Source: Chrysophaeum taylorii (lineage: Eukaryota > Sar > Pelagophyceae > Pelagomonadales > Pelagomonadaceae). From it: 64,000 nucleotides of DNA. Each line of letters begins with the position of its first letter. The stretch's first letter is position 1. Below are positions 1 to 64,000 of the stretch, piece by piece. The position numbers and the translations under genes are program-made. Where the stretch lies: positions 24,547 through 88,546 of the forward strand of contig JAQMWT010000490.1 of NCBI GenBank assembly GCA_029834535.1. Direction: 5' to 3'. Below the pieces are notes generated by a model, which saw only the letters and a list, made by a program, of their open reading frames with translations, was not told the DNA's origin and did no database searches.

Positions 1-1274
1 GACAGGAGCCAGTAGCAGTGCAATGTCAGGTGACAGAACGTGTGCGTGGTCGAGTAATTGAGCGTTGGACCTGAGCATCGTCGGCATAGTCTGGAACCGT
101 GCTGTGCAGTTGGTTTGCTTTGTCTCGTCTGCTACATCAATGAGCTGGCTGGTGTAGCTTGCCGTTGTGGTCTTATCTTTCGTCTTGTCGTCCAATAGAG
201 ACTGCGAGATAGTACTCGTTGCTATGTGCGAGACTTTAAGTAGCTGTTGAGCAGCTGTTGAGAGCTGAGTGCTTTCTTGTCTGGCAGTTTCTGTGGCTTT
301 GGAGTTCCAGAGACATGATTGCGCAGCTTCAGACGTCTTGGCATTGGGGATTGCCATAAAGTAACTCGTAAGTTCAAAGTCGGACGTCGGAAAATGCATC
401 GAAAGACCTGTGAGGTCACCAATTGAAATACGCCCTCGTAAGGCGTGCGCGACGTGGTGCGGGGGGGAGCGACTTATGTTGGTGATCTGAAGGTCGTGAG
501 ATACGTTGCGGCGCGGAGCGTCGGTGGAAATGACGAGTGTCGTGGTGTTAGAGGCGGTGACGCGGAGAGCATCGAAAAGCGTGTCATGCTCCAAGAGCAA
601 AAGCGCGTGATGCGGGTGGTCCGAAGTCAGTGCCAAAAGGAGTGTGGCTCGCGGCTGACCTGTCTGCAAGGTAGGGCAGATGGGCGCGTGAGCTGAGATC
701 CCGTGGTGGAGAGTATCCGGCCTGAAATGCTTGGGGTCCAGTGCGGGAATTCGAAAAGAGGGGTCGCCGAAGGAGAGTACAGTAGAACCAAAGGCGATGA
801 AAGGGTCAGTCCTGCTGGGTGCATCCTCAATAGCGGAGATGCTGGGACCAGAGCAGAGAGTGCCGTAGTGACCAGGGTTGCCCTTAGGCGTGTAGAGCAT
901 TCGAAGGTGCGGGCATGTGACATGCGTCCTCAAATGAGGAGTGACGTGCTGAGCGGTAAGACGCTTTTGAGGGAGGCATCGTACGTGACTTGGGTGCATG
1001 TTTGTGGTGGAGCCGGCAGCTGACGTGGAACGTTTGTCGTGCATTCCAGTGATGCGAAAATGCTTACAGAAGTGGTTCAGTTGGAGCGAGTCTGTGTATA
1101 GTGCGCGGAGAATGTTTCCTGAGAGCGCAACGTTGATTTTCCGGAGGCAGCGCAAGTGTGTGGCGTCCAGAAGAGAGCTATGCAAGGGGACATAAAGGGC
1201 CGAAGTGGTCGCGATGGAATCGTGCATAGTTAGCGGCTGATCGGGTCGTTCAGAACTCTCGAAATCTGTGTCTG
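1..1274 (-). other. Distal internal part of LTR element B1, cut by the window edge
   Basis: This stretch lies downstream (minus strand) of the B1 gag-like ORF and upstream of any 3' LTR, which would be beyond the left edge. Short open frames occur on both strands, none with a recognisable motif. The minus strand around 560-1000 reads as a Pro/His/Thr-rich sequence over frames that shift, in the same style as the preceding ORF, so I infer decayed element sequence rather than a host gene. No RT, integrase or RNase H motif was found. Confidence 0.35.
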
Positions 1275-4023
1275 TTACTGCGGCCATGGGGAAAGCTTTC
1301 CAGAAGCTTGGTCGCGGGAGACATGAGGATCGGCAGCCGAAAGGATTGCGTCCTCTGACTGAAAGTTGTGGAGCGGGTGATCAGGTGCTGCGACTGGTGC
1401 TCGTGCGAGGACACATGGTGGTCGCAGATGGGTCCATGCAACCTGGTGGGCAATGTCATCCAGTGCATCCGGCCGGGAAGGTGGATGGTGGGTGCAGCAG
1501 CGAGCGCCGGTGAGCGGCAGTGCGCGCCTGTCTTCGAGGAGGGGGGGCGGCGAGGCGGAACCAGCTTCGAAGTGATCGGAAGCTGCTGATCGAGAGATAT
1601 CGAATAAGGCGGGAATGCCCTGTGAATCTGAGCTGATACCTGCAGGTGCGGTGAGTGCCTGCGAGTATGGTGACCGTGGGATCGCTGACAGCGTGTCTTG
1701 TCCTTGTGGATACGGCATTGCGGGGTCATTGGTGCTGCTTGGATCAGGCGGCTGATCTGGAATGGTCGAGGAGACCATCTTCGAGACTAGTGAAGTGTCT
1801 CTTGCTTCTTCGCTGTATGCATCATACCAGGGGGCTGAATCGGAGGGGATGTTGTCAGTGGCCTGCGGCTCTTGTGCCTGGGGCATAGAATACGGCGGAG
1901 CCTTAGGTTATTGGGTGTGGTTGCCATAGTCGATGTAGGCATAATACTCGGGAGCATCTCGAGGTGTCTTGTTCTTTGACTTGTCGAAAGTGGGATCGAG
2001 GTGGCTTGGTGTTTCTTCGACAAGACTGCTTCCTGGGTCGTGGTGCCCGAAGAGAGAAGAAGCCCTTGTCTTGGCAGCATGATGGTGAGCATGACCATCA
2101 GGGAAAGGGCTGTCTTTTGATAATTCGGAACTTGTCGACTCTTGATGTTGGTGGTCTTGTTTCTTGGTGGGACTTTGCACGTGGTGATCGTCGCTGGTGG
2201 TAGGGGTACGGTCGCCGGTGTTGAATGTACGCCCTCGCAACTCGGACGCGGGGATGTGGTCGAGTTGGAATGAACCAGGTGGCTGATAAGGCGAGCGGGT
2301 GCAAAGGAGATGCCAGAGAGGCGAAGAGTGATTTGGTAGAGGAGGAGGGGCCAGAGATGGCGGGGGGTTGAGAACAGAGAGACGGAGTGGGTGGTGAACC
2401 AGGAGAACCGGGTCCAGGGCATCCGTGGAGGTGGTGATGATACTCGGGGAGAATCGGGGGAGAGGCATTGGAGGTTGGTTCGGAAGGGGATGAAGGTTGG
2501 TTGTGGATGGGGAAAGGAGGTAAAAGATGCGATGCAGCATCTTGGGTGGGGTGGGTGGCATCCAAGGAGGTGAGAATGGTTTGGAGGACGGCGTTGGTTT
2601 CAAGGTGGGAGTTGCGGATGTCAGCGTGGGCAGTTTCGAGTGCCTTGAGCTGGGTGTGGGTGAGATGGAGTTCAGCGTGGGTGGAGACCAGTTCGTCGGC
2701 TTGGATGGCGAGCTGGGCAGTGGCGAAAGCCAGGGCGGCGTCGGTGATGGTGAGTGTGGCGGCTGCGGAGGACAAAGCGTCATCCTTGCGAATGAGCATG
2801 GCCTTGGTTGCGGCCAATTCAGCGGTTTGGGAGCGGAACGCAGCCTTGGTGGCGGCCAACTCGCGTTGGAGCGCAGACGGAGGTGCATTGGAACTTTGAG
2901 AAAGGAGGTGGAGTGTTGCTTGGGTGGAGACGGAGGAATGGTCGTAGTCGTGGAGTGCGTAGTCACGCGGGTGGTGCAAATCGGGGGAACAGCGACTGTC
3001 GAAAGGTGATGAAGGTCTGTCAGGAGGGTCCGATGGTTGGGCTGCAGTAGCTTGAGCCGCGGAAGGAGCTGGGGTAGGGATGGAAGTGCCGGGGCCGTCG
3101 TGGCCGTAGGTGGCATGGTCTTGTGGATGGAGAGGAAAGTCTCGAGGAGAATGACTTGCGGATGATGATGGATATCGAACAAGGGAATCCGACAGTGGGG
3201 CGGCAGGAGCCTGAGCCGCGGTGGGGGCTTGGTCAGGGATGACGGTGCCGGGGCCGTCATGGCCGTAGGTGGCATGATCATCAAGGAGCTGAGTGGTGCG
3301 GCGAGGGGGTTGACGAGGATGTTGGGGAATTCGTATAGATGGTGTAGCGGGAGTCGCCGATAATGGGGGGTTAGGCTCCAGTGAAGGAGGTGGAGGCTCC
3401 GGTGGGGTTGGTGGAGTGAAGGGAGTAATGTTTAGTGGTGGTGGAGTGTGCAACATTGCTGGTGCGATATTCGAACAAGGTGGAGTGTCCTCGTGAATGT
3501 GGGGTGTGCCACGTTGTGGAGTAACCTTGGCTATGCCTGGGTCCGGAGGGAAGGCAGTGGGGTCTGAGACTTTGCCGTGGGGTGTTTGACATCCGGTGGG
3601 GTTGTCTGCGGGAGGTGGGTTCTGTTCATGTTATAGAACGTTTTGAACAGTAGGAGGGGGGGTGACCATCGAGATGATCGGGTCTTGGGTCGCGACTTCG
3701 TGAGAAGTTTGCTTGTGCTTGAGGGGAGTTGCCGGAAGAACAGCTGGTTGGGGAGCTTGTTCAAGTTGCTCGTCTTGATCGAGTTGCACGTCTTGATCAA
3801 GTTGCTCGTCTCGAGCTGCGATTGCGGCAGCGAATTTTTCGGCGAGCGCAGCTTTTTCGGCAGCGTGTTTGGCTCTTAAGGCAGCGTTATCGGCGGCGAT
3901 TCTGGCTAAGAAATTAGCTTTGAGCCGCTGGCAATCGGCGGCGAACTGATGCATGAGAGCTTGTTGTGTAGCGAATCGCGTCGCTACTTCCAGACTCGGG
4001 ACTTGTGGGTCGTGAGTCGCCAT
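1275..4023 (-). pseudogene. Gag-like coiled-coil/proline-rich protein of LTR element B1 (broken)
   Basis: Starts at the ATG whose complement is 4021-4023 (N-terminus MATHDPQVPSLE), just inside a 5' LTR and leader. In order: an Ala/Lys/Glu-rich helical segment; short Gln-Leu-Asp-Gln-Asp repeats; a Pro-rich stretch; two tandem copies of about 45 residues beginning DHATYGHDGPGT; a second Ala/Leu coiled-coil segment (LAATKAMLIRKDDAL); and a Ser/Pro/His-rich tail. The frame from 4023 to about 2220 is continuous except for one stop at 3631-3633, where copy B2 has sense codons. A frameshift near 2220 moves to the frame used to 1275, which has another stop at about 1908. No zinc knuckle, protease or polymerase motif is visible. 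Position and composition suggest a gag-like structural protein (inference). Related copies: 56221-57609 and 61755-62440. Confidence 0.6.
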
Positions 4024-4242
4024 CGTTTTCGGGTTGCGTTTTGCGCGTGTTGTTTGCCTTTCACACTTTGTTCACACTTTTTCACCAGTAGCAAGCGATG
4101 AGACTTGACTACGGTCTTAAAGTTTCAGGAACTTCAGGAGACTGCTCTTGCCTGGAAATCCTGAGTCTTTGTCCGAGACGTCGATCGAGATCGATGTCTT
4201 TCGGAGAACGTTTCTCTACCAGTACCGGACTGGGTCCAAACC
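4024..4242 (-). other. Leader of element B1 with possible primer-binding site
   Basis: Sequence between the 5' LTR and the gag-like start, conserved in B2 (57610-57831) and B3 (61117-61343). A few bases inside the LTR the minus strand reads TGGACCCAGTCC, which starts with TGG as expected for a primer-binding site pairing with a tRNA 3' CCA. No specific tRNA could be matched by eye. Confidence 0.4.
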
Positions 4243-4462
4243 TAGAGAACAGTAAAAATCACTGTGCCTCTGGTAGAGAATGGTGGCAGTGGTAGTGCTG
4301 CCTTTCGACCTGTCTTCTACCGACACAAAGAGCAGCACGGTGTTCGACGCAGCGATTTTGGGGTTGTTTAGTGTGAGAGTGAGGTCGAGGGGGGGGGTCC
4401 TAATTTAGTGTGAGGGTCGAGGGGGGAGGGGTCCTAACCCTAAATAGAATTTTCTATCTCTA
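4243..4462 (-). repeat. LTR, family B (5' LTR of B1)
   Basis: Read on the minus strand it begins TAGAGATAGAAAATTC and ends ACTGTTCTCTA, giving the 6-bp terminal inverted repeat TAGAGA/TCTCTA seen in all LTRs of this window. It is longer (220 bp) than the B2 LTR (189 bp) because of a local tandem duplication of about 37 bp in the G-run region at 4360-4430. Matches: 38948-39133, 57832-58020 and part of 60959-61116. Confidence 0.8.
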
Positions 4463-5879
4463 AAGACAGACAGACAAACAGACAAACATCTGTCGATTAG
4501 TAGTAAGGAAGTAAGGCCAAGTCGGGTTTTTTCCGGCCCTTTTCTCGGGGGGCAAGCCCCCCGAAACCCCCGAGAATTGGGGGGCTCTGCCCCCCAAACC
4601 CCTCGCCGGGGGATGTCCCCCGAGGAGGTAGACAGGGATGAGGCGGCGGAGAATGGAGCGCGCACCGTTTTGGAGTTGAGTGGGCGTGCGTTTCGAGGGA
4701 GCACGACGGAGATGTATCCGTGTGGTCGATGGTGGCCGATGGTGTAGACGTAGATACCGGACGCGCCGTCGCGGTCGACGGTCGAAAGGTTCTCGCAGCG
4801 AGGACGGCCGCTGCGGGAAGAGCGAGGCGTGGCCGTGGAAGCGGGCTTCGCCGTAGACGCGAGCGGGGAGGTCTTCGTCTCCGTCGGCGATGGCCAGAGC
4901 GCGGCCACGGGCGGTCGTCGTGGACGCGCGCGGGCGCACAGCCGGTCGTCGGCGCGCGGCGCGCTCGTCGCGGTCGTCGCCGCGTTGTTCCTGGTCTTCG
5001 ATCCGTAGGCGCTCCAGCTGTAGGTCGCGAGGTTTGCGATGGCCAGAGCGCGGCCAGTCCCAGGACGTGGCGCGACCACCGTCGACCAAGGCGAAATCGC
5101 GGTCGCAGACGCGTCGAGCTCGACGACGCCTCGACGAAGGCCGCGACTTTACGGCGAGCCGTTGTCGCCCGCGGGGGAGAGTCCGAGGCCGCGGTCGCGA
5201 CGGCGGTGGCCGCTCGCAGCGGCGACGAAGATGCCGGCACGCATCGTATCGAAGCCCTGGCGGACGCGTCGAGCTCGACGATCGGCGGCGCGCCGCGAAG
5301 TTTTTTTTCGGGTTGGTCGACTGGACGTCAACCCGCGGGCGAGTCCGAGTCCGCGGTCGCGACGGCGCTGGCCGCTCGCAGCGGCGACGAAGCCGCCGGC
5401 ACGCATCGTATCGAAGGTCAAACGGTCTTGGATCCACCGAGTCGACGGTCGAGTCTCGTTCGGTCGCGCGCGTTCTCGAGGACGTCCCGTCGGAAGAGCG
5501 AGTCGTGGCCGTGGAAGCGGGCTTTGACCGCAGACGCGCGCGCGGCAAGCCCTTGTCGATTTCGGTGGCCGGTCTCGCAGCGGCGACGAAGACGCCGGGA
5601 CGCATCGCGCGCGTACCGAAGAGTTCGCGCGTAAAAAAGGCGAAATCGCGTCGCATTTTTGCGCGCGCCAGAACCCGGAAAGAACCCCGAAAGGAAAACG
5701 CCGGCATGCCATGCCGGCGTCGAGGCTCGCGTCCCTGGCTCGAGCGTGTCGTCCCGTTTGCCGGGCGAAGGCTCCATCGCCGTCGCACCCGCCAACCTTA
5801 CTTCAAAAAAGATCGGCCGAGGGTTTGCATAGCAAAAAAAGAGGAAGAAGGGTAAGGGTTTTCTTTTAAAAATACTAAG
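4463..5879 (+). repeat. Array unit 1 (modules Q-G-V)
   Basis: Begins with a (CAAACAGA)-type tract ending CATCTGTCGATTAGTAG (4465-4504). Palindrome module Q is at about 4510-4630, CpG-rich module G at 4637-5815 and linker V (GATCGGCCGAGGGTTTGCAT, A-run, AAGGGTAAGGG) to about 5870. G has long open frames on both strands because stop codons are rare in its CG-rich composition; indels between copies are not multiples of three, so I do not call a gene. Confidence 0.7.
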
Positions 5880-5937
5880 GGTTTTCTTCTTCGATATACT
5901 CTCGATGTTTACGACTACCAGCGTCCAATTTACTACG

Positions 5938-6046
5938 GGATTCGAACTCCAAACCAGGGACCTAGGCGCACCACGTACCCGAAAATCGTCTTCACCCACA
6001 CTCCCCAGGCTACACAGCATACAAATCGACCACCAGGATCCGAAAT
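5938..6046 (-). promoter_or_regulatory. Two tRNA-like B-box motifs in module T
   Basis: On the minus strand AGTTCGAATCC (5938-5948) matches the RNA polymerase III B-box consensus GGTTCGANTCC at 10 of 11 positions. The second motif at 6036-6046 is ATTTCGGATCC here and AGTTCGGATCC in other copies (9 of 11). The same pair recurs, for example at 13732-13742 with 13832-13842 and 2387 bp further on. A-box candidates upstream are weak. I read module T as a tRNA-derived repeat; whether it is transcribed is unknown. Confidence 0.4.
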
Positions 6047-6146
6047 CGAGACGTACGTACCGCACCCCTCCCCTGATTCTCGCTCAAACCTCTTCGCTCT
6101 CTCCGATACTACAACGCTCTCACCTGATGCCATGAAGAAAACATTT

Positions 6147-6155
6147 TATAAATAG
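6147..6155 (+). promoter_or_regulatory. TATA-like box in module P
   Basis: TATAAATAG within the conserved context ACATTTTATAAATAGC. The same box is at 10104-10112, 13941-13949, 16328-16336 and 18735-18743, and as TATAAACAG in other units (about 10509, 12295, 19715). Conservation is partly due to recent duplication, so it is weak evidence for function. A plus-strand transcript from here would run into Q, U and G. Confidence 0.35.
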
Positions 6156-8100
6156 CAACGCTTGGGGCACATACATTAGCAAAAGAACAGAAAGTAGGTC
6201 GCGGGTGAAGCGTTTTGAAATAAATCGGCTTTACAAAACGCAGATTTTGTCGGCCCGTTTCGAGCATACATGCTGGTTTGAACAGAAAGTATAGGTCCGG
6301 TAATCTCGAGTGACTCACTGACACACGTTTCCCAATTAATTATTGTGGACTAGTAAGGCCAAGTCGGGTTTTTCCCGGCCTTTTCTCGGGGGGCAAGCCC
6401 CCCGAACCCCCCGAGAATTGGGGGGCTCTGCCCCCCAAAACCCCCCGCCGGGGGACACCCCCGGACCCCCCAGCCCCCCCCGGGCCTCTGCGGGCGCGCA
6501 CCGACTCGGGTGCGGACCAAAAACGCCGTCGCACGCCGTGGAAACGCTTTTTTTTTCGTCATTTTCGCTTCTTGAACATGTTCAGATCCGTTATGAGGGT
6601 TTCTGGTAGAGCGTGTGGCTTCTGGCGTTAAGGGTTATGCGTGTGTTATTTTCGGCTTTGCGTGCCGCGACGCGGTGGACGTGGCCTCCGACCACACGCC
6701 CGGTTTATTCTCTTTCTGTTTCGTGGGATTTCGTGGGAGGAGACAACAGGTTCAGGGTGGAGGAGGCGGACTCCTCATTGGGGAGTGTAAAGCTGAGGGA
6801 ATATAGGGTGTAGTAGTCTTTTATTAATATCCATGGTGCGAGTTCGAGGAGGTAGACAGGGATGAGGCGGCGGAGAATGGAGCGCGCACCGTTTTGGAGT
6901 TGAGAGGGCGTGCGTTTCGAGGGAGCACGACGGAGATTTATCCGTGTGGTCGATGGTGGCCGATGGTGTAGACGTAGATAGCGGACGCGCCGTCGCGGTC
7001 GACGGTCGAGAGGTTCTCGCGGCGAGGACGGCCGCTGCGGGAAGAGCGAGGCGTGGCCGTGGAAGCGGGCTTCGCCGTAGACGCGAGCGGGGAGGTCTTC
7101 GTCTCCGTCGGCGATGGCCAGAGCGCGGCCACGGGCCGTCGTCGTGGACGCGCGCAGGCGCGCGGCCGGTCGTCGGCGCGCTGGCGCGCGGCGCGGTCGT
7201 CGCCGCGTTATTCCTGGTCTTCGATCCGTAGGCGCTCCAGCAGTAGGTCGCGAGGTTTGCGATTGCCAGAGCGCGGCCAGTCCCAGGACGTGGCGCGACC
7301 ACCGTCGACCAAGGCGAAATCGCGGTCGCAGACGCGTCGAGCTCGACGACGCCTCGACGAAGGCCGCGACTTTACGGCGAGCCGTTGTCGCCCGCGGGGG
7401 AGAGTCCGAGGCCGCGGTCGCGACGGCGGTGGCCGCTCGCAGCGGCGACGAAGACGCCGGCACGCATCGTATCGAAGCGCTGGCGGACGCGTCGAGCTCG
7501 ACGATCGGCGGCGCGCCGCGCCGCGGAGTTTTTTTTCGGGTTGGTCGACTGGACGTCAACCCGCGGGCGAGTCCGAGTCCGCGGTCGCGACGGCGGTGGC
7601 CGCTCGCAGCGGCGACGAAGCCGCCGGCACGCATCGTATCGAAGGTCAAACGGTGCTCGATCCACCGAGTCGACGGTCGAGTCTCGTTCGGTCGCGCGCG
7701 TTCTCGAGGACGTCCCGTCGGAAGAGCGAGTCGTGGCCGTGGAAGCGGGCTTTGACCGTAGACGCGAGCGCGGCAAGCCCTTGTCGATTTCGGTGGCCGG
7801 TCGCAGCGGCGACGAAGACGCCGCCACGCATCGCGCGGTACCGAAGAGTTCGCGCGTAATAAAGGCGAAATCGCGTCGCATTTTTGCGCGCGCCAGAACC
7901 CCGAAAGAACATCGAAAGAAAAACCCCGGCATGCCATGCCGGCGTCGAGGCTCGCGTCCCTGGCTCGAGCGTGTCGTCCCGTTTGCCGGGCGAAGGCTCC
8001 ATCGCCGTCGCGCGCGTCAACCTTACTTCAAAAAAGATCGGCCGAGGGTTTGCATAGCAAAAAAATTTGAAGTAGGGTAAGGGTTTTCTTTTTATTAGAA

Positions 8101-8577
8101 ACAAGTGCAGGCCAGTAAGTTCACCTAGTCCCAATCTCTAACCCCAGTAAGTTCACCTGGTCCCAGTAAGTTCACCTGGTCAGTAAGTTCACCTAGTCCC
8201 AATCTCTAACCCCAGTAAGTTCACCTGGTCCCAGTAAGTTCACCTGGTCAGTAAGTTCGCCTAATCCCAATCTCTAACCCCAGTAAGTTCACCTGTTCGC
8301 AGTAAGTTCACCTGGTCAGTAAGTTCACCTAGTCCAAATCTCTAGCCCCAGTAAGTTCGGCGTAAACCCACTCGTGCTCACACCACTCCTTCGAGCTCGT
8401 CGCTCTCGCCTCCGCCAATCTAAGCTGCTTTGATCCGCTCACGCCGCTAATCTTTGAGTTTACTCTAAAACCCCCAGTAACTTCACCTGGTCCCAGTAAG
8501 TTCACCTGGTCACTATATTCACCTAGTCCCAATCTCAAACCCCAGTAAGTTCACCTGGTCCCAGTAAGTTCACCTAC
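8101..8577 (+). repeat. Minisatellite of CAGTAAGTTCACCTGGT units
   Basis: Irregular tandem array of about 17-20 bp units (CCAGTAAGTTCACCTGGTC) alternating with a longer form that adds AGTCCCAATCTCTAACCC. A unique-looking insert at about 8358-8470 (CTCGTCGCTCTCGCCTCC) is shared with the arrays at 21689-22261 and 24401-24741. Units vary in length and sequence, so this is not a CRISPR array. Confidence 0.8.
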
Positions 8578-9413
8578 AGTGCGCGTGTAGACGCCGGGAG
8601 GGGGCTTATCGGTATTGCGGAGCGCGTGTGGGGTAGGGTGGAGTCGTCGACTCAGAAGAGCATATTCTCGTGTCGTCGACTCAGAAGAGCATATTCTCGT
8701 GGTTGCCGATCGACAGAGAGCCACGTAGAGCTGGACGTGACAGAAGACGGGCTTGTGGGCAAGAGGACGCGGAACTCGCGGGGCGTCTGGCCCTGGCTCT
8801 TGGTGATCGTTTGGCGTCGGCGGGCCTTAAGGGATACAGGTTGGAGGAGCCTCGGTGACAACGATACGATCGATCATGTATCTGGTACCGTTGCAGTGGC
8901 CGTGCGACGGGTCGAGGTTGCGAAGACTTTAAGCTCGCGATCAAAGTCAGCATGCCGTTGGTTGGGGTTTTCAGGGAGTTGAAAACTCGACTCTTGAGAG
9001 CGAGGCGTCGTCTTCCTAACTACTAATCGACAGATGTTTGTCTGTTCAAAGTCAGCATGCCGTTGGTTGGGGTTTTCAGGGAGTTGAAAACTCGACTCTT
9101 GAGAGCGAGGCGTCGTCTTCCGACCCAACCTAGTCGGCCGAAAAGAACTCCGACGCCTCGTCTCCGGGAAAAAAAGGCTGCGGTCATGCGCGCGTTGTCA
9201 GCATCGACAACATCGTTTCAACGGGGCGTGAGAATGGCGCGCTGGCTAAAAGAGCCGCCGCGGGTCGTGGAAATAGTCTGCGAGGTCGCCGTAGACGGCT
9301 TCGAGAATCAATGGCTGGCTCGCGGGCCTACATAATCCTTACCCTAAATCGAGGGACAAACAAACAAACAAACAGACAAACAGACAAACATCTGTCGATT
9401 AGTAGTTAGGATA
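8578..9413 (+). repeat. Repeat family C, copy 1
   Basis: Starts GTGCGCGTGTAGACGCCGGG beside the minisatellite and ends with CCCTAAATCGAGGGAC, a (CAAACAGA)n tract and CATCTGTCGATTAGTAG. Two internal duplications are present: 8645-8672 repeated at 8673-8700, and about 75 bp at 8943-9017 repeated at 9049-9121, separated by a copy of the terminal CTACTAATCGACAGATG. Open frames here are short and not conserved between copies; coding capacity is doubtful. Confidence 0.65.
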
Positions 9414-10350
9414 CTAAGGGTTTTCTTCTTCGAAATACTCTCGATTTTTACGACTACCAGTGTCCAATCTACTACGGGGTTCGAACTCGAAACCAGGGAC
9501 CTAGTAACTAACTAACTAACTAACTTCAGACCTCTCCCGAGCATGGGAGCCAGGCCGGACCGGCAGGAGCCGGTACGGAATCACAGAGGAAAATCACGCA
9601 GTTGGGGCAGAGGCGAGGGACGAGGACGGACTCGTTGATGGTGGACCGTCACTGCGCGCGGTCTTGTGCGAGGTCGTGCAAAAGCGTCGCAGGCCGCGGA
9701 CGTGTTGGTCCACGAACAATCGACCTGTCCGTCGCGTTCTGCCCAACCGAGCGAACCCCATCCCAGCGCGGACTTTCCGGGTGCTAACCGGCCAGCCCGG
9801 GAGGCGAGCAGGCACCGTCTCACTCCGGGACGGCCGGGGCCGCCGCAGGGAGTAAACGTGTTAGGCGCCGTCCTCCATCGCAACCAACGGTTAGCGATCG
9901 CAGGGTTAGGAAGTGGACCTAGGCGCACCACATACCCGAAAATCGTCTTCACCCACACTCCCCAGGCTACACTCAGCATACAAATCGACCAACAGGATCC
10001 GAACTCGAGACGTACGTACCGCAACCACCCCAGATTCTCGCTCAAACTTCTTCGCTCTCTCCCATACTACAACGCTCTCACAGATGCCAAGAAGAAAACA
10101 TTTTATAAATAGCAGCGCTTTTGGCGCATAAACTAGCGAAAGAACAGAAAGTAGGCCGCGGGTGAAGCGTTTTGAAATAAATCGGCTTCACAAAACGCAG
10201 ATTTTGTCGGGCCGTTTCGAACATACATAGGGATTTGAACAGAAAGTATAGGTCCGGTAATGTGCTGTCACACACAGACTGACGTTTCCCAATTAATTAT
10301 TGTGGACTAGTAAAGCCAAGTCGGGTTTTTTCCGGCCTTTTTCTCGGGGG
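9414..10350 (+). repeat. Array unit 3 (T interrupted by a SINE, P, truncated Q)
   Basis: T begins at 9414, is split by the SINE at 9505-9914 and resumes at 9915. P follows at about 10090-10311 (TATA 10104-10112). Q is cut after CTCGGGGGG at about 10350 and joins directly to another T, so this unit has lost U, G and V. Confidence 0.65.
9505..9914 (-). mobile_element. SINE-like element, subfamily 2, with 8-bp target duplication
   Basis: Flanked by GGACCTAG at 9497-9504 and 9915-9922, and it splits an array T module at that octamer. In its own orientation (minus strand) it starts near CGATCGCTAACCGTTGG, passes GGTTGCGATGGAGGACGG and ends in GAAGTTAGTTAGTTAGTTA, a (TTAG)n tail. Length about 410 bp. 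No coding capacity is expected; open frames inside it are incidental. Confidence 0.75.
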
Positions 10351-12139
10351 GTTAGGGTTTTTTTTCTTCGAATTACTCTCGATTTATTAAGACGACCACC
10401 AGGATCCGAACTCGAGACGTACGCAACGCAACCTCCCCAGATTCTCGCTCAAAGTTCGTCGGTCTCTCCCAGAACACAACACTCTCACGCACTCCAAGAA
10501 GAAAACATTTTATAAACAGCAGCGCTTTTGGCACATACATTAGCAAAAGAACAGAAAGTAGGTCGCGGGTGAAGCGTTTTGAAATAAATCGGCTTCACAA
10601 AACGCAGATTTTGTCGGGCCGTTTCGAACATACATGCTCGAAAGAACAGAATGTATAGTTCCGTTAATGTGGTGTGACACACACACACACGTTTCCCAAT
10701 TAATTATTGTGGACTAGTAATTAATTATTGTGGACTAGTAAAGCCAAGTCGGGTTTTTCCCGGCCTTTTTCACGGGGGGCAAGCCCCCCGAACCCCCCGG
10801 GAATTCGGGAATTGGGGGGCTCTGCCCCCCAAACCCCCCGTCGGGGGACACCCCCGGACCCCCCACCGCCTCGACGGCCGCCGCGTCTCGGGAGCCGACC
10901 AAAAACGCCGTCCCACGCCGTGGAAATTCTGTCTTTTCGGTTCTTGAAGATTTCTGCGTAATTTTTCGTTCTTGGGTTAGGGTGTGTACCATTTTCCTTG
11001 CTTTCCGTTGCGCGAAGCGTTCTGGGGGTTAGTGTTATGCCTGTTTTTTTTTTTTTTCGGCTTTGCGTTTTTTGCGGATGGAATATGAGATGGCGGATGG
11101 CCGCTTTGTTTAATGGAGTATTTCCTTATACACAATAGACGCCGGGGTGGCGGCGGGCGTAGTGAGGAGGAGGGCGTGGCGCATAATCCATAGATAGCGG
11201 ACGCGCCGTCGCGGTCGACGGTCCAGAGGTTCTCGTTCTCGCGGCGAGGACGGCCGCAGCGGGAAGAGCGAGGCGTGGCCGTGGAAGCGGGCTTCGCCGT
11301 AGACGCGAGCGGGGAGGTCTTCGTGTCCGTCGGCGATGGCCAGACCGTGGCAACGGGCGGTCGTCGGGGACGCGCGCGGCCGCTCGTCGGCGCGTTGGCG
11401 CGCGGCGCGCTCGTCGCGGTCGTCGCCGCATTGTTCCTGGGCGTGGGTTGTGGGCCGGGCGTCGCGGTCCCCACGTTCGACGGCGCGCTGGCGCGATTCG
11501 CGGTGGTCCGCGGCATGGGTCGCGAAGCGAGCGTCGCGGTCCCCTCGCGGAAGTCCGCGGGCGCTCGCGTTCGTCGTCGGTCTTTCCGCGTTCGCGTGTT
11601 GCGGCGGCGGGGCGTCTGTCGTAGAAGCCGATGCGGAAGTCATCGGGGCGGCCACTCGGACGACGGGGCGCGAGCAGCGGCGAAGAAGCCGAAATCGCGC
11701 TGGCAGACGCGTCGAGCTCGGTGATCGGCGGCGCGCCGCCGTCCCGTCGGAAGAGCGAGTCGTGGCCGTGGAAGCGGGCTTTGACCGCAGACGCGAGCGC
11801 GGCAAGCCCTTCTCGATTTCGGTGGCTGGTCGCAGCGGCGACGAAGACGCCGGCACGCATCGCGCGCGTACCGAAGAGTTCACGCGCAAAAAAAGGCGAA
11901 ATCGCGTCGCATTTTTGCGCGCGCCAGAACCCCGAAAGAACCCCGAAAGAAAAGAGACAACGCATGCCATGCCGGCGTCGAGGCTCGCGTCCCTGGGTCG
12001 AGCGTGTGGTCCCGTTTGCCGGGCGACGGCTCCATCGGCGTCGCACGCGTCAAGCTTAGTTTGAAGAACCTTACTTTGAAAAAGATCGGCCGAGGGTTTG
12101 TATAGCAAATAGCAAAAAAAAGGAATAAGGGTAAGGGTT
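10351..12139 (+). repeat. Array unit 4 (short T, P, Q, U, G, V)
   Basis: T is short and carries only the second B-box-like motif (10351-10495). P is 10497-10737, where its end (TAATTAATTATTGTGGACTAGTA) is duplicated in tandem. Q is 10738-10925, U 10926-11139 and G 11140-12060. The middle of this G (about 11390-11720) differs strongly from other copies. Confidence 0.65.
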
Positions 12140-13660
12140 GTTTCTTCGAATTAGTCTCGATTTTGTAAGACGACCATCAGGATCCGAACACGAGACGTAC
12201 GTAGCGCAACCTCCCCAGATTCTCGCTCAAACTTCGTCGGTCTCTCCCATACAAGAAGGAACAAGGCACTCACAGATGGCAAGAAGAAACATTTTATAAA
12301 CAGCAATGCTTTATTGGCACATACATTAGCAAAAGAACAGAAAGTAGGTCGCGGGTGAAGCGTTTTGAAATAAATCGGCTTTACAAAACGCAGATTTTCT
12401 CGGCCCATTTCGAACATACATGCTCGAAAGAACAGAATGTATAGTTCCGTTAATGTGCTAGTAAAGCCAAGTCGGGTTTTTTCCGGCCTTTTTCTCGGGG
12501 GGCAAGCCCCCCGAACCCCCCGACAATTGGGGGGCCCTGCCCCCCAAACCCCCCGCCGGGGGACATCCCCGGACCCCCCACCCCCTCGACGGCCGCCGCG
12601 TCTCGGGGGGTCTCGCGCGTTCTCGAGGACGTCCCGTCGGAAGAGCGAGTCGTGGCCGTGGAAGCGGGCTTTGACCGCAGACGCGAGCGCGGCAAGCCCT
12701 TCTCGATTTCGGTAGCCGGTCGCAGCGGCGACGAAGACGCCGGGACGCATCGCGCGCGTACCGAAGAGTTCGCGCGTAAAAAAGGCGAAATCGCGTCGCT
12801 TTTTTGCGCGCGCCAGAACCCCGAAAGAACATCGAAAGAAAAACCCCGGCATGCCATGCCGGCGCCGAGGCTCGCGTAGCGTCCCTGGACGTGGCGCGAC
12901 CACCGTCGACCAAAGCGAAATCGCGGTCGCGGACGCGTCGAGGTCGACGACGCCTCGACGAAGGCCGCGACTTTACGGCGAGCCGTTGTCGCCCGCGGGG
13001 GAGAGTCCGAGGCCGCGGTCGGGACGGCGGTGGCCGCTCGCAGCGGCGACGAAGATGCCGGCACGCATCGTATCGAAGCGCTGGCGGACGCGTCGAGCGC
13101 GCCGCCCGGCGGCGCGCCGCGCCGCGGAGTTTTTTTTCGGGTTGGTCGACTGGACGTCAACCCGCGGCCGAGTCCGAGTCCGCGGTCGCGACGGCGGTGG
13201 CCGCTCGCAGCGGCGACGAAGCCGGCGGTACGCATCGTATCGAAGGTGAAACGATGTTCGATCCACCGAGTCGACTGTCGAGTCTCGTTCGCTCTCGCGC
13301 GTTCTCGAGGACGTCCCGTCACACCGCAGACGCGAGCGCGGCAAGCCCTTCTCGATTTCGGTGGCCGGTCGCAGCGGCGACGAAGACGCCGGCACGCATC
13401 GCGCGCGTACCGAAGAGTTCGCGCGTAAAAAAGGCGAAATCGCGTCGCATTTTTGCGCGCGCCAGAACCCCGAAAGAACATCGAAAGAAACACCCCGGCA
13501 TGCCATGCCGGCGTCGAGGCTCGCGTCCCTGGCTCGAGCGCGTCGTCTCGTTTGCCGGGCGAAGGCTCCATCGCCGTCGCACGCGTCAACCTTACTGCAA
13601 AAAAGATCGGCCGAGGGTTTGCATAGCAAAAAAAGAGGAAGAAGGGTAAGGGTTTTCTTT
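12140..13660 (+). repeat. Array unit 5 (short T, P, Q, G with internal rearrangement, V)
   Basis: P at about 12281-12462 and Q at 12463-12605 run straight into the 3' half of a G module, without U. At about 12870-12890 the G end is joined back to an internal G position and a second, longer G piece follows to 13600. This looks like recombination between G modules. V is 13601-13660. Confidence 0.6.
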
Positions 13661-16046
13661 TAAAAATACTAAGGGTTTTCTTCTTCGATATACTCTCGAT
13701 GTTTGCGACTACCAGCGTCCAATTTACTACGGGATTCGAACTCCAAACCAGAGACCTAGGCGCACCACATACCAGAAAATCGTCGTCACCCACACTCCCC
13801 AGGCTACACTCAGCATACAAACCGACCAACAGGATCCGAACTCGAGACGTACGTACAGGAACCACCCCAGATTCTCGCTCAAACTTCTTCGCTCTCTGTC
13901 ATACTACAAGGCTCTCAGAGATGCCAAGAAGAAAACATTTTATAAATAGCAACGCTTTTGGCGCATACATTTGGCAAAGAACAGAAAGTAGGTCGCGGGT
14001 GAAGCTAACTAACTAACTTCAGACCTCTCCCGAGCATGGGAGCCAGGCCGGACCGACAGGAGCCCGTCCGGAATCACGGGCCTGTAGACGAGGGGCGCCG
14101 AAAGGTGGGTCGGCGGAGAGTGATCATCAAGCTTGTCGCCATGCGACGAGGAGACCGCGATGTGACTGACAACCAACTCGTCGATAACCTTCCGTCTGCG
14201 CCCCCCCGGCCATACCCCGTCCCACTGCGAACGTTCCGGCTGCCAACCGGCCCGCCCGAGAGGCGAATAGGTGCCAACCTACGCCGGGAGGGCGGATGCC
14301 CTCGCAAGGCTCAGGATTTATGAGGCACCGTCCTCCATCGCAACCATGCGGTCGGCGATGAAGCGTTTTGAAATAAATCGGCTCTACAAAACGCAGATTT
14401 TGTCGGCCCGTTTCGAGCATACATGCTCGTTCGAACAGAAAGTATAGTTCCGTTGATGTGCTGTCACGGACAGACTCACGTTTCCCAATTAATTATTGTG
14501 GACTAGTAAGGCCAAGTCGGGTTTTCCCGGCCTTTTTCTCGGGGGGCAAGCCCCCCGAACCCCCGGGAATTGGGGGGGGGTCTGCCCCAAACCCCCGCCG
14601 GGGACACCCCCGGACCCCCCACCGCCTCGACGGCCGCCGCGTCTCGGGAGCCGACCAAAAACGCCGTCGCACGCCCTGGAAATTCTGTCTTTTCGGTTCT
14701 TGAAGATTTCTGCGCAATTTTCGTTCTTGGGTTAGGGTGTGTACCGTTTTCCTTCCTTTCCGTTGCGCGAAGCGTTCTGGGGGTTAGCGTTATGCCTGTT
14801 TATTTTCGGCTTTGCGTTTTTGCGGATGGACTATGAGATGGCGGATGGCCGCTTTCTTTATTGGAGTATTTCCCTATAGACAATATTTTGGTGTAGGCGC
14901 CGGGGTGGCGGCGGGCGTAGTGAGAAGGAGGGCGTGGCGCATAATCCATAGATAGCGGACGCGCCGTCGCGGTCGACGGTCCAGAGGTTCTCGCGGCGAG
15001 GACGGCCGCTGCGGGAAGAGCGAGGCGTGGCCGCGGAAGCGGACTTCGCCGTAGACGCGAGCGGGAGGTCTTCGTCTCCGTCGGCGATGGCCAGAGCGCG
15101 GCCACGGGCGGTCGTCGTGGACGCGCGCGAGCGCGGCCGGTCGTCGGCGCGTCGGCGCGCGGCGCGCTCGTCGCGGTCGTCGCCGCGTTGTTCCTGGTCT
15201 TCGATCCGTAGGCGCTCCAGCAGTAGGTCGCGAGGTTTGCGATGGCCAGAACGCGGCCAGTCCCAGGACGTGGCGCGACCACCGTCGACCAAAGCGAAAT
15301 CGCGGTCGCAGACGCGTCGAGGTCGACGACGCCTCGACGAAGGCCGCGACTTTACGGCGAGCCGTTGTCGCCCGCGGGGAGAGTCCGAGGCCGCGGTCGG
15401 GACGGCGGTGGCCGCTCGCAGCGGCGACGAAGACGCCGGCACGCATCGTATCGAAGCGCTGGCAGACGCGTCGAGCGCGCCGCCGAGTTTTTTTTCGGGT
15501 TGGTCGACTGGACGTCAACCCGCGGGCGAGTCCGAGTCCGCGGTCGCGACGGCGGTGGCCGCTCGCAGCGGCGACGAAGCCGCCGGCACGCATCGTATCG
15601 AAGGTCAAACGGTGTTCGATCCACCGAGTCGACGGTCGAGTCTCGTTCGGTCGCGCGCGTTCTCGAGGACGTCCCGTCGGAAGAGCGAGTCGTGGCCGTG
15701 GAAGCGGGCTTTGACCGCAGACGCGAGCGCGGCAAGCCGTTCTCGATTTCGGTGGCCGGTCGCAGCGGCGACGAAGACGCCGGCACGCATCGCGCGGTAC
15801 CGAAGAGTTCGCGCGGAATAAAGGCGAAATCGCGTCGCATTTTTGCGCGCGCCAGAACCCCGAAAGAACATCGAAAGAAACACCCCGGCATGCCATGCCG
15901 GCGTCGAGGCTCGCGTCCCTGGCTCGAGCGCGTCGTCCCGTTTGCCGGGCGAAGGCTCCATCGCCGTCGCACGCGTCAACCTTACTTCAAAGATCGGCCG
16001 AGGGTTTGCATAGCAAAAAAAGAGGAAGAAGGGTAAGGGTTTTCTT
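13661..16046 (+). repeat. Array unit 6, left copy of a 2387-bp tandem duplication
   Basis: T 13671-13920, P 13921-14507 (split by a SINE), Q 14508-14680, U 14681-14889, G 14890-15990, then V. Several landmarks recur exactly 2387 bp further right, including the SINE and its target duplications. The two copies differ mainly in Q (lengths of C and G runs) and by small indels in G. Confidence 0.8.
14006..14358 (-). mobile_element. SINE-like element, subfamily 1, in module P
   Basis: Flanked by TGAAGC at 14000-14005 and 14359-14364, inside the P phrase GGGTGAAGCGTTTTG that is uninterrupted in other units. On the minus strand it begins CGCCGACCGCATGGTTGCG, shares the GATGGAGGACGGTGCC head with subfamily 2, has a different body, and ends in the common CATGCTCGGGAGAGG and TTAG tail. 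About 353 bp. Confidence 0.75.
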
Positions 16047-18455
16047 TTAAAAATACTAAGGGTTTTCTTCTTCGATATACTCTCGATGTTTGCGACTACC
16101 AGCGTCCAATTTACTACGGGATTCGAACTCCAAACCAGAGACCTAGGCGCACCACATACCAGAAAATCGTCGTCACCCACACTCCCCAGGCTACACTCAG
16201 CATACAAACCGACCAACAGGATCCGAACTCGAGACGTACGTACAGGAACCACCCCAGATTCTCGCTCAAACTTCTTCGCTCTCTGTCATACTACAAGGCT
16301 CTCAGAGATGCCAAGAAGAAAACATTTTATAAATAGCAACGCTTTTGGCGCATACATTTGGCAAAGAACAGAAAGTAGGTCGCGGGTGAAGCTAACTAAC
16401 TAACTTCAGACCTCTCCCGAGCATGGGAGCCAGGCCGGACCGACAGGAGCCCGTCCGGAATCACGGGCCTGTAGACGAGGGGCGCCGAAAGGTGGGTCGG
16501 CGGAGAGTGATCATCAAGCTTGTCGCCATGCGACGAGGAGACCGCGATGTGACTGACAACCAACTCGTCGATAACCTTCCGTCTGCGCCCCCCCGGCCAT
16601 ACCCCGTCCCACTGCGAACGTTCCGGCTGCCAACCGGCCCGCCCGAGAGGCGAATAGGTGCCAACCTACGCCGGGAGGGCGGATGCCCTCGCAAGGCTCA
16701 GGATTCATGAGGCACCGTCCTCCATCGCAACCATGCGGTCGGCGATGAAGCGTTTTGAAATAAATCGGCTTTACAAAACGCAGATTTTGTCGGCCCGTTT
16801 CGAGCATACATGCTCGTTCGAACAGAAAGTATAGTTCCGTTGATGTGCTGTCACGGACAGACTCACGTTTCCCAATTAATTATTGTGGACTAGTAAAGCC
16901 AAGTCGGGTTTTTTCCGGCCTTTTCTCGGGGGGCAAGCCCCCCGAACCCCCCGGGAATTCGGGAATTGGGGGGCTCTGCCCCCCAAACCCCCCGCCGGGG
17001 GACACCCCCGGACCCCCCACCGCCTCGACGGCCGCCGCGTCTCGGGAGCCGACCAAAAACGCCGTCGCACGCCCTGGAAATTCTGTCTTTTCGGTTCTTG
17101 AAGATTTCTGCGCAATTTTTCGTTCTTGGGTTAGGGTGTGTACCGTTTTCCTTCCTTTCCGTTGCGCGAAGCGTTCTGGGGTTAGCGTTATGCCTGTTTA
17201 TTTTCGGCTTTGCGTTTTTTGCGGATGGACTATGAGATGGCGGATGGCCGCTTTCTTTATTGGAGTATTTCCCTATAGACAATATTTTTGGTGTAGGCGC
17301 CGGGGTGGCGGCGGGCGTAGTGAGAAGGAGGGCGTGGCGCATAATCCATAGATAGCGGACGCGCCGTCGCGGTCGACGGTCCAGAGGTTCTCGCGGCGAG
17401 GACGGCCGCTGCGGGAAGAGCGAGGCGTGGCCGCGGAAGCGGACTTCGCCGTAGACGCGAGCGGGAGGTCTTCGTCTCCGTCGGCGATGGCCAGAGCGCG
17501 GCCACGGGCGGTCGTCGTGGACGCGCGCGAGCGCGCGGCCGGTCGTCGGCGCGTCGGCGCGCGGCGCGCTCGTCGCGGTCGTCGCCGCGTTTTTCCTGGT
17601 CTTCGATCCGTAGGCGCTCCAGCAGTAGGTCGCGAGGTTTGCGATGGCCAGAACGCGGCCAGTCCCAGGACGTGGCGCGACCACCGTCGACCAAAGCGAA
17701 ATCGCGGTCGCAGACGCGTCGAGGTCGACGACGCCTCGACGAAGGCCGCGACTTTACGGCGAGCCGTTGTCGCCCGCGGGGGAGAGTCCGAGGCCGCGGT
17801 CGGGACGGCGGTGGCCGCTCGCAGCGGCGACGAAGACGCCGGCACGCATCGTATCGAAGCGCTGGCAGACGCGTCGAGCGCGCCGCCGAGTTTTTTCTCG
17901 GGTTGGTCGACTGGACGTCAACCCGCGGGCGAGTCCGAGTCCGCGGTCGTGACGGTGCTGGCCGCTCGCAGCGGCGACGAAGCCGCCGGCACGCATGGTA
18001 TCGAAGGTCAAACGGTCTTCGATCCACCGAGTCGACGGTCGAGTCTCGTTCGGTCGCGCGCGTTCTCGAGGACGTCCCGTCGGAAGAGCGAGTCGTGGCC
18101 GTGGAAGCGGGCTTTGACCGCAGACGCGAGCGCGGCAAGCCGTTCTCGATTTCCGTGGCCGGTCGCAGCGGCGACGAAGACGCCGGCACGCATCGCGCGG
18201 TACCGAAGAGTTCGCGCGGAATAAAGGCGAAATCGCGTCGCATTTTTGCGCGCGCCAGAACCCCGAAAGAACATCGAAAGAAAAACCCCGGCATGCGATG
18301 CCGGCGTCGAGGCTCGCGTCCCTGGCTCGAGCGCGTCGTCCCGTTTGCCGGGCGAAGGCTCCATCGCCGTCGCGCGCGCCAACCTTACTTCAAAAAAGAT
18401 CGGCCGAGGGTTTGCATAGCAAAAAAAGAGGAAGAAGGGTAAGGATTTTCTTTTT
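16047..18455 (+). repeat. Array unit 7, right copy of the tandem duplication
   Basis: Same order as unit 6: T with B-box-like motifs 16119-16129 and 16219-16229, P with TATA 16328-16336, Q 16894-17080, U 17081-17289, G 17290-18390, then V. Its Q is the long form with GGGAATTCGGGAATTGGGGGG, unlike unit 6. The G copies remain very similar, consistent with recent duplication. Confidence 0.8.
16393..16745 (-). mobile_element. SINE-like element, subfamily 1, duplicated with its unit
   Basis: Virtually identical to 14006-14358 and exactly 2387 bp away, with the same TGAAGC flanks (16387-16392, 16746-16751). The shared position shows one insertion followed by segmental duplication, not two insertions. 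Confidence 0.75.
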
Positions 18456-19575
18456 AGAAACACTAAGGGTTTTCTTCTTCGAAATACTCTCGATTTTTAC
18501 GACTACCAGTGTCCAATTTACTGCGGGATTCGAACTCGAAACCACGGACCTAGGCGCACCACATACCCGAAAATCGTCTTGACCCGCAATCCCCAGGCTA
18601 CTCACAGCATACAAATCGACCACCAGGATCCGAACTCGAGACGTACGTACCACAACCACCCCAGATTCTCGCTCAAACTTCTTCGCTCTCTCCCATACTA
18701 CAAGGCTCTCACAGATGCCAAGAAGAAAACATTTTATAAATAGCAGCGCTTTTGGCGCATACATTAGCGAAAGAACAGAAAGTAGGCCGCGGGTGAAGCG
18801 TTTTGAAATAAATCGGCTTTACAAAACGCAGATTTTCTCGGGCCGTTTCGAACATACATGCTCGAAAGAACAGAAAGTATAGGTCCGGTAATGTTTCCTC
18901 ACACACAGACACACGTTTCCCAATTAATTATTGTGGACTAGTAAAGCCAAGTCGGGTTTTTTCCGGCCTTTTTCTCGGGGGGCAAGCCCCCCGAACCCCC
19001 CGCCGGGGGACATCCCCGGACCCCCCACCGCCTCGACGGCCGCCGCGTCTCGGGAGCCGACCAAAAACGCCGTCGCACGCCGTGGAAATTCAGTCTTTTC
19101 GGTTCTTGAAGATTTCTGCGCAACTTTTCGTCCTTGGGTTAGGGTGTGTACCGTTTTCCTTGCTTTACGTTGCGCGAAGCGTTCTGGGGGTTAGCGTTAT
19201 GCCTGTTTATTTTCGGCTTTGCGTTTTTTACGGATGGACTATGTGATGGCGGATGGCCGCTTTGTTTGGAGTATTTCCTTATAGACAATATTTTTGGTGT
19301 AGGCGCCGGGGTGGCGGCGGGCGTAGTGAGAAGGAGGGCGTAAAAAAGGCGAAATCGCGTCGCATTTTTGCGCGCGCCAGAACCCCGAAAGGACCCCGAA
19401 AGATAAGATGGAGCCCCGATGCCGGCGTCGAGGCTCGCGTCCCTGGCTCGAGCGCGTCGTCCCGTTTGCCGGGCGAAGGCTCCATCGCCGTCGTCAACCT
19501 TCAACCTTCAAAAAGATCGGCCGAGGGTTTGTATAGCAAATAGCAAAAAAGAATGAATAAGGGTAAGGGTTTTTT
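18456..19575 (+). repeat. Array unit 8 (T, P, short Q, U, terminal fragment of G, V)
   Basis: T 18460-18715, P 18716-18942, Q 18943-19085 (lacking the second hairpin) and U 19086-19330. U joins directly to the last ~170 bp of a G module (about 19340-19510), so most of G is deleted. Confidence 0.65.
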
Positions 19576-20490
19576 TCTTCGAATTACTCTCGAAAATATA
19601 ACCACCAGGATCCGAACTCGAGACGCACGTAGCGCAACCTCCCCAGATTCTCGCTCGAAGTTCGTCGGTCTCTCCCACAACACAACACTCTCCTGCACTC
19701 CAAGATGAAAACATTTTATAAACAGCACCGCTTTTGGCGCATACATTGGCTAAAGAACAGAAAGTAGGTCGCGGGTGAAGCGTTTTGAAATAAATCGGCT
19801 TCACAAAACGCAGATTTTCTCGGGCCGTTTCGAACATACATGCTCGAAAGAACAGAATGTAGAGAACCGTTGATCTCGAGTGACTGACGGACTGACGTTT
19901 CCCAATTAATTATTGTGGACTAGTAAGGCCAAGTCGGTTTTTTTCCGGCCTTTTTCGGCCTTTTTCTCGGGGGGCAAGCCCCCCGAACCCCCCGAGAATT
20001 GGGGGGCTCTGCCCCCCAAACCCCCCGCCGGGGGACACCCCCGGACCCCCAGGGTCTCGACGGCCGCCGCGTCTCGGGAGCCGACCAAAAACGCCGTCGC
20101 ACGCCGTGGTTCGGTTCGGCCGTGGCGGGAAGAGCGAGGCGTGGCCGTGGAAGCGGGCTTCGCCGTAGACGCGAGCGGGGAGGTCTTCGTCTCCGTGGGC
20201 GATGGCCAGAGCGCGGCCACGGGCGGTCGTCGCGGACGCGCGCGGGCGCGCGGCCGGTCGTCGGCGCGTGGGCGCGCGGCGCGCTCGTCGCGGTCGTCGC
20301 CGCGTTGTTCCTGGTCTTCGATCCGTAGGCGCTCCAGTAGTAGGTCGCGAGGTTTGCGATGGCCAGAGCCCGGCCAGTCCCAGGACGTGGCGCGACCACC
20401 GTCGACGAAAGCGAAATCGCAGTCGCAGACGCGTCGAGCTCGACGACGCCTCGACGAAGGCCGCGACTTTACGGCGAGCCGTTGTCGCCC
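19576..20490 (+). repeat. Array unit 9 (short T, P, Q, internal fragment of G)
   Basis: P lies at about 19700-19921 and Q at 19922-20110 (with a duplicated TTTTTCGGCC). The sequence then enters the middle of G without U and stops at the CTAGTAAAGCC that opens the next Q at 20491. Both edges look like recombination joints. Confidence 0.6.
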
Positions 20491-21004
20491 TAGTAAAGCC
20501 AAGTCGGTTTTTTTCCGGCCTTTTTCTCGGGGGGCAAGCCCCCCGAACCCCCCGGGAATTCGGGAATTGGGGGCTCTGCCCCCCAAACCCCCCGCCGGGG
20601 GACACCCCCTGACCCCCCACCGCCTCGAGGGCCGTCGCGTCTCGGGAGCCGACCAAAAACGCCGTCGCACGCCGTGGAAATTGAGTCTTTTCGGTTCTTG
20701 AAGATTCTGCGCAATTTTTCGTTCTTGGGTTAGGGTGTGTACTGTTTGCGCGAAGCGTTCTGGGGGTTAGCGTTATGAACCCCCTGAGAATTGGGGGGCT
20801 CTGCCCCCCAAACCCCCCGCCGGGGGACACCCCCGGACCCCCCACCGCCTCGACGGCCGCCGCGTCTCGGGAGCCGACCAAAAACGCCGTCGCACGTCGT
20901 GGTTCGGTTCTTGAAGATTTCTGCGCAATTTTTCGTTCTTGGGTTAGGGTGTGTACCGTTTTCGTTCCTTTCCGTTGCGCGAAGCGTTCTGGGGGTTAGC
21001 GTTA
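20491..21004 (+). repeat. Array unit 10: two Q-U fragments in tandem
   Basis: Q 20491-20680 with a short U, then a truncated Q 20778-20900 with another U ending GGGGGTTAGCGTTAT. The unit then meets the CTACTAATCGACAGATG terminus of family C. Neither fragment carries G. Confidence 0.6.
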
Positions 21005-21688
21005 TCCTAACTACTAATCGACAGATGTTTGTCTGTTTGTCTGTTTGTCTGTTTGCTTGTCTGTCCCCCGATTTAGGGTAAGGATCAGGTAGGCCCGCGA
21101 GCCAGCCATTGATCCTCGAAGCCGTCTACGGCGACCTCGCAGACTATTTCCACGACCCGCGGCGGCTCTTTCAGCGCGCCATTCTCACGCCCCGTCGAAA
21201 CGATGTTGTCGATGCTGACAACGCGCGCATGACCGCGGCATTTTTTTCCCGAAGACGAGGCGTCGGAGTTCTTTCGGCTGACTAGGTTGGGTCGGAAGCC
21301 GACGCCTCGCTCTTAACAGTCGAGTTTTCAACTCCCTGACAACCAACGACATGCTGACTTTGATCGTGAGCTTATAGTCTTCGCAACCTCGACCCGTCGC
21401 ACGGCCACTGCAACGGTACCAGATACATGATCGATCGTGTCGTGTCACCGAGGCTCCTCCAACCTGCATCCCTCAAGCCCCACCGACGCCAAACGATCAA
21501 CAAGAGCCAGAGGCAGACGCCCCGCAAAGTCGGCGTCCTCTTGCCCAAGCCCGTCTTCTGCCACGTCCAGCACTACGTGGCTCTCTGTCGATCGGCAACC
21601 CCGAGGATATGCTCTTCTGAGTCGACGACTCCACCCTACCCCACACGTGCTGCGCAATACCTATAAGCCCCCTCCCGGCGTCTACACG
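21005..21688 (-). repeat. Repeat family C, copy 2 (left arm of a large inverted repeat)
   Basis: Reverse-complement relative of 8578-9413 and 22262-23038, running from CTACTAATCGACAGATG at its left edge to CACGCGCACTGTAG at its right edge. The opposite copy is only about 570 bp away, so the pair forms an imperfect palindrome. Confidence 0.7.
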
Positions 21689-22261
21689 CGCACTGTAGGT
21701 GAGCTTACTGGGCCAGGTGAACTTGCTGGGGTTTGAGATTGGGACTCGGTGAACTAAGTGACCAGGTGAACTTACTGAGACCAGGTGAACTTACGGAGGG
21801 TTTTAGAGTAAACTCAAAGGTTAGCGGCGTGTGCGGATCAAAGCGCCGTGGATTGGCGGAGGCGAGAGCGACGAGCTCAAAGGAGAGTGGGGTAAGTGGG
21901 TGTGAGCACGAGTGGGTTTACGATGGGATAGAGATTGGGACTACAAGTGCAGGCCAGTAAGTTCACCTAGTCCCAATCTCTAACCCCAGTAAGTTCACCT
22001 GGTCCCAGTAAGTTTCATATAAGTTCACCTGGTCAGTAAGTTCACCTAGCTCTAACCAACTCCTTTGAGCTCGTCGCTCTCGCCTCCGCCAATCTAAGCT
22101 GCTTTGATCCGCACGCGCCGCCAACCTTTGAGTTTACTCTAAAAACCCTTTACTCTGAAAACCCCAGTATGTTCACCTGGTCCCAGTTTCACCTGGTCAC
22201 TCAGTCCACCTAGTCCCAATCTCAAACCCCAGTAAGTTCACGTGGTCCCAGTAAGTTCACC
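21689..22261. repeat. Inverted minisatellite spacer between C copies
   Basis: The left part (to about 21800) carries the minisatellite in reverse orientation (GGTGAACTTACTGGG) and the right part (from about 21950) in forward orientation. The centre has GAGATTGGGACTA facing TAGTCCCAATCTC (about 21928-21978). The CTCGTCGCTCTCGCCTCC insert appears in both orientations. Confidence 0.7.
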
Positions 22262-23038
22262 TATAGTGCGCGTGTAGACGCCGGGAGGGGGCTTATCGGT
22301 ATTGCGCAGCACGTGTGGGGTAGGGTGGAGTCGTCGACCCAGATGAGTATATCCTCGGGGATGCCGATCGACAGAGAGCCACGTAGAGCTGGACGTGGCA
22401 GAAGACGGGCTTGGGAAAGAGGACGCCGACCTCGCGGGGCGTCTGGCCCTGGCTCTTGTTGATCGTTTGGCGTAGGCGGGCCTTAAGGGATACAGGTTGG
22501 AGGAGCCTCGGTGACACGACGCGATCGATCATGTATCCGGTGCCGTTGCAGAGGCCGTGCGACGGGTCGAGGTTGCGAAGACTTTAACCTCGCGATCAAA
22601 GTCAGCATGCCGTTGGTTGTCAGGGAGTTGAAAACTCGACTATAAAGAGCGAGGCGTCGTCTTCCGACCCAGCCTAGTCAGCGGAAAAGAACTCCGACGC
22701 CTCGTCTCCGGGAAAAAAAGGCCGCGGTCATGCGCGCGTTGTCAGCATCGACAACATCGTTTCGACGGGGCGTGAGAATGGCGCGCTGAAAGAGCCGCCG
22801 CGGCTCGTGGAAATAGTCTGCGAGGTCGCCGTATACGGCTTGGAGGATCACTGTCTGGCTCTCGCGCCTACCTGATCCTTACTCTCGCGCCTACCTGATC
22901 CTTACCCTAAATCGAGGGACAGACAAACAGTCGACATTTAAAGACAGACAAACAGACTCTTAGCAGTCGACATTTAAAGACAGACAGACAAACAGACAAA
23001 CAAACAGACAGACAAACATCTGTCGATTAGTAGTTAGG
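22262..23038 (+). repeat. Repeat family C, copy 3 (right arm)
   Basis: Forward copy running from the GTGCGCGTGTAGACGCCGGG start to the CATCTGTCGATTAGTAG end. Near its right end there are two tandem CTACCTGATCCTTAC phrases and two copies of GTCGACATTTAAAGACAGAC, with an expanded CAAACAGA tract. Confidence 0.7.
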
Positions 23039-24400
23039 AAGTGAACTAACTGACCAGGTGAACTTACTGGGACCATACCTGAACTTACTAGGGTTAGAGA
23101 TTGGGACTAGGTGAACTTACTGGCCTGCACTTGTGCCTGTTTATTTTCGGCTTTGCGTTTTTTGCGGATGGACTATGTGATGGCGGATGGCCGCTTTCTT
23201 TATTGGAGTATTTCCTTATAGACAATTTTTTCGTGTAGGCGCCGGGGTGGCGGCGGGCGTACTGAGCAGGAGGGCGTGGCGCATAATCCATAGATAGCGG
23301 ACGCGCCGTCGCGGTCGACGGTCCAGAGGTTCTCGCGGCGAGGACGGCCGCAGCGGGAAGAGCGAGGCGTGGCCCTGGAAGCGGGCTTCGCCGTAGACGC
23401 GAGCGGGGAGGTCTTCGTCTCCGTGGGCGATGGCCAGAGCGCGGCCACGGGCGGTCGTCGCGGACGCGCGCGGGCGCGCGGCCGGTCGTCGGCGCGTCGG
23501 CGCGCGGCGCGCTCGTCGCGGTCGTCGCCGCGTTGTTCCTGGTCTTCGATCCGTAGGCGCTCCAGTAGTAGGTCGCGAGGTTTGCGATGGCCAGAGCCCG
23601 GCCAGTCCCAGGACGTGGCGCGACCACCGTCGACGAAAGCGAAATCGCGGTCGCAGACGCGTCGAGCTCGACGACGCCTCGACGAAGGCCGCGACTTTAC
23701 GGCGAGCCGTTGTCGCCCGCGGGGGAGAGTCCGAGGCCGCGGTCGGGACGGCGGTGGCCGCTCGCAGCGGCGACGAAGACGCCGGCACGCATCGTATCGA
23801 AGCGCTGGCAGACGCGTCGAGCGCGCCGCGGAGTTTTTTTTCGGGTTGGTCGACTGGACGTCAACCCGCGGGCGAGTCCGAGTCCGCGGTCGCGACGGCG
23901 CTGGCCGCTCGCAGCGGCGACGAAGCCGGCGGCATCGTATCGAAGGTCAAACGGTGTTCGATCCACCGAGTCGACGGTCGAGTCTCGTTCGCTCTCGCGC
24001 GTTCTCGAGGACGTCCCGTCGGAAGAGCGAGTCGTGGCCGTGGAAGCGGGCTTTGACCGTAGACGCGAGCGCGGCAAGCCCTTCTCGATTTCGGTGGCCG
24101 GTCGCAGCGGCGACGAAGACGCCGGGCACAGCATCGCGCGCGTACCGAAGAGTTCGCGCGGAATAAAGGCGAAATCGCGTCGCATTTTTGCGCGCGCCAG
24201 AACCCCGAAAGAACATCGAAAGAAAAACCCCGGCATGCCATGCCGGCGTCGAGGCTCGCGTCCCTGGCTCGAGCGTGTCGTCCCGTTTGCCGGGCGAAGG
24301 CTCCATCGCCGTCGCACGCGTCAACCTTACTTCAAAAAAGATCGGCCGAGGATTTGCATAGCAAAAAAAGAGGAAGCAGCGTAAGGGTTTTCTTTTTATT
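23039..24400 (+). repeat. Array unit 11 (partial U, full G, V)
   Basis: Begins with a short reverse-orientation minisatellite stretch (23039-23135). It enters U in the middle (CCTGTTTATTTTCGGC) and continues with G 23225-24340 and V. This G has a 4-base deletion near 23932 relative to unit 2, again frame-breaking. No T, P or Q is present. Confidence 0.65.
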
Positions 24401-24741
24401 AGAAATACAAGTGCAGGCCAGTAAGTTCACCTAGTCCCAATCTCTAACCCCAGTAAGTTCACCTAATCCCAGTAAGTCCACCTGGTCAGTAAGTTCACCT
24501 AATCCCAGTAAGTCCACCTGGTCAGTAAGTTCACCTAGTCCCAATCTCTAACCCCAGTAAGTTCGGCGTAAACCCACTCGTGCTCACACCCACTCACCCC
24601 ACTCTCCTTCGAGCTTGTCGCTCTCACCTCCGCCAATCTAAGCCGCTTTTATCCGTACACGCCGCTAGCCTTTGCGTTCACTCTAAAAACCCCTGTAAGT
24701 TCACTTGGTCCCAGTAAGTTCACCTGGTCACTTAGTTCACC
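24401..24741 (+). repeat. Minisatellite array, third site
   Basis: Same CAGTAAGTTCACC units and the same CTCGTCGCTCTCGCCTCC-like insert as 8101-8577, joined to a C copy truncated at its 5' side. Contains a tandem duplication of CACCTAATCCCAGTAAG. Confidence 0.75.
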
Positions 24742-25180
24742 GGAGGAGCCTCGGTGACAACGACACGATCGATCATGTATCTGGTACCGTTGCAGTGGCC
24801 GTGCGACGGGTCGAGTTTGCGAAGACTTTAAGCTCGCGATCAAAGTCAGCATGCCGTTGGTTGTCAGGGAGTTCAAAACTCGACTGTAAAGAGCGAGGCG
24901 TCGGCTTCCGACCCAACCTAGTCGGCCGAAAAGAACTCCGACGCCTCGTCTTCGGGAAAAAAAGGCCGCGGTCATGCGCGCGTTGTCAGCATCGACAACA
25001 TCGTTTCGACGGGGCGTGAGAATGGCGCGCTGAAAGAGCCGCCGCGGGTCGTGGAAACAGTCTGCGAGGGCGCCGTAGACGGCTTGGAGGATCACTGCCT
25101 GGCTCGCGCGCCTACCTGATCCTTACCCTAAATCGAGGGACAGACAGACAGACAAACAAACAAACATCTGTCGATTAGTA
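24742..25180 (+). repeat. Repeat family C, copy 4 (5'-truncated)
   Basis: Starts inside the family at GGAGGAGCCTCGGTGAC and runs to CATCTGTCGATTAGTAG. It lacks the region between the GTGCGCGTG start and that point. Confidence 0.65.
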
Positions 25181-25815
25181 GTTAAGACTAAGGGTTTTCT
25201 TCTTCGAAATACTCGATTTTTACGGCTACCGGTGTCCAATCTACTACGGGGTTTGAACTCGAGACCAGGGACCTAGGCGCACCACATACCCGAAAATCGT
25301 CTTGACCCACACTCCCCAGGCTACACTCAGCATACATATCGACCAACAGGATCCGAAATCGAGACGTACGTACCGCAACCACCCCAGATTCTCGCTCAAA
25401 CTTCTTCGCTCTCTCCCATACTATAACGCTCTCACAGATGCGGAGAAGAAAACATGTTATAAATAGCAGCGCTTTTGGCGCATACATTAGCGAAAGAACA
25501 GAAAGTAGGTCGCGGGTGAAGCGCTTTGAAATAAATCGACTTTACAAAACGCGCCCAAAGTTCTTCGGTCTCTCCCATACAACAACGCTCTCAAAGCCAA
25601 GAAGAAAACATTTTATAAACAAAAGTGCTTTTGGCGCATACATTAGCAAAAGAACAGAAAGTAGGTCGCGGGTGAAGCGTTTTGAAATAAATCGACTTTA
25701 CAAAACGCAGATTTTCTCGGGCCGTTTCGAACATACATGCTCGAAAGAACAGAAAGTATAGGCCCGGTAATGTTTCCTCACAGACACACTGACGTTTCCC
25801 AATTAATTATTGTGG
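25181..25815 (+). repeat. Array unit 12 (T, partial P, second P)
   Basis: T 25190-25435, a P broken after AAATCGACTTTACAAAACGC (about 25550), then a T/P fragment and a second P ending TTAATTATTGTGG at 25815. Here the array stops and the 54-bp direct repeat of segment D begins. Confidence 0.6.
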
Positions 25816-25869
25816 ATAAGAGGGGAGTAGGGAGGGTAAAGGGTAAGGGTCGAGGTTGATATCACTGAA
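25816..25869. repeat. 54-bp direct repeat, left copy, bounding segment D
   Basis: Identical to 29202-29255 except for one A/G difference (GGGTAAGGG here, GGGTGAGGG there). It begins ATAAGAGGGGAGTAGGGAGG and ends GATATCACTGAA. The pair encloses about 3.3 kb. Confidence 0.75.
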
Positions 25870-26375
25870 CACCACCTCGAACGACACTTCGGTGCTCCGG
25901 GTAAGCATGACGGTCGTTCGTACGTACGTGTCATGACTCGGTCAAGACGGACGATGGGAGACGTAAAGGTGAGGGGCGGTGGAATCGTTCCACGAGACAG
26001 AGATGCATGTGAACTGAGCTGTGAGCGCGGTTCACGTTGATTTCCTTGACTACTAAGCAGGAGGCACGGTAACATCCGGTGATCTTGTTGTTGTTGACGT
26101 GCCATGAAGTGACGAACAATGATCGAGGGTGCTGGTTTGTCCAGATCAACCAGTGCAGTGGCCTGGGAGGCCCACTGTGAAGTGGTGGGTTGGTAGTGTC
26201 CCTATGACCTTGCTTGGGACTTGCAGGTGGTCTTGGAGTGATGCAAGTAGTCCAGAGTCTTTAGCGCGGGAATGCAATTTGCATGCTTCAGCGTCGGACT
26301 TAAAATGTTCACAGGCGTAACGACAGCAGCTGATGTTTGACGCGATGCACGTGCTTCGTGAGATCATCGTATTGT
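25870..26375 (-). other. Segment D, region downstream of its long ORF
   Basis: Non-array sequence between the left direct repeat and the end of the D ORF. Only short open frames are seen and no known domain or RNA gene was recognised. Confidence 0.4.
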
Positions 26376-29172
26376 TCAAGGCAGATAGCATGTGTATCTC
26401 ACATCCCTGGTGTGCGGTTTGCATTGCACCTGATTCTTGAGGTGAGCTGTATGCGTGTCGTGTACAGGGACAAGGTAGTCGTGTTTCAATTCGACTGTGT
26501 AATCGCTTGTAGACTCGTTGTAGGTGAACATGGTTGTGAGAATGTCACGCGTTACCATATCTGTGTGCAGGGTGGGTAAGGCGTTCATCCTGGCTTCATC
26601 GTCTGTAGAGCCAGTGACTGTAGTTGTACGCTGACAAGTGTCCTCATAGGTCAAGTGGTCATGCTGCTGAAAGTCTGTGGGTTCCAGTTGTCCGCGTATG
26701 AAGTTTGTTTGCTGCGCCTGTGTGTATGCAGGGACGACAGGTGTCAAAGTTTGTGTTGACATCCAGATCTCGTTGACGGTGAGGTCTAGCTTGAAGAGCT
26801 GTTTCTCACGGGTGTTGCACAGGTCAGCTGTTGTGCCTTCAAGTGGCAAGAACTCGGACATGCTTGGAGTAGGCGGATGCGCGTGGGGCTGCGGCGCGGC
26901 TTTGGCGTAGGCAGCGTCTGCGCGATCATTGAAGGAATCGGCGGTACACGTAGCGCGAAGATCATTGGAGGAATCGGCGGTACTGGTAGCGACAAGTGAG
27001 TCTTGTGAATTACTTGTGTGTGACGGTGATGCAGGCTTTACCCCCTCGAGTTGAATCTCTTGGGAGAGGGGCGACTCGCACGTGGTGGCGACAGCAGAGG
27101 TGATGCTGGTGTCTGGCCACACGGGTGTGGAGACCGGATGAGCGGGGTCAGGATGGCTGGCGATGTCCGGCGTGTTGGTTTCACCAGGGGCTGGTTCATC
27201 GAGAGCTGGACCGTCGGCTTCGTCGGGAGGAAGAAGACCGGTCGAGTCATACGGTCGTTTCTCAGCAAGAAGAGGCGACTGCGGAGGTTGCGAGGCTTGC
27301 GGGATCAACGTATTGCGCGGCAGTGCAGTGGTGCTGGGTTGACAATCACTGTGGGGTGCCGTTTGGGTGTACGAGTCGGACGGGTCGTGGTCGTGGACGT
27401 GGCCGTCGGACTGAATGCATGGGTCGAGACTTGGATAGTCTACGGTGGACCGAGTGCGGGGTGACGGTTGATACGCGTGGAGACGATGGGCGTCCGTGAC
27501 GGGCGGAGCACGAGCCGGTGCTGGGCATGTACGGGTGGTGGGTTCCGAGTCGGATCGGACGCGCGTGTCGCGGGTATCGATGTCCTCGTCGGGTCGAGTA
27601 CGCGGATCTATGTGCTTGGGGAGTTCGAGGCAGTTCGGGCGTTGAACTTCCTTGGCGAGTCGGGTGCGCGGGTCGATGTTCGCGTGGAGGTTGAGGCTGT
27701 GAACTTCCTCGTCTTCCTGGTCTGACCGATGACACGGGTAAAGGATCGGAGGGACTTCTTCGTCGGACCGAGTACGTGAGTCGAGGGTCGAGGTGATTGG
27801 GGCGAGATGTATGACTTCCCCGTCGGACCGAGTACGTGTGGCGAGGGTCGGAGGATCGGGAGAAAGACGTATTGCTTCCCCGTCGAACCGATCACGGGAG
27901 TCGGTCGGGTCGAGTCCGTGCGCTTTGTCGGGGCGCGAGTGACGGTGGTACCGGGTGGCGCGGGGTTGCGTGCGCGAACGTACCGAGGTGGCGCGCATTG
28001 CGGTGTCGCTTTGAGAGCGTTCAAGCGAAGCAGTGACACGTTGGGCTAGGAGATTTTCAAGCGGAGGGCGCGAGGCAACGTCGAGTTCGCCTGGGGCGCG
28101 GGGATCCGCAGCGGGGTCGGCGTGGGCACCACGGAGGGCGTGGGGCGCGTCGTTGGCCGGAACTTTGGCATCGACAGCGTCGAGATCGCGGTGAGCTTTG
28201 GTGGCATCAACGTCAGCGTGGTGGACTTCAACTACTGCGTATTCTTGTGTGAGGGTCCGGGTCGGGTGAGAGGCGGCGACGGGAGCGCCGGAAGCATCGG
28301 AAGAGGCGGCGTCGAGGGCACGGCGGGCGAGGTCGGCCGTGACAGAGGCGTTGACGGAGTCAGCCACTTTGGCTGCAGCGGATGCGTCACGGGCGTCGCG
28401 ACGAGTGGCGCGGGCGATGGCTCGTTTGGCCCGTCTGGCCGCAACTGACGCTTTGCGGGCGTCACGAAGAGCACGGTCGGTCGATGCAGAGGCGTTGCGG
28501 ACGTCGCGGCAAGCGGCGCGGAGAAGAGCACGTTTGGCGCGGAGAGCCGCATCAGAAGCGCTATTGGCGTCACGGAGAGCACACTTGGCACGGTCAGCCG
28601 CACGCGAGGCTAAGAGAGCGTCGTGGTCGTCGAGAGCGCGCTTCGCATTTTGGGCCGCAACAAATTCGTCGTGGGCGTCGCGGGCGTCGAGAGCACGCTT
28701 CGCGCGGTGAGCCGCAAGGGCGGCGTCGTAGACATCATCGTGGGGCGCGTCTGACTTGGAGTCGAGCTTGGAGGACAGGTGGACCTTGGCACGCGAGAAA
28801 GGCCTCGTTGTGGGCATCGAAGATGGCATCGAACGTGTCGTAGGTGACCATGGACGCGAGCTTGGCATCGAGCTTGGCATCGAGTGCGTCGTTGGTGACC
28901 ATGTTCTCCTTGATGGACTTAAGGTCTTCTTGGGTAGACTACTTGATGGACGTCAGATCGTCTTCTTGACTTGCGTAAGGATTCGACCGGTTGACTCCGG
29001 AAAACCTTTTGCCGGATTTTGTGCGTCGGCCTGAGAGCGCAGGTGTCGATCGTCCTCCCACTTCATGGTGAGGGTCCCCAGGGCTAGCCCAGGTGCCCAT
29101 AACCTCCAAGGAAGTGGAATCATCCACTTGTTGATGTGGCTGATCTGGCTGGGGTGGAGCGGTTGCTTCCAT
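26376..29172 (-). pseudogene. Segment D protein: alanine-rich, coiled-coil-like, function unknown
   Basis: A plausible start is the ATG at 29172 (MEATAPPQPDQPHQQ). That frame reaches a stop at about 28939 but still reads sensibly beyond it (ENMVTNDALDAKLDAKL). A frameshift near 28800 then joins the main open frame, which runs about 800 codons to 26376. In order: an acidic/Ser-rich N-terminus; an Ala/Arg/Lys/Asp-rich repeat region with a roughly 15-17-residue period (AKRALDARDAHDE-like), probably helical; a long Arg/Asp/Thr/Pro region; and a C-terminus with low-complexity Thr/Pro. No enzyme motif was recognised. It resembles the family-B gag-like protein in style only. It could be a gag-type or structural protein of a mobile element, or a decayed host gene. 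Confidence 0.45.
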
Positions 29173-29201
29173 TTGGTTTCATATGATGGCGTTAGTCGAG
29201 A

Positions 29202-29255
29202 ATAAGAGGGGAGTAGGGAGGGTAAAGGGTGAGGGTCGAGGTTGATATCACTGAA
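29202..29255. repeat. 54-bp direct repeat, right copy, bounding segment D
   Basis: Partner of 25816-25869. It lies just upstream of the D ORF start as read on the minus strand. It is too short for the LTRs seen elsewhere here and lacks TAGAGA/TCTCTA ends. It may be the remnant of terminal repeats or a large target duplication. Confidence 0.75.
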
Positions 29256-29920
29256 GTCGAGGAAGCCAGAATTCAGTTTTCTGACTTTTCTGACGGACCG
29301 GGTCGCTCATGGGAGCATGGTGTACGTACCCAGGGAACATAAATTTTGGGTACCTCTATGGCATCATAAAAAGTCCAAAGTTGGGATCAAGTGTATAACG
29401 GCTGCTACGTGGCTGCAACCCTGCCCTGACTCGCTTGAAGCCGCTCTAAAAAGAGGGACGCGCACAGAGGTGGCGGTGCGTGTGGGTGCTTGTAGGTTTT
29501 GGTGTGGTGTGTGGGCACGCGCTCAGAGGTGGTGTGGGGTGGGGTGGGGTGGGATGGGATGGGGTGGGGTGGCAGCCGAGCCTGGAATGGCAGCGCGCTT
29601 AGTTGCGGCCGCGGCCGCGGCCGCGGCCGCGATGTCGAGCAGGCTTCGCGCTCAGCGTGGTGGTCAGACCGGAAGTAGTAGGAGAACGGGAGCCAAAAGC
29701 CCGCGGAGGGAAAACAGGCCCGCGTGCACTTTGCGACGAGATCCCGGGGGTGAAAAACCCAAGGCGGAAGGCCGGGCCGCGCAACATACCTCAGCATCGA
29801 GGTGACCCCGGGGCTCACGCTCTCGAGGCGGCGGTGGGTCGTCCGGCCAGCCGCGTAACGCACGAAGTGGGTCTTGCGCACCCCCCCACACAAACACCGT
29901 GACCCCGCGCTTTACCGGAC
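29256..29920. other. GC-rich intergenic stretch with simple repeats
   Basis: Holds a GGGGTGGGGTGGGATGGGAT tract (about 29537-29570) and a (GCGGCC)n run at 29605-29631 made of overlapping NotI-type sites. A CpG-rich segment follows to about 29905. A plus-strand frame of 187 codons (29242-29805) spans these tracts and reads poly-Ala at the GCGGCC run; I do not support it as a gene. Confidence 0.4.
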
Positions 29921-30116
29921 TAGAGATAGAAATTTTGAATTAGGTTTAGTACCCCCCTATCCTAGGGTTAGCTCTCTTACTTTTAGCACCTTTTGATTTA
30001 AGAAAACGCTGTGTTATTCACGCCGGCTGTCCTCGTTACAGGAGACAGATACGAGGGCCGACTACCACTGCTCTCACTCTGCTGAAGGGTAACACAGTCA
30101 AAATTACTGTTCTCTA
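29921..30116 (+). repeat. 5' LTR of A1 (family A)
   Basis: 196 bp, starting TAGAGATAGAAATTTTG and ending ATTACTGTTCTCTA, with the TAGAGA/TCTCTA terminal inverted repeat. It contains AACGCTGTGTTATTCACGCC and CTCTGCTGAAGGGTAACAC blocks, conserved in the LTRs at 50985-51180, 51181-51355, 51632-51826 and 56027-56219. Confidence 0.85.
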
Positions 30117-30201
30117 GGTATTGGGCACCAGTCCCGGTATCAGCAGAGTCCCAGGATTTCCAGAAGAGTTCCGCCCCCTGACGTTCCTGAACCAAAACAA
30201 G
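30117..30201 (+). other. Leader of A1 with possible primer-binding site
   Basis: Four bases inside the LTR the sequence TGGGCACCAGTCCCGG begins with TGG, as primer-binding sites do. Family B has TGGACCCAGTCCGG at the same place. GGTATCAGCAGAG further on superficially resembles the initiator-tRNA site of plant copia elements but is offset and imperfect, so the primer is unresolved. Confidence 0.35.
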
Positions 30202-32260
30202 ATGCCAACCAACCAAGAACTCCAGGAGGAGATAAAAGACCAAGAAGCTCGCATAGAGGCAAAGCACACGATGGAGATGCAAGCACAACATCAAATGATG
30301 CGAGCTCGAGCGCTACAAGCACTCCAAGCACAACTCAATGCCATGCAGACACTACCTGCCGTCGCTGCTGCGACTGCTCCCCCCACTCCAGCTCAACAAG
30401 ACCCCAAGCACAAGGCTAACACCTTTAGTGACCCACCTAGCGCCGTCCTCAGGTCAATGGACTCCGCTCAAGTCAGACCCCAAATGCTTTCATTTCGCGT
30501 TATGCAGTTGTTCGTCGAACATCTGATGCCTGAAACAGGCATAGCGCAATACTTATAGCAGGGCCTCTACGCGTGGGAATCCGTCTTACGTGGATGTAAT
30601 GATCTAGCTGACGCTCTTCTCAGCCACTGTATCAAGGAATATGACAAGGACCCCGACAACCACGCTACCGCCGGGAACACGCGAGATTTCCAAGGCCGTT
30701 ACGTCTACTACAAGGGCGTTTACCGCAAGTTCGGCAAACACTTCCTGGAGAACGTCTACGAGCCTAAGCTCCAAGAACTTAAAGACCAAGACAAGGACAC
30801 GACCGATAAGACCGAAGGAAAGTTGTATCCGACCACACAACCTCACCTCCAAGGAAAAGAAGCCGACTTCATCGTGTACCTCCGCGAGACCGTGCACCCC
30901 GTTTTTCGCCGTTTCCTGCTCGCCGGTAACGACTCCGTCAAGCACCCAGCATACGACGAAATCGATGCACTCGGATCCTCCCATCCGATAGGACTCGAAT
31001 TTGAGCTCAAAGTCCGCCTCGCACTTGACAAGCACACGGGCCAGAACCACGTCCACCATGCGCATTATGTTTATAATGCCTTCCTGGACACGCCGTTCAA
31101 CCCGGAGATCCACGAGCCTGCGCGTTATATCGATAATATGCGCCACGTTCAGCAACAACTTCGCCAAATTACAGACGATGCCTCTCTCCAACTTCCCGAC
31201 GACAAGATCCTCACGGAAATCCACCAGATGCTCCGGTCCAAGTACCCTCCAAGCTTGCTTGACTCCCGCGCCCCAACCCATATCAAGGGCTTCGCGCGTC
31301 TTGCCAACTGTCTGCGCACCCCCAACGACTCACTGTTACTCGACGAAGACAAAGAAGCGATAAATCATCTTCCCAAGTTGATCGCCCGCATCACGGTTAT
31401 CTCCACGTTCGAGCGCAACTTTTGGGCTCACCTCAAGCCTCATCCAACTCTGAACTTCAAGCCGTTGCGATTCGTCACTGACTTTGGTCGTCTGCCGACT
31501 AAAGACAAAGATAATCCACGTTTTCGCTCCCGCCGTCACGGTCACCACTTCACCGAAGATGATGATGACACCTCACCCTCTGAAGATGAAATCCCACCGG
31601 ATCCCGATGAAGCACCCCCTGAAGACACCGACCCTGTTGCCGTTTTTCTCACGGAAGCCAACCTCGATCCAGATAACGACAAAACTCTCATCCAACATCT
31701 TCACGCCTATCAATAAGCAACTCGCACGCCACCCCAAGAAACCTCCACCCAAAAAGCCTCCAACTCCTCGCTCCCCGTCGCACTACGACATCAATGACAG
31801 CACTAAGCCCAAGGTCACCCCTGTCACCCCAACCAATAACAAACACAATCCCCGTGCTTCTCCTGTCACCCCCGACAAACGCGAGCACCCGCACCTTCGC
31901 AAGGTCACTTTTCCCACTCAACCGCATCCCCCAACGCCATCTACTCCTGACCAACGCTTCAATGTCCCTCTTCGTGATGTTCGTCGCAAGCTCCAGGCCG
32001 TACGGAACCTGAGTCAAGCCGGTCGTCAACACACGTCCAACTCATAGCGCATGACCAGCTCATCAACCTCAGCACCACTATCTCCGATGAGATACTTCTC
32101 TCCGAGGCCGAATCGGATGCCGCCGAGTTTCTTCAGGTGCTATCGTCCGATCCTCAGGATGATCCACCCGACGAGGGCGAAGCCGACGAAAAAGATGACC
32201 AAGGCCACCTCGGTTTCTATGATGACCACGGACAGCTAGGCCTCTACGACGACATCATCC
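30202..32260 (+). pseudogene. Gag-like protein of A1 (nonsense codon and frameshift)
   Basis: The ATG at 30202 opens MPTNQELQEEIKDQEAR, a charged coiled-coil N-terminus also present in A4. An Ala/Pro linker (PPTPAQQDPK) and a capsid-like helical region follow, with VRLALDKHTGQNH and LLDSRAPTHIKGFARL. The C-terminus is acidic/Pro-rich. At 30556-30558 a TAG interrupts the frame. The same site is sense in A5 (GITQYFLQGF) and an independent TAG lies nearby in A4, so this is decay rather than programmed read-through. The frame continues to a stop at 31716, where A2 reads on; the tail is then split over other frames. No CCHC zinc knuckle was seen. The role is inferred from position, as in Ty1/copia Gag. 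Confidence 0.65.
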
Positions 32261-32269
32261 CCGAAATAG

Positions 32270-33253
32270 ATGATGAAGACGACTCCGCCGAGATTACGCA
32301 CAACGTCACAGCGACTACATGCGTGCTCTACACCAGAGTCAGCTTTTTCGCTGATGGTTGCCGACGACGCCTGTGCCGCCAACCACACATTATCGAATCA
32401 GGCCCTACGCCTCGCGATGAAGAATTTCCCGACCTCATCCACCCTCTCCCTCAGAGTCGCAAATTTTCTTTGTGCCACTTACACTCCAGGAAAGTCCCCC
32501 ACAAAGACTAACTCGCTACACGGATGCAATGGACCCGGCACTGAAATTTCGCTAATTGACGGTGGCGCATCATTTCACTTTTCATTTTGCTTCACTCGCA
32601 CAAACCAACATTTTGTTCCCGAGTCCATACGCGGGATTCCCGAATACACCATTCGAATGGGCAGAGGCACCTTAACCAGCCACTTCATCGGTGTCAAACC
32701 GTTGTATTTGCAGGCCGCAGGTCTCTCCTACAAGGATATCAAAGACTCCACAGGTTACGTCTTATACCTCGTCTTTCTGGTCGTCCCGCAATTCAGAAAA
32801 GGTCTACAGGTTATAGCGACATCTCAGCTCAAAGCTCTGAACGTCCAAGCAACAGACCCGCCACTGCCACACGAACCATACTTATATGAGCTTATGAACA
32901 CGTCGACCGCAGATCCCCACGATTATAAGACGCTTCTAGGCAAAACCGCAGTAGTTCTCGCCAATCGCCAAACTAATGGTCTATTGTCCCTGCCATCCCA
33001 TCCAAAGCAAACATTCCGCGCTGTGCTTAGTTTTCACACCGGAACGAGAATGTCACTCAAGGATGAGCTCGCACACATCACGCAGAACGTCGCGAAGACA
33101 CGCTCGCAATCTCATATGTTAGATTTCGCAAAATTACAGCATCATTCTATATTTTTGACGGAGCTTATCAGCCTCCCGCGTACTGTCGTCCAATATGCAT
33201 TCACTGGCTCAGCGGACCTCTCTGTGCAAGCACAACCCCCTCCGCTAAACACA
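32270..33253 (+). pseudogene. Retroviral-type aspartic protease region of A1
   Basis: The catalytic motif reads LIDGGAS with the Asp codon at 32558-32560, a variant of the copia D-[ST]-G-A signature. It is followed by FVPESIRGIPEYTIRMG and VVPQFRKGLQVIATSQLKAL. The region upstream (ACAANHTLSNQALRLAM) is in the same frame. The frame runs without a stop to the TAA at 33278-33280, which falls inside the following methyltransferase. Its expected role is processing of the polyprotein. A2 has His in place of the catalytic Asp. Confidence 0.65.
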
Positions 33254-35115
33254 GCCATTATTACAGGTGGACTCCACTAAGAAGGCTTTGACTCTTTTCG
33301 CAAACGCTTCGACAAACGCATTACTGTCGTGGTCGCCTGTGAAACTAACCCTAATATGCGCGCCCGCGCGCAACAACTCTTCCCGCACGCTCAGCATTAT
33401 GCGGATCTAAGAAAGCTCACTGCCGCTCTGCAAACCGGCAAAATACGACTACCTCAACTCGACTTGGCAGTCTTCACCTTGCCGTGTCAACATCTGAGTG
33501 TAATGAAAGAATATGACGGCTATGCCACTCCGGTGACCGCCGACCTTTTCGTCAAAGAACAAATCCGCTTTGTTCGTTGCACGCTCCCGACATACACCAT
33601 TGTCGAGAATGTACCCCCCAACCCCCGAAATCATCACGAGTACACTGAACTCGCCAACTGCTATCAGCGCATCGGTTATTTCAGACACTCCGGTGTCTAC
33701 AATGCCTCCGCTTTGGCGACGTCACAAGCAAGACCGCAGCCGGAACGTTCGCTGTGGGACGGGGTACGGCCGGGGGGCGCAGACGGAAGGTTATCGACGA
33801 GTTGGTTGTCAGTCACATCGCGGTTTCCTCGTCGCATGGCGACAAGCTTGATGATCACTCTCCGCCGACCCACCTTTCGGCGCCCCTCGTCTACAGGCCC
33901 GTGATTCCGGACTGGCTCCTGTCGGTCCGGCCTGGCTCCCATGCTCGGGAGAGGTCTGAAGTTAGTTAGTTATAAGCAAGACCCGCCACCTCGCTGCCTA
34001 TGTCCGACACCCGCTCACTGGCTACAACCTCGAGAAAACCGCTTCTCCTTGGTTAATATCTCCTCCGAGCATGGTTCCCCTCCTGGACCCCAGTCACACT
34101 ATCCCCGACGATCTCTGGATCGCCAACCCCGCCCTTCGTGGCACAGTGACCCGCTCCACATTCGACTATTGCCACAACAAGGCCACCTTCTCATACAAAC
34201 CCGCCAACGCCTCCAAACTCTCGATTTCCGAGAATGCACGCATCTGCCAAATGCTCACACGCTCGAAGAAGCCCTTTACGGATTTAGGACGCGACGCCGA
34301 CGGCACCCCCTATGCCTCGATGACCAATATCTCCCATCTCCTGGCATTCACATTGCTGCACAATCACTTGTCGCAACATCCTACTCTCGCCGCTTGGAAC
34401 ACCCTCCGCTGTTTTCATGCCTCAGAGTCACAATGTGCTTACCATTTGGATGGAGCCATCACCGGCACTGTCGCTACTGCCGTCGCATGTGGCTACTTCC
34501 CGCGCGCCTCCCTCACCCTCCATTCCAGGCCCCCTCAGATATTGGACTGTTCCCACCAACCCGCAGTCTTCTCCCCAACGCACACCTTTTCCATGGATGT
34601 CCCCAATGGCACCGCCTTTCTGGTCGTAGCAGGGCACCGCCTTTTCTGGTCGTAGCCTATACCAGTTCTTTGGCCGCCGCTCACAGCTGCTCGCGCCCCT
34701 CCACGTGGGTCCACTACATGAATCGCTCGCATCCCGGCGTTGCCACGATCGATTCACAAGGGCGAATCACACTCGATGACCCCACGGGACTCGTAATGTC
34801 CAAAGCACGTCCCACTTACGCGGACTATGTCGGCCACATCGGAGACACGCTTCAGAAAAGCACCAAGTGCTACTCGGTCACTGGCTCGTACCCAACCAAC
34901 ACGAGCTACTCCAACGCACTACTGCTGATCTCTCCCGACCACATCCGCTATGCGACTCTCAATGAAATCGCAAAGTTCGGACCCCACTCGGACCCGGAAC
35001 TGCTCCGCCTGTTCCAACAGCACCCGCCGTACTTCGCGTCCAAGGCACTGGCCAACGCCGTCCCGCACAACATGCTGCAGGCCAAGTACAGCGCTGTCCT
35101 CGCACTCCACGAATC
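33254..35115 (+). pseudogene. C5-cytosine DNA methyltransferase domain in the A1 polyprotein
   Basis: Motifs of the cytosine-C5 methylase family in order: a degenerate motif I (IITGGLH, with a TAA at 33278-33280 where A3 has CAG); motif II/III (VVVACETNPNMRARAQQLF, then ADLRKL); motif IV LPCQHLS with the catalytic Cys codon at 33485-33487; TADLF; motif VI IVENVPPNP (33602-33628); motif VIII GVYNASA followed by the interrupted DVTSK. After the SINE comes a long presumed target-recognition region. Motif IX follows (SVTGSYPTN, then IRYATLNEIAKFG) and motif X is KALANAVPHNML (about 35041-35077). Without the SINE this is roughly 540 codons, in range for the family. Further lesions: one base lost in the TTT run before the SINE (near 33714) and a 25-bp tandem duplication at about 34607-34657 that shifts frame. 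If ever active it would methylate cytosine at C5; the target sequence is unknown. Confidence 0.8.
33736..33973 (+). mobile_element. SINE-like element, subfamily 1, inserted in the A1 methyltransferase
   Basis: Flanked by the 10-bp duplication AAGCAAGACC at 33726-33735 and 33974-33983. The related copy A3 has no insertion at the homologous place (about 48990), giving an empty site. The element is 5'-truncated (starts at GCAGCCGGAACGTTCGC, lacking the GATGGAGGACGG head) and ends in GTTAGTTAGTTAT. Confidence 0.9.
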
Positions 35116-36610
35116 GCGCCATGTGAACCTTCACATCGAATGGGCAACCATACGCAATGGCATTCCCAGCCCCGGTGACATCAACCAGGTTGCAGAATTC
35201 TTCCTGAACATCTCCAGCCGTCTCTTAGCAGAGGAGGACCTCAACCTCACCTCCCTCCTCAGTGCCGTAGCAGATGCTCACCATGATGCGATCCGCAAGC
35301 CGAGCAAATCGAAAAACCTCGAGACGCTTCTCGCCGAGGCCACAGTTGGTAAAGTCCTAGTTGACAAGCGACCCAACCCCCCTAGCGCTTCGACTGCCGC
35401 TCTGCCCCCCTTGCACAAGCCCGGCACCATTCAGCACGCGGGAAGAGTGCTTTTGGTCACTCGCTGGCAGCGCATCCACCACCAACAAACAGAGAATCTT
35501 CGCCGCACGATTGCCGCCAATGTAACGAATCTCCGCCCACGTGATGATCGGTATCTGCAAGACTGCAGCGAATGCAAGCGCTGTCAATCGCATGTCAGCT
35601 TCCGTCACAAGAACACTTCCTGGTCACAGGATGAACTAGCCTACGCTCCTGGCCAACATCTCCATATGGATGTCTCATACCCGAGCATCAGCAATTGCTA
35701 TGGTGGCTTTCGTTACATCATGCATTTTCGTGTGATTATTTCGGCACACAAATGGGTATACTTCCTGAGGAAACTAGACGCGCAGGACGTTCTGGTTGGC
35801 ATCCTCTATGTGGTCAATGTGATTAAGGTCGAATTCGATGTAAGTGTGAAAATCATCTCATCTGAGACCTTTTCCACTTTCCGCTCCGAAGTTTTCCACC
35901 CGCTCAAGGTGCAGCTCGGTATCCAGCTTCAAATCATTGGTCGCCACCTACACCAGCGAAAATTCGCGGAAAACATCATTAAGGAAAACGCACGAGGCAC
36001 TGTACTCCGCCTCCTCAACCTTCGCAGTGTCCGCATCGAAGGAAGGCCTATCGCCGCCGAGTATTATCACCCGTTTGCTCTGCGGCATAAGATCCAAGCC
36101 GACAATCAGCGCTCTCATGGACTGCCCTCGCGCACTACCATGACCTGCACCGTCCCCCGGCGCATCATGTCACCCATGGCACCGCTCCTGAAGCTCCTTC
36201 CCTTTGGCGAACCTGTCACCTTTGTCTATCCTCAAAGTCACAAACTGGAAACCTTCAGCGTCTCCGCCTATTATCTTCATAGCAACAATTACCTCCCGAA
36301 CCTCCCCGGCACAGACCGATTTATCCGTGATGTTCATAGCTCTATCCTGCTTGTACATCGGGGGCGATATGGGAAAATCGTCACCTCTAACGACTCCCAC
36401 GTTGATGCTGACATGCCAGTCAACCGCAACAAGGAGATCGAACGGATCAAAGCACACACGCAGATCCCAACAGAGGCACGGCAAGAGGACCCGCTTCCAG
36501 CTATAAGCCAACAACAAATGCCGGAAATCAGACAGGAATCGAAAAACGAGGGCGAGACTCATGATGACGACCAGGATGATAAACCCGACGATGACGACGA
36601 GCACAAATAA
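35116..36610 (+). pseudogene. Copia-type integrase of A1
   Basis: The N-terminal zinc-binding module reads TRWQRIHHQQTENL then CSECKRC; the usual WHxRLGH has Gln for the first His here, while A2 has WHRINH. In the catalytic core the first Asp is in HMDVSYPS. The expected second Asp is Glu here (KIISSETFSTF) where A2 has Asp. The third acidic residue is Glu (KFAENII) where A2 has Asp. The C-terminal part (GEPVTFVYPQSHK; RGRYGKIVTSND) matches A2 closely. An acidic tail ends at a TAA (36608-36610) where A2 continues into RT. The role would be insertion of the cDNA. The copy is predicted inactive. Confidence 0.75.
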
Positions 36611-38947
36611 CCGGATCCAAACTCCGCTGCTGATCCAAGTCCCGTCAGCGACGAGACAGCTGAACATGATTTTTCGTTCCTCAACCGGCCACCTCCGCCG
36701 AATGGTAGCATTCCGATGCCCAAACGAAAGGATCGCTAATAGGTTGTTCTCGACGATGCAGGTTTTACTCCAGTTCTCGTGCATCGCAACCAGAGTGACA
36801 AACTCAAGGCAGATCTCAAAGACGAGCGCGGATTCCGCACTCGCAAGGATCAACTCTATATCGTGAAACGTGTCGACGATGGAAAACTTTTCACCAGACG
36901 CATTATCGCTTCAGAGTATGGTCGCAACTGGAAATACGAGCAGGAGCAATCCACGGCCCGCGCCACAGCCAACATGTCCAGCACATTGATGTTCCTCGTC
37001 AGTGTCAGCGCTCTGCACCAGGGCCATGTCGTCAGCATCGCATCTGATCTCAACATTAGAAGGGATGCTCAGCCGCCCGATGATGTCCCGAAAGGATGTC
37101 TCCAAGCAAATACCACGCAAGACTATGGTATCGCGGGCGGCACTGCACTGGATCTGCAGAGAGAACCGACGCAGAACTCTTGTACGTTGACTTCCCAAGG
37201 AGGCCGTACCACTCATCTGTATTGGTCGACCACCTGGACAACGACAATTCAGATCTCGAGAACTATGTGTGCCACGACGAACTGTCACCAGCAGAGTACT
37301 GTGCGCGTCAATGGAACCAAGAATTCTGTTGTATGAGCTCCTCTCTCTTATGGGACATTGCAGCGCATCAGCACTACCACTTAGCTTCTCGTCACAGACA
37401 TGCCTTCATGCATGATTCTGGCGAACTCGGACACCTCTTTCTAAGTCAAGGTGATCCGAACCTAGACATTTTTCAAGAAGTCATGGACTATGACTTGCAG
37501 CACATCGACCATGTCGTGTTACAACTCGTGACTGCTGAAGACATTGTCTATGAACCTGAGAAGATTGTCGAACTCAAAGGACTCCGCGAAGGAGATAAGC
37601 TCAAGCATATCGCTTCGATTCGCTAAGAAATTGAAGGCTTGTGCTCCAACGGCGTCTTTAAGCTTGAGCCTTTACCGCCAGACCGTTTGTCTATCTCGAC
37701 GAAACTCGTGCTGAAGATCAAGTATTTTGCTGACGGCACCCCACACCGCTATAAAGCTCGTCTAGTTGCCCGAGGTTTCTTGGCACGTGTCGGCATTGAC
37801 TTTTATGCCACATCTCCACCGAACGCGATGCTCGCCACCAACCGGTTATTGCTCGCCATCGCTGTGAAGCACAGGCTCCCGGTCGCGCACGCAGACATTC
37901 CCCTGGCATTCATCCAATCGGCACTCGATCGCCCGGTATGGATAGACTTACCTCGAGGAATACGTGTCTCACACAATCTTATCCAACAGATACAGAAAAA
38001 CCACCCAGAGTCCAAGTTAACTCTCCGACTCGTCAAGTCTAGCCTCTTTATGGTTTCAAACAGTCAGCTTTGTTGTGGAACATTAAGCTCGACTCGTTTC
38101 TTCGACAACATGAGTTCGAAAGCTCACAAGTCGTTACTTGCCTCTATATCAGTTGGGATCGATCTATCAACAGATGGGTTCTCCTATCCGTCTCTGTCGA
38201 TGACCTATTGATCACTGGTACCAACACTGCCAAATTCACGTCTCTTCGCACCGCACTGGAGAAGGAATATGGCAAAGGTACATGGCATGATAACATCCGA
38301 TCCTTCCTTGGTATCGATGTACACTACAACGTCTCCGCTGGTCATCTCACTATGAATGTAGCCGCGAAGATAAACAAGATGCTCGCCGAGCATAAACTCA
38401 ACCTCCATACTACTGACGTCCCCTACTCGGACATTCCCACTCAAAAACCTTCTGCTGAGCTTCTCTCCGACTTGGCTCCCACTTTAGAAATTTACGCAAG
38501 CATTTTCCTCACTACCGTGGCACTAGTATTTACTTGTCTGTCACAAGTCGCCCAGATATCTCCACTCTGTGCAACAAATGCCGCAAGGGTATGCACAACC
38601 CTGAGCAGACCCATCTTCTGCACTTGTATGTTTTACTTCGCTATTTGAAGGGTACTCCGAATGATTCTCTCGACTATTCATCCGACAGCCCCTATATTAC
38701 GCCCTTTCTCCAGCATCTGATCGGAAACTACCCAGAATTGCATCACCTTCGTTCGCCCATTATTTGTTTTACTGACGCCAGTTTCCGCTGACCGTTCTGA
38801 CCATCGCTTAAGATCTCATTCTGGTGCATGTATTTTCGTATTTGGCAGAGTCGTATTCTGGTCTAGCAAACGCCAAACTCTTACTGCCAAAAGCACCATG
38901 GAAGCCGAACTCATCGCCGCTAGCGCTGCCGCTGATGAATGTTAATG
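36611..38947 (+). pseudogene. Copia-type reverse transcriptase and truncated RNase H of A1
   Basis: RT motifs are spread over several frames: YKARLVARGFLARVGIDF, then AHADIPLAFIQSALDRPVW with a catalytic Asp, then SVDDLLITGTN with the paired Asp residues. RNase H follows with LKGTPNDSLDYSSDSP, FTDASF and AKSTMEAELIAASAAADEC. It is cut at 38947 before the last conserved Asp motifs. Lesions include TAA/TAG near 36737, a TAA at about 37624 and frameshifts near 37170, 38040 and 38790. The catalytic residues themselves are kept. Confidence 0.8.
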
Positions 38948-39133
38948 TAGGGAACAGTAAAAATCACTGTGCCCCTGGGCGAGAATGGTGGCAGGGTAGT
39001 GCCATTCTACTTGTCCTGTTCTCTTACGACGCAAAGAGCAGCACGGTGTTCGACACAGCGATTTTGGGTGTTTAGGTGTGAGTGTGAGACTAGGGGGGAG
39101 GGGTCCTAACCCTGCATGGAGTTTTCTATCTCA
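38948..39133 (-). repeat. LTR, family B, probable 3' LTR fused to A1
   Basis: On the minus strand it starts GAGATAGAAAACTCC and ends CAGTGATTTTTACTGTTCCCTA. Just inside it (39134-39175) is CCAGATTTCGCTCATC and GAGTTCAATCTGCGAGGGCG, the same 3' internal end found beside family-A LTRs. The join to the A1 RNase H has no target duplication. Confidence 0.7.
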
Positions 39134-41689
39134 ACGCCCTCGCAGATTGAACTCGGTGATGAGCGAAATCTGGAACAAACAAAACAAATGTCTGGCCAGA
39201 GACAATTAATTGGACGTTGAGTTGTGAGGAGGCGTTGAATGAGAAGTGTGTGAAGTGCATGAGACAGATAGAGTAGAGCGGAATAGCAGGTGAGTGTGAG
39301 TGAGAAAGGAGAAAGAGCGCGAAGTTGAACGGGGAATAGGTTGAGAGGGGAAGCAGAATGAAAAGGATATTGCAAGAAGAGGTGAATGATCTAACTAACT
39401 AACTAACTTCAGACCTCTCCCGAGCATGGGAGCCAGGCCGGACCGGCAGGAGCCGGTACGGAATCACAGAGGAAAATTCACGCAGTTGGGGCAGAGGCGA
39501 GGGACGAGGACGGACTTGTTGATGGTGGACCGTCACTGCGCGCGGTCTTGTGCGAGGTCGTGCAAAAGCGTCGCAGGCCGCGGACTTTTTGGTCCACGAA
39601 CAATCGACCTGTCCGTCGCGTTCTGCCCAACCGAGCGAACCCCATCCCAGCGCGGACTTTCCGGGTGCTAACCGGCCAGCCCGGGAGGCGAGGTGAATGA
39701 TCAAGGAAAGGAAAAGGCATCCATCGTCAGGAAGAAGAAAAGTGAAGGAAGATACTAAGTGAGCTAATGGCGAAATATGGCGAATGCTGTACGAGAGATC
39801 AGATCATCATCTTGTTCAGTGACTGATGAGATAAGGGACGGTGCGTGCCGGTGGATAAATCCTAAGTGGGTGGGGGATCCTCGTAGTATAACGGGTGGTC
39901 TAACTGATAACAACAGTAGGGATCATGGGTCAGGCAGTCGGGAATTGTGCAGCAAATCAATGATTGATCGAAAGCGAATAGTGAGAATGGCCGTAGGGAT
40001 GAGATTCTATTGTGACTAAAGTTGGGCTGTAAAAGTGTGACGATGTGACTGAGCGACAGCGTTGTCCCATGAAGAGATATGACCATTGAACCAAATCGGT
40101 TTCGACATGGTAAGGTGATCGTCGTAATGATTGCGAGTAGTGCGGAGCTGTTCCTGGAAGATGAGAGAACCAGAATTGCCGGTCACATACGTGTCGAAGC
40201 TGTCGTCCTGAGTGTTGTGTGGGGCAGCTGAAGCTATACTATGGGCGTCTAAAATAATATGCGGATAATCGTAGCGCGATGAGGATATCGGGATAAAGTT
40301 GTCTGGGGGTGGCCATAAATATGAAAACTCCAAATTTGCTGTAGACATGGAGTTGTGGTCTGGTGGAAGTCGCCACACTGGCCATCATCGATAGATGATT
40401 GGGCTGGGACTGAGGTTTGCGAGTGTGTCGCGTATGATGGTGGATACAGGCGTGTGTCCTGTGCTGAAGAGTCAGTGCCCTGTGCAGAAGAGTTGGGCAA
40501 CAGGAGTAAATGCCTGAAGGCGATGGACTGTTTGAAGATATTGTCCGTGCCAGGGGGAGAGTTGACTTCGAAGGTATGGTCGGAGTCGCATCTTTCGTGT
40601 TCTATTCGGCAAAGTAATCCTGAACTGTGACATTGACTGATCCAGTATTCATTTCATGTCCGGAGTCGTTTTCACCAGAATCAAACTTCCCTTGATGTAC
40701 AAGCGCGAGGGTTTGTGGTGCATCCCTGGAGAATCGTGCAGTGACTGGAAGATGAAACATTCGACAGAAGGGTGTTGTCGATATGCAAGAGCTGTACAGT
40801 ATACAACGTGTAGGGAGCGTATGTTTCAAGAGAGGATTAATCTGTTGACGGGGGATGTCCGAAGAATGAACAAGATGTGAGGTGATGTCCATAATGCGAG
40901 AACTGTCCGATAAGGAGTCATGCGAGACTGTGGCTAGCAGCGAGTGTGCTGGAATGGAGGAATAGATGGGCGTGGCAGTTAACTTCCCTTGATTCGCAAC
41001 ACAACTGGGTGGGGCTAGCGGTGTGCGGTAGTGACATCCGGTAGAATGCGGAGAGCAGAGCGCGTGTCCAACCCGTGGAGATGGGGGTTTATCCTCGCGG
41101 GTTGTGAACGGAGAGGAGCGAATCGGGTGCGTCATAAGAGCGTAATACGCTAGTGCAGTCTGAGCTGTGTCCGAAACAGGATTCTGATAGTAATGTCGAC
41201 AGTCGCGAGATATGATCAGAACTGGTCGAAGATGGCGCGTGAAGTTGTGTTGGAACCGAACCATTGTGGTGCAGAGCTTCAACGTCAAGCATAGTGCTGG
41301 GAGGGACGTTAAAAGAGGCGAGCAAAGGATTCTGCGTGCGGCTATCATTTAGTGGCGGGCATTTATTGCGCGAGACTGGCGATAACTGCGACGTGTGGCT
41401 TTGGCGTGACAGAACTTCGTTCGCATATGGCAGCATGCAGGATAAAATCGAGCGAGCTGAAACTTGAGAGGTGTGACCTGCAAGAGACTGACGGAAGAGC
41501 GTGGGGGGCTCTGAATTGCATTGATGACGGAACTTAGTGTCATCACAAATCGTCGGGGATTTGGTCGTCGGGAGTCGCATTGAAGCGGGGAGGAACGACG
41601 AGTGCTTGTCAGGTCTTGGAGTGTGACAGAGGTCCTTAGGAAGAGGGACTTCGGTACGTGCCTTGAAGTGAATTCCGATGTAGCCTATC
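39134..41689 (-). other. 3' internal segment probably of a family-B element
   Basis: Lies upstream (minus strand) of the LTR at 38948-39133 and is fused at about 41690 to the A2 reverse transcriptase. It contains minus-strand open frames of 163 codons (41580-41089), 248 codons (41348-40602) and 120 codons (40378-40016). All are Ser/Thr/His-rich and lack recognisable domains. Composition is like element sequence rather than the array. A SINE sits at 39392-39689. Confidence 0.4.
39392..39689 (-). mobile_element. SINE-like element, subfamily 2, 5'-truncated, with 13-bp target duplication
   Basis: Flanked by GAGGTGAATGATC at 39379-39391 and 39690-39702. Its (TTAG)n tail is at the left edge on the minus strand. 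The right end stops at GCCTCCCGGGCTGGCC, lacking the roughly 110-bp head of full copies. Confidence 0.9.
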
Positions 41690-43630
41690 TAAGGTAGTAG
41701 CCAAGTCCGAGAGAAGTTCAGTAGAAGGTTTTTGGACGAGGATGTCCGAATAGGGAACGTCTAGGCTATGTAGGTTGCGCTTATGCTCAGCAAGCATCTT
41801 GTTGATCTTCGCTGCTACATTCATAGTGAGATGACCAGCGGAGACATTGTAGTGGACATCGATGCCAAGAAAGGATCTGATGTTGTCATGCCATGTACCC
41901 TTGCCATATTCGGCCTCCAGAGCGGTGCGAAGAGACGCAATTTTGGCAGTGTTGGTACCAGTGATCAATAGGTCATCGACTGACACGGATAGTAATACCC
42001 ATGTGTTGATAGATCGATCTCAATTGATATAGACACAAGTATCGACTTGTGAGCGTTCGAACTCATGTTGTCGAAGAAATGAGTCGAGCTTAATGTTCCA
42101 CAACAAAGCTGACTGTTTGAGGCCATAGAGAGCCTTGACGAGTCGGAGAGCGAGCTTCGACTCTGGATGGTTCTTCTGTATCTGCTGGATAAGATTTGGC
42201 GAGACACGTATTCCACGAGGAAAGTCGATCCATACGGGGCGATCGAGTGCCGATTGGATGAATGCCTGAGGAATGTCCGCGTGCGCGACCGGGAGCTTGT
42301 GCTTCACAGCGATGGCGAGCAGTAGCCGGTTGGTAGCGAGCATTGCGGTTGGGGAGGATGTGGCATAAAAGTCAATGCCCACACGTGCCAATAAACCTCG
42401 GGCGACTAGACGAGCTTTGTAGCGGTCTGGAGTGCCGTCAGCGAAATACTTGATCTTCAGCAAGAGCTTCGTCGAGATAGACGAACGGCCTGGTGGTAAA
42501 GGCTCAAGCTTAAAGACACCATTCGAGCACAATCCTTCAATTTCCTTGCGAATCGAAGCGATCTGCTTTAACTTATCTTCTTCGCTGAGTCCTTTGAGTT
42601 CGACAATCTTTTCAGGCGCATAGACAATATCTTCAGCGGTCACAAGTTGTAACACGACATGATCGATGTGCTGCAAATCATAGTCCATGACTTCTTGTAT
42701 AATATCTTGATTCGGATCACTTTGACTTAGGAAGAGGTGACCGAGTTCGCCACAATCATGCATGAAGGCATGCCTGTGACGAGAAGCTGGATGGTATTGT
42801 TGATGCGCGGAGATGTCCCACAAAAGAGAGGAACCCATACCACAGAATTCTTGGTTCCATTGACGCGCACAGTACTCTGCCGGTGACAGTTCGTCGTGGC
42901 ACACATAGTTCTCGAGAACAGAATTGTCGTTATCAAGGTAGTCAACCAATACAGATGAGTGGTACGGCTTCTTTGGGAAGTCAACATACAAGAGTTCTGC
43001 GTCGGTTTCTCTCTGCAAATCCAGTGCGGTGCCGCCCATGATACCATAGTCTTGTGTGGTACTTACTAGGAGACATCCTTTCGGGACATCATTAGGCGGC
43101 TTAGCATCTCCTCGAATGTTGAGAGCAGAGGCGATGCTGGCGGCGTGGCCCTGGTGCAGAGCGCTGACACTGATGAGGAACATCAATGTGCTGGACATGT
43201 TGGCTGTGGCGTGAGCCGTGGATTGCTCCTGCTGGTATTTCCAGTTGCGACCATACTCTGAGGCGATAATGCGTCTGGTGAAGAGTTTCCCATCGTCAAC
43301 ACGCTTCACGATGTAGAGTTGATCCTTAGGGATGCGGAATCCACGTTCGTCATTGAGATCTGCTTTGAGCTTATCGCTCTGGTTACGATGCACGAGAACT
43401 GGAGTAAAACCGGAATCGTCGAGAACAACCTCTAGGCGATCTTTTCGTTTGGGCGTCGGAATGCTACCATCCGGCGGAGGTGGCCGGTTGATGAACGAAA
43501 AATCCTGTTCAGGTGTCGCGTCGCTGACGGGACTTGAATCAGCAGCGGGAGTTGGATCCAGTTCTTTGTGTTTGTCGTCATCGCTAGGTGTGTCATCGTG
43601 CTCGTTCGTCTTCGTGAGTCTCGCCCCCAT
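41690..43630 (-). pseudogene. Copia-type reverse transcriptase of A2
   Basis: A single frame of 536 codons (43630-42020) covers the IN-RT linker (SDATPEQDFSFINRPPPPDG) and most of RT: YKARLVARGLLARVGIDF, AHADIPQAFIQSALDRPVW and VKALYGLKQSALLW. One TGA at about 42020 replaces the TGG Trp codon that A5 keeps (IKWDRSIN). The same frame then continues with SVDDLLITGTN to 41690, where homology stops; RNase H is missing. It is the best-preserved RT in the window and needs only one base change to be open over this length. Confidence 0.85.
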
Positions 43631-43644
43631 TTTTTGATTTCGGT

Positions 43645-44900
43645 CTAGCTTCCGGCATTTGCTGTTCGCTTATAGCTGGTAGCGGGTCCTCTTGTCGTGC
43701 CTTTGTTGGGATCTGTGCAAGTGCATTGATCCGTTCGATCTCCTTGTTTCGGTTGACTGGCATGTCCGCGTCGACATGAGAGTCGTTTGGGGTGACGATT
43801 TTCCCATATTATAGCTGGTAGCGGGTCATCTTGTCGTGCCTCTGTTGGGATCTGTGCAAGTGCTTTGATCCGTTCGATCGCCTTGTTTCGGCTGACTGGC
43901 ATGTCCGCGTCGACATGAAAGTCGTTTGAGGTGACGATTTTTCCATATCGCCCTTGATGTACAAGCAGGATAGAGCTGTGAACATCACGGATAAATCGGT
44001 CCGTTCCGGGGAGGTTCGGGAGATAGTTGTTACTATGAAAGTAAGAGGCAGAGACGCTGGAGAGTTCCAGCTTGTGACCTTGAGGGTAGACAAAAGTGAC
44101 AGGTTCGCCAAAGGGGATAAGCTTCAAGAGCGGTGCCGTGGGTGACATGATGCGCCGGGGAACGGTGCATGGCGTGTGCGTGCGCGAGGGCAGGCCATGA
44201 GAGCGCTGGTTGTCGGCTTGGATCTTATGCAGGAGAGCGAATGGGTGATAATACTCAGCGGCAATAGACTTCCCTTCGATGCGCACACTGCGAAGGTTGA
44301 GGAGACGAACCACGGTGCCTCGGGTGTTTTCCTTGATAATGTTGTCAGCAACGTTCCGCTGGTGGAGGTGGCGACCAAGGATTTGGAATTGGAGACCAAG
44401 CTGCACCTTGAGGGGGTGAAAGGCTTCAGAGCGAAAAGTCGAGCATGCGTCAGAGGATATAATCTTGACATGGACATCGAATTCGATTTTGATCACATTG
44501 ACCACATAGAGGATGCCTGCCAGAACATCTTGTGCGTCTAATTTCCATAGGAAATAGACCCATTTGTGTGCTGAGATAATACACACGAAGTGCATGATAT
44601 AGCGAAATCCGCCGTAGCACCTGCGGATGCTCGGGTATGACACATCCATGTGGAGGTGTTGGCCAGGAGCATAGGCCAGTTCATCCTGTGACCAGGAAGA
44701 GTTTTTGTGACTGAAGCTTACATGCTATTGGCAGCGCTTGTATTCACTGCAGTCTTGCAGATACTGATCGTCACCTGGGCGGAGATTCGTTACATTAGCG
44801 GCAATCGTGCGGCGAAGAATCTCTGGTTGCTGGTGGTTTATGCGGTGCCAGCGAGTGACCAAAAGCACTCTTTCGGCGTGCTGAGTGGTGCCGGGCTGGT
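43645..44900 (-). pseudogene. Copia-type integrase of A2
   Basis: The zinc module reads WHRINHQQPEIL then CSEYKRC, so one zinc Cys is Tyr (A1 has CSECKRC); a TAG follows shortly after. The catalytic core is open from 44649 for 334 codons: MDVSYPSIRR (first Asp), KIISSDACSTF (second Asp) and RNVADNII, where Asp stands for the third acidic residue. At about 43685-43825 a phrase around CGGGTCATCTTGTCGTGCC is tandemly duplicated, adding about 140 bp at the integrase C-terminus. Confidence 0.75.
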
Positions 44901-45797
44901 GCAAGGGAGGCAGAGCGGCAGTCGAAGCGCTGGGGGGGGGCTGGATCGCTTGTCGACTCGGATTTTAGCAATGGTTGCCTCGGCAAGAAGCGTCTCGAGG
45001 TTTGTCGATTTGCTTGGTTTGCGGATCGCATCATGGTGAGCATCTGCAACGGCATTGAAGAGGGAGGTGAGGTTCAGGTCTTCCTCTGCTAAGAGACGGC
45101 TGGAGATGGCTGAGAAGAATTCTGCAACCTGGTGGATGTCTCCAGGGCTGAGAATGCCATTGCGTATTGTAGCCCATTCGACGTGAAGGTTCACGTGGTG
45201 GTGCGATTCGTGGAATGCGAGGACAGCGCTGTACTTTGCCTGCAGCATATTGTGCGGGACTGCGTTGGCCAGTGCCTTAAACGCGAAGTACGGCGGGTGC
45301 TGTTGGAACAGTCGGAGCAGTTCCGGGTCCGAGTGGTGTCCAAACTTTGCGATTTCGTTGAGGGTCGCATAGCGGATGTGGTCTGGAGAGATCAGCAGCA
45401 AGGCATTAGAGTAGCTCGTGTTGGTGGGGTACGAGCCGGTGACCGAGTTGCACTTGGTGCTCTTTTGAAGCGTGTCTCCGATGTGGCCGACATAGTCCGC
45501 GTACGTGGGACGTGCTTTGGACATTACGAGTCCCTTGGGGACATCGAGAGCAATTCGCCCTTGTGAGTCGATCGCGGCAAAGCCAGGGTGCGAACGATTC
45601 ATATAGTGGACCCAAGTGGACGGGCGCGAACAGCTGTGAGCGGCGGCCAAGGAGGTGGTATAAGCGACGACCAGAAAGGCGGTGCCCTTGGGAACATCCA
45701 GGGAAAAGGAGTGCGTTGGGGAGAAGGCTGCGGGTTGATGGGGACAGTCCAAAGTCTTAGGGGGCCTGGAATGGAGGGTGAGGGAGGCGCGCGGGAA
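44901..45797 (-). pseudogene. Residual C-terminal part of the methyltransferase in A2
   Basis: Retains the target-recognition-like region (ASESQCAYHLDGAI at its start), SVTGSYPTN, motif IX IRYATLNEIAKFG and motif X KALANAVPHNML (about 45243-45278 on the plus strand). Motifs I-VIII, including the catalytic Cys, are absent: the protease sequence PHEPYLY joins straight to ASESQCAY. The frame changes near 45780 and again before integrase. Confidence 0.75.
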
Positions 45798-46260
45798 TTA
45801 GCCACAGGCGACGGCAGTAGCGGCGGTGCTGGTGATGGCTCCATCCAAATGGTAAGCACATTGGGACTCTGAGGCGTAAAGGTAGGGCTCGTGTGGCAGT
45901 GGCGGGTCTGTTGCTTGTACATGCAGAGCTTTGAGCTGAGATGTTGCAATAACTTGATGACCTTGCCGGAATTTGGGGACGACCATAAATACGAGATATA
46001 AAGCGTAACCGGTTTTGTCTTTTGTGTCCTTTGGAGAGAGACCTGCAGCCTGCAGATACAGCGGTTTAACACCGATGAAGTGGCTGGTGAGAGTGCCTCT
46101 TCCCATATGAATGGTGTGTTCGGGAATTCGGCGGATGGTCTCGGGAACAAAATTTTGAATTGTGCGCGTAAAGCAAAAAGATGCGCCACCGTGTATCAAT
46201 GAGGTTTCAGTGCCGGGGCCATTGCATCCGTGCAGTGAGCTAGTCTTCTTTTAGGTCTTG
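45798..46260 (-). pseudogene. Aspartic protease region of A2 (active-site Asp replaced)
   Basis: Reads LIHGGASFCFTRT, where A1 has LIDGGASFHFSFCFTRT: the catalytic Asp is His and four residues are missing. The following FVPETIRRIPEHTIHMG and VVPKFRQGHQVIATSQLKAL agree with A1 and A3. The frame then runs across the deletion joint into methyltransferase C-terminal sequence. Confidence 0.7.
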
Positions 46261-46396
46261 TCTGAGGTGTAAGCGGCACAAAGAAAATCTGCGACTCTTG
46301 TGGAAATAGTTGATGAGGTCGGGAAATTCGTCATCTGGAGGTTTGGTGCCTGATGAAGTAAGGTGTGGTTGGCGGCACAGGCGTCGTCGGCAACCA

Positions 46397-48030
46397 TCAG
46401 CGAAAAAGCCGGCTCTTGTGGAGAGCACGCATGTAGTCACTGTGACGTTTGGCGTAGTCTTCGGCGGAGTCTTCTTCATCATTGTTTTCGGGAATGGCGT
46501 CGTCGTAGAGGTCTAGCTGACAGTTGTCGTCATAGAAACCGAGATGTCCTTTGTCGTCTTGTTCATCGGTTTCTGCTTCGCCCTCATCAGGTTGACCGTC
46601 TTGGGGATCGGACGTTAACATCTGGAGGAATTCGGCGGCGTCATTTTCGGCTTCGGAAAGAAGTATCTCGTCGGAAATGGTGGTGATGAGGTTGATTAGC
46701 TTGTTCATATGCTCGGAGCTGGACGTATGTTGGCGACCGGCTTGGCTAAGATTCCGGATGGTTTGGAGCTTGCAACGGACTTCACGAAGGGGGACCTTGA
46801 AGCGTTGGTCTGGAGTGGATGGTTTGGGTGGATGAGGTTGTATGGGGAAGGTGACCTTGCGAAGATGCGGGTGCTCTCGTTTGTCAGGGGTGACAGGAGG
46901 AGCGCGGGGACGGTGCTTGTTCTTCGGCGGGGTGACAGGGGTGGCCTTGGGCTTAGGACTGTCATTGACGTCGTAGTAAGACGGGGAGCGAGGATTATGA
47001 GGCTTTTTGCCTGGAGGGGGCTTTTTGACGTGCCGCGAAATTTGCTTCTTGCGGTAGGCGTGTAGTTGGTAAATGAGGTCATTGTCCTCCTCTTGATCAA
47101 TATTGGCCTCCGTGAGAAAAACGGCGACGGGGTCGGTGTCTTCAATGGGGTCCGGTGGGGTGTCGTCTTCAGACGGAGAGGTGTCATCATCGTCTTCGGT
47201 GAGGTGGAGACCATGACGGCGGGAGCGAAAGCGGGTGTTGTCTTTATCCTTTGTTGGCAGACGACCAAAGTCCGCAACGAAGCGCAAAGGCTTGAAGTTA
47301 AGAGTGGGGTGAGGCTCGAGGTGAGCCCAAAAGTTGCGCTCGAACGTTGAGATGACGGTGATGCGAGCGATGAGCTTAGGAAGGTGGTGGATGGCGTCCT
47401 TGTCTTCGTCGAGTAACAGCGAATCGTTGGGAGTGCGCAGACAGTTAGCAAGACGTGCAAAGCCGTTTATGTGTGTTGGGGCGCGGGAGTCAAGCAAGCT
47501 TGGGGGGTACTTGAATCGGAGAATTTGGTGAATTTCTTCGAGGATCTTGTCGTCAGGAAGTTGGAGAGAAGTGTCCGTGGTGATCTGGCGGAGTTGCTGC
47601 TGGACATGACGCATGTAGTCGGTGTAGTGACCTGGCTCATGTATTTCAGGGTTGAACGGCGTGTCCAGAAAGGCATTGTAAACATGCGCATGGTGGACGT
47701 GGTTCTGGCCCGTGTGCTTATCGAGTGCGAGGCGAACTTGAAGCACAAATTCGAGTCGTATCGGGTAGGAGGATCCGAGTGCATCGATTTCGTCGTATGC
47801 TGGGTGCTTGACGGAGTCGCTACCGGCATGCAAGAAACGGCGAAAGAGGGGGTGTACGGTCTCGCGGAGATATACGATGAAGTCGGCTTCTTTTCCTTGG
47901 AGATGTGGTTGAGTGATTGGATACAATTTGCCTTTCGTTATATCGTTTGGGTTTTTGTATTGATCTTTGAGTTCTTGGAGTTTTGTACGAGCTTCTTGTT
48001 GTCTTAAGCGAGCTTCTTGTTCTCTTATCT
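46397..48030 (-). pseudogene. Gag-like protein of A2
   Basis: Open for about 540 codons from the fusion joint at 48030 to 46397, the longest intact gag in the window. It starts within the coiled-coil N-terminus (IREQEARLRQQEARTKLQEL). It has lost about 120 residues between there and the LQELKDQ region that A1 has, including the PETGI segment. It continues through LALDKHTGQNHVHH, LLDSRAPTHINGFARL, a Lys/Pro-rich stretch (KKPPPGKKPHNPRSPS) and an acidic tail (EEDSAEDYAKRH). The basic Pro-rich stretch could bind nucleic acid (inference). Confidence 0.65.
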
Positions 48031-49879
48031 CCTGTTTATGGTCGTCCCCAAATTCCGGCAAGGTCTTCGAGTTATTGCAACATCTCAGCTCAAAGCTCTG
48101 CATGTACAAGCAACAGATCCGCCACTGCCCCACGAGCCCTACCTTTACGAGCTTCCAAATTCCTCAACCTCAGACCCCCACAATTATGCAACATTTATAG
48201 GAAAGACCGCCGTCGTACTTGCCACTCGCAAGCCAAACGGCCTGTTGTCCCTGCCATCCCACCCAAAGCAAACATTCGCCACTGTGGTTAGCTTCCACAC
48301 AAGAAAACGAATGTCACTCAAAGACGAGATTGCACACATCACACAGCATGTCGCAAAGACACGCTCACAATCGCACACGCTTGACTTCGCGAAGTTACAA
48401 AATCATTCACTGTATCTCAATGAACTGCTCAACATCCAATCTCCTGTCGTCTACTACGGCTTCAATGGCTCAGCAGACCTCTCTGCGCAGTCGCAACCCC
48501 CTCTGCTTAAAACCGCCATTATTGCAGGTGGACTCCACCAGAAAGGTTTCGACACTTTTCGCAAGCGATTCGACAAACGCCTAACTGTCGTAGTCACCTG
48601 CGACAAATCAACGATATCCTGCGCACCCGTGCGCAACACCTCTGTCCGCATGCCAAGCAAAATGCGGACCTCAGAAAACTCAATGCCGCACTCCAAACCG
48701 GCAAAATCCGACTCCCTACATTCGACCTGGCAGTTTTTACATTGCCCTGCCAACATCTGAGTGTAATGAAAGACTACGACGGTTATGACACTCCGGTCAC
48801 CGCCGACCTTTTTGTCAAAGAACAACACCGCTTCGTTCGTTGCACGCTCCCGACCTATACCATTGTCGAGAACGTCCCTCCCAATCCCCGCACTCACCAT
48901 GAGTATGCTCAACTCGCCAAAGGTTATCAGCGCTTAGGCTACTTCCGCCACTCCGGCGTCTACAATGCCTCTGCTTTTGGTGATGTCATCAGCAAGCCAC
49001 GCTATCTCGCTGTGTATGCCCGGCACCCGCTCACCGGCTACAACCTCGAGAAAACCGCCTCTACTTGGTTAACCTCGCCTCCGAGCATGGTTGCTCTCCT
49101 GGATCCCAGTCACACCATCCCTGACGATCTCTGGATCGCCAAACCCGCCCTTCGTGGTACACTGCCCCGTTCCATATTGGACTACTACCAGCACAAGGCC
49201 ACCTACTCCAACAAGCCCACCAACGACTCGAAACTCTCGATTTCCGAGAATGCCCGCCTCGGCCAAATGCTCGCACGTCTCACCAAGCCCTTCACGGATC
49301 TCGGTCTATATGCCGACGGCACCCCCTACGCCACGATGGCGTCCATTTCCAACCTACTGGTTTTCACGCTCCTGCGCAACCATTTGTCGCAACACCCCTC
49401 TCTCGCCGCTTGGAACACCATCCGCTGTTTTCATGCCTCAGAGTCCCATGTGCTTACCATTTGGATGGAGCCATCACCAGCACCGCCGCTACTGCCGTCG
49501 CCTGTGGCTACTTCCCGCACGCCTCCTCACCCTCCATTCCAGCCCCCCTAAGACTTTGGACTGTTCCCATCAACCCGCAGTCTTCTCACCAACGCACTCA
49601 TTTTCCCTGGATGTTCCCAAGGGCACCGCCTTTCTGGTCGTCGCTTACACCACCTCCTTGGCCGCCGCTCACAGCTGTTCGCGCCCGTCCACTTGGGTCC
49701 ACTATATGAATCGTTCGCGTCCTGGCTTTGCCGCGATCGACTCACAAGGGCGAATTGCTCTCGATGACCCCAAGGGACTCGTAATGTCCAAAGCACTTCC
49801 CACTTACGCGGACTATGTCGGCCACATCGGAGACACGCTTCAAAAGAGCACCAAGTGCTACTCGGTCACTGGCTCGTAG
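48031..49879 (+). mobile_element. Copia-type retrotransposon fragment A3 (protease to methyltransferase)
   Basis: A plus-strand fragment wedged between the minus-strand copies A2 and A4. It begins inside the protease (FMVVPKFRQGLRVIATSQL) and ends at VTGS, just before methyltransferase motif IX. The right joint with A4 shares the 8-bp microhomology GGCTCGTA. Confidence 0.8.
48516..49879 (+). pseudogene. C5-cytosine methyltransferase of A3 (catalytic part, motif IX/X missing)
   Basis: Motif I region AIIAGGLHQKGFDTF; motif II VVVTCD; then a frameshift of 2 bases near 48605. Next are ADLRKL, motif IV LPCQHLSVM with PCQ at 48745-48753, TPVTADLF, motif VI IVENVPPNP (ENV at 48868-48876), and GYFRHSGVYNASAFGD then SKPRYLAVYAR for motif VIII, uninterrupted. 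From about 48742 the frame is open into the recognition region until one base is lost near 49446 (after the ESQ codons of the homologue). Truncated at 49879. This copy shows the A1 SINE site empty and is the clearest view of motifs I-VIII. Confidence 0.8.
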
Positions 49880-50899
49880 ACGTTGTCCAGGAAGTGCTTG
49901 CCGAACTTGCGGTAGACACCTTTGTAGTAGACGTAACTAACCAACTAACTTCTGACCTCTCCCGAGCATGCGAGCCAGGCCGGACAGGCAGGAGCCGATC
50001 CGGAATCACAGAGGAAAATCACACAGTTGGGGCAGAGGCGAGGGACGAGGACTCGTTGATGACGGACCGCCACTGCGCGCGGTCTTGTGCGAAGTCGTGC
50101 AAAAGCGTCGCAGGCCGCAGACGTGTTGGTCCACAAACAATCGACCTGTCCGTCGCGTTCTGCCCAACCGAGCGAACCCCATCCCAGCGTGGACTTTCCG
50201 GGTGCTAACCGGCCAGCCCGGGAGGCGAGCAGGCACCGTCGTACTCCGGGACGGCCGGGGCCGCCGCAGGGAGCAAGCGTGTTAGGCGCCGTCCTCCATC
50301 GCAACCAACGGTTAGCGATCGCAGGGTTAGACGTAACGGCCTTGGGAATCTTGCGTGTTTCCGGCGGTAGAGTGGTTGTCGGGGTCCTTGTCGTATTCGT
50401 CGATACAGTGGCTTAGGAGAGCGTCAGCGAGATCGTTACATCCGCGCAGGACGGATTCCCACGTGTAGAAGCCCCGTAGGAAGTACTAAGTTATACCTGT
50501 TTCAGGCATCAGATGTTCGACGAACAATTGCATGACGCGAAATGAAAGCATCTGGGGTGTGACTTGAGCGTTGTCCATCGACTTGAAGACGGCGCTAGGG
50601 GGGTCACTAAAGGTGTTGATCTTAGACTTGGGATCTTGCTGAGCCGGAGTGGGAGGCGGAGCCGCACCAGCGACGGCAGGTGGTGGTGCTTGCGTTGCTT
50701 GCACTTGGGTGGACAAAGCGCGTATTTGAGTCATCAAGCGAGTTTCTTGGTCTTGCATCTCTTGTTTATGCCGAGCTTCGTACGCTTGAGCTTGTTGTTG
50801 CATGTCTCTTTGGTACTTGGCTTCTATACGAGCTTCTTGTTCTCTTAAACGAGCTTCGTGTTCTCTTATCTGCTTCTGGAGTTCTAGGTTCGTCGGCAT
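49880..50899 (-). pseudogene. Gag-like protein of A4 (5' part, SINE-interrupted)
   Basis: The ATG at 50897-50899 opens MPTNLELQKQIREHEARL, a coiled-coil region, then PPTPAQQDPKSKINTFSD and LFVEHLMPETGIT, ending at a TAG (50486-50488). Beyond it YFLRGFYTWESV continues in frame, is broken by the SINE at 49938-50327, and resumes until the fusion with A3 at about 49880. Confidence 0.65.
49938..50327 (-). mobile_element. SINE-like element, subfamily 2, in A4 gag
   Basis: Flanked by TAGACGTAAC at 49928-49937 and 50328-50337. In A1 the gag phrase at this site (GGCCGTTACGTCTACTAC) is uninterrupted. Nearly full-length at 390 bp, with head CCCTGCGATCGCTAACC and a degenerate TTGGTTAGT tail. Confidence 0.9.
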
Positions 50900-50984
50900 T
50901 TTGCTTGGGTCCAGGAACGTCAGTGAGCTTGACTTGGCTGGAAATCCTGGGGCTCTGCTGATACCGGGACTGGTGCCCAATACC

Positions 50985-51180
50985 TAGAGAACAGTAATCA
51001 CAACTGTGTTACCCTTCAGCAGAGCGTGAGAACAGTGGTAGTCTGTCCTCGAATCTGTCTCTCAATCGAGGACAGCCGGTGTGAATAACACAGCGTTTTC
51101 ATAAATCAAAAGGTGGTAAGGTTAAGTGAACTAACTCAAGAATAGGGGGTACTAACCCTATTTCAGATTCTCTATCTCTA
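50985..51180 (-). repeat. 5' LTR of A4 (family A)
   Basis: On the minus strand it runs from TAGAGATAGAGAATC to ATTACTGTTCTCTA, 196 bp. It is followed by the same TTGGGCACCAGTCCCGG leader as A1. Its outer edge abuts a second LTR with no spacer. Confidence 0.8.
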
Positions 51181-51355
51181 ACTGTGCTACCCTTCAGCAG
51201 AGTCGAGGGCAGTGGCAGTCTGTTCTCGTTTCTGTCTCTACAACGAGAACAGCCGGCGTGAATAACACAGCGTTTTTTTTAATCAAAAGGTGGTAAAGTT
51301 AAGGGCTAACCCTAGAATAGGGGGCACTAACCCTAATTCGGATTTTCTATCTCTA
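51181..51355 (-). repeat. Second family-A LTR in tandem, missing its last ~17 bp
   Basis: Begins (minus strand) TAGAGATAGAAAATCCG at 51355 and stops at GGGTAGCACAGT, lacking the terminal ATTACTGTTCTCTA. Upstream of it (51356-51400) is the family-A 3' internal end (CACCGAGTTCAATCTGTG). The order 3' end, LTR, LTR, 5' leader is that of a two-LTR joint. Confidence 0.75.
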
Positions 51356-51405
51356 CGCCCTCACAGATTGAACTCGGTGAGCGAAATCTGGATCGAACTA
51401 TGCAT

Positions 51406-51627
51406 TAGAGACAGAAAATTAGCTGTCACCTTGGCGGAGTCCTAGTTGCAGTGGTATAAGTGCTTGTCCTCTGTGCGCCCTGTCTCCTTCGACGCAGGGG
51501 CAGCACTTGACAGTGTCAGGTGACGGGCTTCTTGAGCGTGTACGTAAGGTGTTTTAGCGAGAGAGGGAATGGGGGGGGGTGTGGTGGTGGGGGGGGGTCA
51601 TGGCGAACATGAAATTTTCTACCTCTA
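51406..51627. repeat. Solo LTR of a third type with 5-bp target duplication
   Basis: Begins TAGAGACAGAAAATTAGC and ends AAATTTTCTACCTCTA, flanked by TGCAT at 51401-51405 and 51628-51632. The body differs from LTR types A and B, including CGCCCTGTCTCC and a G-run near 51570-51598. Orientation is uncertain because both ends fit the TAGAGA/TCTCTA pattern. Confidence 0.7.
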
Positions 51628-51631
51628 TGCA

Positions 51632-51826
51632 TAGAGAACAGTAATCACAACTGTGTTACGCTTCAGCAGAGCGTGAGAACAGTGGTAGTCTGTCCTCGAA
51701 TCTGTCTCTTAATCGAGGACAACCGGTGTGAATAACACAGCGTTTTCTCAAAACAAAGGTGGCAAAGTTAAGTAAACTAACCCTAGAACAGGGGGTGCTA
51801 ACCCTAGATCGGATTTTCTATCTCTA
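51632..51826 (-). repeat. 3' LTR of A5 (family A)
   Basis: 195 bp, TAGAGATAGAAAATCCG to ATTACTGTTCTCTA on the minus strand. It is preceded by GTTCAATCTGTGAGGGCG, a short purine-rich stretch at the polypurine-tract position. It differs from the 5' LTR (56027-56219) at several positions, so the insertion is not recent. Confidence 0.8.
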
Positions 51827-51913
51827 CGCCCTCACAGATTGAACGCGGGGAGCGAAATCTGGATCAAACTAAGCGGGAAGCGTCTTACCATCGACAAGAA
51901 TGTAGAGAGTGTT

Positions 51914-52858
51914 CTAGACAGAGTCGTACGGTGGAAGAGTAGCTGAAAGAGCAACTTGATGTGATGGTGGGGAGGATGAAGTGGAGTGAACGCCGTAGGC
52001 GTTTTTGAGCTTGTGAAATAAGTTGCGTTGAAGGAGCTTCGAAAAATGATCAGCGACCTGGTAGAGAGTAGGACACCAGAGAGGTCTAATGATCGAGTTA
52101 GCTTGGTAGTCACGAATGCGAAATTCTCGTAAGTTGATATGACGAGAAGGAGCACAGACTTTAGGATGATTAGCGACATGTAATGCGCTAGCGTTATCAA
52201 TAAGCAGGGGAATAGCGTGAGCTTGATCACACGAAATCAGATGAGGGTGAGAGGAGAAAAGCTTGTAGAACCATTGACATTCATCGGCGGCTGCGCTGGC
52301 GGCGATGAGTTCAGCTTCCATGGTGCTTTTGGCAGTAAGAGTTTGGCGTTTGCTAGACCAAAATACGAGATTAGCCAAAGACGAAGATACATGCACCAGA
52401 ATTGGATCGCAAGCGAGGGTCAGAACGGTCAGCAAAACTTGCATCAGTAAAACAAATAATGGGTGAACGAAGGTGATGCAGTTCAGAATAGCGGCTGATC
52501 AGATGCTGAATAAAGGGCGTAATAGAGGGGCTGTCGGATGAATAGTCGAGTGAATCATTCGGAGTACCCTTTAAGTAGCGAAGTAAAACATAAAAGTGCA
52601 GAAGGTGGGTCTGATCAGGGTTGTGCATGCCCTTGCAGCACTTGTTGCACAAAGTGGTGATATCAGGCCGACATGTGACAGACAAGTAAATACTAGTGGC
52701 ACAGTAGTGAGGAAAATTTTGGCGTAATACGTCTAAGGTAGGAGCCACGTCTGAGAGAAGTTTACCCGAAGTTTTTTGAATGAGGATGTCCGAATAGGGG
52801 ACGTCCATACTACGTAGGTTGAGCTTATGCTCAGCAAGCATCTTGGTGATCTTCGCTG
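51914..52858 (-). pseudogene. RNase H domain of A5
   Basis: Reads LLRYLKGTPNDSLDYSSDSP, FTDASFADRSDPRLRSNSGA (Asp) and FWSSKRQTLTAKSTMEAEL (Glu). It then has LLIDNASALHVANHP (Asp), RHINLREFRIRDY and HFSKLLQRNLFHKL, the full copia RNase H pattern to its C-terminus. A one-base frameshift lies near 52400, and a 4-base deletion near 52862 separates it from RT. It is the only complete RNase H in the window. Confidence 0.75.
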
Positions 52859-54630
52859 CTACATAGTGAGATGACCAGCGGAGACATTGCAGTGGACATC
52901 GATACCAAGGGAGGATCTGAGGTTGTCATGCCACGTACCTTTGCCATATTCCTTCTCCAGAGCAGTGCGAAGAGATGTAATTTTGGCGTTGTTGGTACCA
53001 GTGATCAATAGGTCATCGACTGAAACGGATAGTAGAACCCATTTGTTGATAGATCGATCCCATTTGATATAGAGGCAAGTGCCGACTTGTGAGCGTTCGA
53101 ACTCATGTTGTCGAAGAAACGAGCCGAGTTTGATGTCCCACAACAAAGCTGACTGTTTGAGGCCATAGAGAGCCCTGACGAGTCGGAGAGCGAGCTTCGA
53201 CTCTGGGTGGTTCTTCTGTATCTGCTGGATAAGATTTTGCGAGACACGTATTCCTCGAGGTAAGTCAATCCATACCGGGCGATCGAGTGCCGATTGGATG
53301 AATGCCTGCGGAATGTCCGCGTGCGCGACCGGGAGTTTGTGCTTCACAGCGATGGCGAGCAATAACCGGTTGGTGGCGAGCATTGCGGTTGGTGAGGATG
53401 TGGCATAAAAGTCAATGCCTACACGTGCCAGGAAACCTCGGGCAACTAGACGAGCTTTATAGCGGTCTGGGGTGCCATCAGCAAAATACTTTATCTTCAG
53501 CACGAGTTTCGTCGAGATAGACGAACGGCTTGGCGGTAAGGTTCAAGCTTAAAGACACCGCTGGAGCACAAGCCTTCAATTTCTTTGCGAATCGAAGCGA
53601 TATGCTTTAACTTATCTTCTTCGCTGAGTCCTTTGAGTTCAACAATCTTCGCAGGCTCATAGACGATATCTTCAGCAGTCACGAGTTGTAACTCGACGTG
53701 ATCGATATGCTGCAAGTCATAGTCCATGGCTTATTGGAGAATATCTTGATTCGGATCACTTTGACTTAGGAAGAGGTGTCCGAGTTCGCCAGAATCATGC
53801 ATGAAGGCATGCCTGTGACGAGAAGCTAGGTGGTCGTGCTGATGCGCGGAGATGTCCCACAAAAGAGAGGAACCCATACAACAGAATTCTTGGTTCCATT
53901 GACGCGCATAGTACTCTGCCGGTGACAGTTCGTCATGGCACACATAGTTCTCGAGAACAGAATTGTCGTTGTCCAGGTGGTCAACCAATACAGATGAGTG
54001 GTACGGCTTCCTTGGGAAGTCGACGCACAAGAGTTCTGCGTCGGTTTCTCTCTGCGAGTCCAGTGCGGTGCCGCCCATGATACCATAGTCTTGTGTGGTA
54101 CTTACTAGGAGACATCCTTTCGGGACATCATTAGGCGGCTTAGCATCTCTTCGAATGTTGAGAGCAGAGGCGATGCTGGCGGCGTGGCCCTGGTGCAGAG
54201 CGCTGACACTGATGAGGAACATCAATGTGCTGGACATGTTGGCTGTGGCGTGAGCCGTGGATTGCTCCTGCTGGTATTTCCAGTTGCGACCATACTCTGA
54301 GGCGATAATGCGTCTGGCGAAGAGTTTCCCATCGTCAACACGTTTCACGATGTAGAGTTGATCCTTAGGGATACGGAATCCACGTTCTTCATTGAGATCT
54401 GCTTTGAGCTTATCGCTCTGGTTGCGATGCACGAGAACTGGAGTAAAACCTGAATCGTCGAGAACAACCTCTAGGCGATCGTTTCGTTTGGGCATCGGAA
54501 TGCTACCATCCGGCGGAGGTGGCCGGTTGATGAACGAAAAATCCTGTTCAGGTGTCGCGTCGCTGACGGGACTTGAATCAGCAGCGGGAGTTGGATCCAG
54601 TTCTTTGTCTTTAAGTTCTTGGAGCTTGGG
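52859..54630 (-). pseudogene. Reverse transcriptase of A5
   Basis: The IN-RT linker and RT extend from about 54600. A TAA near 53730 replaces a Glu codon, and one base is lost near 53541 (EPLPP region). RT is then open from 53503: YKARLVARGFLARVGIDF, AHADIPQAFIQSALDRPVW, VRALYGLKQSALLW, IKWDRSINKWVLL and SVDDLLITGTN. The three catalytic Asp residues are present, and the Trp lost in A2 is kept here. Confidence 0.8.
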
Positions 54631-54861
54631 CTCGTAGACGTTCTCCAGGAAGTGTTTGCCGAACTTGGGTAGGCACCCTTGTGGTAGACGTAGCGGCCTT
54701 GGAAATCTTGTGTGTTCCCTGATGTAGCGTGGTGGTCGGGGTCCTTGTCGTATTCGTCGATGCAGTGGCTTAGGAGAGCGTCAGCGAGATCATTAGATCT
54801 GCGCAGGACGGAGTCCCACGCGTAGAAGCCCTGTAGAAAGTATTGAGTTATGCCTGTTTCA

Positions 54862-55224
54862 CTTCCCTTACCCTGATCGCCGACCGCATGGTTGCGATGG
54901 AGGACGGTGCCTCATGAATCCTGAGCCTTGCGAGGGCATCCGCCCTCCCGGCGTAGGTTGGCACCTATTCGCCTCTCGGGCGGGCCGGTTGGCAGCCGGA
55001 ACGTTCGCAGTGGGACGGGGTATGGCCGGGGGGCGCAGACGGAAGGTTATCGACGAGTTGGTTGTCAGTCACATCGCGGTCTCCTCGTCGCATGGCGACA
55101 AGCATGATGATCACTCTCCGCCGACCCACCTTTCGGCGCCCCTCGTCTACAGGCCCGTGATTCCGGACTGGCTCCTGTCGGTCCGGCCTGGCTCCCATGC
55201 TCGGGAGAGGTCTGAAGTTAGTTA
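54862..55224 (+). mobile_element. SINE-like element, subfamily 1, full length, in A5 gag
   Basis: Flanked by GTTATGCCTGTTTCA (54847-54861) and GTTATGCCCGTTTCA (55225-55239), a 15-bp duplication with one difference. It has the complete head (CCTGATCGCCGACCGCATGG, then GATGGAGGACGGTGCC) and ends AGTTAGTTA. About 363 bp. Confidence 0.9.
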
Positions 55225-55334
55225 GTTATGCCCGTTTCAGGCATCAGATGTTCGACGAACAACTGCATGACGCGAAACCGAAAGCATTTGGGGTGTGACT
55301 TGCGCGTTGTCCATTGACTTGAGGACGGCGGTAG

Positions 55335-55723
55335 CAACTAACTAACTTCAGACCTCTCCCGAGCATGGGAGCCAGGCCGGGCCGGCAGGAGCCGGTACGG
55401 AATCACAGAGGAAAATCACGCAGTTGGGGCAGGGCGACGGACGAGGACAGACTTGTTGATGGTGGACCGCCACTGCGCGCGGTCTTGTTCGAGGTCGTGC
55501 AAAGCGTCGCAGGCCGCAAACGTGTTGGTCCACGAACAATCGACCGTCCGTCGCGTTCTGCCCAACCGAGCGAACCCCAGCCCAGCGCGGACTTTCCGGG
55601 TGCTAACCGGCCAGCCCGGGAGGCGAGCAGGCACCGTCTCACTCCGGGACGGCCGGGGCCGCCGCAGGGAGCAAGCGTGTTAGGCGCCGTCCTCCATCGC
55701 AACCAACGGTTAGCGATCGCAGG
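55335..55723 (-). mobile_element. SINE-like element, subfamily 2, in A5 gag
   Basis: Flanked by GAGGACGGCGGTAG (55321-55334) and GAGGACGGCGCTAG (55724-55737), 14 bp with one difference. Full-length head and TTAG tail. About 110 bp from the subfamily-1 SINE and in opposite orientation. Confidence 0.9.
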
Positions 55724-56026
55724 GAGGACGGCGCTAGATGGGTCACTAAAGGTGTTAACCTTGGTCTTGGGATCTTGTTGAGCCGGAGTGGGAGGCGGAG
55801 CCGCAGCAGCGACGGTAGGTGGTGGCAGCATGGCGTTGAGTTGCGCTTGGAGAGCTTGGACGCGAGCATCGTTGTCTTGTTTTTGCGCTAGCATCTCTTC
55901 TGAGTGGCCAACTCTTTTTTGAAGTTCTTGGTTGGTTGGTATTTTGCCTTGGTTCAGGAACGTCAGGGAGCGATACTCTTCTGGAAATCCTGATACTCTG
56001 CTGATACCGGGACTGGGCCCATAACC

Positions 56027-56219
56027 TAGAGAACAGTAATATCAACTGTGATACCCTTCAGCAGAATCGAGAGCAGTGGCATTCTGTTCTCGTTTCTGTC
56101 TCTACAACGAGAACAGCCGGTGTGAATAACACAGAGTTTTCTTAAATCAAACGGTGGTAAAGTTTAGGACTAGCCCTAGAATAGGGGGTACTAACCCTAA
56201 TTCAGATTTTCTATCTCTA
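56027..56219 (-). repeat. 5' LTR of A5 (family A)
   Basis: 193 bp from TAGAGATAGAAAATCTG to ATTACTGTTCTCTA on the minus strand, followed inside by GGGCCCAGTCCCGGTATC. Its outer edge at 56220 continues into family-B coding sequence (GTGAGATGAAGTTC), so A5 or a recombination event truncated B2 here. Confidence 0.8.
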
Positions 56220-56220
56220 G

Positions 56221-57609
56221 TGAGATGAAGTTCCGCGCGGGTGGAGACCAGTTCGCCGGCTTGGATGGCGAGCTGGGCAGTGGCGAAAGCTAGGGCGGCG
56301 TCGGTTATGGTGAGTTTGGTGGCTGTGGAGGGCAAAGCGTCGTCCTTGCGAATGAGCATGGCCTTGGTTGCGGCCAAGTCGGCGGTTTGGGAGCGGAATG
56401 CAACCTGAGTGGTGGCCAACTCGCGTTGGAGCGCAGACGGAGGTGCATTGGAACTTTGAGAAAGGAGGTGGAGTGTTGCTTGGGTGGAGACGGGGGAATG
56501 GTCGTAGCCTTGTATTTCTTATTCACGCGGGTGGAGATGAAAATCGGGGGGACAGCAACTTTCGAAAGGTGATGAAGGTCGGTCAGGATGGTCCGATGGT
56601 TGGGCGGCAGTAGCCTGAGCCGCGGAAGGAGCTGGGGTAGGAATGGAAGTGCTGGGGCCGTCGTGGCCGTAGGTGGCATGGTCTTGTGGGTGGAGATGAA
56701 AGTCTCGAGGAGAATGACTCGCGGAAGATGATGGATATCGGACAGGAGAGTCTGACGGTGGGGCGGCAGGATCTTGAGCCGCGGTGGGGGCTTGGTAAGG
56801 GATGGCGGTGCCGGGGCCGTCATGGCCGTAGGTGGCATGATCATCGGGAAGGAAATGAGTGTTGCTGCGAAGGGGTTGACGAGGATGTTGGGGAACTTGA
56901 ATAGATGGTGAAGTGGGAGTCGCCGAGAGTGGGGAGTTAGGCTCCAGTGAAGGAGGTGGAGGCTCCCGTGGGGTTGGTGGAGTGAAGAGATTATTGTTGA
57001 GTGGTGGTGGTGGTGGAGTGTTCAACATTGCTGGTGGAATATTCGAACAATGTGGAGTGTCCTCGTGAATGTGGGGTGTGCCAGGTTGTGGAGTAACCTT
57101 GGCGATGCCTGGGTCCGGAGGGAAGGCAGTGGGGTCTGAGACTTTGCCATGGGGTGTTTGACATCCGGTGGGGTTGTCGGTAGGAGGTGGGTTCTGTTTG
57201 TGTTCGGGAACATTTTGAACAGCAGGAGGGGGTGACCATCGAAATGATCGGGTCTTGGGTCGCGACTTCGTGAGAAGTTTGCTTGAGGGGGGTTGCCGTA
57301 AGAACAGCTGGTTGAGGAGCTTGTTCAAGTTGCTCGTCTTGATCGAGCTGCACGTTTTGATCGAGTTGCTCGTCGTGAGCTGCGCTTGCGGCAACGTATT
57401 TTGCGGCGAGCGCAGCATTTTCGGCAGAGTGTTTGGCTCTGAGATTAGCGAAAACAGTGTCTATCAGTGTCGATCCGCGTGTCGATCCATTTATAGAAAT
57501 CAGTTTCGAACTGTTGCAAATCAGCTTGGGGCTGGTGCCAGTGAGCTTGTTGTGTAGCGAACTGCTTCGCTGATTCCAGACTCGGGACTTGTGGGTCGTG
57601 AGTCGCCAT
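56221..57609 (-). pseudogene. Gag-like coiled-coil/proline-rich protein of element B2 (truncated)
   Basis: Starts at the ATG complementary to 57607-57609 with the same MATHDPQVPSLES N-terminus as B1 and B3. A stop follows at 57445. The Gln-Leu-Asp-Gln-Asp repeats and the Pro-rich part are in two further frames, so at least two frameshifts are present. It keeps both DHATYGHDGP repeats, a TAA at about 56519 and the LAATKAMLIRKDDAL coiled coil, and is then cut at 56220 by the A5 LTR. Compared with B1 the Pro-rich segment is well conserved, which argues that it was coding in the ancestor. Confidence 0.6.
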
Positions 57610-57831
57610 GTTGTCGGGGTTGCGTTTTGCGCGTTGTTGTTTGCCTTTCACACTTTTCACACTTTGTTCACCAGTAGCAAGCGATGAGACTTGACTACGG
57701 TCTTTAGAACTTTCAGGAACTTCAGGAGATTGCTCTTACCTGGAAATCCTGGGTCTTTGTCCGAGACGTTTATCGAGATCGATGTCTTTCGGAGGGACGT
57801 TTCTCTACCAGTACCCGACTGGGTCCAAACC

Positions 57832-58020
57832 TAGAGACAGGAAAAATTCACTGTGCCCCTGGTAGAGAATGATGGCAGTGGTAGTGCCGTCTTTAACGCC
57901 CTGTCTCTAACGACACAAAGAGCGGCACGGTGTTCGACACAGTGATTTTATTGGTTGTTGGGTGTGAGTGTGATTGAGAGGGGGGGGGGTACTAACCCTA
58001 AATCAAATTTTCTATCTCTA
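57832..58020 (-). repeat. LTR, family B (5' LTR of B2)
   Basis: 189 bp, TAGAGATAGAAAATTTG to a slightly altered end (CCTGTCTCTA). It is followed inward by TTTGGACCCAGTCGGG and the conserved leader, which has CAGGTAAGAGC near 57745 on the minus strand. Its outer edge abuts element E without a recognisable target duplication. Confidence 0.8.
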
Positions 58021-60895
58021 CCGACCGAACATGACCGCTACACTCAAGCGTTACTTGAGTCGTGCAAACTATTTGAGGCGCGCTCTTCTAGCAACCAAAC
58101 TAGTGAGGATGCTATGAGACTCACGGATCCAAACGACGTTCATCCATTATTGGAATATTTGCTTCAAGTCTTTAATGACTCGAAGTATACCTCGCAACGT
58201 CGCTTGGATACGCCAGCTTATTGGATCCCTTATATTCCTGGCACTACTTCATCACCACCCCCCAAAGTTCTCTTATTGGACACCATCGAGGAATCACAAT
58301 AAAGCTTATAGAATACTTATTCCCCCTTAGCTACTGCTGCTGGTGATTCTAGCTTCAATGCACGAAAACTAAGGAATGCAAAAAACAAAGCTTCTTCGAT
58401 TTCGCCTCGCGACACTTCTTACTATCGCCCGCCTAGTAACTATAACACAGGTGGGGGCACTAGCTACGATCGTGCCCTATATCCTAGGATCACTGATCTT
58501 CGCTCTCGTTCGAGTATGCCTTTAATGGGGCGGGCCTCCTACCAGACTGAGCGCTCGAGGCACTTATTTCGCAAACTGCCAGACGGGAATCCGAGTCCGT
58601 CTGCTGAGGTAAAGACTGTGCAGGATGACATGAAGGCCCTTGACAATGACGAAGCGGCCACTGTGCATCGTTACATGTCGCCAGTCGACTCTATGTCCGA
58701 CGCTGTCGAGAACCTTCTCGACAATCCTTCAGAGTCTACTTCGGATTCTCCCCCAGCTGCTTATGTTCCTACAGCGCCCCCCAATGATGCGGAGCAGAGG
58801 GGGACTGCTGATACGGAAACACTTTCCAGGCATTTCTGACTATCGGTGAAGATGATGTGGACAAGCTGCCTAAGCCTTTATTGCAACATATCAGTGCTAA
58901 GACCGCGCAAGCTGTAATACGTCGCAACAATCAGGATGACACTTCCAAACCTGATAAGAAGAAAGCTGAGGACCAAGAAGAATAGGAGGAGGAGGAAACT
59001 GCGCCTCCCAAGTCCATCCCCAAGCTTACTACTGGTCTTATCCTGTTGGTTACGCCCTCCGAAAAAGGGGAGGTCTTCATTACCAAGTATAGTTTCGGTC
59101 GGACGTCCACTCATGTGTGTTACTCCCTTATACTGCAGCTTTATACTGAGTACCACTTGCCATCTATGTGCACACCTGGATATGCCGACAGCTGTGCATC
59201 TCACCATGTGGTGAATTTCCGTCGGTACGCGGACCCACTCCACATTGTGAAGTTACCCGATTCGCTGTCGCCCACGATTCAGACTGCTACTAATACACAC
59301 GGGACTTCCACGCTCTGATCACTCGCATTGTGATCCCGACTCTTCTATAACCACCCGGAAGTTGGGTATGTCAAATTGGATGTCTCTATCTATTCACCTA
59401 CGCGAAATGAGACTCTTGATTAGCTTGCCGCAGTGGAACGAAGATAAGCCTGCCTTTCATCTCCATTATCGGAAATACAAAGGCAAATCCATCGTTACTA
59501 GCGACATCGATGAGAACGAGCGAATTCCTCTTTACAGATTGGAGAACATGCTTCCCACTCTTCCAGCATGTTCGCTGCAACAAGCTAAAGCACGAGAGAT
59601 TGAATTAAGATCTTCACAATTCAAGCTTCATCTCTTAAATGGAAAAAGAGAGAAGCAAGGGTTTTATGCCAAGCTCCTTGAAAGCGTTATTCTCGTTCCT
59701 TTGTACAAGGTATCCTGCCGAGCATGTACAACCAACACCTGCATATTCGCAAGAAGTTGCCACCGCCTCGATGACGAAAATTTAACCCACGACACCTGCA
59801 TACTGTTACTTCCGATTCTAGTTCTCGTGCTCCTACCGTGATACTTCTTTGTGCTGGTCTGTAAACTCCTGCGTTCTTGGCATGCGTTACTAATGACTTG
59901 CGACTCAACGTAAATGTCAAAGTTATCGTTGAAAGCGGTGAAACCCTTACGCACATGCTTCGATCTCGCTCTAGGATTTCTATTGATAAATTTACATCTC
60001 TTCCCAGATCCCCTACATATCGTCGCAGAGCCTCTGAACTGAAGGAACGATCAAAGTACTACACGGAGATCGTAGAGTTGACCGCTCAAGCATGAATCTT
60101 AGTGTGATCAACGGGAGAGCCATGTGGACTCAAATCTTTCCAGATGTCTTCCATACATCAATACAGCACATATAGCGCATATAGTCGTACTGGGTGAGTC
60201 CGCATGACTACGGCGGAATTGGAGACTCAAATTATGCTATTTACACGGCTCCACTCTCAGAAAACTTTGGAGCAGCCCTCGCAAGAAGACACGAACCATG
60301 TGTCCTATTTCTTATTGGGCTTCAACACAAACTCTAAACAACCTTGGCTAGTATGACTCTCCGATTGAGTCAAAGCCTTCGTGTTGTTATACAATGCTTT
60401 TGGACGTTTGTTTCCAAAGACAACCACAAAATCTGTGTCCTTTCGCATTACTGTTTTCGAAAGTAACCAAACTCCACACAGTATTTCTGAACAAGTCCTC
60501 AACAACACCTATCTAATACATCACAGGTGGTAGACATACTGGTGGCGATATCCCCGTCACCAACCAAAGCTCCAAATAAAATGCAGCCGAATGCTTTTGG
60601 TGAAACTTATACTCTCCAATCGAACGACAGTTCTGTCGAGAAGACTGGTGTTTTGGAACCGGCAACAGGATTTATTTGTCCTGCCAAGCCTATCACCACC
60701 CCTTGAAAAGGCCGATACTCGTCGCTTGATTAGTCCCTTGTCTCTCGCAGTTGTCGAGTCCGCAAGATTCTCTTATGCACTATCCCAAACAAGATTATCT
60801 CGAGGTTATCGACCGAACTTTGCTTTGGCTGATTTGCACATGTCTCAAAGCAGGTACTTGGGCTATATCACCTCCAGTGATAGAAAAATGGCGCA
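58021..60895 (+). pseudogene. Degenerate copia-type gag-protease, different family (element E)
   Basis: Plus-strand pieces read as one decayed polyprotein. A gag-like stretch (HDRYTQALLESCKLF; DPNDVHPLLEYLLQVFND) runs to a stop near 58300. A Ser/Tyr/Arg-rich stretch follows to about 58838, then an acidic Lys-rich segment with a TAG near 58985. Next is PGYADSCASHHVVNF with the protease Asp at 59187-59189, a D-[ST]-x-A-S-x-H signature typical of copia proteases. A later open frame (59362-59841) contains LHYRKYKGKSIVTSD and IPLYRLENM and may be the protease/integrase linker. From about 59850 to 60895 only short frames remain. No methyltransferase motif is seen. Confidence 0.5.
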
Positions 60896-60958
60896 AAGAG
60901 GCTCAGGATTCATGAGGCACCGTCCTCCATCGCAACCGCAGTCGGCGATCAGGGTAGG
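60896..60958 (-). mobile_element. SINE-like element, subfamily 1, head fragment
   Basis: Only about the first 60 bp of the element (complement: CCTGATCGCCGACTGCGG to GAGGACGGTGCCTCATG), wedged between element E and a truncated family-B LTR. It nearly duplicates 61643-61704. Confidence 0.6.
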
Positions 60959-61116
60959 GGTATTGGGTTAGCCCCTTAACCTACACTCACACTAAAACAA
61001 CCCCAAATCGCTGTGTCGAACACCGTGCTGCTCTTTGTGTCGTTAGAGGACAGGACGAAAGCAGCAAGACCACTGCCATTGCCCTACCAGAGCACAGTGA
61101 TTTTTACTGTTCTCTA
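60959..61116 (+). repeat. LTR, family B, 5'-truncated (LTR of B3)
   Basis: Plus-strand LTR missing its TAGAGATAGAAA start and ending TTTTACTGTTCTCTA at 61116. It is followed by TTTGGACCCAGTCCGG and a leader in which a block of about 55 bp is tandemly repeated (TTTCCAGGTAAGCGC, then TTTCCAGGTAAGAGC). Confidence 0.7.
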
Positions 61117-61343
61117 GGTTTGGACCCAGTCCGGTACGGTAGAGAAACGTCCTCCGAAAGACATCGATCTCGATCAACGTCTCGGACACTGGATTTCCAG
61201 GTAAGCGCAATATCCCGAAGTTCACTCGATCGACGTCTGGACAAAGACTCATTTCCAGGTAAGAGCAATCTCCTGAAGTTCCGGCGAGTTTTAAGACCGT
61301 AGTCAAGTCTCATAGCTTGCTACTGGTGAACAAGTGTGAAACA

Positions 61344-61704
61344 AACTAACTAACTAACTTCAGACCTCTCCCGAGCATGGGAGCCAGGCCGGACCGACAG
61401 GTGCCAGTCCGGAATCACGGGCCTGTAGACGAGGAGCGCCGAAAGGTCGGTCGGCGGAGAGTGACCATCAAGCTTGTCGCCATGCGACGAAGAGACCGCG
61501 ATGTGACTGACAACCAACTCGTCGATAACCTTCCGTCTTCGCCCCCCGGCCATACCCCGTCCCACTGCGAACGTTCCGGCTGCCAACCGGCCCGCCCGGG
61601 AGGCGAATAGGTGCCAACCTACGCCGGGAGGGCGGATGCCCTCGCAAGGCTCAGGATTCTTGAGGCACCGTCCTCCATCGCAACCGCAGTCGGCGATCAG
61701 GGTA
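61344..61704 (-). mobile_element. SINE-like element, subfamily 1, in the B3 leader
   Basis: Interrupts the leader between GTGTGAAA and AGGCAACCAACAACGCGC, which are adjacent in B2 (GTGTGAAAGGCAAACAAC). It has a (CTAA)n left edge and a full head at the right. No clear target duplication beyond a few A residues. Confidence 0.75.
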
Positions 61705-61754
61705 AGGGTATATAAAAGGCAACCAACAACGCGCAAAACGCAACCTCAAAAACG

Positions 61755-62440
61755 ATGGCGACTCACGACCCACAAGTCCCGAGTCTGGAATCAGCGAAGC
61801 CATTCGCTACACCACAAGACCCACAAGCTTTCTGGCAGCCGCCCAAACAGCGCCTAGATGATATTTTAAAGGATCGCCGCTGATCACGCTGTTCTCAGAG
61901 CCAACACGCTGCCGACTATGCTGCGCTCGCCGCGAAAATCGAAGCTCAAGACGAGCAACTCGATCAAGACGAGCAACTCGATCAAGACATGCAACTCGAT
62001 CAAGACGAGCAATTTGAACAAGCTCCCCACAAGCTGTTCTTCCGGCAACTCGCCTCAAGCAAAAGCAAACTTCTCACGAAGTCGCGACCCAAGACCCGAT
62101 CATCTCGATGGTCACCCCCCTCATCCCGACAACCCCACCGGATATCAAACACCCCACGGCAAAGTCTCAGACCCACTGCCTTCCCTCCGGACCCAGGCAT
62201 AGCCAAGGTTACTCCACAACCTGGCACACCCCCATTCACTAGGACACTCCACCTTGTTCGAATATCGCACCAGCAATGTTGAACACCCACCACCACCACC
62301 ACTAAACATATCCTTCACTCCACCAACCCCACGGAGCCAACTCTTCTTTCACTGGAGCCTAACTCCCCACTATCGGCGACTCCGACCCCTCCCAAGCCAC
62401 CATCTATTTCAAGTTCCCCAACATCCTCGTTGAGGCGGCA
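61755..62440 (+). pseudogene. Gag-like protein of element B3 (truncated, frameshifted)
   Basis: ATG at 61755 opens MATHDPQVPSLESAKPFATP and stops at 61879-61881. Sequence continues in other frames with four Gln-Leu-Asp-Gln-Asp-type units (about 61945-62020; 18-bp DNA repeat GAGCAACTCGATCAAGAC), the Pro-rich part and LEPNSPLSATPTP. Homology ends near 62440. It has one more 18-bp unit than B1 and B2. Confidence 0.6.
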
Positions 62441-62760
62441 ACTCCCGCTTTCCTAAGGCTTTACCCTTCTTCTAGGGCCCCCTTATCAGGGGCACCCTAC
62501 CTCCCTTGATGATGTCATTTCTTTATGACATCATCTCCCCTTTTTCCGTGATATGTGTCACCCTGATTTCTGTGTGTTCGATAACGCCTAACATATAAAG
62601 CAACAGCCAATCCTCAAGTTGGAGGACCAGGCACGGAGGTTGTTTGTTGTGTGGCGGGAGAACGGCCATCCTCGTCCACGTGACTCCACCAAGGGCACGG
62701 ACGCGAGCGGCGAGCCCGATTCGAAGGCACGCAGGTAGCCCCTAAACTTCCTCCCTTACG
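62441..62760 (+). promoter_or_regulatory. Putative LTR/promoter region of element F
   Basis: Contains the hairpin GCCCCCTTATCAGGGGC (62478-62494) and a perfect 11-bp inverted repeat GATGATGTCAT / ATGACATCATC at 62508-62518 and 62525-62535. A TATA-like TATAAAG lies at 62594-62600. The half-sites TGATGTCA/TGACATCA resemble bZIP-type binding sites (inference). This resembles an LTR U3/R region, but no second LTR is in the window. Confidence 0.35.
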
Positions 62761-64000
62761 CCACAGGTGGTGGAGGAATTATCGAGATTCGAGCGACTAT
62801 ATCGGTCGCGCGACGAACGTGTGCATCTGAGTTCTACACGGTCCGGACAAGCCGTGCGCGCCCTGATCAAGCGCGCCGACACAGGAATTCCAGAAGGACC
62901 ACTGCCGTGGGAAAGTTCCCCGGCCGGATACGTTAGTCGTCGGAAGTGACGACGCGCGATTCGGTGTAGCCAACGCGCAACCGGTGTACCGCTGCGCAGG
63001 CGAGCGGAGTGAGATCGCAACTCACTGATAAGGCATTGACTGCCGGGCAGAGACGAATTCTGCCGCCCACCGGATGATAGATTTTGTCGGTGGAAGACGC
63101 ACGCAACGACGATATTACGCGTGTCGTGGACGAGTAGAAGTCCCAGAGTCGAAGGAACACGAGAACGACGACGACTCAACCATTTTGGACCCGCTCTGAT
63201 CTCGGCCGATTAGAACGAGCCAGAGCGATATGGAAGAAATGATGCTATGCGTCGAGCAGCACGATATGACGAACCGCCAAGCCGTCAGGATGAGACGAGC
63301 GAGGGGAACGATGATGATGATACTGATTATGATGATGAGGAAGAAGAGCTGAACTACAACGGCGATGAACTGCCGAGGGCGCCGCCGGCGAGACAACCGG
63401 CAGCCCATCCAGAACGTGCGCGAGGTGATGAACCACCGAATGTTGCAAGATTTACAAAGCCCATTTACGCGAGATACGCGAGCGAAAAATAAGCGCGCAC
63501 AAGAAATCTCTCTCCCATCCAGATGAAGAAGAAGAGATACGGCGAGAATCGCTACACCGGAAGAAGATAAAAATAATGCAAGAGCAAATGCGGCACGAAC
63601 ACGCTCGATTAGATAAAATACACGAGCAAGTGACGATGGTTGACCCGCGAGAGGGATAAATTGCGTACGCCGAGTCGCCCGAGGCGAGCGAGCAGCCTGG
63701 AGGGAGAAATTCCGACCCTCGGAGGTACCGCCGCCCACGCGAACGCGAGCGAAAGTTAGGAAGCCGCGCGACGACGACGACGAAGAGTCGTCGAGATGAC
63801 CGAAAACCGTCGTTAAACTACGAGCAAGAGCAATCCAAGTCGAAGGAGCTCCACCCAAACCAAAATCCACACAGATCGGAGAAATCTGACCGAAACGTCG
63901 TTTTAAACTACGGGCCGAAGACGACAACCGCTTCTGACCCGGGGTCGCCCACGTTGGTGGACGAGATGATTGTCGTCAGCTGACACAACCCTCGCCGGTG
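62761..64000 (+). other. Internal region of element F or host sequence, function unknown
   Basis: Plus-strand sequence rich in Asp, Arg and Glu codons: an open frame of 81 codons at 63247-63492 (GNDDDDTDYDDEEEELNYNG) and a 60-codon frame at 62767-62949. The 63500-63660 stretch reads Lys/Arg/Glu-rich but with stops. The minus strand has a 270-codon frame (63927-63115) whose hydrophobic run is just the complement of the GATGATGAT tract, so I do not support it. A gag-like acidic protein is possible. Confidence 0.3.

Follow-up and report, generated by a model that had tools for sequence, protein, structure and literature searches.

Retrotransposons that carry a cytosine-C5 DNA methyltransferase (MTase) have been described in Klebsormidium and Symbiodinium. 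KnitGypsy-Dnmt3 of Klebsormidium nitens, as presented in passages of PMC5890265 (de Mendoza et al. 2018), is a Ty3/Gypsy element with a Dnmt3-clade MTase. Like the elements analysed here, it has a C5 MTase in the Pol of an LTR retrotransposon and forms an intronless, expanded family under purifying selection; ours, however, are copia elements with PCQ (family A and the protein P0001) or PCT (family B) at motif IV. SymbioDIRS-Dnmt3 and SymbioLINE-Dnmt of Symbiodinium are also many-copy MTases borne by retrotransposons, but of the DIRS and LINE kinds; according to the same passages, SymbioDIRS domains methylated CG in yeast, the SymbioLINE MTase is of an orphan type (set against the present domain by its description only), and the Symbiodinium Copia superfamily is without any DNMT domain. 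An earlier note on the DNA studied here had cited captures in copia and gypsy elements of dinoflagellates and charophytes as precedents, which holds for Gypsy in Klebsormidium but not for copia in Symbiodinium. Gypsy elements of the orchid Phalaenopsis likewise captured a nucleic-acid-modifying enzyme, an AlkB m6A demethylase, although this one demethylates RNA and lies in an extra open reading frame (passages of PMC9289625). One sentence in the available passages of a 2025 paper (PMC12344493) refers, with a citation of the 2018 work, to 'LTR Copia and DIRS' as having DNMT3 members; the authors of that paper may thus have come across a copia case before. Beyond that sentence, a literature lying mostly outside subscription journals yielded no described copia element with such a domain, and passages of PMC3145265, PMC11453091, PMC12477816 and PMC2806351 contained no copia element of this kind. 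Retrotransposon C5 MTases are known from LINE, DIRS and Gypsy elements, and what is, to our knowledge, new is a copia clade with a stable Pol domain that does not look like DNMT3, found in two divergent families and a third source.

The window, by which we mean the whole 64,000-nucleotide stretch of Chrysophaeum taylorii DNA analysed, holds several remnants of these elements (Table 1). Ty1/copia elements (Pseudoviridae) of plants and fungi encode, in this order, gag, protease (PR), integrase (INT), reverse transcriptase (RT) and RNase H. The elements of the window have RVT_2 in common with them and carry, between PR and INT, the C5 MTase domain that the earlier note had proposed from motif peptides, all of which we found in the window's translations. 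A Pfam scan of the window's open pieces placed both regions that it had named above the PF00145 (DNA_methylase) cut-off of 22 bits: one match lies at 33281-33901 (37.8 bits, E 2e-9, profile positions 22-153) and the other at 48511-49548 (32.8 bits, E 6.7e-8, profile 45-164), and the matches stop upstream of motif IX. In copy 1, an LIDGGAS protease lies inside ORF 32270-33280, and copia RT (PF07727) is matched downstream of the MTase at 37627-38211 (E 3.8e-17) and 38043-38648 (E 5.5e-17). The frame at 33905-36607 has no Pfam match of its own; its integrase region is named through 87% identity to another genomic copy, L009, itself a weak rve match (E 0.0061).

Table 1. Remnants of MTase-bearing copia elements in the window, with window positions
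Feature	Positions	Strand	Remarks
Approximate 5' LTR-like region, copy 1	29919..30114	+	homologous to L009 from base 457 (83%); length of ~195 bp borrowed from L032 and L033; ends approximate
gag-region ORF, copy 1, decayed	30559..31716	+	no Pfam match; collinear with L009 gag
Protease (LIDGGAS near 32553-32573), linker and start of motif I, copy 1	32270..33277	+	stop at 33278-33280; no Pfam match; PR 82% to L009
MTase core, copy 1	33281..33734	+	motifs II (ACE), III (ADL), IV (LPCQ), VI (IVENVP) and start of VIII region; PF00145 E 2e-9
234-bp repetitive insertion breaking the copy 1 MTase	33735..33968	.	four other near-full window copies, 96-98%; ~14 bp flank overlap
Remaining motif VIII region and long spacer/target-recognition region (TRD), copy 1	33969..34909	+	86% to L009 TRD
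Motifs IX-X (IRYATLNEIAKFG, ALANAVPHNML), copy 1	34910..35203	+	90% to L009
Integrase region, copy 1	35567..36466	+	87% to L009 INT
Reverse transcriptase, copy 1	37576..38450	+	PF07727 E 3.8e-17, 5.5e-17; 89% to L009
Second copy	41688..47983	-	gag, PR 46256-45897, MTase core deleted (junction near 45876), rest of spacer, IX-X, INT 44748-43849, RT 42595-41726
Inverted fragment in gag of the minus-strand copy	48026..49878	+	end of PR, linker, MTase core 48488-49065, spacer; PF00145 E 6.7e-8; 95% to L009 3534-5386
Decayed family B relative	59805..60479	+	MTase core pieces 59805-60083, spacer 60168-60479; tblastn with L036 Pol: 47%, 41% identity; E 1e-16, 1e-13

Both copies of the MTase region in the window are decayed. 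Copy 1 has an in-frame stop just after the start of motif I, the 234-bp insertion and frame changes. The region near 48 kb, previously taken for a second copy of the element, is instead an inverted fragment within the gag of a minus-strand copy, and the spacer between motifs VIII and IX, put at about 350 codons in the earlier note, measures about 310 in our alignment A1 (R181 to Y494). The deletion that removed the MTase core from the minus-strand copy could have marked a non-autonomous subfamily; we rejected this candidate, the junction being spanned only at the window's own place among the 40 best of 224 candidates scored.

Three other features of the window came to light. The 234-bp short repeat occurs in five near-identical full copies (33735-33968, near 54992-55224, 14010-14243, 16397-16630 and 61351-61583) and in several other loci of the genome. 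The strongly decayed remnant at 59805-60479, absent from the earlier note, is a third MTase-copia remnant, of family B type. On the minus strand, 26376-28952 is an 858-codon open frame whose repeats are rich in alanine, arginine and aspartate (RAKRALDARDA...); it may encode a repeat protein or have arisen by chance in GC-rich DNA.

We searched the host genome (70.8 Mb in 697 contigs) for further copies. With 123 of 474 candidates scored, PF00145 gave at least 57 matches. Two of these are host genes; the other 55, all above 22 bits and spread over many contigs, coincide with places matched by the core of family A. That core in turn gave at least 152 matches (150 of 470 candidates scored). A single natural open frame of 1952 codons in L009 covers protease, MTase, integrase and RT, with PF00145 at E 1.1e-7, the rve-like stretch at 1016-1110 (below cut-off) and RVT_2 downstream of it at 1686-1933 (E 1.6e-38); an in-frame stop follows RT, ahead of the RNase H part. 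The domain is thus joined in frame to protease and integrase rather than being a separate host gene, the alternative raised in the earlier note. A search of the genome for intact copies, which it had suggested, found motifs I to X within one open frame in 9 of 20 fetched 10-kb stretches. Taken by themselves, the broken copies of the window might have been a chance match, a host gene or an assembly artefact adjoining a retrotransposon. The 55 matches, the shuffled controls described below and above all the open frames joining PR, MTase, INT and RT already refute that explanation, and we give it practically no weight.

The family A element is ordered gag, PR, MTase, INT, RT. In the three copies that we looked at (L009, L017 and L019), there is a 37-nt overlap of gag with Pol in the -1 frame; it contains CTTTTTC, which is not a textbook slippery heptamer. 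LTR pairs bound L032 (196 bp, 93.9% identical) and L033 (195 bp, 95.4%). Shorter LTR pieces, clipped by the ends of the stretches, occur in L009 (125 bp, 84%), L010 (83 bp, 97.6%) and L015 (62 bp, 98.4%), and none was found in L014, L017 or L018; LTR-to-LTR spacing is about 9.2-9.6 kb. The same genome holds copia elements with a gag_pre-integrs domain (at least 150 matches, 150 of 206 candidates scored), so not all of its copia elements need belong to the MTase clade.

What kind of enzyme does this domain resemble? PF00145 matches all nine family A copies and the P0001 domain in alignment A1 at E<=1. Searched against the PDB, the A1 profile found M.HaeIII (E 0.008, with a weak second piece of 4.1 bits in the motif IX-X region), the 'cytosine-specific methyltransferase' 8yf3 (0.021) and M.HhaI (0.025). 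The RNA helicase DOB1, a chance match at E 0.16, ranks above DNMT1 (0.27 and weaker), and the 25 matches at E<=10 include no DNMT3A, DNMT2 or DNMT5 chain; a single sequence gave no match in the PDB. Against four phage C5 MTases, family A reached hhalign 97.4% (E 1.4e-11; best of 60 shuffles 1.1%), and phage proteins of phrog_116 and phrog_363 match at 24-28% identity with a best E of 3e-6 (15 of 19 records listed). The NCBIfam dcm superfamily is matched at E 2.8e-8, below its cut-off. AlphaFold2, run on the P0001 domain with window pieces, gave values too low to inform on the fold (pLDDT 35.4, pTM 0.23). We conclude that this Pol domain is almost certainly MTase-derived, and its affinities suggest, at low resolution, an origin from a prokaryotic- or phage-type C5 MTase.

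M.HaeIII, M.HhaI and the phage enzymes, its best matches, have the same motif order. Unlike the present domain, all of these are free-standing enzymes with canonical motifs I and VIII, visible for the phage MTases in the aligned rows, and with a spacer shorter than the one found here. Canonically, motif I is FxGxG and motif VIII QxRxR. None of the three lineages has the canonical motif I (AGGLH in A, GGGLY in P0001, CSGLS in B), so that SAM binding is putative. At motif VIII, A and P0001 keep one Arg and not QxRxR, while B keeps QxRER. Motif IV is PCQ in A and P0001 and PPCT in B, set against PCN in DNMT3. The lineages agree in E-x-x-P-P at motif VI, and motifs IX and X read RYATLNE and NAVP (A), RYMTIRD and NAVP (P0001) and RYPTRPE and NALP (B). 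The catalytic Cys of motif IV and Glu of motif VI are present in 29/29 copies of family A, in 10/10 of family B and in P0001. With 64 of 192 core columns invariant in family A, this conservation is only moderate evidence within A alone; in family B, 109 of 207 columns are invariant, and 2 of the 10 copies have stops. Overall, the sequence describes a divergent domain derived from C5 MTases whose activity is predicted, and the domain is likely to be catalytically active in at least some family members.

DNA might not be its substrate at all. A domain in this place in Pol would be packaged with RNA, and an RNA m5C methyltransferase could modify the genomic RNA and the tRNA primer within the particle, with effects on priming, stability or sensing. 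Enzymes of the DNMT2 type are C5 MTases that act on tRNA, and the copies are without a CpG mutation signature (see below). An active captured RNA-modifying enzyme is known in the orchid Gypsy elements (passages of PMC9289625). However, the domain has no special likeness to DNMT2: family A reaches hhalign 0.4% against the host DNMT2, compared to the 97.4% against phage MTases, which are annotated as DNA methyltransferases. In addition, the long spacer lies in a position like that of a DNA target-recognition region. We therefore hold an RNA substrate to be unlikely.

A relative from outside this genome is P0001, a 2396-aa ENA protein and the sole hit (E 6.8e-19) among 7086 candidates. It has the domain order of family A (PR, MTase, INT, RT) and 30% identity to it, and the two have PCQ, the motif VI Glu, PP, the motif VIII Arg and NAVP in common. 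Its isolated domain is barely over the PF00145 cut-off (22.6 bits, E 8e-5); scanned over its whole length against Pfam at E<=0.1, the protein matches RVT_2 only and not PF00145.

A second family came from an unexpected quarter. Three copia stretches, taken from the RVT_2 list as presumed MTase-free controls, carry a divergent MTase in the same slot. In one of them, L036, the motifs read CSGLS (I), VESD (II), PPCT (IV), AEMTPP (VI), GDYQSRERW (VIII), RYPTRPE (IX) and SNALP (X). This family B is abundant, with at least 152 core matches (150 of 934 candidates scored), and PF00145 was not seen at E<=10 in L036, the sole B frame scanned with a core (those of L034 and L035 are without it). Aligned with three rows of B, family A plus P0001 gave hhalign 96.6% (E 5.3e-10) over 492 columns that run from motif I through the spacer to motif X, whereas the best of 60 column shuffles reached 2.9% and the reversed control 0.4%. 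By part, the first 230 columns alone gave 91% and the remainder 32%. Family A alone is not significant against B (1.0%), B against P0001 gives 46%, and B alone has no match to the phage MTases (0.5%). P0001 is therefore the intermediate through which B is assigned, and most of the support comes from the first 230 columns.

Two small trees with flagged long branches, built without DNMT1, DNMT3 and DNMT6 rows, group the three lineages. In the RT tree (9 rows, P0006 not among them for want of an RT match), A, B and P0001 come out as one clade (100/99) against P0003, P0004 and P0005; in the MTase tree (12 rows), they are together at 97/98. A recurrent capture, in which A, B and P0001 each acquired an MTase, would fit the high divergence of B and the published pattern in LINE, DIRS and Gypsy elements (passages of PMC5890265). 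Yet the domain occupies the same PR-INT slot in all three, the match is collinear over the 492 columns including the spacer, E-x-x-P-P is common to them, and the RT and MTase groupings agree. Separate acquisitions thus seem very unlikely. Being common to two divergent copia families and P0001, the domain looks ancestral to a clade, and very probably is. The earlier note, which had spoken of 'such a capture, possibly independent', was right about a capture in copia Pol and understated its extent.

Relatives beyond this clade proved hard to find. Scans of viral_contigs with A1, P0001 and L036 gave no relative, and for the isolated domain, the 8000 candidates with the most shared words included no match at E<=1. 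The alignment search, also with 8000 candidates scored, matched P0003-P0006, none of which matches the A+B+P0001 profile at E<=10; P0003 and P0004 have no MTase profile match. By motif search, 138 residues separate PR from the INT zinc finger in P0003, compared to about 817 in P0001 (the zinc motif was not found in P0004). The copia protein P0005 has a candidate methylase-like stretch of its own between integrase and RT, at residues ~1036-1200 (FSGPYKRPDGL, APPCSTFS, LWLIENP); neither Pfam nor hhalign supports this PPC...ENP stretch as an MTase.

The MTase core is under purifying selection. We calculated pairwise Nei-Gojobori dN/dS for 30 rows of family A (L004 and L025 being one locus, and pairs not independent), using blast matches covering >=80% of a segment, here and in the residue counts; shorter second pieces in L015 and L023 were left out. 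Over rising dS classes, core dN/dS falls from 0.33 through 0.20 and 0.15 to 0.13, which fits constraint on active lineages together with decay of single copies. In the last two classes (dS 0.3-0.6, 104 pairs; dS 0.6-1.5, 192 pairs), the core values of 0.15 and 0.13 are near those of protease (0.15/0.12), gag (0.13/0.09) and RT (0.14, first of these classes only), and below those of the PR-MTase linker (0.21/0.17); integrase is lower still (0.10/0.08). Family B, whose eight short stretches were picked from 152 listed places, gave core values of 0.16 (9 pairs, dS 0.05-0.2), 0.06 (2 pairs) and 0.07 (10 pairs, dS 0.4-0.8).

Selection of this kind might also preserve a domain that has lost catalysis, or most of it, and is kept as a module binding DNA or chromatin, used to steer integration or in particle assembly. 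Motif I is degenerate in all three lineages, motif VIII is altered in A and P0001, and B has PPCT; moreover, the spacer (0.18/0.15) and the IX-X region (0.16/0.19) are constrained about as strongly as the core. A pure binding module, however, would not need the Cys and Glu, and their retention in every copy counted, also across 30% identity, counts against this explanation, which we find doubtful while granting it some weight.

If the domain methylates DNA, it would do so in a genome where two other C5 MTases were detected. L001 is a host DNMT2-like gene (match to 1g55, E 3.9e-39). L002 (G000:C621:15462-18998), of 844 codons in the stretch, matches 7r76 over residues 46-685 (E 3e-143); this structure was deposited as 'DNA repair protein Rad8', and we take it to be the Cryptococcus Dnmt5 entry, which would make L002 DNMT5-like. 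DNMT5 is a maintenance-type enzyme in fungi. This inventory covers the best-scoring candidates of a six-frame, exon-by-exon search, which can miss genes: none of the 57 PF00145 matches, from 123 scored of 474 candidates, is DNMT6, and a search for the DNMT1-RFD domain, made without a positive control, gave no match. In passages of PMC9998398, DNMT6 is reported from pelagophytes and other stramenopiles, and DNMT3 is reported to be missing from most stramenopiles other than diatoms and, it seems, from the haptophytes studied, which agrees with our detecting only DNMT2 and DNMT5.

Among other host genes, the light-harvesting (LHC) family PF00504 has 84 matches in the genome. The closest structures to the best of them are four LHCI chains of 9vfj, followed by light harvesting protein, iFCPI-3, VCPI-1 and fucoxanthin chlorophyll a/c binding proteins, which points to an alga of the chlorophyll a/c type. 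Contigs C88, C390, C533 and C539 carry clusters of PF00504 genes whose scores are the same or almost so, several of them in tandem.

The copies themselves show no trace of long-term CpG methylation, in that their differences have no CpG excess. Among family A copies, C/T differences are not raised before G (C>T 0.0259 at CG compared to 0.0271 overall), and the highest trinucleotide rate, 1.75x the mean, is at ACT. CpG observed/expected is 1.01-1.07 in nine A elements, 1.26-1.46 in five host loci and 0.82-0.94 in three B stretches, themselves MTase-bearing.

Considering all of this, we favor, with modest confidence, an old Ty1/copia lineage in which a C5 MTase, acquired once, became a permanent Pol domain that methylates the cDNA or fresh insertion of the element. 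A prokaryotic- or phage-type enzyme would have been acquired before the lineages of A, B and P0001 split. Made within Gag-Pol, whose gag and pol overlap in the -1 frame, the MTase may, given its place in Pol, be packaged alongside RT and integrase and released by the protease. It could then methylate cytosines of the new cDNA or of the freshly inserted copy, and such marks could be perpetuated by the host DNMT5. Methylation of cDNA, the published proposal for the other captures (passages of PMC5890265), appears to be the simplest use of the domain; that the element's own cDNA or DNA is the main substrate is perhaps an even call, short of probable. The altered residues of motifs I and VIII, PPCT in B and the lack of a CpG mutation excess count against methylation.

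The capture described here appears as a fixed, old copia Pol domain under selection about as strong as that on the protease. A domain retained for so long must serve the element, and this makes it possible to test directly why a transposon would methylate DNA. Because family B was invisible to Pfam in the copy tested, surveys based on Pfam may miss such domains, suggesting that their frequency is possibly underestimated. With active-site residues kept by evolution, the elements may mark DNA themselves. It seems decidedly unlikely, although worth stating, that the copia clade supplies de novo cytosine methylation to the alga, the elements marking their own new copies and whatever else they reach and DNMT5 maintaining the marks, so that the methylome would be seeded by the very parasites that it is expected to silence. 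If active, the domain would nevertheless be a candidate for the source of de novo methylation in this alga, where only DNMT2 and DNMT5 were detected.
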